A stretch of 64,000 nt of DNA from Tribonema minus (Eukaryota > Sar > Xanthophyceae > Tribonematales > Tribonemataceae): NCBI GenBank assembly GCA_017506865.1, contig JAFCMP010000192.1:28830-92829 (forward strand), read 5' to 3'. The translations under genes were made by a program, and so were the position numbers. The notes below the pieces were generated by a model. That model made no database searches. It was not told where the DNA came from and saw only the letters and a program-made list of their open reading frames with translations. Positions within the stretch are counted from its first letter, which is position 1, and every line of letters begins with the position of its first letter. Below, piece after piece: positions 1 through 64,000 of the stretch.

Positions 1-54
1 AGCAGCAGCCGTAGCAGCAGCAGCAGCAGCAGCAGCAGCGTCAGCAACAACGAC
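1..54. repeat. AGC/CAG trinucleotide microsatellite inside the coding region
   Basis: Near-perfect AGC units run from base 1 to about base 40 and encode poly-serine in the frame of the gene at 1-1515. The tract probably continues to the left of the window. Confidence 0.8.
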
Positions 55-1515
55 GCACGCAGCTTTGGTTATGCAGCCGTTTCGCGGGCATCGCCTGCCA
101 CAAGCCGCGATCACATGAGCCCAAGCAGCAGAAGTTGCTGCAGCAGCATGAGCCGTAGCTCTACAGTGACCACGGACGTCTCAGCGATCAACATGGTGAC
201 TCCGCTGCGTGCAGTCGGTGGCACATGCGGCGACCAACAAGTGCAAAACGACAACCCATGGGGCGCATCAACATCACCTCCAACCGCCGCTCAGCAGGTG
301 CCTTCGCGCCCGCAGTCGCCACTGCCACTGCCTGCGCGGCCACACAAAGCAGCCAGCAGCGGCCCCGCGCTGCAGCACTACTACGGCTCGCCAGCGTATG
401 CGGGTCTGCTGGTGCTTGACCATCTGCAGCTCTACTTCAAGGAGCACGTGTTCGGGTCCCATGCGGGAGCGCCTTACCTACATACCATGTACCACGGCCC
501 TCCTGCTGCCACCGCCAGCGCCGCCGCAGACGCAACACAACCAGAACCCGAGAGCTTCATAGCGCTCTTCAGAGACACCATAGTGCCGGGTGCGGCGTCA
601 GGCAAGGCGGCCCATATGCGTGAGGTGCTCACGCGCCCGGCGCTGAGGCGTGATGCCAACGGCGCTCCGCGCGGCAATGCGGCGGGCGAGGTGCCCGTGC
701 TGGTGGTCATCACGTCGCACCGCGTGCACTTCGTGACGGAAGATGGCCTTGCGGATCAGATGTTTGCAGAGGCACCGCGGCCCACGTCGCTGGTCAGCGT
801 GCTGTTGCGCGATCTTCGTGAGGCGGCGCTGGGGCTTGCGCTGCAGAAGCTGCGTCTCGTGTTCGAGCACGTGTTCGACGCCGCCGCCGACACGGGCGGC
901 AGCAGGCACCACCACCACAGCGAAAGCGGCACCGCCAGTCCCTTCACGCTGCAGGTGACAGTGCTCACCCGCAGCAGGTCGCGCACTCACGCGCTCATCA
1001 CCGCTCTGGAGCCCGCAGCAGCGGACGCGCGCGCGCGAGCGGGGCTGCCAGCGCTGGCCGTTACCAATGAGGACGCACCGGTTATGGAGGTGCTTGCGCC
1101 GCTGACCGGCGGAAGGGAGTCTGCGCTGGCGCTCTACCAGCTTGTGCTGCAGCGATGGCCGCTGCGCCCTTGGGTCGCAGCACCGCGGTCGCTGCTCGCG
1201 ACGGCTTCCGAGCTGGTGCTGTGTGACGAGAGCCACGACTCTTCCGCATCAGACCTGCAGCCATTCGTCGTTGACCGCGGACGCTTGGCAGATGTGACGT
1301 CGGTGGAGCTGCTGTCGCGCCGCGGAGGCGGCTGCTTGCAGTTCAGCGTCAAGCTGCGAGCGCAAGGGGTATTGCAGAGCAAGCGGCAGTGGGTGCTGCA
1401 GTGCCGCACGTCGAGCGATGCAGACAGGGTGGTGGCAGAACTGCGGCGGCTCAGCAAGGCACAGAGGGATGGCAAGGGAGTGGTCGCAACTGCGCTGAGC
1501 GACTTGCTGCTGTGA
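1..1515 (+). CDS. 3' part of an unidentified gene; C-terminal PH-like protein
   Basis: The reading frame is open from base 1 to the TGA at 1513-1515, so the visible part is about 504 residues and the 5' end lies outside the window. Residues 1-110 are Ser/Ala/Pro-rich low complexity, beginning in an AGC-repeat poly-Ser tract. Two conserved-looking globular stretches follow. One lies around residues 230-300 and includes VVITSHRVHFVTEDG and a run of hydrophobic strands and helix. The other lies around residues 385-495, where a W-rich strand pattern ends in an amphipathic helix (SDADRVVAELRRL). Strands closing with a C-terminal helix are what PH-like domains look like, and the arrangement recalls the C-termini of LRR-plus-PH proteins of the STK11IP type. 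That comparison is from memory and weak. Codon use is GC-rich and typical of a real gene. Function is not assigned. Confidence 0.55.
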   Translation, partial: SSSRSSSSSSSSSVSNNDARSFGYAAVSRASPATSRDHMSPSSRSCCSSMSRSSTVTTDVSAINMVTPLRAVGGTCGDQQVQNDNPWGASTSPPTAAQQVPSRPQSPLPLPARPHKAASSGPALQHYYGSPAYAGLLVLDHLQLYFKEHVFGSHAGAPYLHTMYHGPPAATASAAADATQPEPESFIALFRDTIVPGAASGKAAHMREVLTRPALRRDANGAPRGNAAGEVPVLVVITSHRVHFVTEDGLADQMFAEAPRPTSLVSVLLRDLREAALGLALQKLRLVFEHVFDAAADTGGSRHHHHSESGTASPFTLQVTVLTRSRSRTHALITALEPAAADARARAGLPALAVTNEDAPVMEVLAPLTGGRESALALYQLVLQRWPLRPWVAAPRSLLATASELVLCDESHDSSASDLQPFVVDRGRLADVTSVELLSRRGGGCLQFSVKLRAQGVLQSKRQWVLQCRTSSDADRVVAELRRLSKAQRDGKGVVATALSDLLL

Positions 1516-4211
1516 TGCGCCTCAAGTTGCGCATCGTTGCAGCAGTTGTTGGCGCACTGGTATACTTCTATGTGTGTATGGTGCATATGTTGTTGATATG
1601 TCAGGCGTGTCCCTACAGGTGCTCCTGTAGATGTTGCCGCTGTGCACAAACGCTAATCCGTTGCCCTGAAAAATGACACAAAAAGACGTGATTTTTGTTA
1701 TGCCTGCACATTCACTTTTGCTATGTTTGGCTGGCTGTGACACTGTGTTGCATGCATGTCGCAGGCTCTGCTGGTGTGACATGGTGCTTTGTACATTGCA
1801 TGATCAGCATGCATGCCGTGTATGTTACCAACACCTGCATGCAGAGATCTGAACATTCAGCGAGCATGCATGTATGCCGTCTATGATGGACATGCGCGTC
1901 TCTGCTCAAGGGTTTCAGCACTCTGTACACACAAAGTGCTGTGCATAGCGCTGCCAAATTCTGGATTGAACCCATAGTACAGCTTGACCACCAGCAGCAG
2001 CAGCGGCGGGGAGCCTGTGTGTTCAGAACCAGCAAATTGGTGAGGTCTGCAATTACTACAGGAAGTGTGCGTGCAGTACAGTCAACACCTGTCTGTCAGG
2101 AACATGATTGTTCCAGCAGATTGTGCCCTGTATGTAGGGTTTTTGCGAGTCCAAATTGTCATGTAAGTCGATGCACGCATGAGTCAGCTCACTAACCCTT
2201 TTTCTGTACCATGTAGCAATGAAGGTGCATCAGGCGGTGAAGCAGGATACGTCGTGCTCTGCAGAATTCTTGAACACAGGTTGCAATTCTGTGAGTCTAA
2301 AACAGCAAGTTGTTGTTCTGATGAAACTGCAGATTCTTGCTGCCTGATTCTTTCGTACCTACATAAAATACTTTTGTTGTCGAATTGACTGAAGCATCGT
2401 AGCACGGCAGATGTACTGAACCACATGCAGTATGATGCAACAACACCACAACATGTAGTAGATACAGCGAATGCTCTGTCAAGTGGAGCCGAATCAGAAG
2501 CACATTCGAGTGTCGTGAGGTCAAGTCAATTCTGTCAAGTTAGCCCCTGGAGGTTGAAGATTGGGCGATTGCGTGCGCACTGAGGTGTGGCACATCAAGC
2601 GGCAAATCCAGATACTTTGAAGTACATGTTTTTTCCGCAGATGCTAATTCGTTGAGCAGCAAACCGGACCTTTCAGCCGCAAATCAAGAACAGCCCACCA
2701 CCACAGCCCATGCAAGATTAATGGTTGCAGTCAGATAGATTCCTGCTCAGCAAACCTGAACCATAGGCTACCATTAATGGTACCACACCCCTCCTCAGCG
2801 CCTAGCAAGTGCGCAGCACTGGGAATGCATACATAGGAGGTGAATAGGGTTCAGTGTGCGGTGTGTATGTACGCATGCAAGGCGACGCCACGTCACTGAG
2901 TTGCAAAACAAGCAGCAGCGCAAATGCACGTGCACCACTGTCGGCCACAGAGAGTGGCAGTACACATACCCCATGCACCACTGCCGGCCACAGAGAGTGG
3001 CAGTATACACGCCCCAACCAACCTTCGTTTTTGAGCAGCTGTGTGTGTGTGCGCCGCTGCCAGCAGCATGGGACAAATGCGCGTGCATGCAGCAGCCCAG
3101 CGTCATTGGAGGGCGATGCATGAATGCGCCGCCGCCGTCTCTGATAATGGCAGCACGTATGCGTGCCATCGCAAGCTGCGTGGGCAGCGGCATGTCTGTG
3201 CGATGTCACCGTCTTCTGTGGGCAGCAGCACATGCGTGCCACTGCCGACGGCGTGGCAGCAGTGCAGGTGTTTGGTGTCGCCGACCTCCATTCATCCAGC
3301 ACGTGTGCGCGCCCGCAGCCTTTGAGAGCAGCGATGCGTGTGCCACAGACTGCACGGGCAATGAGCGGTGCACACGCCGCCGCCAGTTTGCGTGGGGGCA
3401 GCAGCGTGAGCGGGCGCCCCCACCCCCACCGCGTGGGAAGGTTACGTCCATATGAGCAGCACCGCTGACCTGCATGGTGTGCACGCCGCCGGCTCCGCGT
3501 TCAATGGGCAGCTGCGCATGGGCGCCATGGCTAGTGGCAAGGGCGAAGAGGTATGCACATCGCTGCCACGGTCCACCATGGCTGCGCGGGTTTGCCCCTT
3601 CCTCTCAAAGCAAAGTACACAGCGCGTTGTCTTTGCTGAAAGGTTGACGAGCGCTTCTTGTCGCGATCGGTGTACCCATCCTCGATAGCATGCCTCATAC
3701 AATGCAATCATGAGCCTGGAAAAAGCTGTGCTCGTTTTGAAGGGAGGCGTTGTTTGTTGCGTTGCCTTTCCTAATGCCCGAGCCACATCCATGGCAGCTG
3801 CTACTGCTGCGGCTTTGTCGATATTGATACTTCTGCAGCGGGCAAGGCAACAAACTAGAGGACCGTCAACTTCAGCCAACTTAAGTCGTCGTCAACTTCA
3901 AAAGTTCGCGGACGCTCAACAAAGAGAGTGGCTCAGCTCTGCAACAGCAGCGGTACGGAACCTCCGGGTTCAGAGACAGCAAAAAGGTGAGATCTGCAAT
4001 CAACTGCTTTGTTGAAGAGTGCCAGTTTCAGCATGGCGGCTGGCAATCCTGTCGCGCTGTCCGCAGCCATCGCTTCTGCTTCTCCCAGGCAGAGCTGCTT
4101 TGGGGTGCTTGGCTGTTTAGACAGCCGCAATCAATCGTTTGAAGTACTCAAATTTACAAAGCCACAGTGCCTGACATATTCTAGCGCTGCGCTTGCAACC
4201 CTCCATCGCAG
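1516..4211. other. Intergenic, no supported gene
   Basis: This 2.7-kb stretch separates the first gene from RPL18A. I found only short open frames without family motifs or a consistent exon chain. It is rich in TG/CA and TGCATG words. A 43-bp direct repeat occurs twice in tandem at 2931-2973 and 2974-3016 (core GGCCACAGAGAGTGGCAGTA). The 3' UTR of the left gene and the promoter and 5' UTR of RPL18A must lie here. Confidence 0.6.
2931..3016. repeat. 43-bp tandem duplication
   Basis: Two adjacent copies both begin TGCACCACTG and share the core GGCCACAGAGAGTGGCAGTA, with a few substitutions between them. Confidence 0.75.
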
Positions 4212-6912
4212 ATGCCGCCTATGCGCCAGTACCAGGTGGTGGGCCGCAAGGCCCCCACCGAGGCCGACCCGAACCCGCCTGCGTACAGGATGAAGGTGTT
4301 TGCCGCCACCAAGGTTGGCGCCATCTCTAGCTTCTGGTACCTCATCCACCAGATGCGCAAGATGAAGAAGACCACTGGCGAGATTCTGGATGTCAACGAG
4401 GTAAAGCCGGCTTGCTGCTCTTTGCTTTTCAGGACTTATGCTGCTGTTTTCGGCACAAACCTCGCGACTGGAGCTGCGAAGCGAGGTGAAGGAAGGGTGG
4501 GGCGGCGTGCTGTTGGCTGGAGAAAGTCTTCTGAAGCTGGAGCCACTTGGAAGGAGCATAGCTGCAGAGAGGATGTTGGAGTGAGGGGAGCCTGTGCTAA
4601 AGGACCTGAAGTCAATTCGGCACCTGCCTAGCAAAGCAGGGCCTGGTCTAAGCAAAGTTACAAAGGTGTTTACAGCGTACTTTACATGTATCGGAACGCA
4701 AAGCTCTAGCGGGCCTTTCGGTGCACCCATACGCAACACAGCAATGTGGTCCGAAGCGGCAAGCACGGTCAACGAGGACCCGTGAACTGCAGAACATGGA
4801 CAGATAAACCAGGGCGTGCTCAGTGCTCTTCTTGTAGAAATTCAGCGCAGTGTAACACCTTGGTATTTCTCGGTTCCCCCTTGTACTTTCAATCAAACCA
4901 TGTGCCGCTGACATGATAGTCGCTACTGCTGACTTAATGGTCGTACTGCAGACTTGAACGTGAACGTACCACCCACGCGTTGAGCCAGGAGGTAATGGCA
5001 GTTTAAAGCTCGCATGTCAGTTGACCCGGCGCCGATCGCCCCTGCGTCGCTGCTCAGATTGTGGAGAAGAACGCCCGCATCATCAAGCACTACGGCATCT
5101 GGCTGCGCTACGACTCCCGCTCCGGCACGCACAACATGTACCGCGAGTACAGGGACCTCACCCTCACCGGCGCGGTTGACCAGATGTACAGCGAGATGGC
5201 CGGTCGCCACCGCTGCCGCCCGCGATCCATCCAGATCATCCGCACGGGCATCGTGGCCGCCAAGGACACCAAGAGGGCGCCTGTCAAGCAGTTCCAGGTC
5301 AGGCCTGAATATGCGCTCATTTGCTGCGTTTACTTGCAACTTGAGGGCACGCCCAGATCATGCAGTTGCCTGTGTTTTAGTCGCAAGTGCTGGTGTTCCA
5401 GTTTCAAACACACTCTGCAGCTTGGCGTCTGTACACGGGCTACACAAGCGGCGTTGTTCAGAATTGCTTTGCTAGTTGCAGATATTGCCCGCCAATGCCA
5501 TACATGCGTAGCAGGCCTCTCCATCGTGAATGTGGAATGGTTTCATGGAAGCTGTTTGCAACAATGACTCTCATGTGATGGACTTAAACTCAGGTTTTTA
5601 ATTGCAGTGGATGGCCTGAAATGGCTTTGCGCTGCAAAAGTCACAAACGTTCATGCGTCTTTGCACGCATACATCATCCCGTTGTGCTGACTGCACTGGA
5701 TGCATCTCTCTTGTGTAGGGTTGCCGAAACCGTAAAGCGTAAATTTACGGTACGGAAATATACGGCGTATGATACGCCGTATGTTTGAAATGGCATCGTA
5801 TATTCCGTAATTTACGGTAGAATTTTACGATCGAACTTTTCGTACCCATTTTTTTCGGTACGATTTTATTACGGTGACGTGGATGATGCAACAACGAGCA
5901 CGAGTGTGGTGGCGCAGTGGCGTGATGGCGGATGGCGCCAATGCTCTTAGATCTCCTCAGCCTGGCACAGACAGCAAGCCGCAAGCGACCTAACACGCCA
6001 AAAAAACCGAGTGGACAAAGTTCAAGTTCTTCTCTGCGCAGCGTGGTGTAGCGACAAGGCACATGTTGTATGCCAGCAATCCTTGCGCGCTACAATCCTT
6101 GCGTGCACTAACACTGAGCACATCCACAGCAGTGAAGACCAGCTGCAGGGGCGCAGACGAGGCAGCAGCAACACGATTGCAAATTGCAAAAGCCGCTTGA
6201 CTTGGCGCGCTTCCAAAAGCAAGCCAGAATTGAAGACCTACAGTTCAAGCAAGCACTTTCTCTGAGAACTTCAAAAGCGCTGTCCACAAGCATGGTTGGG
6301 TAGGCATAACTAATTTGAGCAATGGCACCTTCACCATCGTACTTTCTGCTTCTGATATTTATAAACATGGTAGGCTGTACCATCCTCATTACCGACATTG
6401 AATGCAGTGATCTTTGGTAAATGCTTGATGCTATGCTTGCTTGTAATTAATTCAATAAGTTGGCTCACGTTACCTGTGAGGATTGTGCATCAAGTTGAAG
6501 TTAACAATTTCATACTAGTAGTACGCTCTCGTGTAGTCATCTGTGCCTGTGTTACAATAGGCAAGGCGGACCGTGTGACGTACATGCATATTTTAATAAT
6601 TGCATAATTACGATAATTACGGCACGTACGGTTTACGGTTGGAAGTACGGTTTTACGATTACGGTCATTACGGTAACTACGGTTGTACGATCACAGGTAC
6701 GGCATACGATTATGGTTACGGTACGGTACGTTTACGGCCTACGGAGTATATTTTCAAAACCCTACGGTTTTGGCAACCCTACTCTTGTGCTTGCTCTCAT
6801 CTTGCAGAACTCCCAAATCAAGTTCCCTCTGGCGCACCGCATCCCCCGCGAGCCGTCAAAGAAGTTCCGCACCGTCTTCAAGGCACAGCGGCCCAACACC
6901 TTCTTCGGCTAA
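4212..6912 (+). CDS. RPL18A: 60S ribosomal protein L18a (eL20)
   Basis: Three exons, 4212-4400, 5058-5297 and 6808-6912, join in phase 0 at both junctions (donors GTAAAG and GTCAGG, acceptors CTCAG and TGCAG). They give 177 residues, the normal eL20 length. The protein is a structural component of the large cytosolic ribosomal subunit. Diagnostic stretches are [12 protein letters not shown] near the start, [20 protein letters not shown] in exon 2, and [10 protein letters not shown] with RPNTFFG at the end. The start at 4212 matches the family N-terminus. The motif [16 protein letters not shown] is the form I associate with animals and stramenopile-like lineages; land plants and chlorophytes usually have YQSRTGYHNMYKEY. 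Intron 2 is 1510 bp, inflated by a transposon at 5716-6781. Nothing is broken. Confidence 0.96.
5708..5715. repeat. Left 8-bp target-site duplication
   Basis: CTCTTGTG immediately precedes the left inverted repeat; the identical octamer follows the right end at 6782-6789. Confidence 0.88.
5716..6781. mobile_element. Non-autonomous hAT-like DNA transposon in RPL18A intron 2
   Basis: The element begins TAGGGTTGCCGAAACCGTA at 5716 and ends with the inverse of TAGGGTTGCCAAAACCGTA at 6781, giving 19-bp terminal inverted repeats with one mismatch. It is flanked by a perfect 8-bp direct duplication, CTCTTGTG, at 5708-5715 and 6782-6789. An 8-bp target duplication with TIRs starting (T/C)AGGG is the hAT superfamily signature. 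The outer 150-200 bp at each end are packed with TACGGT/TTACGG words in both orientations, like the subterminal sites bound by hAT transposases. The interior, about 700 bp, has no recognisable transposase, so it was probably moved in trans. Its position inside a spliced intron explains why it is tolerated. Confidence 0.88.
6782..6789. repeat. Right 8-bp target-site duplication
   Basis: CTCTTGTG is repeated directly after the right inverted repeat, 18 bp before the exon 3 splice acceptor of RPL18A. Confidence 0.88.
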
Positions 6913-8643
6913 GTTTGAGCCACTGCTGGATGTGCTGCTGCTGTTGATGGTGGCGCTGGGATAGGGGTTTGGGCTTGACCGATGGCAGAGGCCAGAGGCA
7001 CTAAATCAACGCCTGTGCTGCTACATGGACATGGTGCTGTCGCAGAAGGCCATGCCTCGGCTGGCTGCAGTTCTTTACCTCTGCTCTGTTTGCCTACAGA
7101 CATGCATGATACCCGCTTGCAAGCGTGAGCAGACGCATCAGTGCTCAGCAGAAAGTGCAGACACATCATCACTGCTCAATACCCCTTGCGACTGCAGACA
7201 ATATACTGTCCTTTTCTAGGTGCAGAAAACCCTGCACACTAGAGCTTCAGCCCACTACACAGTAATGCTATGTTCAATGAGCAGTTTGGCTGTGCTTCGT
7301 TCCCACGCAAACTTTTGCAATGTGCCAGGTTGAGCCGTGCATCAGGTTTGGGGGGCATCCTCAGAGCATGTGACCGGAGACTGTGTTGTATGATGATGCA
7401 GGTTTGCAGGCATCAGTCACCATGTCATGATGCGTTTTTTTTGCACTGCATTGGCCAGCAAGTACTGACTAAATCGCTTGCATGTAGCTGGTATATGTAC
7501 GGTGTGCAGACATTGTTCGCCTGCAGATTGCTGCGTTCAGACAAAAGATGTTGTATGTGCGTGGCCATGCAAGCACTTGTGGCATTATAATCACACGTTG
7601 AAGGCTGCCTGGTCGTGCTTGAGTGCAGCTAAATCGCATGTTGTTACAATGCTAGTATAAAGGAGATGAACAGCATATACGTCAAGATGCATTGTGCAAT
7701 TGACGCATCATCATTGCTTGACAAAGCAGCGAGTAGCAAAAGAGCCATGATGTGGCCAAGTAAATTGAAAAACTTGTGTTGACATGATCATTATCAGTTG
7801 TGTATCGGACACTAGCATGTGTTCTGCACGGCACAAGATGCAACAGTGGTATTTGTGCCTATTAATGTCAATCATGTCGCCGCAAGTGGTGAGGCAGGAT
7901 ACGCATTGCTGGCATGTACGTCACTGCGTTTCACTGTCAACGTGATCCGAAATAGTGCTCTTGTTCAGATGATCCAATACTTTGCAAACAATACCATCAC
8001 CGAGTGCAGCTCCAGTAGCTCGCAGCAGCAGTGGGCACACAGCGGGCCTGACAAACACAGGAAGGAAGGCAGCATCAAAAACAAAATTTATCGCTTGAGC
8101 CAGTGTGGACTGCATCATCTACATGGTGATGCATATGAGATGATGGCATTGCTGATGAGCATCTATTGGAATGAATGCATGCCGCATGGTTCTGGTACAG
8201 TCAACACTCTGCATGCCACCTGATGGTGAGAACAGCAATAGAAACAGACCAATTGCTGCAGGCAGAGATCATGTGCAGAATACAAAAGTATGGCAAATTC
8301 AATTGTGTGCTTATGGTGATGTCACTGCATGAGTACGATGCGCAGCACGTAAGTTGCAAGCGCGTTTGCATCCTAACTGGTGCTGAATAGAGGTCATATT
8401 TTGTTTGCGTCCTGGCTGGTGCTGTATAGGAGTCATGTTTTATCATGGTTACGTAGATAGACTATGCAACGTACATTCCCAAGTCCGCGGGTCTCAGCTG
8501 CTCATTTCCACGCTCACTGGCTAATGAGAGGCTTTCAGTGAACCATCAAACTCACCAGCAAGTGTGCGCTCGTGCACTGGTTGTCACTCCTATTTGCGGA
8601 GACAGTCTGTCCTATCATATTGGCGCAACAAGCAGCCCTAAAA
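6913..8643. other. Intergenic between RPL18A and PMK, no supported gene
   Basis: Both neighbouring genes end here (convergent), so two 3' UTRs are expected. I see only short open frames without family motifs. An imperfect tandem duplication of about 40 bp (core TGGTGCTG followed by ATAG) lies at roughly 8360-8440. Confidence 0.55.
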
Positions 8644-11564
8644 TCAAACATACCTTTGCGCATCAGTTGTGCCTGTGGAACTGACGGTCTGCCAGCTGGC
8701 CCAGAGGTCTTGTACAGCGGAAGCTGCTGAGGGGTGCACCACAATGGCATAGATGGCATCAACGCCGCCAGCCCCTGGCACTCCAGAGCAGAGCACGCCA
8801 GGCAGCGCCGCAGTAGCATTCGCGAGGGCCGTCTGCAACAGCATTGAATTGGAAGGGGATGAATGCCACGTTGTCATATGCACTGGGCATGCATGGGTAT
8901 ACAAGTGGCCTCACCGCAGAACAGCATTGCTGCTTTCTTTGCGCTGCTTGAAGCAGGTGTCTATGGCAAGGACTTTTCAAGCTTGCACGTTGTGAACGAG
9001 CGTGATTCACCACTCAAACTCCATTCAAATCTGAACAGCGTGTATGCAGCCACTCATACAGGAACCGCTTGTGTGTTGCAAGCATCAGACCAAGTCAACT
9101 CCTGAAAAAAACAAAATGAAAAAAGTGTCAGAAGTGACTACTGTACCTGCTCAGGAGGTTCAATTGGCACCCCAGCAGCATCCCCCATCTCCCTAAGCAG
9201 TGCACGCATTTGCACAAATGCATCCCGAAGCTTGCACAAGGATGAGGATGCTGTAGAGCTCACGCTTCCCCGCTGGTGAGATGGCAGCAACGACAAGTGC
9301 TGGTAAGTGGCAGCAGCGGATAAGCTGTTGCTGCTGCTGCTGCCACTGCCATCTAGGCCGCTGAGCTCTTGAAGCAGCTCCCTAATGCTGTTGTTGACTT
9401 GCGCAAGTTTGCCCCACAGATCTGCAGAAGAATCCTTGGTGCTTTCCGCTGCACGCCACTTCAGCACACTTTTCACCTGCAATTGCACCCACACCATACA
9501 CAGCAACGGAGGAGAACTTGCTTTTCAGAATGATGTGGATTGACTTGTACGTGATGTTCACGACCAGTTAGGCCACTTGGCGATGACCTACCAGTTGCCT
9601 GTTGATACACATAAGCATGATGAGAAGGGCAGGCAATGATCAAAGCAGTAGGATACTCAGAGTGCGTGTTCTGATCTGAAACAAAACTGAGGCTGTTGGC
9701 CAACAATCCTTGAAAGCAACTGCGCCTCCTTGTGAACACTTGTGCAGTGGTGTGATTGTGGTGTCGTTCCTAAACCCACGCTGCAGATCACAACACAGAA
9801 GGTCTGCATAGGAAAGGCAGTCAAGCCCTCCCTTTGTGCCTGTGGTTCATGACTTGACAGGCAGACTGGAAGAAGTGGTGCATTGATAAGCAGCTTACCA
9901 TTGAAGGCGTTGATGATCCGCCTTGCACATCCCCCATTAGCAGACAGAATCCCTGTGGCAGGTGTATCGGCTCCCGCTTCAGGTCCCACTGAGTCGCCAC
10001 CACAGCAAAGCGCAGTCTGTCTCCCACACCCTCTTCCCCGTCCGTGGCAGACAGCACGTCTGCCAGTACAGTTGGTGAGAAACGCGTGTATACATGTGTG
10101 CCATATACAGCAGCTGCCACGTCAAAACCGCTGCCAATCTTGCCCTGCGCTGCAGCGTGACATGCCTGCGCTAGGTTGTGGACGATCCGCATGCCCTCCA
10201 CCACATTGCCGCTGGCATCACAAATCGTTGGCGTATCAGCGCTCGGCAGCTCAACCGCATGGAATGTTACCAGCAGGGCGCCCACCAATGATGTGATCAT
10301 TGCTGCTGAGCTTCCCATGCCGGTCTTGGATACCTGCAGATGCCCATCCACTGCATCAAATGCGACAGGCAGTGCATGGCATCAGGCTTGCACAGGAGCA
10401 GTACAATATGCTGGAAGGCAGTGCAGATTACCTACATGCAAGCGACCTGTTCCGGCACACGCGACACAATCAAGATGCTTACGCACTAACAACAGGACAG
10501 TGTTGCAGTTTCGACTGCAAATCAGCTAATGACTATCTGATGGCGTAGCAGGTGGAAGCACAGATGATTGATGAAGCAAAGCACAGACGTCGCACCTACC
10601 TGTGGGGCATGGCAGGAATGTGGGCAGGGAAGCAAGTGCTTCAGCAGTCACAGGAAGGCCCCTTGCCTGCAGCTGTGCTGTTTGAGAATAGAAGTCGTTG
10701 TCTGCCTCCAGCTTGATATGCAGGACACCTGACAGCTGCTGCTCCGCCATTTCTGTAGCTAGAAATGCCATGACATACTTCAGTGTGCACTCCACGTACA
10801 CATTGGAGGGCTGCCCAGTCCTGCACAACAACAACACCAGCAAACAGTTGATGGTGTCAAAGGGCTATTTCAGAAGCAGCAATGTGCTGATGCGCAATTG
10901 CCGTTGCCACACAACAATGTGAAGATGTACTTTTTATTAATTCTCGCTCAGGGCGCGAAAAAGCCCAGATGATTGTGAAGATGTACTTACTTGGGCGAGA
11001 GGACTGGAAGAACGCCTGCTGGTGGGAATGAGCACGTGTAGTAGTACTGCTGGCGGAACTGGGGGCTGTCGACTGTGATGGCCAGGTTTTGAGTGTGGCT
11101 TGATGTCTGCTGCAGCAGCAGACAAAGAGGCTCGTCACAAACCTGTGATGTTACTGACATGCATGCTCAGTGCACCATGCGAATGCAATTTGTTCAGTAC
11201 ATAACATGGCTGGCTTGCCACGGCACTGACCGCATATCTTTCCCAGCAGGTGGTGGTGTGGAATCGCGCAGTAGTGCCCAGCACTATCCCGCTGTTCGGT
11301 TGCTCCAGCACCAGATAACCGCCTGTGAGCAGCACTTTTCCAGGAGCGGACACGCACCTGCGGGTTCTGTCCAACACCCACAAACAGACAGCGCACATGA
11401 CTAAGCGCGGCCTATAAGATGCCACACACGCATTCCAGTTGCTGCAGACTGTAAAAGAAGTTGAGACGACATGAATACAAGCATGGAGAGATGCAGCTGT
11501 GCTTGTTTTCGGCTGCTGTGCACACAGGTAAACGTACTTCATGAACGCGTACTTACATGGACAT
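8644..11564 (-). CDS. PMK: Phosphomevalonate kinase (GHMP kinase, plant/fungal type)
   Basis: Seven exons on the minus strand: 11557-11564, 11231-11357, 10991-11106, 10600-10820, 9899-10350, 9147-9476 and 8644-8832. All phases agree, giving 480 residues, close to plant PMK (about 500). The enzyme phosphorylates mevalonate-5-phosphate to the diphosphate in cytosolic isoprenoid synthesis. GHMP motifs are visible: SAPGKVLLTGGYLVLE at the N-terminus, KTGMGSSAAM for the ATP phosphate loop (exon 5), QGKIGSGFDVAAAVYG and GGSSTPSM after it, and GVPGAGGVDA near the C-terminus. The first exon is only 8 nt (ATGTCCAT before GTAAGT), chosen because it supplies a start in the right phase. The end is less certain: the stop overlaps a good donor (GTATGT), so a further short exon is possible. 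It shares a 202-bp divergent promoter with RPS12. Confidence 0.92.
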
Positions 11565-11766
11565 AGTGGACATGGTTATAGTTTTGTTGCGTCCGTTTAA
11601 GTGGCTTGTCCTTTGACTTCACGGCACCGTCTCTCGCAGCCTCCGCTCAGCCTCCGCACTTAGTGACAACTGCGCGTCACCTTGGACACTTCAATTGATT
11701 GAACTTTGTCCTGTGGCTGTGTTGTTCACAAACCCTACCTATCGACTGAGGAAACACGGCTTAGCC
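11565..11766. promoter_or_regulatory. Putative bidirectional promoter of PMK and RPS12
   Basis: Only 202 bp separate the start codons of the two divergent genes, so both 5' UTRs and core promoters must fit here. Inferred from spacing; no TATA or other defined element was recognised. Confidence 0.45.
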
Positions 11767-12829
11767 ATGTCTTCTGAGGACGTCGCCGAAGCGCCCGCCG
11801 CCGCCGCCCCCGCTCCTGCGGCAGACGTTGCTGAGCTTAGCGTGCCCGATGCTCTCAAGGAGGTGCTCAAGAAGGCTCTGATCTTCGATGGCCTGCGCCG
11901 CGGCCTGCACGAGTGAGTGACATGCAAACCTGATACGTTCATTTGGCGATATCTTTTGCAATGGTTGCTGCATTCTGATGCGAGGTGTAGGCAAGGCGAA
12001 CAGTCAGCGCGACAGGAACCTCTTGTGGGTGCTGTGGGCAAACTTCTGGCTACATTACGCCAATATGGCCACTGCTCACCAGTATCGCTCTTGATGCTTT
12101 GCATACCTACAAAAGACATCTTATATATTTAAATTGATGCCGGTCAACAGCTGATAGGTCATAGCAGGGGGAGAGCGATGACCAGCGTGTCTGGCATGCA
12201 CTTTAATGCATCAACGCTTGGAGCTCATCGTGATTATATTGCTGCAGGCAGCTGCCGCGTTTCGTTTGCCATCAATATGTTTGCTGATATGACCGCAAGG
12301 AGCGAACAGGTGACACTGCTGCAATTGACTGCTTTGATAACCTTCATCTGCTGCTGCTGCCACAACCGCACAGCTGTTACAAAGGGCAGCAAAAGCTGTA
12401 GTTGCTGACTGCTGGCATCTCAACCAGATAGTGTTGCTCCAACATTGATCACTGTGATGCCCCTGCAGCAATGCCAGCCACTCTCAATCATCTGTTCTGG
12501 CTTTCCTCACTTCATCACATGATGTTTGATGTGCCAGGTGCGTCAAGGCGCTCGACCGCGGCACCGCGCGCCTGTGCTGCCTCGCCAAGGACTGCGAGAA
12601 CCCGGAGTACACCCGCCTGGTCCGCGCCCTGTGCGAGGAGGGCGGCGTGCACATCATCATGGTCAACACCCGCCAGCAGCTGGGCCAGTGGGCAGGCCTG
12701 TGCAAGATTGACGCTGAGGGCGAGGCGACCAAGGTGGTGCCCTGCTCCTGCGCGGTCGTCACTGACTTTGGCACGGAGTCCCCCGCGCTGACGGTCCTGA
12801 TGGAGCACCTCCGCAAGGGCGGCGAGTAA
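11767..12829 (+). CDS. RPS12: 40S ribosomal protein S12 (eS12)
   Basis: Two exons, 11767-11912 and 12538-12829, are joined across a GTGAGT...CAG intron of 625 bp with a split Glu codon. The product is 145 residues. eS12 belongs to the L7Ae/L30e fold family and sits in the beak of the small subunit. The N-terminal 25 residues are Ala/Pro-rich and variable. The conserved body includes [17 protein letters not shown] at the end of exon 1, [32 protein letters not shown] and [10 protein letters not shown]. The ATG at 11767 is the only in-frame start that keeps the family N-terminus. The downstream UTR contains a TGTAA word about 40 bp after the stop, a possible poly(A) signal. Confidence 0.96.
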
Positions 12830-14560
12830 AGCAACACTCTGCCACATTAGCGGGTGTGTAGTGCCATGTAATATACATGGCGCACACGGTTTGGATGGCT
12901 GTCTCGCAGAGTGTCTGGCTGTTTGTGACGCACGTCCACGCTTCGCACTTTGACACTTGCATCAGGCATGCACAAGTGTTCTTGCTGTTTGTTTGCAAAC
13001 TGTGAAGACTCCTTCATGCAGATCCCTCAAATGTTGCACATTCGTGTCGTACTGCCATGGGATGCTTTGGCAGCATATGTGCCATTCTTGATGCCTGCAT
13101 CTGTACCACTGCATCCTCTCAATCTGGCCGTGTGACACTCATGCTGTATGCAGCAAGCGCTCAGGTGCTGTGCACTGGATGCAGCACTACCATGATTTTT
13201 TGAGTTCTGCCAGTCCACATGGAAGCAGTGTAGCTGTGCCAGTACTGGTAGTAGAGCCACTTCGTACCAGCTGGTGGCCCCAGACTTGTGCGCAAATGGT
13301 GAGCTTTGTTTAATTGGGGTCAGCTTCACGACTAGCCTCAACTAGGGTGTTCCATGACACTTAATCTGATTGTAACCCCTATGTGCATGTATTACAGATC
13401 ATGCAAGCATTGTAGGCCGTTCAAGATTAAATGATTAAAGCTACCTACTTCAAAGTTGAAGTAAATACTTCAGTATTTGTTTTGTCTCATCTCTCCCCTC
13501 CTGAACTCCAGTTGCACCAAGGCTGCTGGAATTTGCGCGACCACCCTGAATACTAAGCATCGATCAATGCTGACACGTTGTAAGGTGTCGTTTGTCGACG
13601 CATGTTCACCATGCAGTCAACAGGACTGCAAAGAGTGCGGTGTGCAACCAAGCCCTGTTACGCATGTGTGTACATTCCAAGCGCACAGAGCCAAAAGGTA
13701 AAGATGAATTTCTGATGATGCAGCATGATGAAGGCAAACAATAACTCACACTTGAAGTGGGACATGGTCACTGACGTGATTGATGCAATCTTATATGCAA
13801 ATAGCTGCACAAACTTGTAGCATGCAACATCAGCCGGCACAGGGGTGTAACATTCAAAGCTCAATAACCATCATGAGTGCGTATAGACTAGCATCACAGC
13901 AACAACCGCAGCTGGTGGCGTCATTTGTGAGGTGACAGCAGCAGAGACACCTGAGAATAAAGCAATGTTGAGCACTGGTAATTTGATTGATTGCGATTTT
14001 GTGTCTCGCGTCTCCGGCACTACGCCTCTTCCCTGTAGGCCAAAACACAAAGCAAGAAGCCAGACACAAACATTAGCAACCGCTCCAGCTCTTGACTTTG
14101 CTGATATGTAGGTCTGCCACCTTGCAGTTCACACTTCTGGACCAAATGGCAACATTTCTGCACCGCTGTACAAGAATGTGCCAATGAAAATAAAAGCAAA
14201 ACAAGGTAGAATGTGTTGCGTACACACACCAGACGTTTGATATGAAGCGTTTATCGATGAATAGTTGCTGACACTGATGGCCGCGGCAGATACAGCCTCT
14301 GGACTTGCGAATACTGTTGCGCACCGCAGCAGCCACAAATAGCTCCTGTATACACTCGGATTGCATAAGCTTTTGAGGTGGCATTGCAATCAGTTTTGAG
14401 CACTAAGTCATGTCATATGTGGTACATGAACATGGCCTGTGGAGCCTGTGCACGCTCTTTTTCAACGCAGACACCTTGGAACAGGCATGAGACACAGGTC
14501 ACTTTGACAACACAAAGAAGGAACACAGGTGGCGAGGCTAGGCATTGATACAGTGCACAC
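12830..14560. other. Intergenic between RPS12 and RanBP1, no supported gene
   Basis: The two neighbours converge here. Only short, motif-free open frames are seen on either strand. Confidence 0.55.
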
Positions 14561-16079
14561 TCACGTGTCCTTCGTGGTAACCGACAGAGATGCTATTGCC
14601 TCAGCTGCCTCCTGGGCCTGTGCATCACCCTCCGCCCCCTCTGCATCCTCGCCAGCAATGATCCGCGCCATGTCCTTCTTGACCTGAACACATACAAGGA
14701 CAAGCAACACCTGAGCACACTGCACCGCATCATTGACAAATGTCTGGTGTACAATTTTAATCAACTGTGTGTGGTTGCCAGAACAGCATCTGCTGAACAA
14801 AGGGGAGTGCTGAAACACGCCACTACTGCTCTTTGGCAAAAGAATCAACACAATGGAATGTGCCAAGGTGCGCCAAAATGAAATGTGCAACCCGGCGCTC
14901 CAATCATACGCGGCGTGAAGCAACATACATGCAGCCATAGACTATAATTCTGCGTGCCTGCTTCTGCAATTACCTCTTCGAACTTCTCCTTGAACTCGTT
15001 CGCCGCATCAGAAGAACCAAACCGGATGGCAAAAACAGTCTCCACCAGCTCATTGTCCACAAAGTCATAGGCGGTCCACACCCAAGACCGGTCGCTTCCA
15101 AGGTTGGGCTTCAGGACAATGCGAGGGTCAGCGACGTGATTTGCAATGATCTGCAGTGGCAGCACACGACACACAGCAGAGTGACAAGCACAAGCTGTAA
15201 GCACATGACGACAGAGCAACGAGCATGCTCAAGTGTCAAGGCGGATAAAAGTTCAGAAGTCCTTCACGAGGCTGCAGACATTTCAAGATGATTGGTTTGC
15301 TTTTGATGGCATGGCTGGCAGACAGCCAGCTGTTCAGAAAATAGACTATGGCAGGTCACAAGCAGTCAGCTGCAGGCACACGACTGCAAGACAACAGGAG
15401 GCTGCCCCAGACGACAAAAGCGTTCAGACGGATCGGCCGCAAGCACAAACCTTCATGGTCTTCTCCTGCCGCATGAGGAGGCGGATCTTCTCGTGCTCCC
15501 TGTGCCTGCAGTTTGCAACAGTCGAAAACCCGTTGTGAGTCTGCAGGTTGCACAAGGATGCTTGCAGTGACAGAAACTAAGCAAAAACTTTTATTGGAGG
15601 AAAGCAAAGTGGCTGCGAACTTACTTGAGGAACTTGACCTCGCCCACGCCGCGCTCGTTCCAGGTTTTGGTGCCGCTGCCCTTGTTGAGCAGCGTCTCTC
15701 CGAACACGAATAGCTTTGCGCGCCTGCAAGATGACGACGAGGAGATAGGAAAAACCGGCTCAGACACCAGCGATCATTGTTCTTCTTCATTTTTCAGTGC
15801 GACCGAGAGGATCCCACAGGCTACCAAGCCATGGCAACAGGTGGGTGGGGCTGAGACTCACATCTTGTACAGGACCTGCTCGTCCTCCTCGTGAGTTTTG
15901 ACCTCGACTTCATCCAGCTGTACAACAGGTTCAAACACGGTGGTGCACTCTGCCTCGGCGTGGTCGCCGCCCTCTTCCTCAGCTGCAGGGGTCTGCTCTG
16001 TGGCAGCAGGAGCTTCCTCGGCCGCAGGAGCTTCCTCGGCCGGAGGAGCCGTGACTTCGGGTTCCTTCTCGTCCGCCAT
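14561..16079 (-). CDS. RANBP1: Ran-binding protein 1 (RanBD1 domain)
   Basis: Five exons: 15862-16079, 15625-15723, 15451-15505, 14974-15150 and 14561-14683. All are in phase and give 223 residues. RanBP1 binds Ran-GTP and helps RanGAP release export complexes at the cytoplasmic side of the nuclear pore. The first 50 residues are Ala/Glu/Pro low complexity. The Ran-binding domain follows (about residues 55-185), with FEPVVQLDEVEVKT, the helix-strand block WNERGVGEVKFLKHREHEKI, RLLMRQEKTMKI and SWVWTAYDFVDNE. An acidic tail (GEDAEGAEGDAQ) ends the protein, as in the family. The start at 16079 gives the usual acidic N-terminus. Divergent from DNAAF11 with 178 bp between starts. Confidence 0.94.
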
Positions 16080-16257
16080 TGGCTTCCTGCTGCGCTCTAT
16101 CCGCCAGAGTCGTCCGATCCAGAGAAGCCTTGTGTGTGTGAGCCAGCACGAGAGACCCAACCCTAGATCCTGACAAGTGCCAGTGCCTAAACCTACTTCA
16201 AAACCAGGACTTGAAGCCCCCCCCCCCGCGGTGGGATAACGGTGAACTGCAAGAGCG
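16080..16257. promoter_or_regulatory. Putative bidirectional promoter of RANBP1 and DNAAF11
   Basis: 178 bp separate the divergent start codons. A poly-C run lies near 16219-16228. Inferred from spacing only. Confidence 0.45.
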
Positions 16258-19200
16258 ATGGCGCCGGTGATTTCGTTGGAGCTGGTTCGTCGGCGTGCAG
16301 AGCACAATGAGGGTCTCATCCACACCCTGGAGGAGATCTCATTGCATCAGGAAGAGATTGAGCGGATCAATGACGTGCTGGGGAAAAATTGCCGACACCT
16401 CAAAATACTGTACCTACAGGTGATACTGATGACGATCATCGGAACCTGGCTCTGTGCATCTCAGGAAGCAAGTGAACGCATCAGGCGACTGACCCTGTTT
16501 CCCGTGGTCTTCGCAGAACAACATCATCAATAAGATGGAGAACTTGCACCACCTGAAAGAGCTGGAGTATCTGAATCTTGCCCTCAACAATATTACCATC
16601 ATCGAGGGGCTGGGGTAAGTGGAGTTTGAATTCCCCCTGCAGATATATTTTAAGGCCATGTTCAGTGATGATGACCAACTGTACTGCTTGACTGGGCTAC
16701 GTGTCGGTGTGAAACAGGTCATGCGAGATGCTCAACAAACTTGACCTGACAGTCAACTTCATAGATCTGGACAAGCTGCAGGAGAGCATCGAGCACTTGG
16801 CCAGCTGCCCAAACCTCAAAGACCTCTACATGATGGGCAATCCAGCTCAGGTACAGTTGATAGCTTTCAACTCTGTTCACCAATGTGAGGTATTTGACAC
16901 AGCAGGATCAATGCCACTTGCCAGCAACGAAACTCCATCTAATGCATGTGTGCAATGGAGGCTCACTTCCTGCGCTCATTATGGTAGTGTTTGATATGCC
17001 TTCCAGATCTTGTGGTGCTATCAGTAGTCAACAATCAGCCACTGAAGACGGTGAGGCGGATGTGAACATCTGCTGCAGCCATGGCCCGCCCCGATGCAGC
17101 ACTGGCCGCAGTCACAAAACGCGTGCAAACGGGCACTGTGACCCCTTATTGAGCTTGTTTCTTGTGTAATACGATTGACCTTTTCAAGCTGCTGCATGTA
17201 CGGTCCTGCTGCTCCACTAGCTCTGAGAGCGTTCCTAACCATGCCTGACAATGACTGTCACAAATAATGCCCCATCAGTACAACTGTTGCTGAATGTCAA
17301 ATTAATTGATATTTGTATGATCTGCAGGCAAACTGGGAAGGATTTGCAGCTTATGTGACTGGCATCCTGTCACAGCTGGAGCGCTTGGATGGAAGGGAGA
17401 TCACTCGGTCCATGCGCATCACTGCTCAGCAACAGTTGCCAGCATTGAAGGTGAGTGTAGCGTTTGAATGGCAGGCCAGTTGTAGTCGATGGCTGTCATG
17501 ATGGGCAGCATGCCGTTTAAGGGGAGCATTGCCCACAGTGTGACACAGCAACATCTCCATGCACTGTGCACAGTGGGGAACTGGTGCCCCCTGGATTTAA
17601 TCTGGCCATGTCATGATGAGTGGTGCTTTATTGCAAGTACCTGTGATGCATATGCATGTGTACAGTGATGCGAATGCCAGAACTGATGATGCCATAGCCG
17701 TGCGGCGATAGCTGTGCGTTGTATGTAGCATCACGTGCATGTTGTCGTGTCCATCCATGTGTGCCATCGATGTCTCTCAGGCTAGCAGGACGTCAGCCGA
17801 TGCAGCAGCCACATACTGCAGTTGAAGTACATCATGTGCATGGACAGCGGATGAGAATCATGACACCAAACGGTGTCATCGAGGTGGCCCAATGCAGGAG
17901 TTGTCCAGCTTGGAGCAAAATAGCAGCACCCTGCCCTTGAAGTAATTTGTGGTCCACATGACTAAAGCAGGCAGCGAACATGCCAATAACTACCATTATG
18001 CACTGTTCAAGTGTACCTTGTTGAATTGACATTTGTGCAATTTCCCCCCTGACTAGCTCATTCGTCAACCTGGTCGCAATGGTGATCCAGCATGTGCATG
18101 TACTGTCAGTATGGTGAGTGCATGGCCAAAAGTCGGCGATCAGCATTGTGTTGTCAGTCTAGTACTGGAATGCAGAAACGTACTTAAATTTCTGCATAAG
18201 CGTTCAGCTCACCAACCTCAGCAAACCTTTTGCCTGCCACGCTACCTCTTTTGCCACAACAGTCTGAGCTGATGGCGCACGCCAAGGAGGTGCGCCAGGC
18301 CAAAGCTGACAAGGCACATGCTGCAGCACAAGCCAAGGAAGCAGGTGTGTGGTGCAATCGGCGTTGAGGCCATCCAGCGTGATGCTGGATAATGCATGCT
18401 ACCTGAACATGACAAGAGCTTCAAAGTACCCCGTGTCATGACCATTCTCCTTATGTGTGCTTGTCATGCCTTCGTTGCAGATCCATGCAGAAGCAGTTGT
18501 CAGGACAACCTTCCAAGCCGTCCAACGCTTACAGAGGTACGTCAGCATGATGGTGTTGCTATCAGTTGCAAAACCGAACATGATCCTACATGCTGATGAC
18601 GCCTGTCTATCAACCATGTTCCTTGTTGATTGCAGGCAGAGTATCAGGCACAGAAGCTGGAGCAGACTGCAGAAGAGACAACACCTCACACACCTGAGGT
18701 CAGAACACAGGTAAGCACACAACAGTGTGTTGAAGCTGAGCGCGCGTGTGCAGCTTTGGCCCGCGTGCATTCAGTAAATCAGCACTTTATCTGGTCAACA
18801 TCCACAGCATGCTCAGTCACAATGAATGCATTGTGAGCAAGTGAGTGCAAGTGTACCAGCGCTGCCCATGCCATTAATCACAACAGGGCTCTCAATGCTC
18901 AGACGTGGAGTTGACTGCACGTGCATGATGTGACTGCGCAGATATACCGGGAGTTGGCAGAGCAAAAGCGAGAAAAGGACGAGCGGCAGAGAGAAAACTT
19001 GCCAAAAGAAAGGTCAGCTTGCATTGTGTATGTAATAATGCCGCATCGCATAGGATTTCCTCCTGGCATGCACATGCTTTGTTTTTAATCCTGGATTGTG
19101 CAGCAACACATGATGCAATGATGGAGACAAGTGTTTTTATTTGTGTCGCTTGCCTCAAGCATGCGTGGGTACTTCAAAGTTACGAAATGCAAGGAACAGC

Positions 19201-22200
19201 CCTCGTCTGTGTAAATGATGAAGTCCGAAGCCAACCTACCCTACAGTGCATGTGCCCACATACCTGCACAGGTTCTCACCACAGTGGAGTTACTCAATGT
19301 TTTGTTCACCATGGACTGGTCCACCACCAGTTCAGTACTGTCCTACCCTGCGTCAGGATTGATGCTCCACTTGCACAAGCAACTACATGGTTGATGACCC
19401 AGCCTGTCCTGGTCAAAGTGCTGTTCTGCACTTCTGCATTGGGTCCACGTTGGGTGTCCTGATCTGCCTTGGTTATATATTGGTAGTTCCGTCCCTTACA
19501 TTCAACAGTGCCTCGTTGAAGGGAATGTGTCTGTTACTAGGTGACACCGTCCCCCTCGACGTGACAAAAGTGACGAGACATTGATTTCACAAATGATTTC
19601 ATGTATCACTTTGTACATCATCAGATAAGCGCTACCACACGATGGATACACGTGTAACATCACATCATGCATTACCAGCTAGGGCTGTTGCTTCGCTACC
19701 TGGTGCACCAGCTGCAGCATGGGACATCACTGGCATTGTATAGACCTACGGCATGCGTGAATTGAAGCTTGTCTCTATCATCAAGCACAAGTGCACAAGA
19801 CATGAGAAAATAGTGGCACAGCCACGCTCATCAACCTTGCTTGTACTCCGATATGTGGCATGTTCAGCACAAACCCATAAACGCGCTTGAGCAATGCCTG
19901 CTTTGAACAGTACATGTGCGACCACCAGAGTATGTATTACATTTCAAATTATTGGACTCTCGATCAACTTACTGAGGGCATGATGCCTGAATTTTATCCC
20001 GCCACTTTGCAAGAGTTGGTCTTGTTCTAAGAAAGCTTGCACATCAATGATGTGCACACATTCGGATGTATACCAGCTTGAAAGAGCTCCAAATTCTGCC
20101 TCTCAAGACCAAGCAAGCCACTCTTATCATACAGAAATTGCTGACTCCTTCGTCTGGTGAAGTAAAACAGATGATGACAGCACATGCATGCTCTCAGCAT
20201 GTCATTTTTTGCCAATCAAGCCAAGCAGTCAGTTCTCGTGATTGAACTGAGTTCACAAATGCACCTGCATCACCTCTGTCCACACAGCCAATGCACTTGA
20301 TTGTCAGTGCTCAGGAACAAGAGGCAGACTGCATATTTTAAAAGTGGATCGGCGTGTGCAGATGCACCTGCGTTCCTCGATTACATGGATTGTGCCGCAT
20401 TTGCAAGGATTGCTGTGGCATGAGCGGACGAGAGTTCACATAAAAGGTGGTCGTAAGTAAAACGTGAGCTCTATTCAGCAATGATAGATGCAATGTACTC
20501 ACTTCCTTGCTGTACGCACCCCTCTGCTGCTGCTCTTGGAGCACAGAGACTTTGAACAAGAGCACAAGGCAGCTACTGAAAAGGTGCGTTTGCTTCACAG
20601 AGCCCATGAATGTTGTGAATGCCTTGATTATGTTACAGCGACGGCTACGATATAAGAGCGGGTCCGTCCCGGCAACTTCACCGCTCGTATACCGTGACCG
20701 CTCTTATATCGGTGCTTGGGGCTTAACTAGGGTTAGCCCTAACCCTAGGATAACCCTAGGCCTACAACTAGGATTTGAAGTATAAGTAGGGTTAGTGCAT
20801 CAGTCGAAGTTGGCTACGAATTAAGCCAGAAAGCAATTGCACCGTGCGCCGTACGCTGTTACTGATCGATATGCGCTTGGGCGTTGTTGAATATCACGCA
20901 AAAGCCGCTGTTCAGGCATTTTCATGAGGCCGCTAGTGGTAGGTGGACACGATATAAGAGCGGTCTGCCCCGAGCAGCACCAATCCGCTCTTATATGGAC
21001 CAGGTCCGTGTTTAGCCGTCAGACCGCTCTTATACCGTGACCGCTCTTATATCGTAGCCGTCGCTGTAGACTATGCCCTTTAAGGGATGCAGGCGGCGCA
21101 GAGCAGGAAGTTTTAGGTGTACTCTACATTGGGCTGATTCAGAGCATCTATCATTACTTTGATTAATTGCAGTGCCATGGTGATCAGGCTTTGAGGTTGT
21201 AAGCTATTCATCATCTTGCTAATTGGAGAGAGCAAGTCGACTTAACTCTGCATACTTTTTTGCCCGAAGCGCATGAAGTAGTCGTACCAACTCTTTCCTG
21301 ATTCAGAAATGCATGTGCGCGTTGACAGGCACGACAACGTGAACTGGAAGGAGTGGTTCGCCAATGCAATGAGGGGAAGCTGGACTTCTTCTTCGACGAG
21401 CAGAGCTTTCATGGCCACTTGCTTCTGGACATTGCAGTGCCAAGGTACTACTGGTGCACCGCAAGGGCATAGCATCATTCACATGCATGGTGGCTTGCAG
21501 TGCGCTTGCGGTGCGCACACTCATACATACACACATGGACATTGCGGTGCCAAGGTACTACATTAGCGGTGCACTGCACGGGCATGGCATTGTTTGGGTG
21601 TATACTGGCTTGCGGTGCCCGCACTCATTGCCATGGGCAGCAATTGAGCACAACAAGTACGTTCGTGTGCTTAACATCATGCTGATGGTCCACTCAATGT
21701 ATATGACTTTCACAAACGGATGGCTATGTCTTGTGCACAGGGGGCTTTGCTAGGGACATTGTCAAGCACAGTTTGGACTCTGTGGTCTCAAATGCGTGTT
21801 TTTTTACTAAAAGTAGAGTCCACAAAGTGCAGTTTTTGTGCATACATGTCCGTGACTAAGGCATGATGTGCGCTGCTGCTCTTGACGCAGGTACTTGGAC
21901 TCATCCCTGATAGATGTGGATGTGCACCCGCACTACATCAGCGTGGTGATCAAAGGCAAAGTGCTGCGACTGCAGCTGCCAGTTGAGGTCCTCGCCGGCA
22001 GCAGCAAGGCACAAAGGCAAGATGAGCCAATATGATCGCTATTGCCAGAAATTGCACACAGGTCCCCAATCCAGTGCTTTCAGCTCTTAATTGTTATAGC
22101 CAGGGAGGCGCTGGTGGCCAGTGCTCCAAAGTCCCTTCTCTTTTTTGCTCGTACATGCATTTTCACATGACATATTGCACGCGAGCAACACCATGGACAG

Positions 22201-24389
22201 TTTCAATACCGCACTGGGCGAAATGTGCGCCAGCTGACTCCGTGCCACCTGTAAGCCACGCCGCACAGAAAAATGTTTGTAGCTCTGGCAAGAACAGTCG
22301 ACCATCGGTGTGCCACCAATCTGTAGAGACTCTTACTGAAGACTTGAATTTTCATCAACTGTGTCTAAAAATAGGTGTGCCTGATTGTGACACCTGTTTT
22401 GCCTGTGATCATTTGGCAAACAAGTAGTGACGCGTGTCATTTACTTGCCTGAAACACTTCGACGTGCAGAATACACAAGGCCATGTGCTAGACGGTAACC
22501 AGTACATGCGCTTGCCTGCTTTTCACAGGAGCAAAACAACAGGCCATCTGGTTATATATATGCCCAAGGTAAACAGCAGGGACACAGTTGGTATTGCGCG
22601 CCCCATACAGCGAGGACGGCACCAGACAACAGACAACAGGTAGGTCACTGCATGGTGCTTCGTACGGCCCTTGTGGATCGGATAGGAACATATATTCGGA
22701 CTCATGTGCGGTGGTAGTAGCCTGCAACCTGCAAAGATAGGTCCATTTGCTAGTGTTACCCAACCACTGGTTGAAGCCCGCAGCTTAACTTGGGGCAGCG
22801 AACACAAGATGTAGATTACGTATTTGACCGCAGTTGGGAAAGATGAAGAGACTGTTGGAGCGCAGTACATTGCAATTATAAAGTATATAAAAGCCACAGC
22901 TACATGGAAGGCCCCATCTGAGCCTGCTTGCTCACAAGTGATCGTGCGGGATAGACACGGTGCTGGGACTCTTCCTCACACCAGCCATCCCATTGAAGGG
23001 GTGGTGTTTGTCTTGGTTCGGTCCATTCAATCCCATGTTGGTCATGCTCTCGTCGCTGAGCAAACCAGGATTGGTGCTTACCTAAGGCCTCGATTCCAAG
23101 CACTCACTCCTGCTTTCGTTCGGTCAATCCAGAGTTGCACTTTAGGAAAACGAGAGCAATGTTTTTTACTCACCATGTATGTGACAAAAAGCTGGCAGTT
23201 GCAACAAACCAACAGGATCACAACACGATGTAGTGACAGAGAGTGCGCACAGTGCAAGCTCTACACCAGCATGGCATCAGGAGTCCACGCTTGAGCGGCG
23301 CAGAACCAGATGGGATACTTGTGTTGCAATGCCGGCTGCACGCTTTGCTTGCTCCACGTTTGCTTTGTTGGGTTTTTGTCCATGGCTGTGTGGCTTGCTC
23401 GAGAAATGTCGAGCAAGCCATGGACACAATTATCCTACTATTGATCACCACCAGGAAGGAGGTTAATGCCCACATGGCGTTTGCTGCTCATAAACAAGCT
23501 CGGCAAGGATGCAGTCCATTACAAAACTGCAATTTTGGACGTGATCGTAGAAGCAATGGTCCAGTGTGCACTGCTGTGTGCTGAAATAAAATTCCTAATC
23601 AAAGTTGGCAGCACGAGGCGGACTGAACTGCTGTGATTCTGCTTTGATGTTTTTGGATTTTGTTTGGTAGACGGTGGCGAATCAACAGTGAAATACTTCG
23701 TGACTATTCATTGCTTGGGTGTGGTCAATTCCAATCTCTGCCACGCCGAACACTTCCAGTACATCCAGCCACCACTGTGACCTTTCGGGCCGACGCTGAG
23801 CACGACATGCGTATCTCTGGATGATAACATGACAGAACATGCAGCAAGGAGCAGCCTGTGCAATGAGCTCGACAAGGGGACATTGAATCATATGGACTCA
23901 TTGAACATCACATGCCACCGTTGCCTATCTGCTGCTTTTTCATGTGCGACATACATACTCACTTGTACAATCAACCCACTACTGATGACCCATTTGTGCA
24001 CGCTTTCTAAAATTTGGTGGCTAGAACATCCCGCTGTTGGCGTTTTTCATGTGGTCTTCAAGTAATACAGACGCATGAATGTCCTCTCCTCTAAAGCGTT
24101 ACTGCCGATCAACGTGGTTGTGTGCATGCTCTAATCCTCAAGTACAATCCTGACTTGTTCAACGCACTGGCAAATGCACTACGTGATAACATGCAGTCTA
24201 CTGATAAGCGGTGGTGTCCTGCCATCTCACCCTGTCCACAGGACACAACCAAACACAAGCAAAAAGACTGGCAAAACTTTGGTTTCCTTGGCGGACATGA
24301 TGATGGTCGCTGCCCAACAAGAAGTCAGTGCAGAAAAATACGTCAGCGAAGATCGTGCCCCTCGTTGCGATTTCGAGATGGTCGATTAA
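16258..24389 (+). CDS. DNAAF11: Dynein axonemal assembly factor 11 (LRRC6/tilB)
   Basis: Thirteen exons: 16258-16419, 16517-16614, 16718-16850, 17328-17450, 18263-18344, 18481-18536, 18636-18710, 18942-19012, 20547-20583, 21329-21444, 21891-22016, 22529-22639 and 24242-24389. Phases agree throughout, giving 445 residues against about 466 in human. The protein is a cytoplasmic factor for preassembly of ciliary dynein arms, so this organism builds motile cilia. Leucine-rich repeats fill residues 15-170 ([41 protein letters not shown]). A charged coiled-coil segment follows, then a CS/p23-like domain ([46 protein letters not shown]). Intron 11 uses a GC donor (GCAAGA at 22017). The last exon is inferred from phase and could be absent; without it a stop lies at 22641. 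A MITE sits in intron 9. Confidence 0.93.
20634..21068. mobile_element. Foldback MITE in DNAAF11 intron 9
   Basis: A 28-bp perfect inverted repeat starting TACAGCGACGGCTACGATAT marks both ends (20634 and 21068). The outermost TA could be a TA target duplication of a Tc1/mariner-like element. Alternatively the flanks GATTATGT and GACTATGC (6 of 8 identical) could be a decayed 8-bp duplication. Inside, the palindromic unit ATATAAGAGCGG occurs at least five more times in both orientations, so the single strand could fold extensively. No coding capacity. A CCCTAA/CCTAGG-rich stretch lies within it at about 20728-20765. Confidence 0.82.
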
Positions 24390-25766
24390 GACATCCGGGG
24401 CCAGCGGTCCTTGGCAGTGTGTGCGCTCATAAAGGTCAGAGGACCGGGTGTCAGCGCAGGTCTGCAGCCTCTCTGGCCCAGGTCTTCTGATGTGCTTCAG
24501 GCCAACTGGCTACATGCTGGCTGAGTACTTCAATGTTCACTGAAGCACAGCCTCATGCACAACGCAAGACTCAACAGAGCATGTGTTCAGATGACGTACT
24601 TGTGTCATGTGGTGTCTGTCTCCTGCGCTGGGCAAAGCACTGCTGACTTGAGACCTGATACCTTCGACTACGCCAGCTCTGCATGTACCAGCAAGTATGG
24701 CATCGCTTACAGACACCACAGCCACACTGTAAGTTGCTGGTGATGTGAGCATGTACCATGTTCATGTATTGCGTCTGGCATGTAAACATGGTGAGGTGTT
24801 TGCCGACCTTGACTGCCGTGAAGACATTGCCTTGCCCGCAAACTCCGGTCCTGAGCCACCATGATCAATGCCTGATGTGCTCAGTGCGCTATGCTGGTGA
24901 CCAGGGCCACCGCAAGACAACATTGAGGTCTTTCAGAAAGGTTCGTTGGCCCTGCCGTCTGATGCCCCATAAAATGCCCAGTGCTGCGAGAGAGCTTTGC
25001 TCGTGCCGCCACGGTCCAGAGCAGCACCGAGTTGCAGGTCATGAATGCATGAGAGGCATGTCGTGATGCACGGCAAGCTCCACCACCTCAGCATTGCACA
25101 CCTGCAAAAACACATCCCACCGTAGGTATACAATGTCAGTATGCAGATCAGCAGTGCTCGACGCATTGTATCAGTGTGCAGCATGATGTCAACATCACAC
25201 ACTTTTTAAAAAGTTCTTAGAAAGGTACGCAATTGGATGTGTGAAGCGCGTCATTGCACAGCACTGTATCCATCCATTCAGTCGCTGGTTGGGATGTCAA
25301 CCACACTATGCTCTGAAATTCGGAGGGATCGGCAGCGAGCCTGCAGATGAGATTGTGGCTCCAGCTGATTGCGTAAGCAGTGGTATGAAATTGCGTCTTC
25401 GAAGCACAAGTTATGCATCATGCACGCCTCAACACACAATGCTCAACTTATTACTGTTCGCAATGACCCAGAGGAGATGGGGCAAGTCACACCTCGAAAA
25501 AAAAGCAAGTCTCTCTCTGATTCTGCATATCATACGGTATGGGTTATACGGTAGGTATGGTTGCCAAAATTTGTTGCTTGAAAACTTTGCCGGAGGTGTG
25601 TGTGCTTTCCTACAGCTGTTGTGTAGTATCTTCGACTTCGAAGTCCCCGAGGGCTGATGAGACCAATTGGAAGGTCGTGCGTGAAGCAAGGAACCGACTG
25701 AGAAAGTGCTACAGAAATCACAGTTGAAATCACAGTTGGAGCAGTGAAGGCTACAAGGAGCAAGCA
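24390..25766. other. Intergenic between DNAAF11 and NUP54
   Basis: No gene is supported. A moderately coding-like stretch occurs at about 25369-25554 (frame with IASSKHKLCIMHASTHNAQL), without recognised family or splice partners; it could be a small exon of something unrecognised. Confidence 0.5.
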
Positions 25767-28700
25767 ATGTCGTTGTTCGGCAGCAAGCCAACAACCCCAA
25801 CGCCAGCCACCGGCTTCAGCTTCGGCCTTGCTCCTGCGGCTGCTGCATCGTTTGGAGCCGCCCCTTCGGCTCTCACATTTGCGCCAGCGCCCTCGACTTC
25901 AAGCCTTGGGGCACCCTTCGGCGGCTTTGGAACTCCTGCGCCTGCTGCGCAGTCAGCGTCAGGATTGTGGGGACAGCAACAGCAGCAGTCAGGCTATGGT
26001 GCGGCTACTCAGGCAGCACAGCCAGCACCATCTTCAGCGTTGGAGGATGCGCTGATTAGGCTGAACAGAGCCTATCAGGTCCAAGTGCCAGGCACCAACC
26101 AGCCCAACGGTGAATGCAGATTCAAGGTGAGGAGGTTAGCTCTCTTTGTATGCCACTGTACGGGACATGCTGGTGGCACCAGCGATTGGTTTCTTGTGAT
26201 ATCTTCTTCTACGTTGAGACCAGCTTCGGCCGCACGCTGCAGTACAGTGAGTCTAGTTACAGGGTGCACTTTTAACTGGCTGGTAGTAAGGTGCTCAGTT
26301 TCAGGGCACTGCACGCGCTCACTGTTTTGCATTGCATTGTGATGACATCCTATTTCTTTAAACACCTCATGTGTCCTGCATGCAGACTTGCAGCACACAA
26401 ACATTTTACATCTGCTTCGTTGACTTCTGTTGCGCTGCAGCATTTCTTCTACAACATGGTAGACCCTGCGGACAGACATCGCTATCCTCGACCGTCCTTC
26501 ATAGACCAAGCTGCATGGGATCAAGCAGAGAGGGACAATCCTCAGCCGGAGGACTGTGTGCCTGTGCCTGTGCTCGGGTTCAAGGCACTCCATGAGAGGC
26601 TGAGGCACCAGCAGGAGCATTCCATGAGCCTTAAGAGCAGCGTCAAGGTAAGCATGTGGCTACTTGATCTGTTCACTGCACGATTGCCTTGCACACTACA
26701 CAGATTGCTGGTAGTGGCGATTTGAGCATCTTCTCAGGCCTTTAAAGTGCACTGTACCTTATGCCCACCGTGCGACAAAAACATGTGCAGGGTTTGCACA
26801 GGCTACGTTTGATGATTACAAGCATCACATAGCATAATATACCCTCGCATCAAGCCCGAAACCGAGGTTATACTGCCGTTTGGGTGTTGTCTCCAAAACG
26901 TTTTAAACAGTGATGGCATAATCTGAGTGACTCAGCAGTCCAACAATGCATTTGCTATCACTGCCCTAGTCATGGCAGCACCACCAAGAAAAATAACCAA
27001 AGAAGGCACATGCTGAATGCGTTACCTTTAGGATGTGACCTTAGTTGAATGGAAAACATACATGTGGACAAGGCAGGTGCAACAGGGTACTTTCAATGTG
27101 CTTCCATCTCCTCACTCAGGACAAACTGCTACCATACCAGGAGAATGTTGCAGCAGCACCTAAGTGCTCGATGCGTCAATTTCGTCCATGACGGTGGAAT
27201 TCAATTGCGTGCCGACCACGCATGCAGGCATCAGTGCATTGTACTGGCAATCGGAAGAAGCTGTCGCTTCCAGGAGTCAACACGTCCCTTGCCGCATGCT
27301 TGTGCAGACATTGCAGGGGACAGTGCAGGCATTGCAACAGGCTGCCCACAAAGCAACGGGCGACCTTGAGCATGCCAGGCGAACTCAGGGAAAGCAGGCA
27401 ACTAGGTTCCTGCGGCTTCTGGGCATGATTGAGGTCCTCAGGGGCGTTGACTGTCCCCTGCAACCTGAGGAAGTGCAGCTGTTGCAGCGGCTAGAGCAGG
27501 TGGAACGCAGCATGGCAGTGCCTCAGAGGCAGCTGAATGAAATGAACTCTGCGGAAATGCAGGTGGGAATTGGGGTCGGGGAGTTGCAGGCCAATAACCA
27601 GGACAACGCTCAGGACTTGGCCGCCATTTTCAAGGTGAGAGATTATGTGGCGCACACAGAGGCGCAATAGGTCCTGCACATGTCAGCCACTTAAATGCTC
27701 CACACCCGTTACAAATTAACAATGTGATGGTGGATAGCGAATGCCAAATGTACCACATTACCTACCCAATGGAGCAGCAGCGTGAATGAAGTAGTTTCAA
27801 AGTTGGTGACACGCTCGACTACTGCTTCTCAGCAAAATGAGTTGGCATTTCATAAACTACGTCGACACGCATCCAGGCTGAGCAGTGGGCAACAGAAAGT
27901 GCTTCCTTGGGGATGTTCATCAATACTTTGCACAATAGATGGTATGCGTGACAAAGTCAGGCATATAGGGCCAAACAGTACGCAGGCCTCGACTGCAGCC
28001 CGTGGGGAGAGCCAAGAAGCGTTGTGCGGGCGTGCGCAGGCTGGTGTGTAGCCAGGCCTCATGCTGGGTTTCAGACAAGCAGTGGAGTCGCTACTGTTGC
28101 GGTTTGGCTTACTCTTGCAGTGTTGGATAGTGTTGGTGCACAATTCAGGGTCTTACCTCTGGGTTGAATTGCAACGGAGACACACGAGCTCGATCCAACA
28201 TAATCTTTGACCCAAACGTGATTGGCGTAGACTGTGGCACGTTGCTGTGGCAGCCTTTGAGTGGCAGCCTTTTTCTGCTCATAGCCTTCCCACTTCCACA
28301 ATCGGGCTTGGAGCACCCTGACAGATAAACTTGGACGTTGTATAAGTTATTGCCAATAGCTGTCGCTGATCCACGCCTTGACAACCAGGTTTTGATAGGC
28401 GATGTGCTGAGGTATGTCTGCCCTCCATTTTTGAACAAAATGGTATGCGCGCAGTGCATGTGTTGTAGGTAACTTGTGTCTTTCAACGCGCTCCATGTCT
28501 GGAATCGGGCTCATTTGAATCAAATCACTTACTTGATAACGCGCACTGCGACCCAATCATGCCTTGTTGCGGCAGAACTGGGGAGCAGCAGCAGCGAGAA
28601 GCATTGTAATCATGCAACTTCAGCATGCAACATGCATGCTCCATTGCACAGTCATAGCCATACGCTGGCAGCTAATGCAAAGCAGTAGCATTGCAAATCC

Positions 28701-29200
28701 TGGCGCAAGGCTTCACATTTCTGCTTCTTGAAGATATCGCTGCTCAACAACTTCTGGCCAAGTATCAGATGATACTTGCTGTGCTGCGATGTGGTCACAC
28801 ATACTTCACAATATTGTATGTTTACACCTATTGTCACAATTGGCTTGATGAATAGCAACAGAAGCCACTTGTTTCAGTTTGCAAGCTGCATGTGCCTGCG
28901 ATGATGTGGGCTGACATAGCTCTCTGTTGTGTACAAATTGGCAGCACTCCATACCTTAGCATGCGCCAATGCCTGTATGCACATCGTTACATGTTCGCTG
29001 TTGACTGATTTAACCTTGTTGGTACAGTAGAACAGAAGATGCAATACAAGTCGAGAATATTCAGATTATGATACCATATTTTTCTCGTTGGTGCACTGTT
29101 CTGATAGGCGCTAGCAGCACAGAAGGAGGCTCTGGAGCACCTCTCCCAAACGGTGAAGAAGGATGCGCGAGATGTTGACATCATCAAGAAGTCAATGTAG
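25767..29200 (+). CDS. NUP54: Nucleoporin 54 (FG-repeat channel nucleoporin)
   Basis: Four exons, 25767-26126, 26441-26647, 27308-27634 and 29108-29200, all meet in phase 0 and give 328 residues. NUP54 with NUP58 and NUP62 forms the central channel complex of the nuclear pore. Residues 1-90 carry FG-type repeats in Ala/Pro/Ser sequence (SLFGSK, GFSFGLAP, FGGFGTPAP). The NUP54 core follows: HFFYNMVDPADRHRYPRP, VLGFKALHERLRHQQ, then heptad-rich helices (LRLLGMIEVLRGVDCPLQPE) and a short terminal helix ending DVDIIKKSM. The start at 25767 is the first ATG before the FG region. The final exon follows a 1473-bp intron and has a TAG acceptor choice that could shift by a few codons. Shorter than animal NUP54 (about 500) mainly in the FG region. 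Confidence 0.88.
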
Positions 29201-31219
29201 CCCTGTTTTTGTTCACGAGCCTGGTGCTGGAGCTGTCTCTGCTGTTGCTGCTGCTGTTGGCACGCTGGTGTTGCCTTTAAATTCTGGCATGATGAGATTT
29301 GGTGCCCATGCCTGGGTTTGCCGTTTTTCTCCAAGGCACAGTTTTGAATACACACTGCAAACAGCGCACATCGCTTTTCCTTGCTTTGCCCCTGCCGGTT
29401 TTGTCATCGCACAAAGCCCCATTTGGTCTCTAATGGTGCTACGAATAGAAGTCAGACTGTGTGAAGCTGGAGGCAGCCCTGCGAGACGGAAAACATGATG
29501 TCACACTGTTCAACCACCGCAACCTTCAAGTTGCTGTGCACTATGCTGACGCGTGCTGCCACTACCATTGCCATGTGTCCATCAACCCTTGCTGGCAGTT
29601 CCGTGATCTGTCTTGATTTTGTTTCAGTGCACTTGCCATGCATCCTTGAGGCATTGCTTGCCATTGCGTGACCCGGGTTGTTTTCCCTTCAGTGTTGTGG
29701 CATTGCTCTGCATTTGTTCGCTCACTGCTAGCGCCACACTATGGCGCAAGTCCGACTGCATGTTGCGTAAGGCTGGACAACTTGTGGATGTTCGGGCAGT
29801 CTGCTTTGAGCTGTTCAGGCAGTCTGATTCAGTTTGTTGAACTGAGAATGCGTGCATACTTCTGGTACGGCTTGGGTGTGTATGCAGACAGACAGTTACA
29901 AGTGATCTGCAGTGAAAAACGAATGGGATCGAAGCAGTGAACAGATCTTGCGCGCTCTGTGGGCAGTTTTTCGTGTACCTGCTAATAGGGGGGGGGTGAA
30001 GGCAGTGGGAGCGTCACCTGCTTGCAATGCTCCTTGCCGGCCAGTGTGGGCCGAGAGGCCTCGTGTTTCAACATTTGAGGAGTCTGAGGCCTACGACTAC
30101 CACCACTGCCCCACCACCACCCCATACCCGGCGATCGGAAACAACCATCGTCGGAAAAGCACCCAAACAATCCGGGTGCACAGCAGTGGCTGACGACAGG
30201 GGGGACAAAGCAGGCAGCGCCCAAGCCTCGCTTTGATCCCTAGCCACCCACTTGTGCACGGTCAGTGCAAGTGGAACACTTACAAGCTGCTAGGAAGCAA
30301 CTCTCACTGCAGCACGTATCACGGCAGCGCACAAACCTAATCCTCATCGAAGCATCACGCTTCAACATCTCTGGCTGCGCAGAGGGCCGACGGATTCAAG
30401 TGACTGGGGGATGTCACGATCACCTATGGCTGCGCAGAGGAGCGACGCTGAGCCGACTCACAGACGATAAGAGCAGCCTTGTCGCAAGATACGACAGCAG
30501 CAGAAAGCTGAGCTCACAGAGCTACAGTTCCATTGCAAGTGGCTAAGGAACATCAAGCACAGCGCTGAATGGAAGCGCTTGGGAGCACAAAGCAGGAATG
30601 GCTCACGACGGTGCTCATCATTTGTTGAGCACGAAGCAGCGCTGTGGTGACTTGTGCCTGACATGCATGGTGACTGTTGCGTGCCCATACGTCACATGCG
30701 TTGCTGTGGTGTGAATATGACTTGTTATCCCGTATCCTCACTGCTCGGCATCTGGTGTCCACACACATAATTGCAACAGAAGCTGTTTTGGCTGGCGTTG
30801 CCTCTCTATCATTATGAGGGCACGCTGAACGGCAGAGAGCCGTTGACAGCGCAGACGCCTCAACTCCAACCGTTTGCCGGGAAGGGCGACGCCCTTTTGG
30901 TCGTCAATTGGTACTTTCGTTCTTCTTGGTGACCAAGACCACCCCAGGACAACATTGCTGCCTCAGTGATGGCTCGCGCAGCCCTGAGATCTGGCGGCAC
31001 ACAGTGCCCATTGCGGCAGTAGAGCGTTGTGCTGCCGCCCGCCCCCCTGCATACACAAATGTAGTGATGTAGAAGTATGAAAACGAATCAAAAGATCGTA
31101 CAGCTCTTAAGTATACTACTTCTACTATAGTATAAGCACTTCTAGTTCTACTTGGTAAGGGGCATGAGGACTACAGTGACCGCAGTGTCTACTGCTTCTA
31201 CAACAGTGGCTGACGCCGG
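29201..31219. other. Intergenic, no supported gene
   Basis: About 2 kb after NUP54 without a convincing coding frame. Contains a G run at 29988-29995. It ends where a LINE relic starts. Confidence 0.5.
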
Positions 31220-31955
31220 CAATGTGGACGAAGCCCCTCCCTGGCCCGCTCGAAGAGCTGGCGGCGGCACGCCTGGCGCTGCCCTTGTGTGTGGCCCAGC
31301 TGCCGACGCGCGCTGGTGGGCTTGGGCTGTCTCACCTGCGCACCACGGCGGTAGCAGCGTACGTGAGGCAGATGACGACCATGCTGCACAGGCAGGCGCT
31401 GCGGGTGCTCTCTGGCATGCCCGACCCAGCTGCACCCGAGGACCTGCCACCTATGCCCCCAACAGCAGCAGAAGCAGCGGACGGCCCTCTGCCGCCACTG
31501 TTTGTGGCCCTGGGTGCCAGCGTCCGTCACCTTTGGGGGGTTTTTGAGGTCCCTTTGAGTCCCGATGGCGCGGTGGTGCCGCCGGCCGCCGATGCGCAGG
31601 GGCCGGCACCGGCCCCGGCGCCCCGCCGGCAGGTCTTGTCTTCGCCCCTCTTGGCGTGGGCGGCGGGTGTCACTGTGTCGCCAACGTTACACTGTAGCTT
31701 TGATGGCGGCTACTGCTGCTGGCCCTCCCTTGCCCGATAAAAACCCAGTACGTGAGGGGGAACAGCTGGCGCCTGGTGCAGCCGTTGGAGCGTGCCAGTG
31801 ACGCGCCGCCCGCTGATGGCGCGGACGACCAAGACGTCTTTGACGGGCGCGTGCGGCTGCAGTGATACCTCTCTGCCCGCCTCTCCCGCCTGGCGTGGCG
31901 CCTGCTGCTGCATGACCTGCGGCTGCTTGGTGGCGCCGGCGAATCGCTGACCCCT
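31220..31955 (+). mobile_element. Degenerate LINE fragment (reverse transcriptase C-terminal region)
   Basis: Translation in two frames matches the segment at roughly 50690-51420 of the larger LINE in this window: AQLPTRAGGLGLSHLRTT against AQLPARAGGLGLPHLRTT, then GPLPPLFVALGASVRHLWGV against GPLPPLFLALRASVQLLWRA. Same strand, but truncated at both ends and with frame changes and an in-frame stop (near 31862). No complete catalytic core is present, so it is a dead copy. Confidence 0.82.
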
Positions 31956-33338
31956 GCAAGCTCAGTGTTTTGTGCACGCCACAAGCGCCATGCAAGGCTC
32001 CCACAAAAAAATATGAAGTCGGGCCTTAGCTGTGAGGGAAGCATTGCCATCGCAACCAGCACCTGGGCGAAGCTGAAAAACTAACGAGTGACCAAGGCTG
32101 CACGCAGCGCAGTGGCGCCAAACGCTTTCATACTAGTAGGCCCAGGATGGCACTGCAAGTTGGCGTTCTCCCACTACCCCCTAGTGTAATGCTGCTATTG
32201 CCTCGACGGCGTGCACTTCCAAAAGCATGCTGTCACCCTATTCATGGCTCAAAGGGGCATACGTGCCATCGACAGCTTGCAGTAGGGCCCGCTGGCGTAA
32301 TGCAGCCATACCTGACGTAGTCTGACACGTCACGGTAGACGTTAAGGCGGAATAGGTGATGACTGTCAACTTGAAGGAGTCGAACGCTTCAGGATCTTTT
32401 GTCAAAGTTGAAAAGTTTTGGAACAATACAGTCACGTGACGTGTGAAGTTTTGGAACACTTGGCGTTTGAAGGAGCTAGTTCTTGCGCAACAACAGATGC
32501 GAACGTTGATAGCTGGAACAACAGCGCGGCGTCGTATGGACCACGCACTGACCCAACGGCACCCCACAGCCCTGGGAATATAAGGAGATGCGCCGTGGAG
32601 TCAACGGACGACAGGGTGACGACTTATATTCTCACTGGAACCAGGCTATATTCTCAGCACACACACTCTTCACACTTCAGCGCCGCGGCCTCCAGACTGC
32701 GGACTACAGCGACGCCACCGGCGCACACTCCCCAGTATACACGACATCAGGCCACTCGTTTCAAGACTACACAGCAGGGCCTGCGCTGCATATCTGCAGA
32801 CTAGGTACTACGCCCGCTTGCAAACTCCAGCACTGCACCGCTTTGCCCTGTAGTCCCCAGTCTGCAGTCGCTGTGCAGCGCTCCTGCATCCCCAGACTTG
32901 GCAAGGTCGCATGATGTCCTGACACTGCACTGGCGCGGTGGTGTAATAGCCTCAGAAGTAGTGGCGCGTGTCATGTATCCCGCAGACTGCACCGCTTTGC
33001 CTTGTAGTCTCCAGCCTGCAGTCGCTCTGCAGCGCTCTTGCATCCCCAGACTTTGCAAAGTCGCTTGATGTCCTGGCACTGCACTGGTGCAGTAGTGCAT
33101 CAACCTCAGCAGTAGTGGCGCGTGTCATGCAATACTATCCCGCAGACTGTGCCACAATGCCCTTTAGTCTTCAGCCTGCAGTCGCTGTGCAGCACTCCTG
33201 CATCCCTAGACTTTTCAAAGTCGCTTGGTGTCCTGACTCTGCACTGGTGCAGTGCGCCGCACAGGTGCAGTCAATACGGTATTGCATCACTTACGCACAT
33301 GCCTCGTCTCACCCTGCACATGCGCCCACTTTCCAAAT
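31956..33338. other. Non-coding accessory stretch with tandem repeats
   Basis: No gene supported. The right half is occupied by the roughly 155-bp tandem repeat listed separately. Confidence 0.5.
32825..33265. repeat. Tandem repeat, about 155-bp unit, three copies
   Basis: Equivalent points fall near 32834, 32988 and 33148, a period of 154-160 bp. Each unit carries a TGCACCGCTTTGCC-like word, CAGCCTGCAGTCGCT, CTCCTGCATCCC, GATGTCCTG and GTGGCGCGTGTCATG with about 10-15% divergence. Confidence 0.82.
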
Positions 33339-34085
33339 ATGCAGGTGGCAATGGCGTTGGCCGACGTCGTCGGAGTCAACAAAGAAGCTCGCAAGAGCAA
33401 ACATGTCTACGGCAGCGCCAAGGCTCTGCTGACGACACTCGTGCCTGACGACGTCGACGCCAACCTGAGCAAAGCAAAGGCTGATGCTGGGAGACTCAAG
33501 AGCCTCAAGGTGCCGCCACGCAAGGTCGGCGAGACGTTCGCGCTCCTGGAGTCGGTCATTGAGAGTGAGGTACGAGCTGGTGCAATGTGCGCGTCATGCA
33601 CTTGCTGTGTGCACTATGTCATGTGTGACTGATGCACGCGCAGCTCGCAGCTATTTACGCGTGACACTGGCGTCACTTGCCTGCATGGTTGGTTGGTGTC
33701 TGATGAGAGCGTGCGCTGATCGATGCGCAAGCAGCAATGTACCCGTTGATTGTGCTCATGGAGTTACTTTGACGTCCCTCAACACTTTATACACGTTGAA
33801 GGCGATAGTGATTGCCTTTGTGTGGCCAAGAAGCGCGCTCGTGACCTGTGGGTATTGTTCCATGAGAGCAGGCGCGAATGCATCGTGTACATGTGCAAGA
33901 CCATGACGTCCAGAGAGATAGGATCGAAATCAATCATTCAGGGTGTCATAGCCCGCCTGAAGACATTGGGATCCTCCCTTCCGTCCACCTTCCGCCCTCG
34001 CAGCGAAGAGGACGAGAATTTTCTAATCAGCTCTGACGAGTTTGCATACTCAGCAAAGACGCTGTTGAACGTGCTGAGTCTTTGA
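33339..34085 (+). pseudogene. Compact unknown ORF fragments, virus- or element-like (first part)
   Basis: Two coding-like segments on the plus strand: 33339-33570 (contains ALADVVGVNKEARKSKHVYG, Lys/Ala-rich helical) and about 33745-34085 (contains VPQHFIHVEGDSDCLCVAKK, DLWVLFHESRRECIVYMCK and FLISSDEFAYSAKTLLNVLS). A GT at 33571 could be a splice donor, or the gap may be an insertion. The second segment ends at a TGA, but the plus-one frame continues smoothly across it (DEYSEQLSNAAYDNDEIEAQ) into the next feature. That suggests a single-base frameshift in one ancestral gene. No family recognised. Confidence 0.5.
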
Positions 34086-34086
34086 C

Positions 34087-37000
34087 GAGTATTCAGAGCA
34101 GCTGAGCAACGCTGCATATGACAATGACGAGATTGAAGCACAGTTGTACAACCGAACCGACGTACAGGAAGGATCCGGCAGACCCACAGTGTTGGGTGTG
34201 GCACTTACACTTATGGCTGTAATGGCAACTGCGTACACGGTGCGTAACGTTGTCAACCACCGTCTGCATCAGCCAATGGCCGACTATGTCGAAACCAAGG
34301 ACAATGGCACAGATATTGTGCTTGCCGCACAGTCATCTGCGTCCCCCTTTGGCATCCAAGCGGCGCCCATCCTTCCCAGTGTGCCTGTACACAGCACAGC
34401 AACATCTGCACCTAGCGCCGCAGGCAAGTCAACTGCCAACGTCGTGGAGCAACACATCACGGCGGCGACGAGGCAATCCCTAACTCCGTTGCAGCTCCAG
34501 CAAGTTGTGGATGACATTCGCTCGATGGGAGACAGCGTGCCGCCGGCTCTCCTCAAATTCTCGGCGAAGGCGGTAGAAGCCGCAGTCAAGTACGATCGTG
34601 ACATGAGCCATCTAGCTGATATCCGTGACGGTGCAAGTTCGGGTCTGGCTGATATAACGGCCATCAAAGACATAGTTGGTGTGTGCAAGGAGGGTGCGCC
34701 ATCTGCGGTGATGGCGCATGCCCACTGGCAAGATCTGTACTTGAGGACACGTCATGCTGCTCCACTTTGGTTTTTATGGATGACGAGATGCAGGAGCTGG
34801 CATCCGCTGCCCTGGCGACATGCAACGCCAACATGCTCAATGCCATGGGAGATGGAGCGGCAATGACAGATACCGTGTTGGCAGAGATTGTGACTTCTGC
34901 GGACGGTGTGCCGGAGCTCGCCCCGGTGATGAGGCATGCGCTAACAGCCATTTCAGATCACGAACTTCAGAATGCATACATGGGTACTCTGGGGGGGGTG
35001 ATGGCGCGCCGCCAGGACATGCAGCTCCCTCTCACACCAACACAGAAGGCCGCATCGTGCATTGCCAAAGTTGCGGAAGGAGAGGGTGATGACATTTCGA
35101 ATCTGAAGAGCGCCGCAGCGCTCAATGGGAGCATGCAATCGCTGCAGGAGGCAGGTGTAGTCGCAGCGAGGCGTGTTGCGCACAAAGCCGTGCTCGACAT
35201 GAACGCAGGCCATCTGCAACACTCTTATGAACAAATGCCTGATGGTGCCAGGAGCGCTGAGTCTGACGCTATTGTGAATGGCGCCTCCGAACTCATAGAT
35301 GCTGTCCAGAACGCCAGCAACGGACCGCAGGAGCTCACGCGGGCATCCGATATGGTGGACAGCGTCATCACACAATATGAGGGGGCAGATTTTGACACGC
35401 CGCTCAAAACAGCGGGAACTGAGGTGGTGCGCAGAATGGTGAGTGGAGCTTTAGAGAATGGGCTGACAAGTGCAGTGCTGAGAGAAATCGAACAGCTTCC
35501 TGCGCGGGTGAAGGGAGCAGAGACTGGCAAGCTCGTGAGCGATCTGAGAGAAGACGTGGCATTCTCCAACGCCTTTGAAGCTGTCAAGTCAGCTGCTTCA
35601 ATGGTGAATGTCGGCGCTGTCACTCGCCATGGGCTGGATGATAGCGGAAGAGAGATAGAGATTTTTGCGCAGCCTCTACAACAGTTGACTGCAATACAGT
35701 CGCAAGCAAATTCAGAGCACGTGAAGGGGCTGGTGCAGAAGGAGCAGAAGCACCTGATGGACCTCGCAATAGAAAATGTTGCACGCCAAGGAGAGCACAT
35801 TGGCAACGCGGCACTGGCTGAGCTGGCGGAGTCCAGCTCAGATGGCCGAATCATGAGTGTCATGGTGCAGAGAGTCGACAGGTGTGCGGCAAAGGCAACC
35901 AAGGCAGGCTTGTTTGAGACACCAGATGGCGTGAAGCTTCACAAAGCACTCGCAGTGATCAGCCAAGCGGCTGCATTCTTCAACAGCTTCATGAAATTGA
36001 GAGAAGTCGTGGTGGGCGGCGCCCTCCAACAATCGATAAAGAAGCAGATTCGAAGCTTGTCAGCGGAGCGCTGGAGTCGGCAAAGCTGTTGGGGGGTGCA
36101 AGAGTCACCTCAGTTGTGGATGATGCTGTAGCCGACAGGGTTTCGACGCGATTGCAGTCCTCCCACATCAACATCAGCACAGCACCAGACTTCATAACGC
36201 AAGGTGAGGCGGTGACGTCGGCCGTCAAGCTATGGCTTGAAGTGAGCAGGATGTCGCTCACCCCGTCAACCCCCAAAGCAGCAGCAAAGCTCATGGAGAA
36301 GACTGGCGATGTGTACGCAGCTATCAAGAGCACGGTCCAAAGTGATTTGTGGCGTACGAAGCTGGTGAACAGAGGGCCAGACGGTCAGGATCATTCACGG
36401 CGCGTCCACCGCACCGTTCGACGCTGACGACTTTACGCTTCTGGTTGAATGCGCCACGTCGAATGAGTGCGCAAACACGCACGTCGTAACGGCGGCTCTG
36501 GGTGTCATGACGGCGAAACACATGGTGCAGCACGACGCCCTCAAAAAGCCACAGATATGCGTGCGTTCACCCAACATCTTTCGGAACAAACGAAATCTGC
36601 GGTCGTAAAGGAGTACATTGAGGGGGCTGGGCACCCGTTTCATCATGACGAGATGTCACTGGCCAACCTCGGCGCGGTTCACGCCAATACAGATGCAAAC
36701 ATAGTTGTTGAGAGTGTGGGCAAGCTGGCGACTGATGATGCAATCAGTACGGCTCTGGCAGCGGTGTATCAGAGCAAGCTTGATGCCGTTCAGGAAAGTT
36801 CGAGCACGCACGCCATGTTCGGCGCCATGGAGGTGAGCAACGTTGTGCGCGACCTGACCACGCCTGTGCCCCATGTCGTCCCTTCAGTGACATCTGTGGT
36901 TGCTCAAGAGTCGCCACAGCAGGAGACCCCATCCCAAGCGACAGTTGTTGTTTCAGAAGCTATTGATGATGCGTCGCCATCACCAGAGCCAGCGGTGTCC

Positions 37001-38087
37001 GAACCGATTTTGGAAACCTTGGTGGTCCAGCCAGCTGTGGAGCAAGAAGTCGCTGTTGCCGACAATGATGCTGTATCAGCAGCTGCATCAGCAACAACTG
37101 AACCAGCAGCAGATACCACTGCACAATCAAGTGTTGATGCTGTGAGCGAGAGCTCATCTGCGCTGTTAACACGTGTGCTGGAAGGACTCGAGAGCGGCAG
37201 CATGACTGCCAAAGAAGCGATGGAGCTCCTGACGCCTTTGACAAAGATGACCGCAGTGCGAGGTGACCGCGCAATACAGAAAGCGAATTTTACGGCGGAG
37301 CAACTGCAAGACAATCAAAGCATCATCGACGGTACCTCGGTACTGGGAAGCATCCGGCGTCCGAATCTGGCGAAACAGATGCAGGTCGGCTGCAGCAAAC
37401 AAGGTGAAGACCTGTTCAAGCGGTTGACCGAGCTCAAGGCCAAGACGGACGCTAATATGGACACTCATGGTAAAGCCACGCTTGTGAGCAAACAGAATTC
37501 GCCAACCCGTGTCACACTAGAGAGACACGCGACAAGGGTAAAGCGCACTCAGCCTGATAGGCGCGCCAAAAGGGACAGAGGCACGACTTTTGAGGTTCTT
37601 GCAACATTGTCAGGGTCAGGCCAAGACTTTCTAGATGCAGTCAGGTCCCTTGCACTGGGCACAGAAAGCGAGGCAAAGATACTGGCAGTAGTTGAACCGT
37701 TCCTCAACGTACCTAATGAGCAGCTGGGCATGACCGTTGAGGAAGTGGCTGCTGCACACAACTCAAACATTATTAGTGGTGCGTTGAATGCGCTCCAGGC
37801 CAGAGTGATTCTGACGACGCTAAGGTACTCCAGCAGCATCACATACCGCCACCTGAGCAGCGGTGGCGGCCGCTGCGGCGTTAGCTGTCAGTGGAGAGTG
37901 GGACTCCTGTGCAGCCATGATGGAGGAAGCCGTGAGCAACCCCGGCATGTACGACCAGCTAGTGTTTGCGACTGGGTTCGCCGGCTTCGCAACTGGACCC
38001 GTGTGCGCGGCTGGCGGTAACGCTCTGCTGGTTGGGGGGGGCGCAGCTGCGGGAGGTGTTGCAGGCGCTGCTGCTGAAGAAGTTTGA
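34087..38087 (+). pseudogene. Large broken intronless ORF, unknown, about 1300 codons
   Basis: Five or more overlapping plus-strand frames follow one another with continuous amino-acid character: about 34087-34730, 34700-36040, 36040-36400, 36400-36560, 36555-37840 and 37860-38087. Each switch looks like a small indel, not a splice site. The product would be strongly helical and Ala/Ser/Val/Glu-rich, with one membrane segment near the start (LGVALTLMAVMATAYTV). It also has a Pro/Thr/Ser/Glu-rich middle (about 36870-37150) and a Gly/Ala-rich hydrophobic C-terminus (GFAGFATGPVCAAGG). No conserved enzyme motif seen. The absence of introns over 4 kb contrasts with every cellular gene here and points to a viral or mobile origin, or to a recently acquired orphan gene. 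The breaks suggest it is dead, unless they are assembly errors. Confidence 0.5.
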
Positions 38088-38093
38088 ATCAGG

Positions 38094-38408
38094 TTGCAGG
38101 GTAGAAGAGACGCACTGGAGGCTCAGGATGACATGTTTCAGCTTTTCTTGAGGTGGGAACGACTCAACTTTTGCGAGAGTCTGGACATGTCTAATCCAGT
38201 GGTTGTCCTAGACGCACTGCGAGTTCATAGGGATGTCAAGGGTGGTATTCTAAGGCAATATCTCCGCATGCATGAACCCAACTGGATTGCAATTGCCGGT
38301 GATGCAGCAGCAATCAAAGCTGTACGCAGTGAGATTGAAAATGAGGAGAAACGGCTGCAAACGACACATCCGGCTGTTTGGGCAGACATGCAATTGATTT
38401 CCCCCTAA
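38094..38408 (+). CDS. Unknown small ORF, 104 aa
   Basis: Intact plus-strand frame starting 6 bp after the stop of the broken ORF, with prokaryote- or virus-like spacing. Predicted helical and charged (DDMFQLFLRWERLNFCESLD; DVKGGILRQYLRMHEPNWIA). No membrane segment and no recognised family. The tight spacing suggests it belongs to the same compact array. Confidence 0.4.
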   Translation: MQGRRDALEAQDDMFQLFLRWERLNFCESLDMSNPVVVLDALRVHRDVKGGILRQYLRMHEPNWIAIAGDAAAIKAVRSEIENEEKRLQTTHPAVWADMQLISP

Positions 38409-38424
38409 ATAATATAGATCAAGA

Positions 38425-38655
38425 GTGAACAATATGATTTCAACACTTTTGCGCAAGATTGAAAAGCATTGGCTGACATATCCATCATCTGTTATGCCGT
38501 GGTTGCTGGCAGTGTGCAACGCAATATTTTTATTTGTCACCGTCGTTGAGGCACGACGGACTGAGTACAAAAGTGACAACATTGCCATGATCATTGGAAC
38601 TTTTGCAGCCATTGCCTTGGGTTTCATGGTCGATGTGAGGCCACGTGCTGATTGA
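38425..38655 (+). CDS. Small two-segment membrane protein, unknown, 76 aa
   Basis: Intact frame 16 bp downstream of the previous ORF. Two hydrophobic stretches, SVMPWLLAVCNAIFLFVTVV and NIAMIIGTFAAIALGFMVDV, are separated by a charged loop, giving a likely two-helix membrane hairpin. Small hydrophobic proteins of this kind are common in large DNA viruses, but no specific match is recognised. Confidence 0.45.
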   Translation: MNNMISTLLRKIEKHWLTYPSSVMPWLLAVCNAIFLFVTVVEARRTEYKSDNIAMIIGTFAAIALGFMVDVRPRAD

Positions 38656-38816
38656 ATTTGTGTCATGAGTAGGTCATACTGCAAGTCACAGAGTGGTAGA
38701 TGGTGGTCACGCCGGCCTTGAGCAGTGCGTGCTGACACTTGCGGCACGGACCCCCGCAACACTCCTGCGCTGTTGACTCACACTCCGTAAAGGATTAGTG
38801 ACGCGCATTCAACCTC

Positions 38817-39165
38817 AATATTGAACTTTGGCCATCCCCGAATCTATTGAACTTTGGCCATCCCCGAATCTTTTGTCAGAAATACTTTTCACAGGCAAAA
38901 GCAAAAACGGCGAGGGACGACGCTCTCCTGATTTCTGCAATTGCCAAAGATATTCAGCATCAATATTGAACTTTGGACATGCCCCGAATCTTTAGTCAGA
39001 AATAGTTTGCACAGGGCAAAAGCAAAAACGGCGAGGGACGACGCTCTTCTGATTTCTGCAATTGCCAAAGATATTCAACATCAACATTGAACTTTGGCCA
39101 TGCCCCGAATCTTTAGTCAGAAATAGTTGCAATTGCCAAAAATATCCAACTTCAAACTTGAAGCA
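38817..39165. repeat. Tandem repeat, about 120-bp unit, 2.5-3 copies
   Basis: The word ATTGAACTTTGG recurs at about 38820, 38846, 38965 and 39086 (period 119-121 for the long units). Each long unit carries CCCGAATCTTT, GTCAGAAATA, AAAAACGGCGAGGGACGACG and TTTCTGCAATTGCCAAAGAT. The last copy is internally deleted. Confidence 0.88.
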
Positions 39166-39534
39166 AAATGTGCATGGTACAAATTGACATGTATACTCGT
39201 GCTTATTATGCGTAGCGATGATCATCAGCTCATCGCCTCCAACAAATCTTATCTTTTTCCACAAGCGCCTGTAGTGTCGCCGGTCACCTCACATATCACC
39301 TCTTTTGCGTGCATGCCAGCATTCAAACTACCTAGTGGTGGATATGCACGACTGCATGTACCGAACACTGACCCCGTTGGCTCCCCCACCCCCTATGCAT
39401 GCATGCCTGCACACAGATCGCCTGGCGGGTGATATGCACCCACCGCAGAACTCCGCCCCCCCCCCCCCTTGTTCATGCACGCCAGTGTCTAACTGACCCC
39501 CGCGCTCCATGATGCGCCATGCGCGCCCGCCTTC

Positions 39535-41923
39535 TCAATGGATGCCTGCCGCCTTCAGCTCCTGCTTGACACGCAGGAAGTACCCGCTGTCGGGGCACCT
39601 GCGCAGCGGTGAGGGCCGAGGTGTGCCAGTCAGTCAGAGGGACAGCTACAGCAAAGTGTGCGCACGCGAGCCACACGCAAGCCACACGCAAGCCACACGC
39701 AAGCCACACGCAAGCCACACGCAAAGTGCGCAATGGAGAACACTCACCCGAATGCGGTTGCGCCGCCATCCATGCGGGTCTTCTGGTGTATGCTGGCCCA
39801 CACCACCATGTTTGATATGCCAGTGGTAAGAGATGTCCTGACGGTGAACAGCAGCCTGTGCTCGAACGCCCTCTTCAGCAGCTCCAAAATCTCCCTGCAT
39901 TGCGCGGCAAACAATGTGCAGCACCGTCAGCTGAGCCCGTGCAACACCACATTGCGTATACAACGACACTGTACAGGCACCGTGGCTGACATCTCACCTG
40001 CCCTCTGGCATGTCGGGGAGGTAGGCGACGCGCTTCGCGCCAGTGAAGGGGCGCCCTGGGGCGGGGGGCGCCTGAGGCCGCACCTGTACGGTCGGACAAG
40101 CACCACCACACAAATTGACGTGTGTGGGACGCTGGCATTACGCACGTGGTGTAACGTGCAACATGAGCAAGCATGTGGGGGCACATAACGTCACTTACCC
40201 CGTCAGGTATGTCATACGTCATGACGATGGTGCCGGCGTTGCTGTAGCCGGAGCAGTCCATGTCAGTTCTTGTGATGGTCATGGTGCCATCCGGCTGGTC
40301 GCCCATGGCAGCACCGTACCACCTATTGCAAGTGGGGCACTTCGGGCTACACCGGTGAAAGACCGCCTTGATGCAGGCGGCGTGCATGAAGTGACTGCCA
40401 CACCTGTAAAAGGCGTAGCGCCTGCTTGCCATCTTTGCTGAAGCCCTGCGATTCAAGTACATCATGTTGGATGGGGTACGTGTGAGTCATTGGCACAGAA
40501 GGCTCTTAATAGATACATGCCTCAACGTCACCACAATGTCACGCACACCATACAACCAAACCGCTCACCCTCACCTCTTGGCACAGCGAGCACAGATCAT
40601 CGGCCTTGCAATCCTTAGTGCAATCCTCCGCCCTGCGCACTTCAGCATCTGCGAGCGAGTGCATAGCTCCTGTCCCACCCGCCTTCACAGTCACCACCGT
40701 CGTGCCAGCACCCGAGCCCGCGCTGCCTGTGTGCCTGCGCCGGCCTGAAAAAACCGCCTGCGTTTTTTGGAAGCGTCAGTGTCAAGGGCGCGCTTGCGCT
40801 CGTACGCGCCTTCTTGGCCGCCCTAGCGCCCGAAGTTGTTGCGGATGTCGCTGAAGTCGCCGCAATCGGTGCAGCGCCAGAGGTAGCAATGCGCACAGAC
40901 CGTGCCATGCCGCCGTGCGCGTTGCACTGAGTGAGCGCTGTCAGGTCCACCTCAAAGGCGACGAGGGCCGGCGTGGCGAGGTGAAGGATGACCTGCGCGC
41001 GCCCGTGCTCGTTGCAGAGGCGCAGAGTATCGCTGCTGCTGGCGTCATACGCACGCCACGTGTGAGAGTCATCGAGCCACTCCCACTGCTCAGGGGCTGC
41101 ATTTTAAGCAGGCAGTAGATGGGGATGTGGTGGTGGGTGAGGTGACGTCAATGCCGGTTACGAACACACAAGTGCATGCCATTCCATGCGGTGCTGTGGC
41201 GCGCATACACACTGTCTCACCTTGCTCTGTGTAGCGCCTGATCTCTCTGGAAAAGCCGGTTTGGATGTTGGTTTGCGTCATCTGCGAGGTGCAGCAGACA
41301 CATATCCCGACAAGGCATGTCAGTTGGTAAACACATTGATGCCACCACACTGGTTGATGAAAAGAGATGCTGAAGCAGCCTCGGTGCAGTGGTAAATTTC
41401 TCACCTCGTCAAAGTCAATGTCATATGATCTGCCCGCTCCAACTGTGGTGATCTTGACACTGTTCAGTCCCCTACTGAAGGCATCCTCCATGACGTGGCA
41501 TGCCGCATCGTCAAAGGGGTCCCAGAGGTGAACGGGGTTGCCGTCTGCATCTGTCAGCTGCGGGTTGCATGGAAGGCAATGCAGTGTGTGCAAAGGTGAG
41601 CAGCTTACGATCTCTAGCCACTCGAACGACGAGTCTCCGCCGGACAGAGATAGTCAGCTTTGAGTAGCATCTATGATACTTCGTGACCAGGAATGCGTTT
41701 CTTACAGCAGAGGCTACAGCTACTGACGCAATGGACAGCAGCGATGCCAGTAGCTTACAGCAGCAGCAACAGCAGCTCGCCAAGAGGCGCCACCGCGACA
41801 GCAGACAGCGGCAAAATCTGTGCCCCCAGACAGGCTCATGCTCACCGACTCTCCACTGGTATCGCAGTACTGCCATCGCACACCTGGCATGGCAGACATG
41901 CCGCCATCGCCACCGCTCGCCAT
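39535..41923 (-). CDS. Deltex-family E3 ubiquitin ligase (WWE-WWE-RING-DTC)
   Basis: Nine minus-strand exons: 41846-41923, 41405-41557, 41221-41281, 40806-41096, 40575-40744, 40199-40432, 39998-40083, 39748-39894 and 39535-39598. Phases agree and give 427 residues. WWE domain 1 spans residues 16-95 (RWQYCDTSGES, then SYDIDFDE and MTQTNIQTGFSREIRR). WWE domain 2 spans 99-165 (PEQWEWLDDSHTWRAYD). A Lys/Ala/Ser linker follows, then a RING at about 244-290 (DLCSLC, YRCGSHFMHAAC, KCPTCNRWYG). The Deltex C-terminal domain runs from 291 to the end (GDQPDGTMTI, GYSNAGTIVMTYDIPDG, FTGAKRVAYLPDMPEGR, TSLTTGISNMVVWASIHQKT, and a final VKQELKAAGIH). DTC domains bind ADP-ribose/NAD+ and can ubiquitylate ADP-ribose. 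Intron 5 has only 61 nt, and exon 6 uses an AAG acceptor. The start (41923) is the first of two ATGs and could be 24 nt later. The neighbour is a WWE-PARP gene, head-to-head. Confidence 0.92.
39671..39725. repeat. 11-bp minisatellite (CCACACGCAAG)n in the last Deltex intron
   Basis: Five contiguous copies of CCACACGCAAG, the last with a terminal change, inside the intron 39599-39747. Confidence 0.92.
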
Positions 41924-42336
41924 CGCCGTGGGTTTGAGTGTGATCAGATTTCAGTGGCCAAATATGCTATATTGCCATGGACTTATTGCTTAAATTCTCG
42001 CCGCTTTGAACTGAGCATGATTTCACACACAGCCCATACGGTGGGGGCAGAGGAGTGGAGCTGAGTGGCAGGCGGCGTGGCAGGAGGGGAAGGGGTCTTG
42101 CGAGGATGGTCAAGGTACGTCCATGTAGTTCATCAGACTTATAGCGGGTGGCGTGGCAGTTAGCAGCAGCTGCTGCTGTGATTTCTGATTGTGCAGCAGG
42201 TGGCGCACATCGTGGTGGCTCGGCCTAAGATGGCCACGCCATGGTGCTTCTGCTGTAATTACATGACGCCCGTAATCACCAGATCAGAGCGCCGCCTAAC
42301 TGCATCCCTCCTTTGCTGTGTGCACTTTGCCTGCAG
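41924..42336. promoter_or_regulatory. Putative bidirectional promoter of the Deltex and PARP genes
   Basis: The Deltex start is at 41923. The first possible PARP start is at 42106, or within the exon beginning at 42337. Both promoters must fit in about 180-410 bp. AT-rich words (CCAAATATGCTATATT, TTATTGCTTAAATTC) occur at 41959-41998. Inferred from arrangement, not from a recognised element. Confidence 0.45.
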
Positions 42337-45300
42337 CCGCCAAAGTGCAAGGTTCCGACCTGCAACACAAATGCTCGCTCCCAGCCTGAATGGCATGGGC
42401 GCTGCTGGACGTGTGGTCAAAAAACGGAGAGTACCCCGTATGCGCTATGCCGGGCTGCATAAGGCCTGTGCATAAGGGCGTTGGCTGCACTGACCACTGT
42501 GGCAAGCCCATCCTTGCGGCCCAGCCCCAACCTCCGCCCACAACACCCACTCCCAGCACTAGCAGCACCAGCGGCGGCGGCAGCGGCGCCAGCGGCAGCG
42601 GCGGCGGCAACAGCAAGTGCGGCGGCAACAGCAAGTGCGGCAAGAGCATCTTTGGTGGCGCCAGCAGCGGCGGTGGCAGCAGTGGCGGCGGCAGCAGCAA
42701 GATCGCCAAAAGCACCTTCGGTGGCGCCGGCGGAAGCAACGGCGGCAGCAGCAAGATCGCCAAGCGCACCTTCGGTGGCGGCGGCGGTGGCGGCGGCAGC
42801 AGCAGCAAGATCACCAAAAGCACCTTCGGTGGCGTTGGTGGCGGCGGCGGCAGTAGCAGCGGCAGCGCTGGCAATGGGAAAGGCAAGAAGCGCGCGTCAT
42901 ACTTCCTTGACGACAGTGATGATAAAGATGACGACAGCATGGGCAGCATCGGCAGCGCGGGCATCAACATCCGTGCTACTGCCGCCGCGGCCGAGCGGCC
43001 CCACGGCAAGAGTCGTCGTGTGTCTGCGCCGCCCGCCGCCGATGAAGACAGTGATGACGATGTCATCATCATCAGCCCCCCCACCACACCTATCATTAGT
43101 CGTAGCAGCAGGGGAGGCAGCGGAGGCGGCGGCGGTGGTGGCGGAGGCGGAGGCGGCGGCAGAGGCAGCGGAGGCGGCGGCGGTGAGGGTGGCAATGCCG
43201 CTAGCCGCGCTGCGGTGTGGGAATGCGAGGTGGACGGAGAATGGGTGCCATACGGCGCTGACATCACGGCGCAGCTGGAGAAGGCTTGCAGGGATGGGGA
43301 ACGGAGCGTGCCGTATGAGCGCAAGGGCACGCGCTATGTCATCAACCTGATCATCATGCATCAGGCACTGGACAGCCCGGACAGCCAGCACGGACTGCTT
43401 GTGCGCCGACTTGAGAGCTCCAACGTGGAGGTGGAGGCCTTGCTGCGCACAATACGCGAGCGAATGCTGGAAAGCGAGGCGGACACCGCACGGCGCGAGC
43501 AGCAGCAACGGGAGTTGGCGGTGGCGATTGCACAGGCGCGGGCGGAGGCGCAGCGCGAGAGGCAGAGTGGCGCTGCGGAGCTGGTGTGGAGAGCGCCTCA
43601 GCAGACCATTACTGTGGGAGCGGTGCAAGGCACGCGCCGCTCTGTCACGCGGGCGGACATTAAGGACAGCCGCGTGACACGTGACATTGAACAGTTCCAC
43701 GCCGCCAGCGGTCACTTCTGGTGCGTCCACATCTCATGTGCCTATCGGTAGTGCAAGCATTTCAGCATCATCCCAGCAATGTCACCTCGTGCTCGTCATC
43801 TCACACACCACACACTTGCACTCGTCAACTTCATTGCGCGCAGGGAGCTCATGAATTGCCCAGGTGCTGCAAAGAACCTGGCCCACCTGGGACTTGGCAA
43901 TGTGATGCCGGTGAGTCCCAGGCAATGGTCTTGTCGTGCGTGCATCAGTTGCATAGCGTTGTGATGCTCATGAGCAACGATATGGTTCATCCATGTGCTT
44001 GCGCGCAGCGTGTGCGTAGGCCTTGAAGTTTGACATACTGACACACAGTGTCGTGCTCTACTGTCTGCATGACCTCAGACAACCGTTACCCGGGTGGATG
44101 TGTATGAGAGCGCAGCCACCAGGGAGGCATATGACAAGATGCGTGCTCAACTTGCAGATGACCGCCGTGATACACAGGTGAGCGTGCGGTCATGTGAACC
44201 ACTGGTTGCGTGACGATGGCATGTATCACATCATGCTGATGGCGCGTCCACAACGCCTTCTCCTCGATGTAGCGCAGGAGGTTTGCACGCATGTGGTCGA
44301 TGCCATCCTCTCTTGATTCGTCATGCGCTGCGTGCGCGTCATGGCGTCAATGTAGTTGTGAACGGTGCACAGCAGAAGACAAAAGAACCGCTTTAAATCA
44401 AATGCATTCATTCATGGCATCAACGGCACGTCCACGACGTCAATTCGACGACTCTGGATCGCAAAACAAGACGGCAACTCATGAATATTTCAGTGTTGAT
44501 GGTCCATACATAAACCCCACCACAAGTTGAAATTCAGGAGGAACAAGAATGCTGCACCCTCCATGTCACGATGGCGTCTGTCGTCCATCTGCTCGCGAAC
44601 CCCATACGCCTCTTTGTCTTCTTTATCGTGTTCCTTTGTGACATCGTGCTCATGGTGTGCCGTCGTCATGCTGCGCACAGACAGACCAACATGGGGCAGC
44701 GCTGCGCGTGACGAACAGGGAACTTGGAAGCCGTCGGCGCACAATAGGGCACTGAGCACGAAGTGGATTGCGCGCATCTTCATACACGAGTACATGTACA
44801 CATTTTATCGCAGTTCATCAGACGCACTAATGCCCTGCACGTCGCTGCTGCACATGACGCAGGAGACCTGGGTCTTTCACGGGTCTGATCGGAAGAACGT
44901 GAAGAAGATATGTGTGGGCGGCTTCAAGGTCGGCGGCGACGGCATTGCTGTCAAGAACGGCGCTATCTGTAAGTCATAGCATGCTACATTCATGAAAAGT
45001 AGTGTCAGGATCAGGTTGCTGCAATGGTTGTATTGCACAGCGTATCTCACATAGCAACGCGCGGCAACTGAGTCATGCATGCGATCACATGACCCGAACA
45101 CATGTCGTAACATGCTGCAATACATGTGAATACATGACCTTGTCTCACTTCCTTGTTATTCACACCGCTGTTGCAGATGGCAATGGAGTGTACACCGCCA
45201 TCGGCCCCTCTGCCCCCCTCAGCTACGCCACGTCGCATGGCGCGCATTCCAAGGGCTGCGTCATCCTGGCGCGCGCCATGAAGGGGCGTCACACGCGCCA

Positions 45301-45445
45301 GAGCAACTGGCTCAACTCGCCCGACGCAGGCGACAGCTGGGGGACGGCGGACGCCAATGGGACGAAACCAGCAGGCACCGAGGACTGGGTTGTTTTCCGC
45401 GCGACGGCGCAGCTGCTGCCAGTGTACGTAGTGCACTTTGAGTGA
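42106..45445 (+). CDS. WWE-domain PARP-type ADP-ribosyltransferase
   Basis: Exons: possibly 42106-42114 (ATG GTC AAG before GTACGT), then 42337-43720, 43844-43910, 44079-44177, 44863-44968 and 45177-45445. From 42390 on, all phases agree to the TGA at 45443. Order of parts: two Cys-rich zinc-ribbon-like units (CKVPTC...CWTCG and CAMPGC...CTDHCG); Gly/Ser low complexity with four K-(S/R)-x-FGG repeats; an acidic patch (DDSDDKDDD); a WWE domain at about 43210-43410 (VWECEVDGEWVPYG); a coiled coil; and the PARP catalytic domain with ETWVFHGS, NGVYTAIGP and QLLPVYVVHFE. The H and Y of the H-Y-E triad are present. The third position reads as Asp or an adjacent Glu (TEDWVVF), so mono- or poly-transfer is undecided. 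The two Cys units are in different frames, separated by an A6 run at 42419-42424, which suggests a one-base indel. WWE domains bind poly-ADP-ribose. Confidence 0.88.
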
Positions 45446-46016
45446 CTCACAAAGGCGCGTGCACGCGCAAGATGTTGAGCTCTGGATGAGCTAGCAGGGG
45501 GCGGGGGTGCACAGAAAGCGCACTCGGATAGGTGGATCAGGTGAATAGGTCGTGGGCTGGCATAAGTGACATTTAGCTTCAGCTCGGAGGGTTGGTAGCA
45601 GCAGCGCATAAGCAGTGGGTGCATCGGCGGGCGCGCAACAAGTAGGTGATAAAAAGGTGCTGGCCATGCTGCATGCTCACGATGTGTTAATAAGTCATAA
45701 ACATAAGTGTTACTGATTTGTGGGGCTGTACTCTTGTTATCACATTGTCGAATGCTGTGTTGAAAGTTGTCTTGCAGTACACAACTCTTGTTGACAACAT
45801 TTGACCATACGCACGTGGTGTGCTCTGCACAAGCGGTTAAATGAATGCAGGCAGATGACGTGTACAGAGCAGGTGAAGTGCAACGTTCCTGGAGCGGGCG
45901 GACAATGGTGCACTACGCACAAAAGAGAGGGCAACATACAGCTGCAACTGCATAGCCTGTTACAATTGCAAGTATGACATGTACACAATTCAGTTTATTT
46001 TCACCCACTTCTGGCA
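45446..46016. other. Intergenic after the PARP gene
   Basis: Nothing recognised in this 570-bp stretch except AT-rich sequence with possible 3' processing signals for the PARP gene. Confidence 0.5.
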
Positions 46017-46669
46017 TTGAAGCACATGGGGAATAAGGTGTCATGTGATCAGTTGACAGTGGAGGAGATGGAGAGACGCTACCTGCAGCAGGCTTGCATA
46101 AAAAACTCTGCAGGGTATGTCATGGCAGTCCCGAAGGCAGGTACAATCGGGCCTAGCATTTTCCTGAAGGCGAGCATCATCCTGATCACGAAACGTCTCG
46201 GTGTACAATGCTTGATGAGATCCTTGGCGATGTGAACTGTACTGACAACTGCGCTGCTCAGGTGCACTTCTACATTGAAATGCCGAGCGTGATCCGCATG
46301 ACTTGCACATCGCAGAGGCCTGCCAGATTGACTGACGCTACCGCAGATGTATATGCGCCCTCGTTCAATCTGCACATGACGCTTGATGCGTACCAGAGCA
46401 GGCTCTTCTCACCTGACATGTGCGCATTGCATACACATTGTGCTGATGTCTTTCTAGAGATGCGTGGCTTGTTTGTGATATGTCATAGGTCAGCTGCAGC
46501 AGGAGCGGATCCTCGCAACGTGAAACTTATTCGTGCCATATTAATGACGGCGTCCACCCTAGCGGACATGTTCGGTGAAGGCATTCTGCAGTTGGCAGAG
46601 TTCTCAACAGATGCAAGAGTGTGCGTGGTGCAGTTCTTCTTGATGCTTAGATCCATAGCCCAGGCCTAA
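46017..46669 (+). pseudogene. Unknown intronless ORF in two overlapping frames
   Basis: A frame at 46017-46235 (MGNKVSCDQLTVEEMERRYL near its start) overlaps a second frame at 46208-46669 (SFNLHMTLDAYQSRLFSPDM; RNVKLIRAILMTASTLADMF) by 28 bp in a different phase. The character is continuous, as if one gene had a small frameshift near 46210. Helical, no recognised family. No intron signals. Together with the next ORF it forms a compact plus-strand array like that at 33-38 kb. Confidence 0.45.
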
Positions 46670-46702
46670 ACACGAGAGGGCATATACAAGACCTACGTCA
46701 AG

Positions 46703-47479
46703 ATGACAAACTCTAAATTTGAAAATGATAGCGTGGCACTAGCCTTGAAGTGCTTTGAAGCTGTCATGCTACTAGGAGACGCATTGACGGTGGAAGCCAT
46801 GCTGCAACACCCTCCCCATCACACGCTTCTGACATACTGGGGAATGAAACATGGCCAGGCCCAGACGTACTTCTTGCAGTCCTGTGGTTACACTATCCTA
46901 AGGGCTCAAGCTGCACCGGGTTTCTCGAAAACACTCGTGCAGAGCAACAGACTCATCACATCACAGAACTTCAGGGATGCTTACTTTGTGTACAAAAATG
47001 CAGAGTTCTCTGGTGGCAGATCTGAGGAGCTAGACCAACGTTTCAGCACCATTCACATTGATAAGATGCACCTCACCCCCTATGGTGATACCTTGAACAG
47101 GATTTTTAATGATGCACGTGACCAAGTACCTCACATTGCGAGAGAGGCCATCGCGACCATTCGCCTCATGTACCAGACACACACAGTCTCACCACCTGCA
47201 ATTGAGACCATGTATCTGTCACTAGAAGCACTGGACAGCATCATGAGTGTTCTCCTTGACAACTACGTCGACAACGGCCTTGTCAAGGCGATCCTTATGG
47301 CACGAGACCTGTTTGTGCACGCTGTGAAGCTGTACATGGTTAAAGCAGGAGCAGACAGCTTCCTTGCAACTCTGCTGACCCACATTCATGAACGAAACAA
47401 GATGTTCAGCACACCTCAGTTAAAAGTCGAACACGTTATCATTGCCCTTGTTCAAGATCACTTAAGAGGAGAAGAATGA
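46703..47479 (+). CDS. Unknown intronless ORF, 258 aa
   Basis: Intact frame that begins 33 bp after the preceding stop. Predicted almost all alpha-helical (ALALKCFEAVMLLGDALTVE; GLVKAILMARDLFVHAVKLY). It includes a more conserved-looking block HIDKMHLTPYGDTLNRIFND. No signal peptide, membrane segment or catalytic motif recognised. Intronless, in contrast with the host genes. It lies directly upstream of an IS4-like transposase remnant and could be cargo of the same element or of an integrated virus. Confidence 0.5.
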   Translation: MTNSKFENDSVALALKCFEAVMLLGDALTVEAMLQHPPHHTLLTYWGMKHGQAQTYFLQSCGYTILRAQAAPGFSKTLVQSNRLITSQNFRDAYFVYKNAEFSGGRSEELDQRFSTIHIDKMHLTPYGDTLNRIFNDARDQVPHIAREAIATIRLMYQTHTVSPPAIETMYLSLEALDSIMSVLLDNYVDNGLVKAILMARDLFVHAVKLYMVKAGADSFLATLLTHIHERNKMFSTPQLKVEHVIIALVQDHLRGEE

Positions 47480-47621
47480 GTACGGATGGCAGCTTCTGGG
47501 ACACACAAACAGCCAGCATGCAGTGCGAGCCTGAGCCCAGACCAGACAATGGCATCAACTTAAGGTGCTGGTAACTTAAGGCTGCAGATGTTGCGATTAA
47601 AAAATGTAGGTATCCCGTAAT

Positions 47622-48480
47622 ATGAACGGGATGCAAGACCTTGCGAAGCGCCTCTTCACCATGCTGTCTCACTCTGATCCATTGTGGCAAAAGAGATCTC
47701 GCAAAATCAACACTGCCTCCATCTTTGCAGCCCTGTGCGCCGCATCACTACACAAGAGGGGGCTACAGCACATCATAGATGCTGACAACAGCTCTTTCAC
47801 GCCTCAGGCACTCTGCAAGGCAAGGAGTAAGCTGCCTGACAACATCTTTCTGGACATGAATGAAGCTTTACAGGGACCTTAACAGCAAGGTCCCCGCTTC
47901 TTTGCGGTTGATGGTTCCAAGGTGCACGTGCATCCCTCTTTTGTCAAGGAAGGGTTCAAGAGCCGAACTAACGACAAACCAGTGTCTCGCCCTGCAATCA
48001 GGCCACTCGCCATGCATTTCCTCAATGCTCGATGTAGCAACCAGAACCTGTTTTGATGCTGTTGTGTCTTCTCACTTCAACGAACGCATGTCTGCGCTTC
48101 ACCACATGAATAGCGCAAAAGCTGGCGACACAATGATATTTGATAGGGGCTACTATCCTTCACAATTGCTGGAGAGAGCTCACTACCTTGGCATCAAAGT
48201 CGTGTTCAGGCTCAAGAGCGATGCTTTCAGGGGTGTGAAACAGTTCTTCAATGCAAGCACCACCACGGCAGTCACAATGGTACGTTCAAAGACAGGGACA
48301 GTTCTTCGTTCACACCTGATCAAGTACTTCATCGACGGAAATGCATTGTTTGACAGAAGGCACACAAGTCAAGTTTCTGTTGCACCATTGATTCTATTGG
48401 ATCAAAATGCAAAACAGAAGCACCTCTGCACTCACTGTAGCGCTCTTTGCCGCCCTCTACTTGTTGAACACGTACGCGCG
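47622..48480 (+). pseudogene. Broken IS4-like (DDE) transposase, 3' end replaced by a LINE
   Basis: The N-terminal frame (47622-47880) contains NTASIFAALCAASLHKRGLQ and SFTPQALCKARSKL. After an in-frame TAA at 47880 the same frame goes on with RFFAVDGSKVHVHPSFV, the first catalytic Asp context (D-G-S). Near 48020 the frame shifts, and DVATRTCFDAVVSSHFNERM and AGDTMIFDRGYYPSQLLERA follow; the latter holds the second Asp (FDRGY). VVFRLKSDAF matches the next IS4-family block. The region with the third acidic residue is not found. The plus-strand LINE begins where it should be. One stop, one frameshift and a truncation mean it is inactive. IS4-like transposases occur in bacteria, in some giant viruses and in eukaryotic IS4-type elements. 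Confidence 0.8.
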
Positions 48481-48489
48481 CATGTACTC

Positions 48490-49972
48490 TGCTGTGTCTG
48501 GCGCAACGCGATCACATAGAGAGCCCAAATTAGCGGGCGACCACGCCTGCCACCGTCTTGGGCCCGCCACGCGGCTGCAACACGTCGCCGCTGGCACCTT
48601 CGGTCCCCTACTCTGGTCGGTCTTGGCGGCCGCGCGCGCGCCCTGCACGCGCGCGGCGAACGCGTCGCGCCTGCCTGAGCCTGACACAGATTGGGACCCG
48701 GCGCACATGGCGATACTGGCGGATTGTGCGGAGCTGTCTGGCCTGCGCAACGGCGTGAGCCGCGCGGCGCGAAGGCTGGAGCAACGGGACGGCCAGTGCC
48801 CCGCCAACGAGGCCACGTATGAGGTGCGCGTGCGCAAACACCCCGCACCACACCAACGCGTGGGTGTGTCGGACGCCGCGCATGACAAGGTGCGAGCGGT
48901 GCTGGCGGCGGCGTGGGCGAGCTGTGAGCTGTACGCGCCAGGGCTGGCGCCGCCGCCTGACCACCACGCCGCCGCCATCCTTGCCGAGGTGGCGCCCGAC
49001 GCCGGAGCCGGCGACCCCGTGCAGCCGCTAGTGCTTACGCCGTCAATGGTGGTGGAAGCGCTGTATACGGCGTCGGCAGGGAGCGCCGCCGGCCTGGACG
49101 GCATGTGCTACGAGTGCCTGTGGGCAGCCATGGGCACGTCGGCACAGGCTGCGGCGGCGGACGACGCTGAGCGCGCCGATGTCATCGACGGCGCCCCTGC
49201 GCCGCCGCTGGCGCAACGCCTGGCAGCGCTCTTCAACATCCTCATCGCAACGCCAGAGGCGATGCCGGACTCCGCGCTGCGTTTATGGCGTGCTGCGGCG
49301 CTGTCGGCTATCGGCACCTCCAGAGCACGCCCGATTGCGTGCTCTGGCGTGCTGCGGCGACTGCTGTCGTCTACCGTGGGGCGGCAGTTGCGGGCAGGAC
49401 TTACGCCGCTGCTGGAGCGCTACTCCCAGTTTGGCTTTGGCATGCCATCGGGTGTTGAGCATGTTGCCACAGAGGCGCGCATATGGCACGAGATGGGCGG
49501 CACTCTGGTCCTACTTGACTGCGAGAACGCCTTCAACACCGTCTGCCGCGTTGCTATTACGCTCGGCCTGTTCCGTTTCTGCCCGGAGCTGCTGCCATGG
49601 TTCCACGCCATATACGGCGGGGCGACAGCGCCGGAGCTGCGCACAGAGCTGCGGCGCGCCGACGGCGCCGCTGTGGATGAGGTGCGTATCATTGAGTCGC
49701 GCCTTGGCTGCCAGCAAGGTGATCCACTAGGGCCGCTGCTGTTTGCGGTGGCCCTAGCACACCTGCTCTTCCCCGGCGGCCTGCTGCCGGTGGCGCCGGC
49801 TGCACCCCCTGAGGTGGCAGGTGACGGCGGTGGCGGTGCCGCCGCCGCGGCAGCGGTCGCTAATGGGGTGGAGCCGCCATCGGTCGCTGGTGGAGGCGCT
49901 GCCGCAGCTGAGCTGGCCAACGACGGTGATGATGGTGTGCATGCCGGTGCCGCCGGTGCCGCGGATCGGCAC

Positions 49973-50004
<32 letters not shown>

Positions 50005-52336
50005 TCCACCACCGCCGCCGCCGCCGTTCTGCGCGTTCCTGGACGACCAGTCGCTGCGACTGCCGGCGGGCTTCGGTGACGGCCACGTGGAGGCGGTGCG
50101 CCTGGTCGCTCAGCGGCTGGCAACGGGTGGCCTGCGTGTAAATACCACCAAGTCGTTGGCGGTAGCGCAGCGGGGGCATGCCTTCGCTGCTGCTGACCGC
50201 GGCCGCCTGGCCCGCATCAACATGCCGTTCGTCGATGCCACAACGCCCATGGACGCCTGCGGATTTGCCACAGTTGGCGTGCCAGTGGGCACCGCCATTT
50301 ATGTGGCTTCTCAGCTGCGGGCGCACATTGGCGCCGCCCACATGTGGCGGATGGCATGGCAGCTCATTGGCATGGCGCGAAGGCACTTCCAAGCTGCCTT
50401 CCGCATTTTCCGCTGGTCGTTGTGCAAGCGCATGGGCTTCCTGGCGTGCAATGTCGACCCGCTGGTGGGCGTGGCACACTTTGGTGCCTATGACGGCTTC
50501 TGCCTGTGGGTACTGGAGCGCCTCCTGCACCTCCGCGGTGCAGCCAGCGCGGCCGCCATGCGGATGCACCTCCTGGCGAGCAGCGCAAGTGGCGACGCCG
50601 TTGCCGCCTCCTTTGGCGGCCCACTGGTGCTTCCGCGCTACTCGTCCGTGTTGCCGCCGTGGGCGCCGGATTGCGCCGGCAGGGTTGCCAGCGCACTTGG
50701 CGGCGCTGGTGGCACGGCCGGCTCTGGCTCTACGCATCGCGCAGTTGCCCGCGCGTGCCGGCGGTTTGGGGCTGCCTCACTTGCGCACCACCTGTGTGTG
50801 TGCTTTTGTGGGCCAGCTCTCCACCACCCTGCACAAGCGGGCTCTGCGCATCATGGCCGATCTCCCCCCCCCCCGTGGTGCCTTTGGGGGAGCCCCCGCT
50901 TGCGCTTGACGGCGTCGGCCAACCGCCTGAGGCGGGCCCATTACCGCCCCTCTTCCTGGCTCTGCGAGCCAGCGTGCAGCTGCTATGGAGGGCGTTTGGT
51001 GTCCAGGCCCAGCCTGACGGCGAACTGGTGGCGGCGCCTGACGCCCTCCAACCCTTCACGCCTGAGGCGGTGCCCCCCGCAGCACTTCAGCGCGTGCTCC
51101 CTGCGCCGGTCCTGGTGTGGGTCGCTAGCCCCAGCGTGTCGCCGACGGCGGCGTTGGTGGCTGCCGCAGCTGCAGATGCCCCCTTGCCCGCCAACCCTGC
51201 AAGTGGCGAGGGAGAGCCGCTGCTGCCGCCACCACCATTGCCACCGCTGGCGCCTGCGTTAGACCAACCCGCCCCTGACGACGACGACGACGACCTGCGG
51301 CACGATGAACGCGCGCGTCACCCGCAGCGCTTCCTCTCCGCGCACCTTGCGCGCCTGACCTGGCGACTGCTGGTGCGCGACTTGCAGCGACTGGACGGCG
51401 CCGGCAAACCCCTCTTGGCACAACTGCGCAGTCAGAGCGGGCCCGGCGCACTGTCTTGGCTGGACGTCCCACCGAGCGCCGGCGTCGCAATGACACCGGT
51501 GGCAGCCGTTACCATGACACTGGTGGCGCTGTTTGTGGAGCCGTGGGGAGTCACTGGTGACAGCTGCCCTTTCCAGTGCTGCCCTACGACGCCCGCCCGC
51601 CCCACCTGTGTGCATGTTCTCAGCTGCCGCGCTCAGGCCGCAGCGTGGCCGGACGGCCACACATGAGGTGCACAAGCGCTGCCTGCAGCGACTCTTGCGG
51701 TCGTGTGGTGCGCCATACTTCCTCAATGAGGACATCACGTCCTCTGATCACGAGGGCGACCGCATTGATACGGTGGTCCTCCCTGGCGTCCTACACATGT
51801 GTGGCGACCCCGACTTTGAGCGCAAGGGCGTGGCGCTTGACAACTGCGTGTGTGCACCTACTGCCGCCAAGTACTGTGAGCGCGGGGCGGCCGCGACGGT
51901 CAATGGCTTTGCGACGCGCTCGGCGGAGGCATACAAGCGCGCGCGGTATGTGGGGCACTTCGACGCCGAGCGGTGGGTAATGGTGCCCTTTGTTCAAGAG
52001 TCCTTCGGGCGCTTGGGTGGCGCCGCGCGCGCGTTCATCGCGCGTTTGGCGGCGCATGCCGCTGCGCGTGTGGGCGGCAGCGAGCGTGTGGTGCATCGGC
52101 GGCGGAGTGTGTTGCGCCGGCACATTGTTGTCACCCTGTCTGCCGCGCTCGCGTGCGAGCTGGCGGAGCGTGTTTTGGCGTACGTGCGCTGCGCGCAGAT
52201 GAGCGGTCGGGCTGTGCGCCCGGTGTCGTCACTGCTGGCGGCGGCGCGCTGAGTGACTGTAGCATTTGCACGGTTGATGATGTCGTAGTACGCATTTGCA
52301 CACAAGCCACATGGGGCCACCCATAATAAATAATAA
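48490..52336 (+). mobile_element. LINE-type retrotransposon with reverse transcriptase and C-terminal nuclease-like domain
   Basis: The main frame is open from 48407, but its first codons overlap transposase sequence, so the element probably starts near 48490. RT blocks appear in order: SAGSAAGLDGMCYECLW; RPIACSGVLRRLLSSTVGRQ; the A block VLLDCENAFNTV; the B block GCQQGDPLGPLLFAVAL; the C block FCAFLDDQSL with the DD pair; and GLRVNTTKS. A long poly-Pro tract lies between B and C (about 49970-50030). After about 50670 the coding frame changes three times; one change sits at a C12 run (50864-50875). The last frame, to 52252, has LHMCGDPDFERKGVALDN and HFDAERWVMVPFVQESFG, resembling a restriction-type nuclease module. 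The 3' end is a short UTR and a CCCATAATAAATAATAA tail. Frameshifts make it probably inactive. Confidence 0.87.
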
Positions 52337-52464
52337 GACCTATCGGTGAGCGCTTCCATTTCATTCTATTCCACTTCAGCATGTTCTCTGAGCTGTCTGA
52401 CTGTGATTGCTCTTCCAGCTTGCATGTTTGCATTTATGACAGCATCACATGGTAGCCTGTTTCA

Positions 52465-52705
52465 TATACAGCATTTTCAAGTCACACTTGGTGTGTACCA
52501 GCATCAACCACTGTGTTGGAGGCTGCTTCTGATGAATTCAAGCTCCCCTGCATGTTGTATCATCATGTTCCATCTTATGGATTATCTTGAAGTTATAATG
52601 TCGAAGTCGTGAGGCCAGCGCTCTGAAATTACTTTTCACAGCGGCTGACCCAAAATCGGCCGGTACGACGCTCGCTAGATTTTCGTAAATGCGTCATTTA
52701 TTATT
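52465..52705. repeat. Dispersed/direct repeat of about 240 bp, copy 1
   Basis: Starts TATACAGCATTTTCAAGTCA, includes CACTGTGTTGGAGGCTGCTT and GAGGCCAGCGCTCTGAAATT, and ends near CGTAAATGCGTCATTTATTA. Over 90% identical to the copy at 53161-53402. In this copy the right end runs into unrelated sequence (TTGGAATC), so it shows the state without the LINE insertion. Confidence 0.88.
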
Positions 52706-52857
52706 GGAATCTTTTGCAAGATTCAAGTCACAGATTCAAGTCACTCGGTGAAGGACTCGAAAAATGACAAACTAGCTGAACGGCTCTGAAGTTACCTGCA
52801 CCATGTCTTACCATGTCATGACTTATTTAGTTTTTCAAACAAACACTTAACATAAAA

Positions 52858-53035
52858 AGGCAGAGGTAACAGAACGGCAGATGTGATAGAACGGCTGAGG
52901 TGACAGAACGGCAGAGGTGATAGAACGGCAGAGGTCACAGAACGGCAGAGGTGACAGAACGGCAGAGGTAACAGAACGGCAGAGGTAACAGAATGGCAAA
53001 GTAGACAGAACGGTAAAGTAGAGAGAACAGCAGAG
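52858..53035. repeat. 17-bp minisatellite (ACAGAACGGCAGAGGTA)n
   Basis: About ten head-to-tail units of ACAGAACGGCAGAGGTA with scattered changes (T for C, TAGA for CAGA), between the two 240-bp repeat copies. Confidence 0.92.
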
Positions 53036-53160
53036 TAGTGGAACGGTTCAAGATACTTGAACGGCTACAAACGGGGTGTAACAACTATAAGGTTGTGTAC
53101 AGGCGGATGCAGACGAACGGCTTTGAAGTTACCTACACCATGTCTCACCACATTACGACC

Positions 53161-53402
53161 TATATAGCATTTTCAAGTCAAACTAGGTGTGTACCAGCAT
53201 CAGCCACTGTGTTGGAGGCTGCTTCTGATGGATTCAAGCTCCCCTGCATGTTGTATCATCATGTTCCATATTATGGAGTATCTTGAAGTTACAATGTTGA
53301 AGTCGTGAGGCCAGCGCTCTGAAATTACTTTACACAGCGGCTGACCCAAAATGCGGCCGGTACGACGCTCGCTAGATTTTCGTAAATGCGTCATTTATTA
53401 TT
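53161..53402. repeat. Dispersed/direct repeat of about 240 bp, copy 2
   Basis: Second copy of the repeat at 52465-52705. Its right end is interrupted at GCGTCATTTATTA by the reverse-oriented LINE fragment. Confidence 0.88.
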
Positions 53403-53875
53403 TATTATGGGTGGCCCCATGTGGCTTGTGTGCAAATGCGTACTACGACATCATCAACCATGCATATGCTGCAATCACTCAGCGCGCCGCCGCCAGCAGC
53501 AACGACACCGGGCGCACCGCCCGACCGCTCATCTGCGCGCTGCGCACGTACGCGCGAATACGCTCCGCCAGCTCACGCGCGTGCGCGGCAGACAGGGCGC
53601 CAACAAAGTGCCGGCGCACCACGCTCCGTCGCCGACGCACCACACGCTCGCTGCCGCCCACACGCGCAGCGGCATGCGTCGCCAAACGCGCGATGACCGC
53701 GCGCGCGGCGCCACCCAATCGCCCGAAGGACTCTTGAACGAAGGGCACCACCACCCACCGCCCGGCGTCGAAGTGCCCCACGTACCGCGCGCGCTTGTAC
53801 GCCTCCGCCGAGCGCGCCGCAAAGCCATTGACCGTCGCGGCTGCCCCACGCTCGCAGTACTTGGCGGCAGTAGGT
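53396..53875 (-). mobile_element. 5'-truncated LINE copy, reverse orientation
   Basis: This 480-bp stretch is the reverse complement of 51860-52336 with a few percent divergence. It includes the AT-rich tail (TTATTATTTATTATGGG), the UTR and the C-terminal nuclease-like coding end (HFDAGRWVVVPFVQESFG). Similarity ends abruptly at 53875, the usual 5' truncation of LINE insertions. A one-base change disrupts the frame. Confidence 0.92.
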
Positions 53876-53940
53876 TGTTAACAATTGTGGCCACTACACA
53901 ACTGATCCTTGCCACCAACAAGCAATGAACAGTCACTGCT

Positions 53941-56900
53941 CTAGGCTGCACCAACCGAAACAGGCAGCAGCTCTTGCGCACTCCGTAGCGAAACACTACG
54001 CCTCGGTAAGTCATCAACAGCAACACTTACTGGCACATTGGGCACCATCTTGCTGATGTCCACTACTTCAAAGAGGATTTGCAGCAGTGCCGCTCCGATC
54101 AAAGCCACCGTCAGCATCACCAGTACAATGCCCATGACAAGCTGCGACCCCTCATCGGCTGACGCATCGACTTTCAGCAGCAGCGCACTGAGGCTGGCGA
54201 AGTACACAATGAGCGCTCCCAGAATATACTGGTGCCCCAGGGTGCGATCGTGGTGGGGCTTGTAGAGTGCGTACAGTAGCAGAAAGCCGAAGGCGAAGAC
54301 CGTCGACGCCGCCGCCTGGCCTGCGCTTTGGGGGTGTATGAACTGCGGAAGAACGTGCGAGAGGGAGCAGAGAAAAATTTGATTTGACGGCTGTGAATGC
54401 TGACGTCAGAAAAACTGCAAACCTGCAATCAGTGTTGAACAAAAGCGCAGCGACATGTTGAAGGCTAACAAGGCATGTGAGTTGCATATGTTGAGATGCA
54501 GATTACTTCTTGCCCATATTATTGGAGAATCTTTATGCATGCCCATGGTCGCCAGCCACGGATGATCACATCCTGATCAGTCGAATTATTGCTGTTGGCA
54601 TGCACCCGGCCAGCTGCTGAATACACAAAAAACGCCATGCCATATAGGACCATCGACGAGCCAAAGCAGCAGGCTGCACCTGTGACGCACACACGTCAAT
54701 TCAGCATGGCTGTTGCATGTGCAGTGTGGTGACTGCTTGAGATGATGCAAGTGCATATACAGCTTGTGCACTGAAAACAAGGCAATGAAGGCAAAGCAAT
54801 CTCACCACTAAGAAACCCGTCAACATCAGGCGCCTTGCACACTCCACAAGCTCCCACGCTTGCGCCTTGCTGTGGTACTGGTCCCACACGAAGGACGAGG
54901 CACCGACTATGCCGGGTGGAGACTGGCTCACGGCCGCCGACTGCCGCTCACCCAGAGCCGTTGCGCTGCGCAAGCTTAGCTGAGCCGCTGCACTGCCCTG
55001 GATGCTGCGTACGCTCAAGTCGGTAGCTGAGTTGGGTTGCGCACCGGCATACATGGCGATCGCTGCCCCAGCAGGCTGAGCACTGTTGGAAGTCGAGCGC
55101 AGTCCAGTTGCCGCCTCTACCGGGGCAAGTACATCTAGCTTCCGGTCAGACTGGCGCTTGAGGTAGAGCAGATAGGCGTACAGAGCGGTGATGCCGATAG
55201 GGTATACAACCAGCATGGCCATCGCGTATCCGAAGTACCCCCAGTAGCCATCGACGTAGCACTGCACTGCGTAGTCTGCTCGCAAGCGCCATTGGCCCAG
55301 TTCAGGCAGCTCATCGCACGCGAAGGCCTGGAAGATGGTGCTGCTGACGGTACCGAATATGAGGAAGGTCCACGCGAGGAAGGCTGTCCAGTGCCGACGC
55401 AGCGCGTCAGAGCGCGCGCACTGCGCTGCGGCATGGGCGTTCGCCCTCCGCAGCTGTCCCACGCGCGCGCAGGCAAACAGCCACGAGCACCCCAGGAAGG
55501 CAATCGGCACAAGCGGTGCCAGGGTCATGAAGAGCAGCCTCGTGTAGAAGCTGGCATCGTATATGCAGCCGAAGACGACGCTGAAGCTGGGCAGGATGGA
55601 CAGCCGCATCATGAAGGACTGGAAGGGCTCAGCCAGCTCGAGCCCGCTGATGGACATAAATCCCGACACAAGCTGCAATCGACCAAAAGAACGCAGCGCG
55701 TTTGAGCAGTAAGCAAATCTGACCATGGCCCAGCATGTGGTGGCGAGTGTGCAAGAAAAACACGTGCCAAACCGGTGAGGACTAGGTACAATTACATGTG
55801 AGTGTAGAATGTGCTGAAGTTCATGTTGCACTACTCGAGTACGCTCGCAACCACCTTGCAGTGGCACCAAAGCAGGTGAAGCAGCTGTGACTATGCATTA
55901 TGGTCCGCAGGTTTGAGCAGTACACAGCAGCACCAACAGAGAGTACCATCCCTGAATGTGAGCTCTTTGTGCTGCTGGTATGGTGTCTGCTGACTTGGCG
56001 TGAGTAAAATGAAGGTTGTAGAGCCATGAGGCAAAGTGTGCGGAAAATGCCTGAGGAGATGGCAACTGAGAAGGGCGTCTCCGCCCAGACAAGGTTTGGT
56101 GGTCCAGTTATGCGCGTTTGTATCCTACACATGATGCATTCATTCCTGCCCGCGCCCTCACACACTACACTGTGACAGCTCGAGTGATCACTGCATTTTC
56201 AAATTGCTCTAAGCTGTAGGTAGCGAGCTTGTTGTCTGCGACAAGACCTCATACCGTCGGCGGTGGTCATGGTGGATATTTAGATTTTTGCGTTATTGGT
56301 TATTATTACCAACTACCTGGCAACATTACGTTTCCAGATAAGTTTGCCTCAGTAACCGTTATCTCTTGCTTTGCCAGGACAGATAGGCAAACGGCCGTCT
56401 CTCCCAGACCCTGACGACTAACAGTGCCGATCAGGGGCAGTGCAAACCGAACACTAACAAGCGATTATACATCTATAATAGCTTCATGTGTGCTGATTGG
56501 GGTGCAAGAATGGTACTGTATTTGCAAAAGGTGTGTCACACGTGCGCCGCTGGCCGGCACCATTTACTGTCCTTGGCACTACCTGCGCATAAATTCCACA
56601 AGGTCGTACTCTGTACGGTCCACAATCCTCTCAAAACTGTGTATGAATGTTCGCCGTCATGTGCTTTTGATGCAGCAAGTGCTGCACAGCCTTGTTGCTG
56701 GTTTCTCATTGATGTTGCAATACAAATCACATGGCATGTCTGGCGTTCAAGTGCAGACAGGTCGCCCTGAGGAGAAGACGAGGAACACGCCTTCGGACAA
56801 AGGCAGATGGTCGAGGCTAGCTAGGTGTCCAGAGGTTCAAAGAGTTGAAGACATAGGCATCGCCTATTATGCCCTGACTACCCGAGAGTGGGTCACATTA

Positions 56901-59900
56901 GGCGAAGCCTGGCGCCGCGCGCCCACCAGTTACCAAGCTCGGGGGCCGCGCGGGCGGCCGGCACGACATCCCTTGCCTATGAATACTTGCGCTCTTGAAG
57001 TGTTCAAGAATAGAGTTTCCGGGACCCAGAGAGGAATGTTGAACACAGGGCATTTGCACTAATCTGCGCTGCGGCGCACGTCTACTTGCACAGAGCCTGA
57101 GGGACCTCACAGAAGCTGAGACACTGCTTGTGACTGAAACATGGCGCAAACTGATCTACCTCATGAACAAACAGACAAAGTTCGGCAGTCAGCAAGCAGA
57201 TAGGGTGTGTGCGACGGAAGCGCTTATACCAGGTGCCCACCTGGACCACAATGATGGGAATGCGCAGGAACCGGAAGCGCAGCTTGGAGCAGCACGATGG
57301 TCGTGGCCTTGAAAGTTGCGGCAAGGAACCCCATGCCGCCAAGGCACCGCGGTGGCCGTTGACTTCGTAGTTCGGAAGCACATACAGTGCTGCGGCAGCT
57401 GCTGCCAGAAATGCAATGAGCAGAGCAGTGTAGGCGCCGGCGGTGCTTGAGGCTGAACACTGCTGGCACTCGTATAATCCTGTAGAAACAAACCCATCGG
57501 CGCACACAGCGCAGTCTGCGGGCAGCAGGCATAAGGATTCAGTCACTGTGTGTAAGATCAGCTGTCGTGTTGCTTTAGCGGCAAAGTGGCGCCATGGCAG
57601 AGGAGTTTGCGGCCCGCGAGGGGAGCGAGTTCGGACCAGCACAAAGGCCCTTAAGGCACTGGCGATAGGACAGATTAGGGGTGCGCTATCTACAGCAATG
57701 CAGATGGGGTTTTCACAGAGGGTGATGCCCTATCTGTCTGCGCCCAAGTCCGCGGGGGTATTGAAGATGGGGGTGTTTGGTGCCTGACATGGTAGATGAC
57801 GCCAAACCAGGGGGGCATCTGTATTGAGGTCTGAATTACATGTTTGCAGCAGCATGCATCTCCCCTGCACCTGAGCCTTGCCTAGCTTTACATGCGATGT
57901 ACATCATACGTGGTTTACGTATGCCATGACCACATGTTTCACAGGCTTTCCGCTCCCTCAAGCAGAAGTGAATACAGTACAAGTGGCGTAGTAGCTGCAA
58001 CAGTCATGAAGAGTGGGGCTTGCGGTGTTATAACAGCTATCTACTGTGCTGCTCTTAACGAGCACGATTCTGCGCCGAAAACTTTGACAGTTATGTCAGT
58101 TGTGAGGAAGTGCGCCGTCCGTGCCATTGCGGAACCAGGTACAGTGTTGTGAGAACGATGATGTATGTGAGTTCTTTGCTTGCCTCCTACATGAAGATAA
58201 AAGGTTGCATGCATTTATAGATCGCACCAGAGGTGCATGAAGCCCAATCTGCGCCTATAAGGTTATCAATACAAGTGTACATATGTTTGCAACAATTTCT
58301 GGTGTGCCACAATGCAATGAGATTTGAGATGAGGGTTTGACGTGAGATTGGCTCTCCATTGGCAATTATGACTGGCCTCGATCGAGCATAGCTGGCGCAC
58401 CACGATACTGGTTTCGGTAAGGGTAACGTGTCAGTGAACAAACAAGGACGCCAGCATCTCCAAGCAGCCCGGCTACCGTGCCGACACGTTTATCGTCCCT
58501 GGCAGCCTGCACTTCAGCGAGGTCTACATGAGGAAAGGCGTCGTCCTCAACACAACGGTGGTGCGTCTACAGCCCTCAAGTATCTGACGGGCAGGGCCAT
58601 TGCCAACACAGACGGTCACACTGCGGCGGTGGGGCAGATCAAGCAGATTGTCTTCCACAACAGCGCACTGAGCAGTATGCTCGTACTTTTCGTGCAAGAG
58701 CTGTAAAAGAGGTTAGCGGCTCAGACACTGCAGGTCGTAAACAACATCGCGGGGCACTCGGCCCCATGCTCAGAGGGGCCTGCAGGCCAGACTTGCCGCA
58801 AACCATAGCGGCAAAAAAGCACATTCTCTCCGCCTTGAGCACACCTCGCTAGCACAGGAACTTGCTGAGCATGTCAATGCATATGTGAGGGGGCAGGACA
58901 ACTTGGCTGCGTACAACCCCAATGTTTGACCTTCTGGGACACGGCGAGCCTTATACAGCACCAATCGCCGACACAACCTCTATTGTCCTAACACACAAGG
59001 CCAGGCTTGCGGCCTTCCTTTGATAATCTTCAAGATCATGGGTGCAAATTGCAGTGCCATGAGCATTCTTTGTTACACAGCACCATATTATATGACCACT
59101 TTCATGCGTGCCATTTGGGTAGTTGTGCAGCCAGATCACAGTGCATCACGTCCATTGAATGGCCACAAGCTCAAGAATTGTCAACTGGCTGCCATCGACT
59201 CAAGTATTGCACCTTTTGCCCCTCCCCCCTTTCAGCCCGTGACAAGGCCAAGCAAGACGCATTCTAATAAAGAGGTCTCAGGGATGTAACAGTTCGGCTC
59301 GAGGCTGTACCAGATCAGATGGCGACGCTTTACACTCAGATTTCGCTTGCTTGATCCCGGTGTTTGATATCCCGTTGCATCCGGTAAAGCCGACACTTTG
59401 CATGGATAACCTGTAATTTACAGTGCTCTTCATCGAAGAATGCCCATGGCCAAGCTCAACATGCACACACCGATACACGTTTTCCCTGTGGCATTGCATC
59501 GGTTCTGCGATGGTCGTCCGCACATGAGTATGAACCTGTGCCACAGGTGCATCTGTGCATGCAGAGTGAGCTGTGAAGGACTTGCTGCATATATGCAGGT
59601 GTTAAGCGCCCGCATTTGAGTTTCGTTGTAGTAAGCTCAAGGTCTCCATGAAACTAATTCAGTGCATGGGTTCAATGTAAGATCACCATGTGCTACGCAC
59701 TCTGTCAAAGATGGCACAGGCTTAGCGTTGTATGGAGGCTTTGGGTGATTGTACCTCCTCTATAACAGTTTCATATGATTATACAATCGAAAATTGATTA
59801 GACGTGTTGTGTGGAGGTTTGGGTGATAACACTTCCTCTAGGTTTGGGTGATAACGCTTCCTCTACAGCAGTTTAATATGATTATACAATCGAAAACTGA

Positions 59901-62900
59901 TTAGACATATTGTGGCCAAAGAAGACAGCAGAACCAAAGATATTAACAAAAGATAACAACCAGCACGACAGAAATAGGGCAATATGACTCCCAAACCTCA
60001 CTGCTGCAGCTTTAGGGCAACTCTGCGTGCGGGCAATGTTGGACCTCCAAAGTGGGCCGAGTTGCACGCAGATGACACGCTGATGAGCGTGTTGAGCGAA
60101 ATCCGCCTACACTTCGCTGCTTGGGCATTGCTGCATGCAGCACTCTGTGACAGTCATCAGCCTCTCATTTGATACGTGATTCTTGGGTTTGAGAAGACAA
60201 TGGACGCTTTTTATCTCAGACTGCCAGAAGCAACTTTCGAACCTTTTAAAGTGGCCTTGATGAAGTTGTCAATAGTCACGGTCACGACCATTCTTGCCTG
60301 ACCAAAGCAGCCTCTAGTGTGGCTTCAAGACAGTAGCGCCAAAGTCGCGGCTGCGCGCGCATGCTGCCGCACAACAACTTGCCATGCTGTCATTGCTGCA
60401 TCGGAGCGGCTGTGGCATGGCGCTAAGGCCTCGAAAAGGGTTGATGCTGCTGCATCACTGCTACCAGCACTCCACGATGGGCCTGCCTCTGCCCGCTGCA
60501 GTGCAGGTAGCTCTACTGTTGCTGCACATTTCTTCTTGAGGCTGGCACCGTGCTCAGTGCCCATTGCCTGTGTACGTGCTGTTGTTATGTTTGCGTTTGC
60601 CAGTTCAGAGAACGTCTCTCGTAAGAACCTCAACAATTGCCTGACAAATGGGTCAATCCAAAAATCTACTTGACTGGGCGAGCTTGCAATAGTTGCAACC
60701 AAATTCAAGCTGGAGTATGATGCTGCAGAGGCCGTCATCACCTGCAGTGCAAACCCAATGTTGACTTTCAGCTCTGCGATAAATTAAATGTGAGACACAC
60801 GAAGTACTTCCTCTGTCCCATAAATATGTTGACCGAAAAGTGACGTCAAAGCTAACTTTTGCAAATTTCAATGATATGACATAAAACCATGCCCATCTGA
60901 AAGCTGACAGTGTCACGCTTCAGCCGATACCCTCACATGTTGACAGTTACCAGATTTATACCGCGAAAGAAATCGGCAAAGCCGCCGAAACCGGTTTCGA
61001 GCTGCGGTTTGGCGGCAAAAACCTTTGAACTGACAAGAGTTGCAGTTTTGCGTTTGAACACACCATCGCGGCACATGCACAGTGCACACCACACATACCA
61101 CCATAACTGAAGGGAGCTCGCACAGCTATTGATGATGACTTTATGTTTGGAATTGATACGCACACCGTGCGGCGAGAAGGCGCCGGTGGGCAGCAAGCCG
61201 GGGTTGTGGTGGGGGATCATGATTGGAGCTGGGTGACAGGCGAGTGGGTACATCTCGCTGGCCCGATGGCCCAGCATGCATCAAGTGCATGCTAACGCTT
61301 TCTTGTGCAGCACACATCGTGCAGCGAGGCCGTATCGCCGGTAGGTACGCTGTACACATGCTGCACAGCAGGTCCCTGGTGTTGCTGCTAACGCGACAGC
61401 GTGAAAACTGATCAGCCACATTGTGGGCTAGACTGCTTCAATGATGCTGTGGAGTGCTTGTGTCTGAGAGCATGCTATTATTGCATGGTTTCAGGCACTT
61501 GCATAGGCCGGTGTTCTCACAGCAGCCTTGAAGGCTTCTTGCCGGTCGTACCTAGCATCGGATGACCTGTCAGTATGCCCTGCAACCGGCAGGTGCTATA
61601 GTGGTTTGCTGATGCATTCAGCCACCAGCATTTGTTGCAAAGCTCAAGCATTGGTATAGCTTTGGGTTTACCAGTTAGTGTGCTGCATGGGCGTCTGCAC
61701 CATCAGCTAGCCACATAGTCCTTCAGAAGGCCACAGCGTGCTTACACCAACCTCAAGTGACAGTACCGTTATGCACCGCCATGCAGCTATACATGGTATT
61801 GTGACCCAATAATTGACCAACTTTCTTGACCTGATGTACCTAAAACAACCCTGCAGCAAATGGGGTTCCAAAATAGTGTTGGCAGCAGACAATGCCTGCA
61901 ACGTGGTTGCCATGCGGTCGTGTGCACCTCTACGGTATTGGCCGTCACACGGCCAAATCGAGGAGTTGGGAGCTCAGGATCTGAGAGAGTGCAGTCCTGG
62001 ACATAGCTAACAATGTTTATTAAAGGACAGTCTGCACACCTCTTTGATGCTGAAATGTTAATGATTGTCAATAGAATGGTCAACATACTTATGGGACGGA
62101 GGAAGTATGTCACATCACAGCTTCCCTGTACATGTGCAAAAAGCTTGCGCAACAGACCAACCACAGGAGGGGGTCACTGCTTGCCCCCCTTTCCCTTGAG
62201 CCCTTGAGCCCTTTGAAGTGGACCGCGCAGCGCATTCGAAAGAGGTGAAGGCTAATGCAATGCCGCACATCCAGCTTGTTTTAGTGACGCATTGAACATG
62301 GTGTATGCGTCCAAACTGTGAAATCTCATCGGGCAATTGTCAAAAAGCGTCAATCCCTCCACTTCAGTGGGTACCGAGAGATTGCCATGGCCAACCAGTC
62401 TAGTAGAGGTTAGGCCACAACTGCTGACTCTCGGATAGACAAGTGCATCTGCGTGCTGACACACTGGAATATTCTACAACCCGCAGTCTCTGCTGTTTGT
62501 TTGAGCAGCCAAAAAGCATACTTGTCTCTTATCAAAATGGTAACAGTAGTTTAATTTAACTGATTTCTGGCTCCAAACAAAAAAACATGTGTGTAACACC
62601 ACAGCAGCGACAGCAGCGCCCAGCAGATGTCTCGTCCATGATTGTAGACCACATCTGCAATCGCCTGGATTGATGGCCCGTCTCTGAGCGCAACGTCATC
62701 TAGTGTTTTGTGCCTGTAGGGCGTGTAGCATCGCATGGTTCCATCATTACACGAAACAGCAAAGATGAAAGTTGTCGTCCCCACACTGGCGTGCTGTTAC
62801 ACTGCTGAGAGCGATGGTGGTTGTTATGGTTCTTCGAGATCTATTGTTCGCAGTTCAATGCCAGTCAACCAGAGCGTGGTGGACACGAAGGCTAGCTCAA

Positions 62901-63220
62901 ACAATGATCATAATTCTGTTCATGTTGTCTTCACTGACACGCGCACCGCTGCTGCAGGTCACTCACATGGCCCAGAGTACCCATCCTTGCAGTATCCATT
63001 GGCAGCATTCGCGCTGTCCGCGCCAGCTGCAACGTAGACGCGCCCACCCTCGCACGCCGACTCTTCGTAAGCACTTGTGCACCACCACGTACTCCTCTGA
63101 CCCGCGCCAGCTGAAACGTCGCATTGCCGCGGCCAATAGCCTGCTCCAGTGTTACTGTCTCCACCACGGTGCCGGCCTGCGGACAGGGAAATGCCGTCCG
63201 ATCGCAGACGGTGCAGTGCC
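53941..63220 (-). CDS. Cys-rich (GCC2/GCC3, EGF-like) multi-pass membrane protein, 5' incomplete
   Basis: Minus-strand exons with matching phases: about 62967-63140 (5' limit unsure), 57241-57515, 54806-55672 and 53941-54342. The first two, 5.45 kb apart, join into KDGYSGPY|CAVCADGF, the Cys-rich repeat typical of this family. One membrane helix follows (AYTALLIAFLAAAAAALYV). Exon 3 has VSGFMSISGLELAEPFQSF, several helices, a cytoplasmic Ser/Ala loop and YHSKAQAWELVECARRLMLT. Exon 4 adds more helices (ALIVYFASLSALLLKV, VLVMLTVALIGAALLQILF). Such proteins are large surface receptors or channels of unknown function, common in volvocine algae and stramenopiles. The end at 53941 assumes read-through of a GTAAGT at 54030. 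Upstream of 63140 the frame changes (CDRTAFPCPQAGTVVETV), so there is an unseen intron or a frameshift. Confidence 0.65.
58441..58940 (+). pseudogene. Decayed coding-like fragment, unknown
   Basis: GC-rich, codon-like sequence in an AT-richer intron. The first frame reads ISKQPGYRADTFIVPGSLHF and EVYMRKGVVLNTTVV before a stop at about 58584. Other frames continue with IVFHNSALSSMLVLFVQEL and LAEHVNAYVRGQDNLAAYNP. The changes of frame and stops indicate a broken gene or element. No family recognised; a captured gene fragment or viral remnant are both possible. Confidence 0.4.
59733..59912. repeat. AT-rich imperfect tandem duplication
   Basis: The block GGTTTGGGTGATAAC-CTTCCTCT followed by TATGATTATACAATCGAAAA and TGATTAGAC occurs twice (about 59735-59800 and 59840-59910), with an extra copy of the first word between them. 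Confidence 0.82.
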
Positions 63221-64000
63221 AATCGCCGCTGCTGGAGCTCTTCAGCGCAACAAAGCTGCTCCACAGCAACTGCGTTCTGCCTCAAGTCCGACCGGTGTTG
63301 AAGTACGCGTGTTGCCAAATGGCGGGAGCGTAGTCACGAGCTTGCGCAGCTGAGACGACGTCAACATCCGGACGCAGGTGTTTGCCAGCCAGGTAGCCAC
63401 TCCCGGACGAGCCGAAGCACGGACATAGCAGCTCGAGCAGCAGAATTGTCGGCGAAGGTCCAGGTGCTATACATGCTACTGTCTGGATGACAGCAGCAGC
63501 AACGCAGGAAGGTACAATACTAATATCATGTAACGTAAAAAATCACGAGTTTGTTGGGCAAATCATATTTGATGCCCGCATGTAGGTCAGGCAGTGGGTC
63601 GCAAGATTGGTGTGCTTTGCGTGCACTGTGAACATAATTAATTTGGTGCTGCAAGTTCAAATGCCGCCATGTGCGCGCCAAGGAAAAGACGGTAGCAGAA
63701 GCAATGCTTATCGTTTTGCAGAAAGCAATGGCATCGTTATGACGTCATTGCTGTTACTACTTGCTTCAGTGCGCACTGCACAACAGGGCTAAAAGGACGC
63801 GCAATCCTCACTTAACACCTGCTCTGTGGCCTACATCCACAAAGTTGTGGCATAATCAAGTACCGCAGTGTTTGATGAATGTCAGACGACTCACCGAATT
63901 TGATGGCACGGTCGCAAGTATGCCCGCTCCTTTAGCTTGCAGTGTTGCTGGCAAATGACACAGCTGTGATTATGATCATGTCCTCAGCCAGCTGCAAGTC
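63221..64000. other. Unresolved 5' region of the membrane-protein gene
   Basis: A minus-strand frame at about 63270-63420 (GKHLRPDVDVVSAAQ, YAPAIWQHAYFNTGR) looks coding and could be an upstream extracellular exon of the gene, but I cannot fix its splice sites. The rest to the window end shows nothing recognisable. Confidence 0.35.

Follow-up and report, generated by a model that had tools for sequence, protein, structure and literature searches.

A head-to-head pair of Deltex-family E3 and WWE-PARP genes, and its truncated second copy, in the yellow-green alga Tribonema minus

The two genes and the interval between them

The window analysed here is a stretch of 64,000 nucleotides, positions 28830-92829 of contig C192 of Tribonema minus (a xanthophyte stramenopile of the PX clade), taken from an assembly of 158,181,000 bases. 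Within it a minus-strand Deltex gene lies head to head with a plus-strand WWE-PARP gene (Table 1). In GenBank both are entered as hypothetical proteins, JKP88DRAFT_255718 for the Deltex (P0001) and JKP88DRAFT_316418 for the PARP (P0003). Both genes are confirmed as real and as more than the product of chance.

Table 1. Features of the locus, in positions of the window
Feature	Position	Strand	Basis and remarks
Deltex gene, 9 exons, 427 aa	39535-41923	-	splice model; GenBank P0001 differs in RING part
Deltex exons	41923-41846, 41557-41405, 41281-41221, 41096-40806, 40744-40575, 40432-40199, 40083-39998, 39894-39748, 39598-39535	-	splice model
Deltex first WWE, exons 1-3, residues ~15-93	41221-41923	-	Pfam WWE, best stretch residues 37-93
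Deltex second WWE, exon 4	40891-41088	-	genome WWE match C192:69720-69917, 38.4 bits; DTX1 WWE chain 8r5n
Deltex RING, residues 246-286, spans exon 5/6 intron	40328-40592	-	eight C/H ligands
Deltex DTC, exons 6-9, residues 295-426	39538-40303	-	Pfam DTC; residue counts; DTX2, DTX3L and DTX1 chains
Interval, candidate shared promoter, 182 bp	41924-42105	.	between Deltex ATG and first possible PARP ATG
WWE-PARP gene	42106-45445	+	splice model; GenBank P0003; possible first exon 42106-42114
PARP model exons (five, 623 residues)	42390-43720, 43844-43910, 44079-44177, 44863-44968, 45177-45445	+	splice model
Cys-rich N-terminal stretch	42337-42430	+	aligned copies, frames; out of frame with WWE-PARP part in window, in frame in C30 copy
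PARP WWE domain	43212-43370	+	genome WWE match C192:72041-72199, 35.7 bits; Pfam WWE 2.8e-7 and 9.8e-8
PARP (ART) catalytic part	44079-45445	+	His242, Tyr277, likely Asp341 (P0003 numbering)
Duplicated block	35450-44398	.	DNA search, one other place: C30 398122-409121, three pieces, 96-98%
RT-like ORF	48392-51262		Pfam RVT_1 1.7e-6, 28.4 bits, below cut-off 29.6

The preliminary description had proposed a nine-exon Deltex gene of WWE-WWE-RING-DTC architecture, and this is what we found. The eight introns of 61-288 bases are all bordered by GT-AG (8/8), there are no internal stops, the Pfam WWE profile matches two stretches (1e-24), and the DTC domain is full-length (PF18102, 9.9e-49, profile positions 2-133 of 133). 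All eight zinc ligands of the RING are present, seven of them common to the 32 other rows of the alignment (32/32), and at residue 268 those rows have H in 20 cases and C in 12; the Pfam match to this part (zf-RING_2, 5e-4, 20.7 bits) is below its cut-off of 27.3. The GenBank protein P0001 continues past model exon 4 in the same frame and omits the first RING cysteines. We prefer the splice model, since the Deltex paralogue on contig C24 carries the same EDCT-then-C..C stretch and since all eight RING ligands are then present. The catalytic DTC residues are kept as His394 and Glu420 (model numbering); in DTX2 they are H582 and E608, according to PMC10810221. The window Deltex has, in addition, an arginine (Arg377) in the TVGTS strand at a position that is glycine in 28/28 and 32/32 other rows, a constancy that is our own observation and an unpublished criterion for Deltex proteins, and a cysteine where tyrosine stands in 26 of 28 rows.

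The plus-strand gene with a WWE and a PARP catalytic domain was likewise borne out. Pfam PARP matches the splice model at 7.5e-10 (39.1 bits) and P0003 at 40.6 bits, both above the cut-off of 26.7. The frame is open from 42390 to the stop, and the ATG at 42390 is in frame with a Gly-rich part; P0003, with its N-terminus MVK, fits the ATG at 42106 and has the Gly-rich part spliced out. The histidine and tyrosine of the H-Y-E triad are kept. The third position is probably an aspartate, by register with PARP12, at a place where the alignment has an insertion and the structure model is weak (residues 311-340, pLDDT 55-59). Aspartate is not among the options given for clade 3 in section 9 of PMC2964712. 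In the alignment of the Tribonema PARP family, 11 of the 12 rows that have a residue at this likely third position have Asp. Neither a macrodomain nor a CCCH finger was found in the window PARP by Pfam, at 0.001 on the splice model and 0.1 on P0003; a weak or unlisted fold match was never counted as evidence of absence.

From the Deltex ATG at 41923 to the PARP ATG the distance is 182 bp if the latter is at 42106, or 466 bp with the alternative ATG at 42390 (180-410 bp had first been estimated for the two starts). A bacterial-type promoter scan of the 182-bp interval was uninformative.

A second copy of the pair and the repetitive flanks

The duplicated block, for which the DNA search gave one other place, on contig C30, breaks off within intron 3 of the PARP model. 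On C30, tblastn found no PARP catalytic exons in 390001-410000, and P0017, the GenBank protein at this place, stops short of any PARP domain; a genome DNA search with window positions 44399-45500 met, besides itself, only pieces of 81 and 48 bp on other contigs. That C192 might be a mere allelic contig of C30 is disfavoured, as a BLAST comparison of the whole window with C30:390001-410000 matched only the block, the window's own repeats and one piece of 137 bp. Genome-wide queries with the flanks (25001-35400 and 45450-54000) met C30 only in a 136-bp repeat (39/147 and 40/357 candidates scored). A duplicated block rather than a haplotig is thus the favoured, though unproven, reading of these sequences.

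The two copies differ in ways that bear on whether the pair is still in use. In the Deltex of C30 a stop codon interrupts the second WWE and exon 6 shows a gap of one base; the glycine at the position of Arg377 is kept. Between the Deltex copies, 5 codons have silent changes and 13 have amino-acid changes, plus the stop, or, uncorrected, 0.0166 per silent site and 0.0144 per amino-acid site; for the shared PARP exons the values are 0.0405 and 0.0207, respectively. Near 42418, in the PARP gene, a short run is of unequal length in the two copies. The Cys-rich stretch that follows the acceptor at 42337 shares one open frame of 449 codons with the Gly-rich and WWE parts in C30, but not in the window. 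The Gly-rich part has two gaps between the copies of 18 bases each, a multiple of three, and is therefore more likely to be coding. The run-length and one-base differences between the copies may be assembly errors.

One explanation of these differences is that the pair is a relict, with the C24 gene as the working Deltex and the C192 and C30 copies losing function. It would account for the damage or atypical changes seen in both copies, for the long branch of the window Deltex (see below) and for the little constraint between the Deltex copies; however, low constraint between copies says little on the other copy when one of them is already broken. It fits poorly with the window itself, where the nine Deltex exons are open with GT-AG sites and kept catalytic residues and nothing interrupts the PARP frame between 42390 and its stop, and some of the one-base differences that it relies on could be errors of assembly. 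On balance we consider decay of both copies rather unlikely.

The interval between the two genes is the same in C192 and C30 at 181 of 182 bases (99.45%). Since similarity is nearly as high (98.6-98.7%) in a portion of PARP intron 3 and in the Deltex 3′ flank, this is no clear excess, and in our judgement conservation of the interval is rejected as proof of a shared promoter. The short interval may drive both genes.

The flanks are repetitive, with the RT-like ORF, a satellite and, to either side, DNA present in many copies (62 and 83 matches, with the window's own counted in the second figure; 39/147 and 40/357 candidates scored), and six of seven flanking ORFs have no Pfam match at 0.01. The satellite is a 121-bp tandem repeat at 38845-39128, just downstream of the Deltex gene, that occurs on many contigs, and on C30 it lies less than 30 kb from the contig end. 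Two long plus-strand ORFs (34653-36131 and 36467-38020) without Pfam match are partly within the duplicated block. The 136-bp repeat of the window (52329-52465) is also found at C30:386101 and C30:397452, just past the break in the C30 PARP gene; on four contigs (C30:386101-397588, C193, C81 and C190) two copies are separated by about 11.35-11.37 kb, on C112 and C517 the spacing is 23-25 kb, and such pairs might be the terminal repeats of a large element. The surroundings had been called virus- or element-like; a viral nature of the flanks found no support. Pattern-seeded scans of IMG/VR with the Deltex alignment, the PARP-family alignment and two flanking ORFs gave zero relatives, in a collection that may omit records from or near this genome, and a viral origin of the pair is unsupported.

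The Deltex and WWE-PARP families of Tribonema

The DTC family occupies three places in the Tribonema genome, on C192, C30 and C24. A first protein search with the Deltex gave 2 proteins from 7994 scored candidates, probably because it was swamped by alanine-rich words; a search by region gave 323 proteins, of which the best 120 were used. From these 120 we picked 31 which, together with two Tribonema models, made up a maximum-likelihood tree of 33 RING-DTC sequences (184 columns), without vertebrate DTX1 or DTX2 rows. C24 is the sister of the window Deltex (91.1 SH-aLRT, 95 bootstrap), and the two form, with the brown algae, one side of a split in the tree (89.9/95). On the other side are animal DTX3/DTX3L with moss, Klebsormidium, Tetrahymena and others, where the deep nodes are weak. 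The window Deltex has a branch of 0.84 substitutions per site, compared with 0.15 for C24, and over RING-DTC the C24 protein shares 59-61% identity with the Deltexes of Ascophyllum, Ectocarpus, Pylaiella and Undaria. These brown-algal proteins show the same architecture in the alignment (in the Ascophyllum row the first WWE is largely missing), and the window Deltex has diverged far more. Given this tree, an algal WWE-Deltex is nothing unusual among ochrophytes, and the one in the window is a duplicate that evolves fast. A DTC tree had been proposed as a check of a linkage shared with animals, and it places the window Deltex away from animal DTX3/DTX3L.

The WWE-PARP family is much larger, with about 18 catalytic loci: C192, C137, C519 (two), C78, C161, C295, C90 (four), C553 (two), C85, C335, C113 (two) and a weak one on C13. 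The two genome searches gave at least 23 and at least 28 matches, counts that for large families are lower bounds, and none of these matches is on the C24 contig. The Pfam PARP search found a different PARP on C126. The C161 and C295 loci resemble duplicates of each other, and there are clusters of four genes on C90 (616-653 kb) and of two on C553 (243-259 kb). In 5 of 16 family rows (P0006, P0009, P0010, P0012 and P0013) the C-terminus reads C-x-x-M (CVVM, CEVM, CCVM, CAVM and CSIM), which we take to have the look of a prenylation box; the window PARP has no such end. The two C519 proteins (L026 and P0008) have a long N-terminus with a Cys/His-rich start that by eye is like a zinc-binding, E3-like region, and Pfam gave no match for this part. 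No PARP match from brown algae was found among the 7994 candidates sharing most words with the query, which is weak evidence.

Of about 18 PARP loci only the one on C192, and besides it the truncated copy on C30, adjoins a Deltex gene. This could mean that the two genes are neighbours by chance, each acting singly, as a compact divergent pair in a repeat-rich, duplicating stretch. Such a reading is consistent with the unpaired, slow-evolving C24 Deltex, with the multi-copy DNA of the flanks and with the way the stretch came to notice, selected by a reader looking for striking neighbours. It has to be set against the low rate expected of random placement within 1 kb, about 2e-4 per Deltex by our own estimate, which ignores the number of features scanned and the clustering of expanding families, and against the fact that both proteins work on the same small chemical group. 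Chance adjacency is, to our mind, a doubtful reading but one that has to be taken seriously.

Resemblance to DTX3L-PARP9 and a possible joint function

The DTX3L/ARTD9 genes are arranged head to head, according to PMC4070648, and the preliminary description had called the Tribonema genes the same pairing. The likeness consists in the head-to-head layout, at a short distance (182 or 466 bp here), of genes for a Deltex-family E3 and for a PARP-family protein, and it does not extend to the classes involved. The window Deltex belongs to the ochrophyte clade and carries two WWE domains in tandem, in contrast to the RRM and KH domains of DTX3L mentioned in PMC10810221 and PMC13224862. The window PARP has a WWE domain, keeps the histidine, is nearest to PARP12 and is Pfam-negative for a macrodomain, whereas PARP9 has two macrodomains and the motif Q-Y/S-T/S (PMC2964712, section 9). 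Neither member of the pair qualified as an orthologue of its animal counterpart, as judged for the Deltex by the DTC tree, with its weak deep nodes, and for the PARP by its WWE domain, its nearness to PARP12 and the description of PARP9.

WWE-WWE-RING-DTC is the class of DTX1, DTX2, DTX4 and Drosophila Deltex, from which the window protein differs in two residues, an R in place of the otherwise constant glycine and an F at the H594 position. DTX3L is not known to have a WWE domain. The best sequence and fold match of the window PARP is PARP12, with the tankyrases tied in fold. It is similar to PARP12 and the clade 3E WWE-PARPs in having a WWE ahead of a C-terminal ART domain, but those have Ile or Val at the third triad position (PMC2964712), where the window PARP probably has Asp; it is also without a CCCH finger in the Pfam scans, and its family is expanded in Tribonema.

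An ancient linkage shared with the animal pair, one of the two origins first put forward, is extremely improbable. The tree, the domain make-up and the nearest PARP class all differ, no PARP-family match lies on the contig of the slow-evolving C24 Deltex, and PARP9 is described in PMC13224862 as a relatively recent duplicate of PARP14. Since, moreover, only the C192 locus and the truncated C30 copy adjoin a Deltex, the likeness does not reflect a shared pair, and the resemblance to the vertebrate antiviral pair most likely arose separately; of the earlier alternatives, convergence stands, alongside chance. Among the matches listed from the open-licence literature, we found none that reports Deltex and PARP genes as a pair in non-animals, or genes for ADP-ribosylation in Tribonema.

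Our best explanation, held tentatively, is that in the Tribonema lineage the ochrophyte WWE-WWE-RING-DTC Deltex was duplicated and one duplicate ended up head to head with a gene of the expanded WWE-PARP family, in a layout convergent with DTX3L-PARP9 rather than co-inherited, and that the two products cooperate. From the genes, domains, residues, duplication and tree described above we infer their activity, a shared promoter and this cooperation. The PARP would use NAD+ to place ADP-ribose on targets, the WWE and DTC domains of the Deltex would hold the ADP-ribosylated targets, and the Deltex with an E2 would transfer ubiquitin onto the 3′-hydroxyl of ADP-ribose via His394 and Glu420, with both genes possibly driven from the short interval between their starts. 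The idea that the PARP writes and the Deltex ubiquitylates had already been advanced, and the residues it needs are present in both proteins. The chemistry fits a joint module, which remains unproven, but signs of decay count against it: the arginine at a glycine constant in 32/32 rows, the cysteine for tyrosine and the long branch of the window Deltex, the interrupted N-terminal frame of the window PARP, and, on C30, the Deltex lesions and the missing PARP catalytic exons. The unpaired C24 Deltex argues in the same direction. A still more specific proposal is that the WWE-WWE Deltex and the PARP12-like protein with its likely Asp form an independent stramenopile ADP-ribose writer and ubiquitylating E3, a fast-evolving stress or antiviral module convergent with the interferon-induced pair of vertebrates; this is speculative and we think it improbable.

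If the two products do cooperate, evolution would have produced the writer-plus-E3 pair of vertebrate immunity two times or more, starting from different classes of Deltex and PARP, and the physical and regulatory coupling of both activities would be favoured as such. Even without cooperation, a tandem-WWE Deltex is common to brown and yellow-green algae, the WWE-PARPs have expanded in Tribonema, and ADP-ribose signalling in ochrophytes becomes directly testable.
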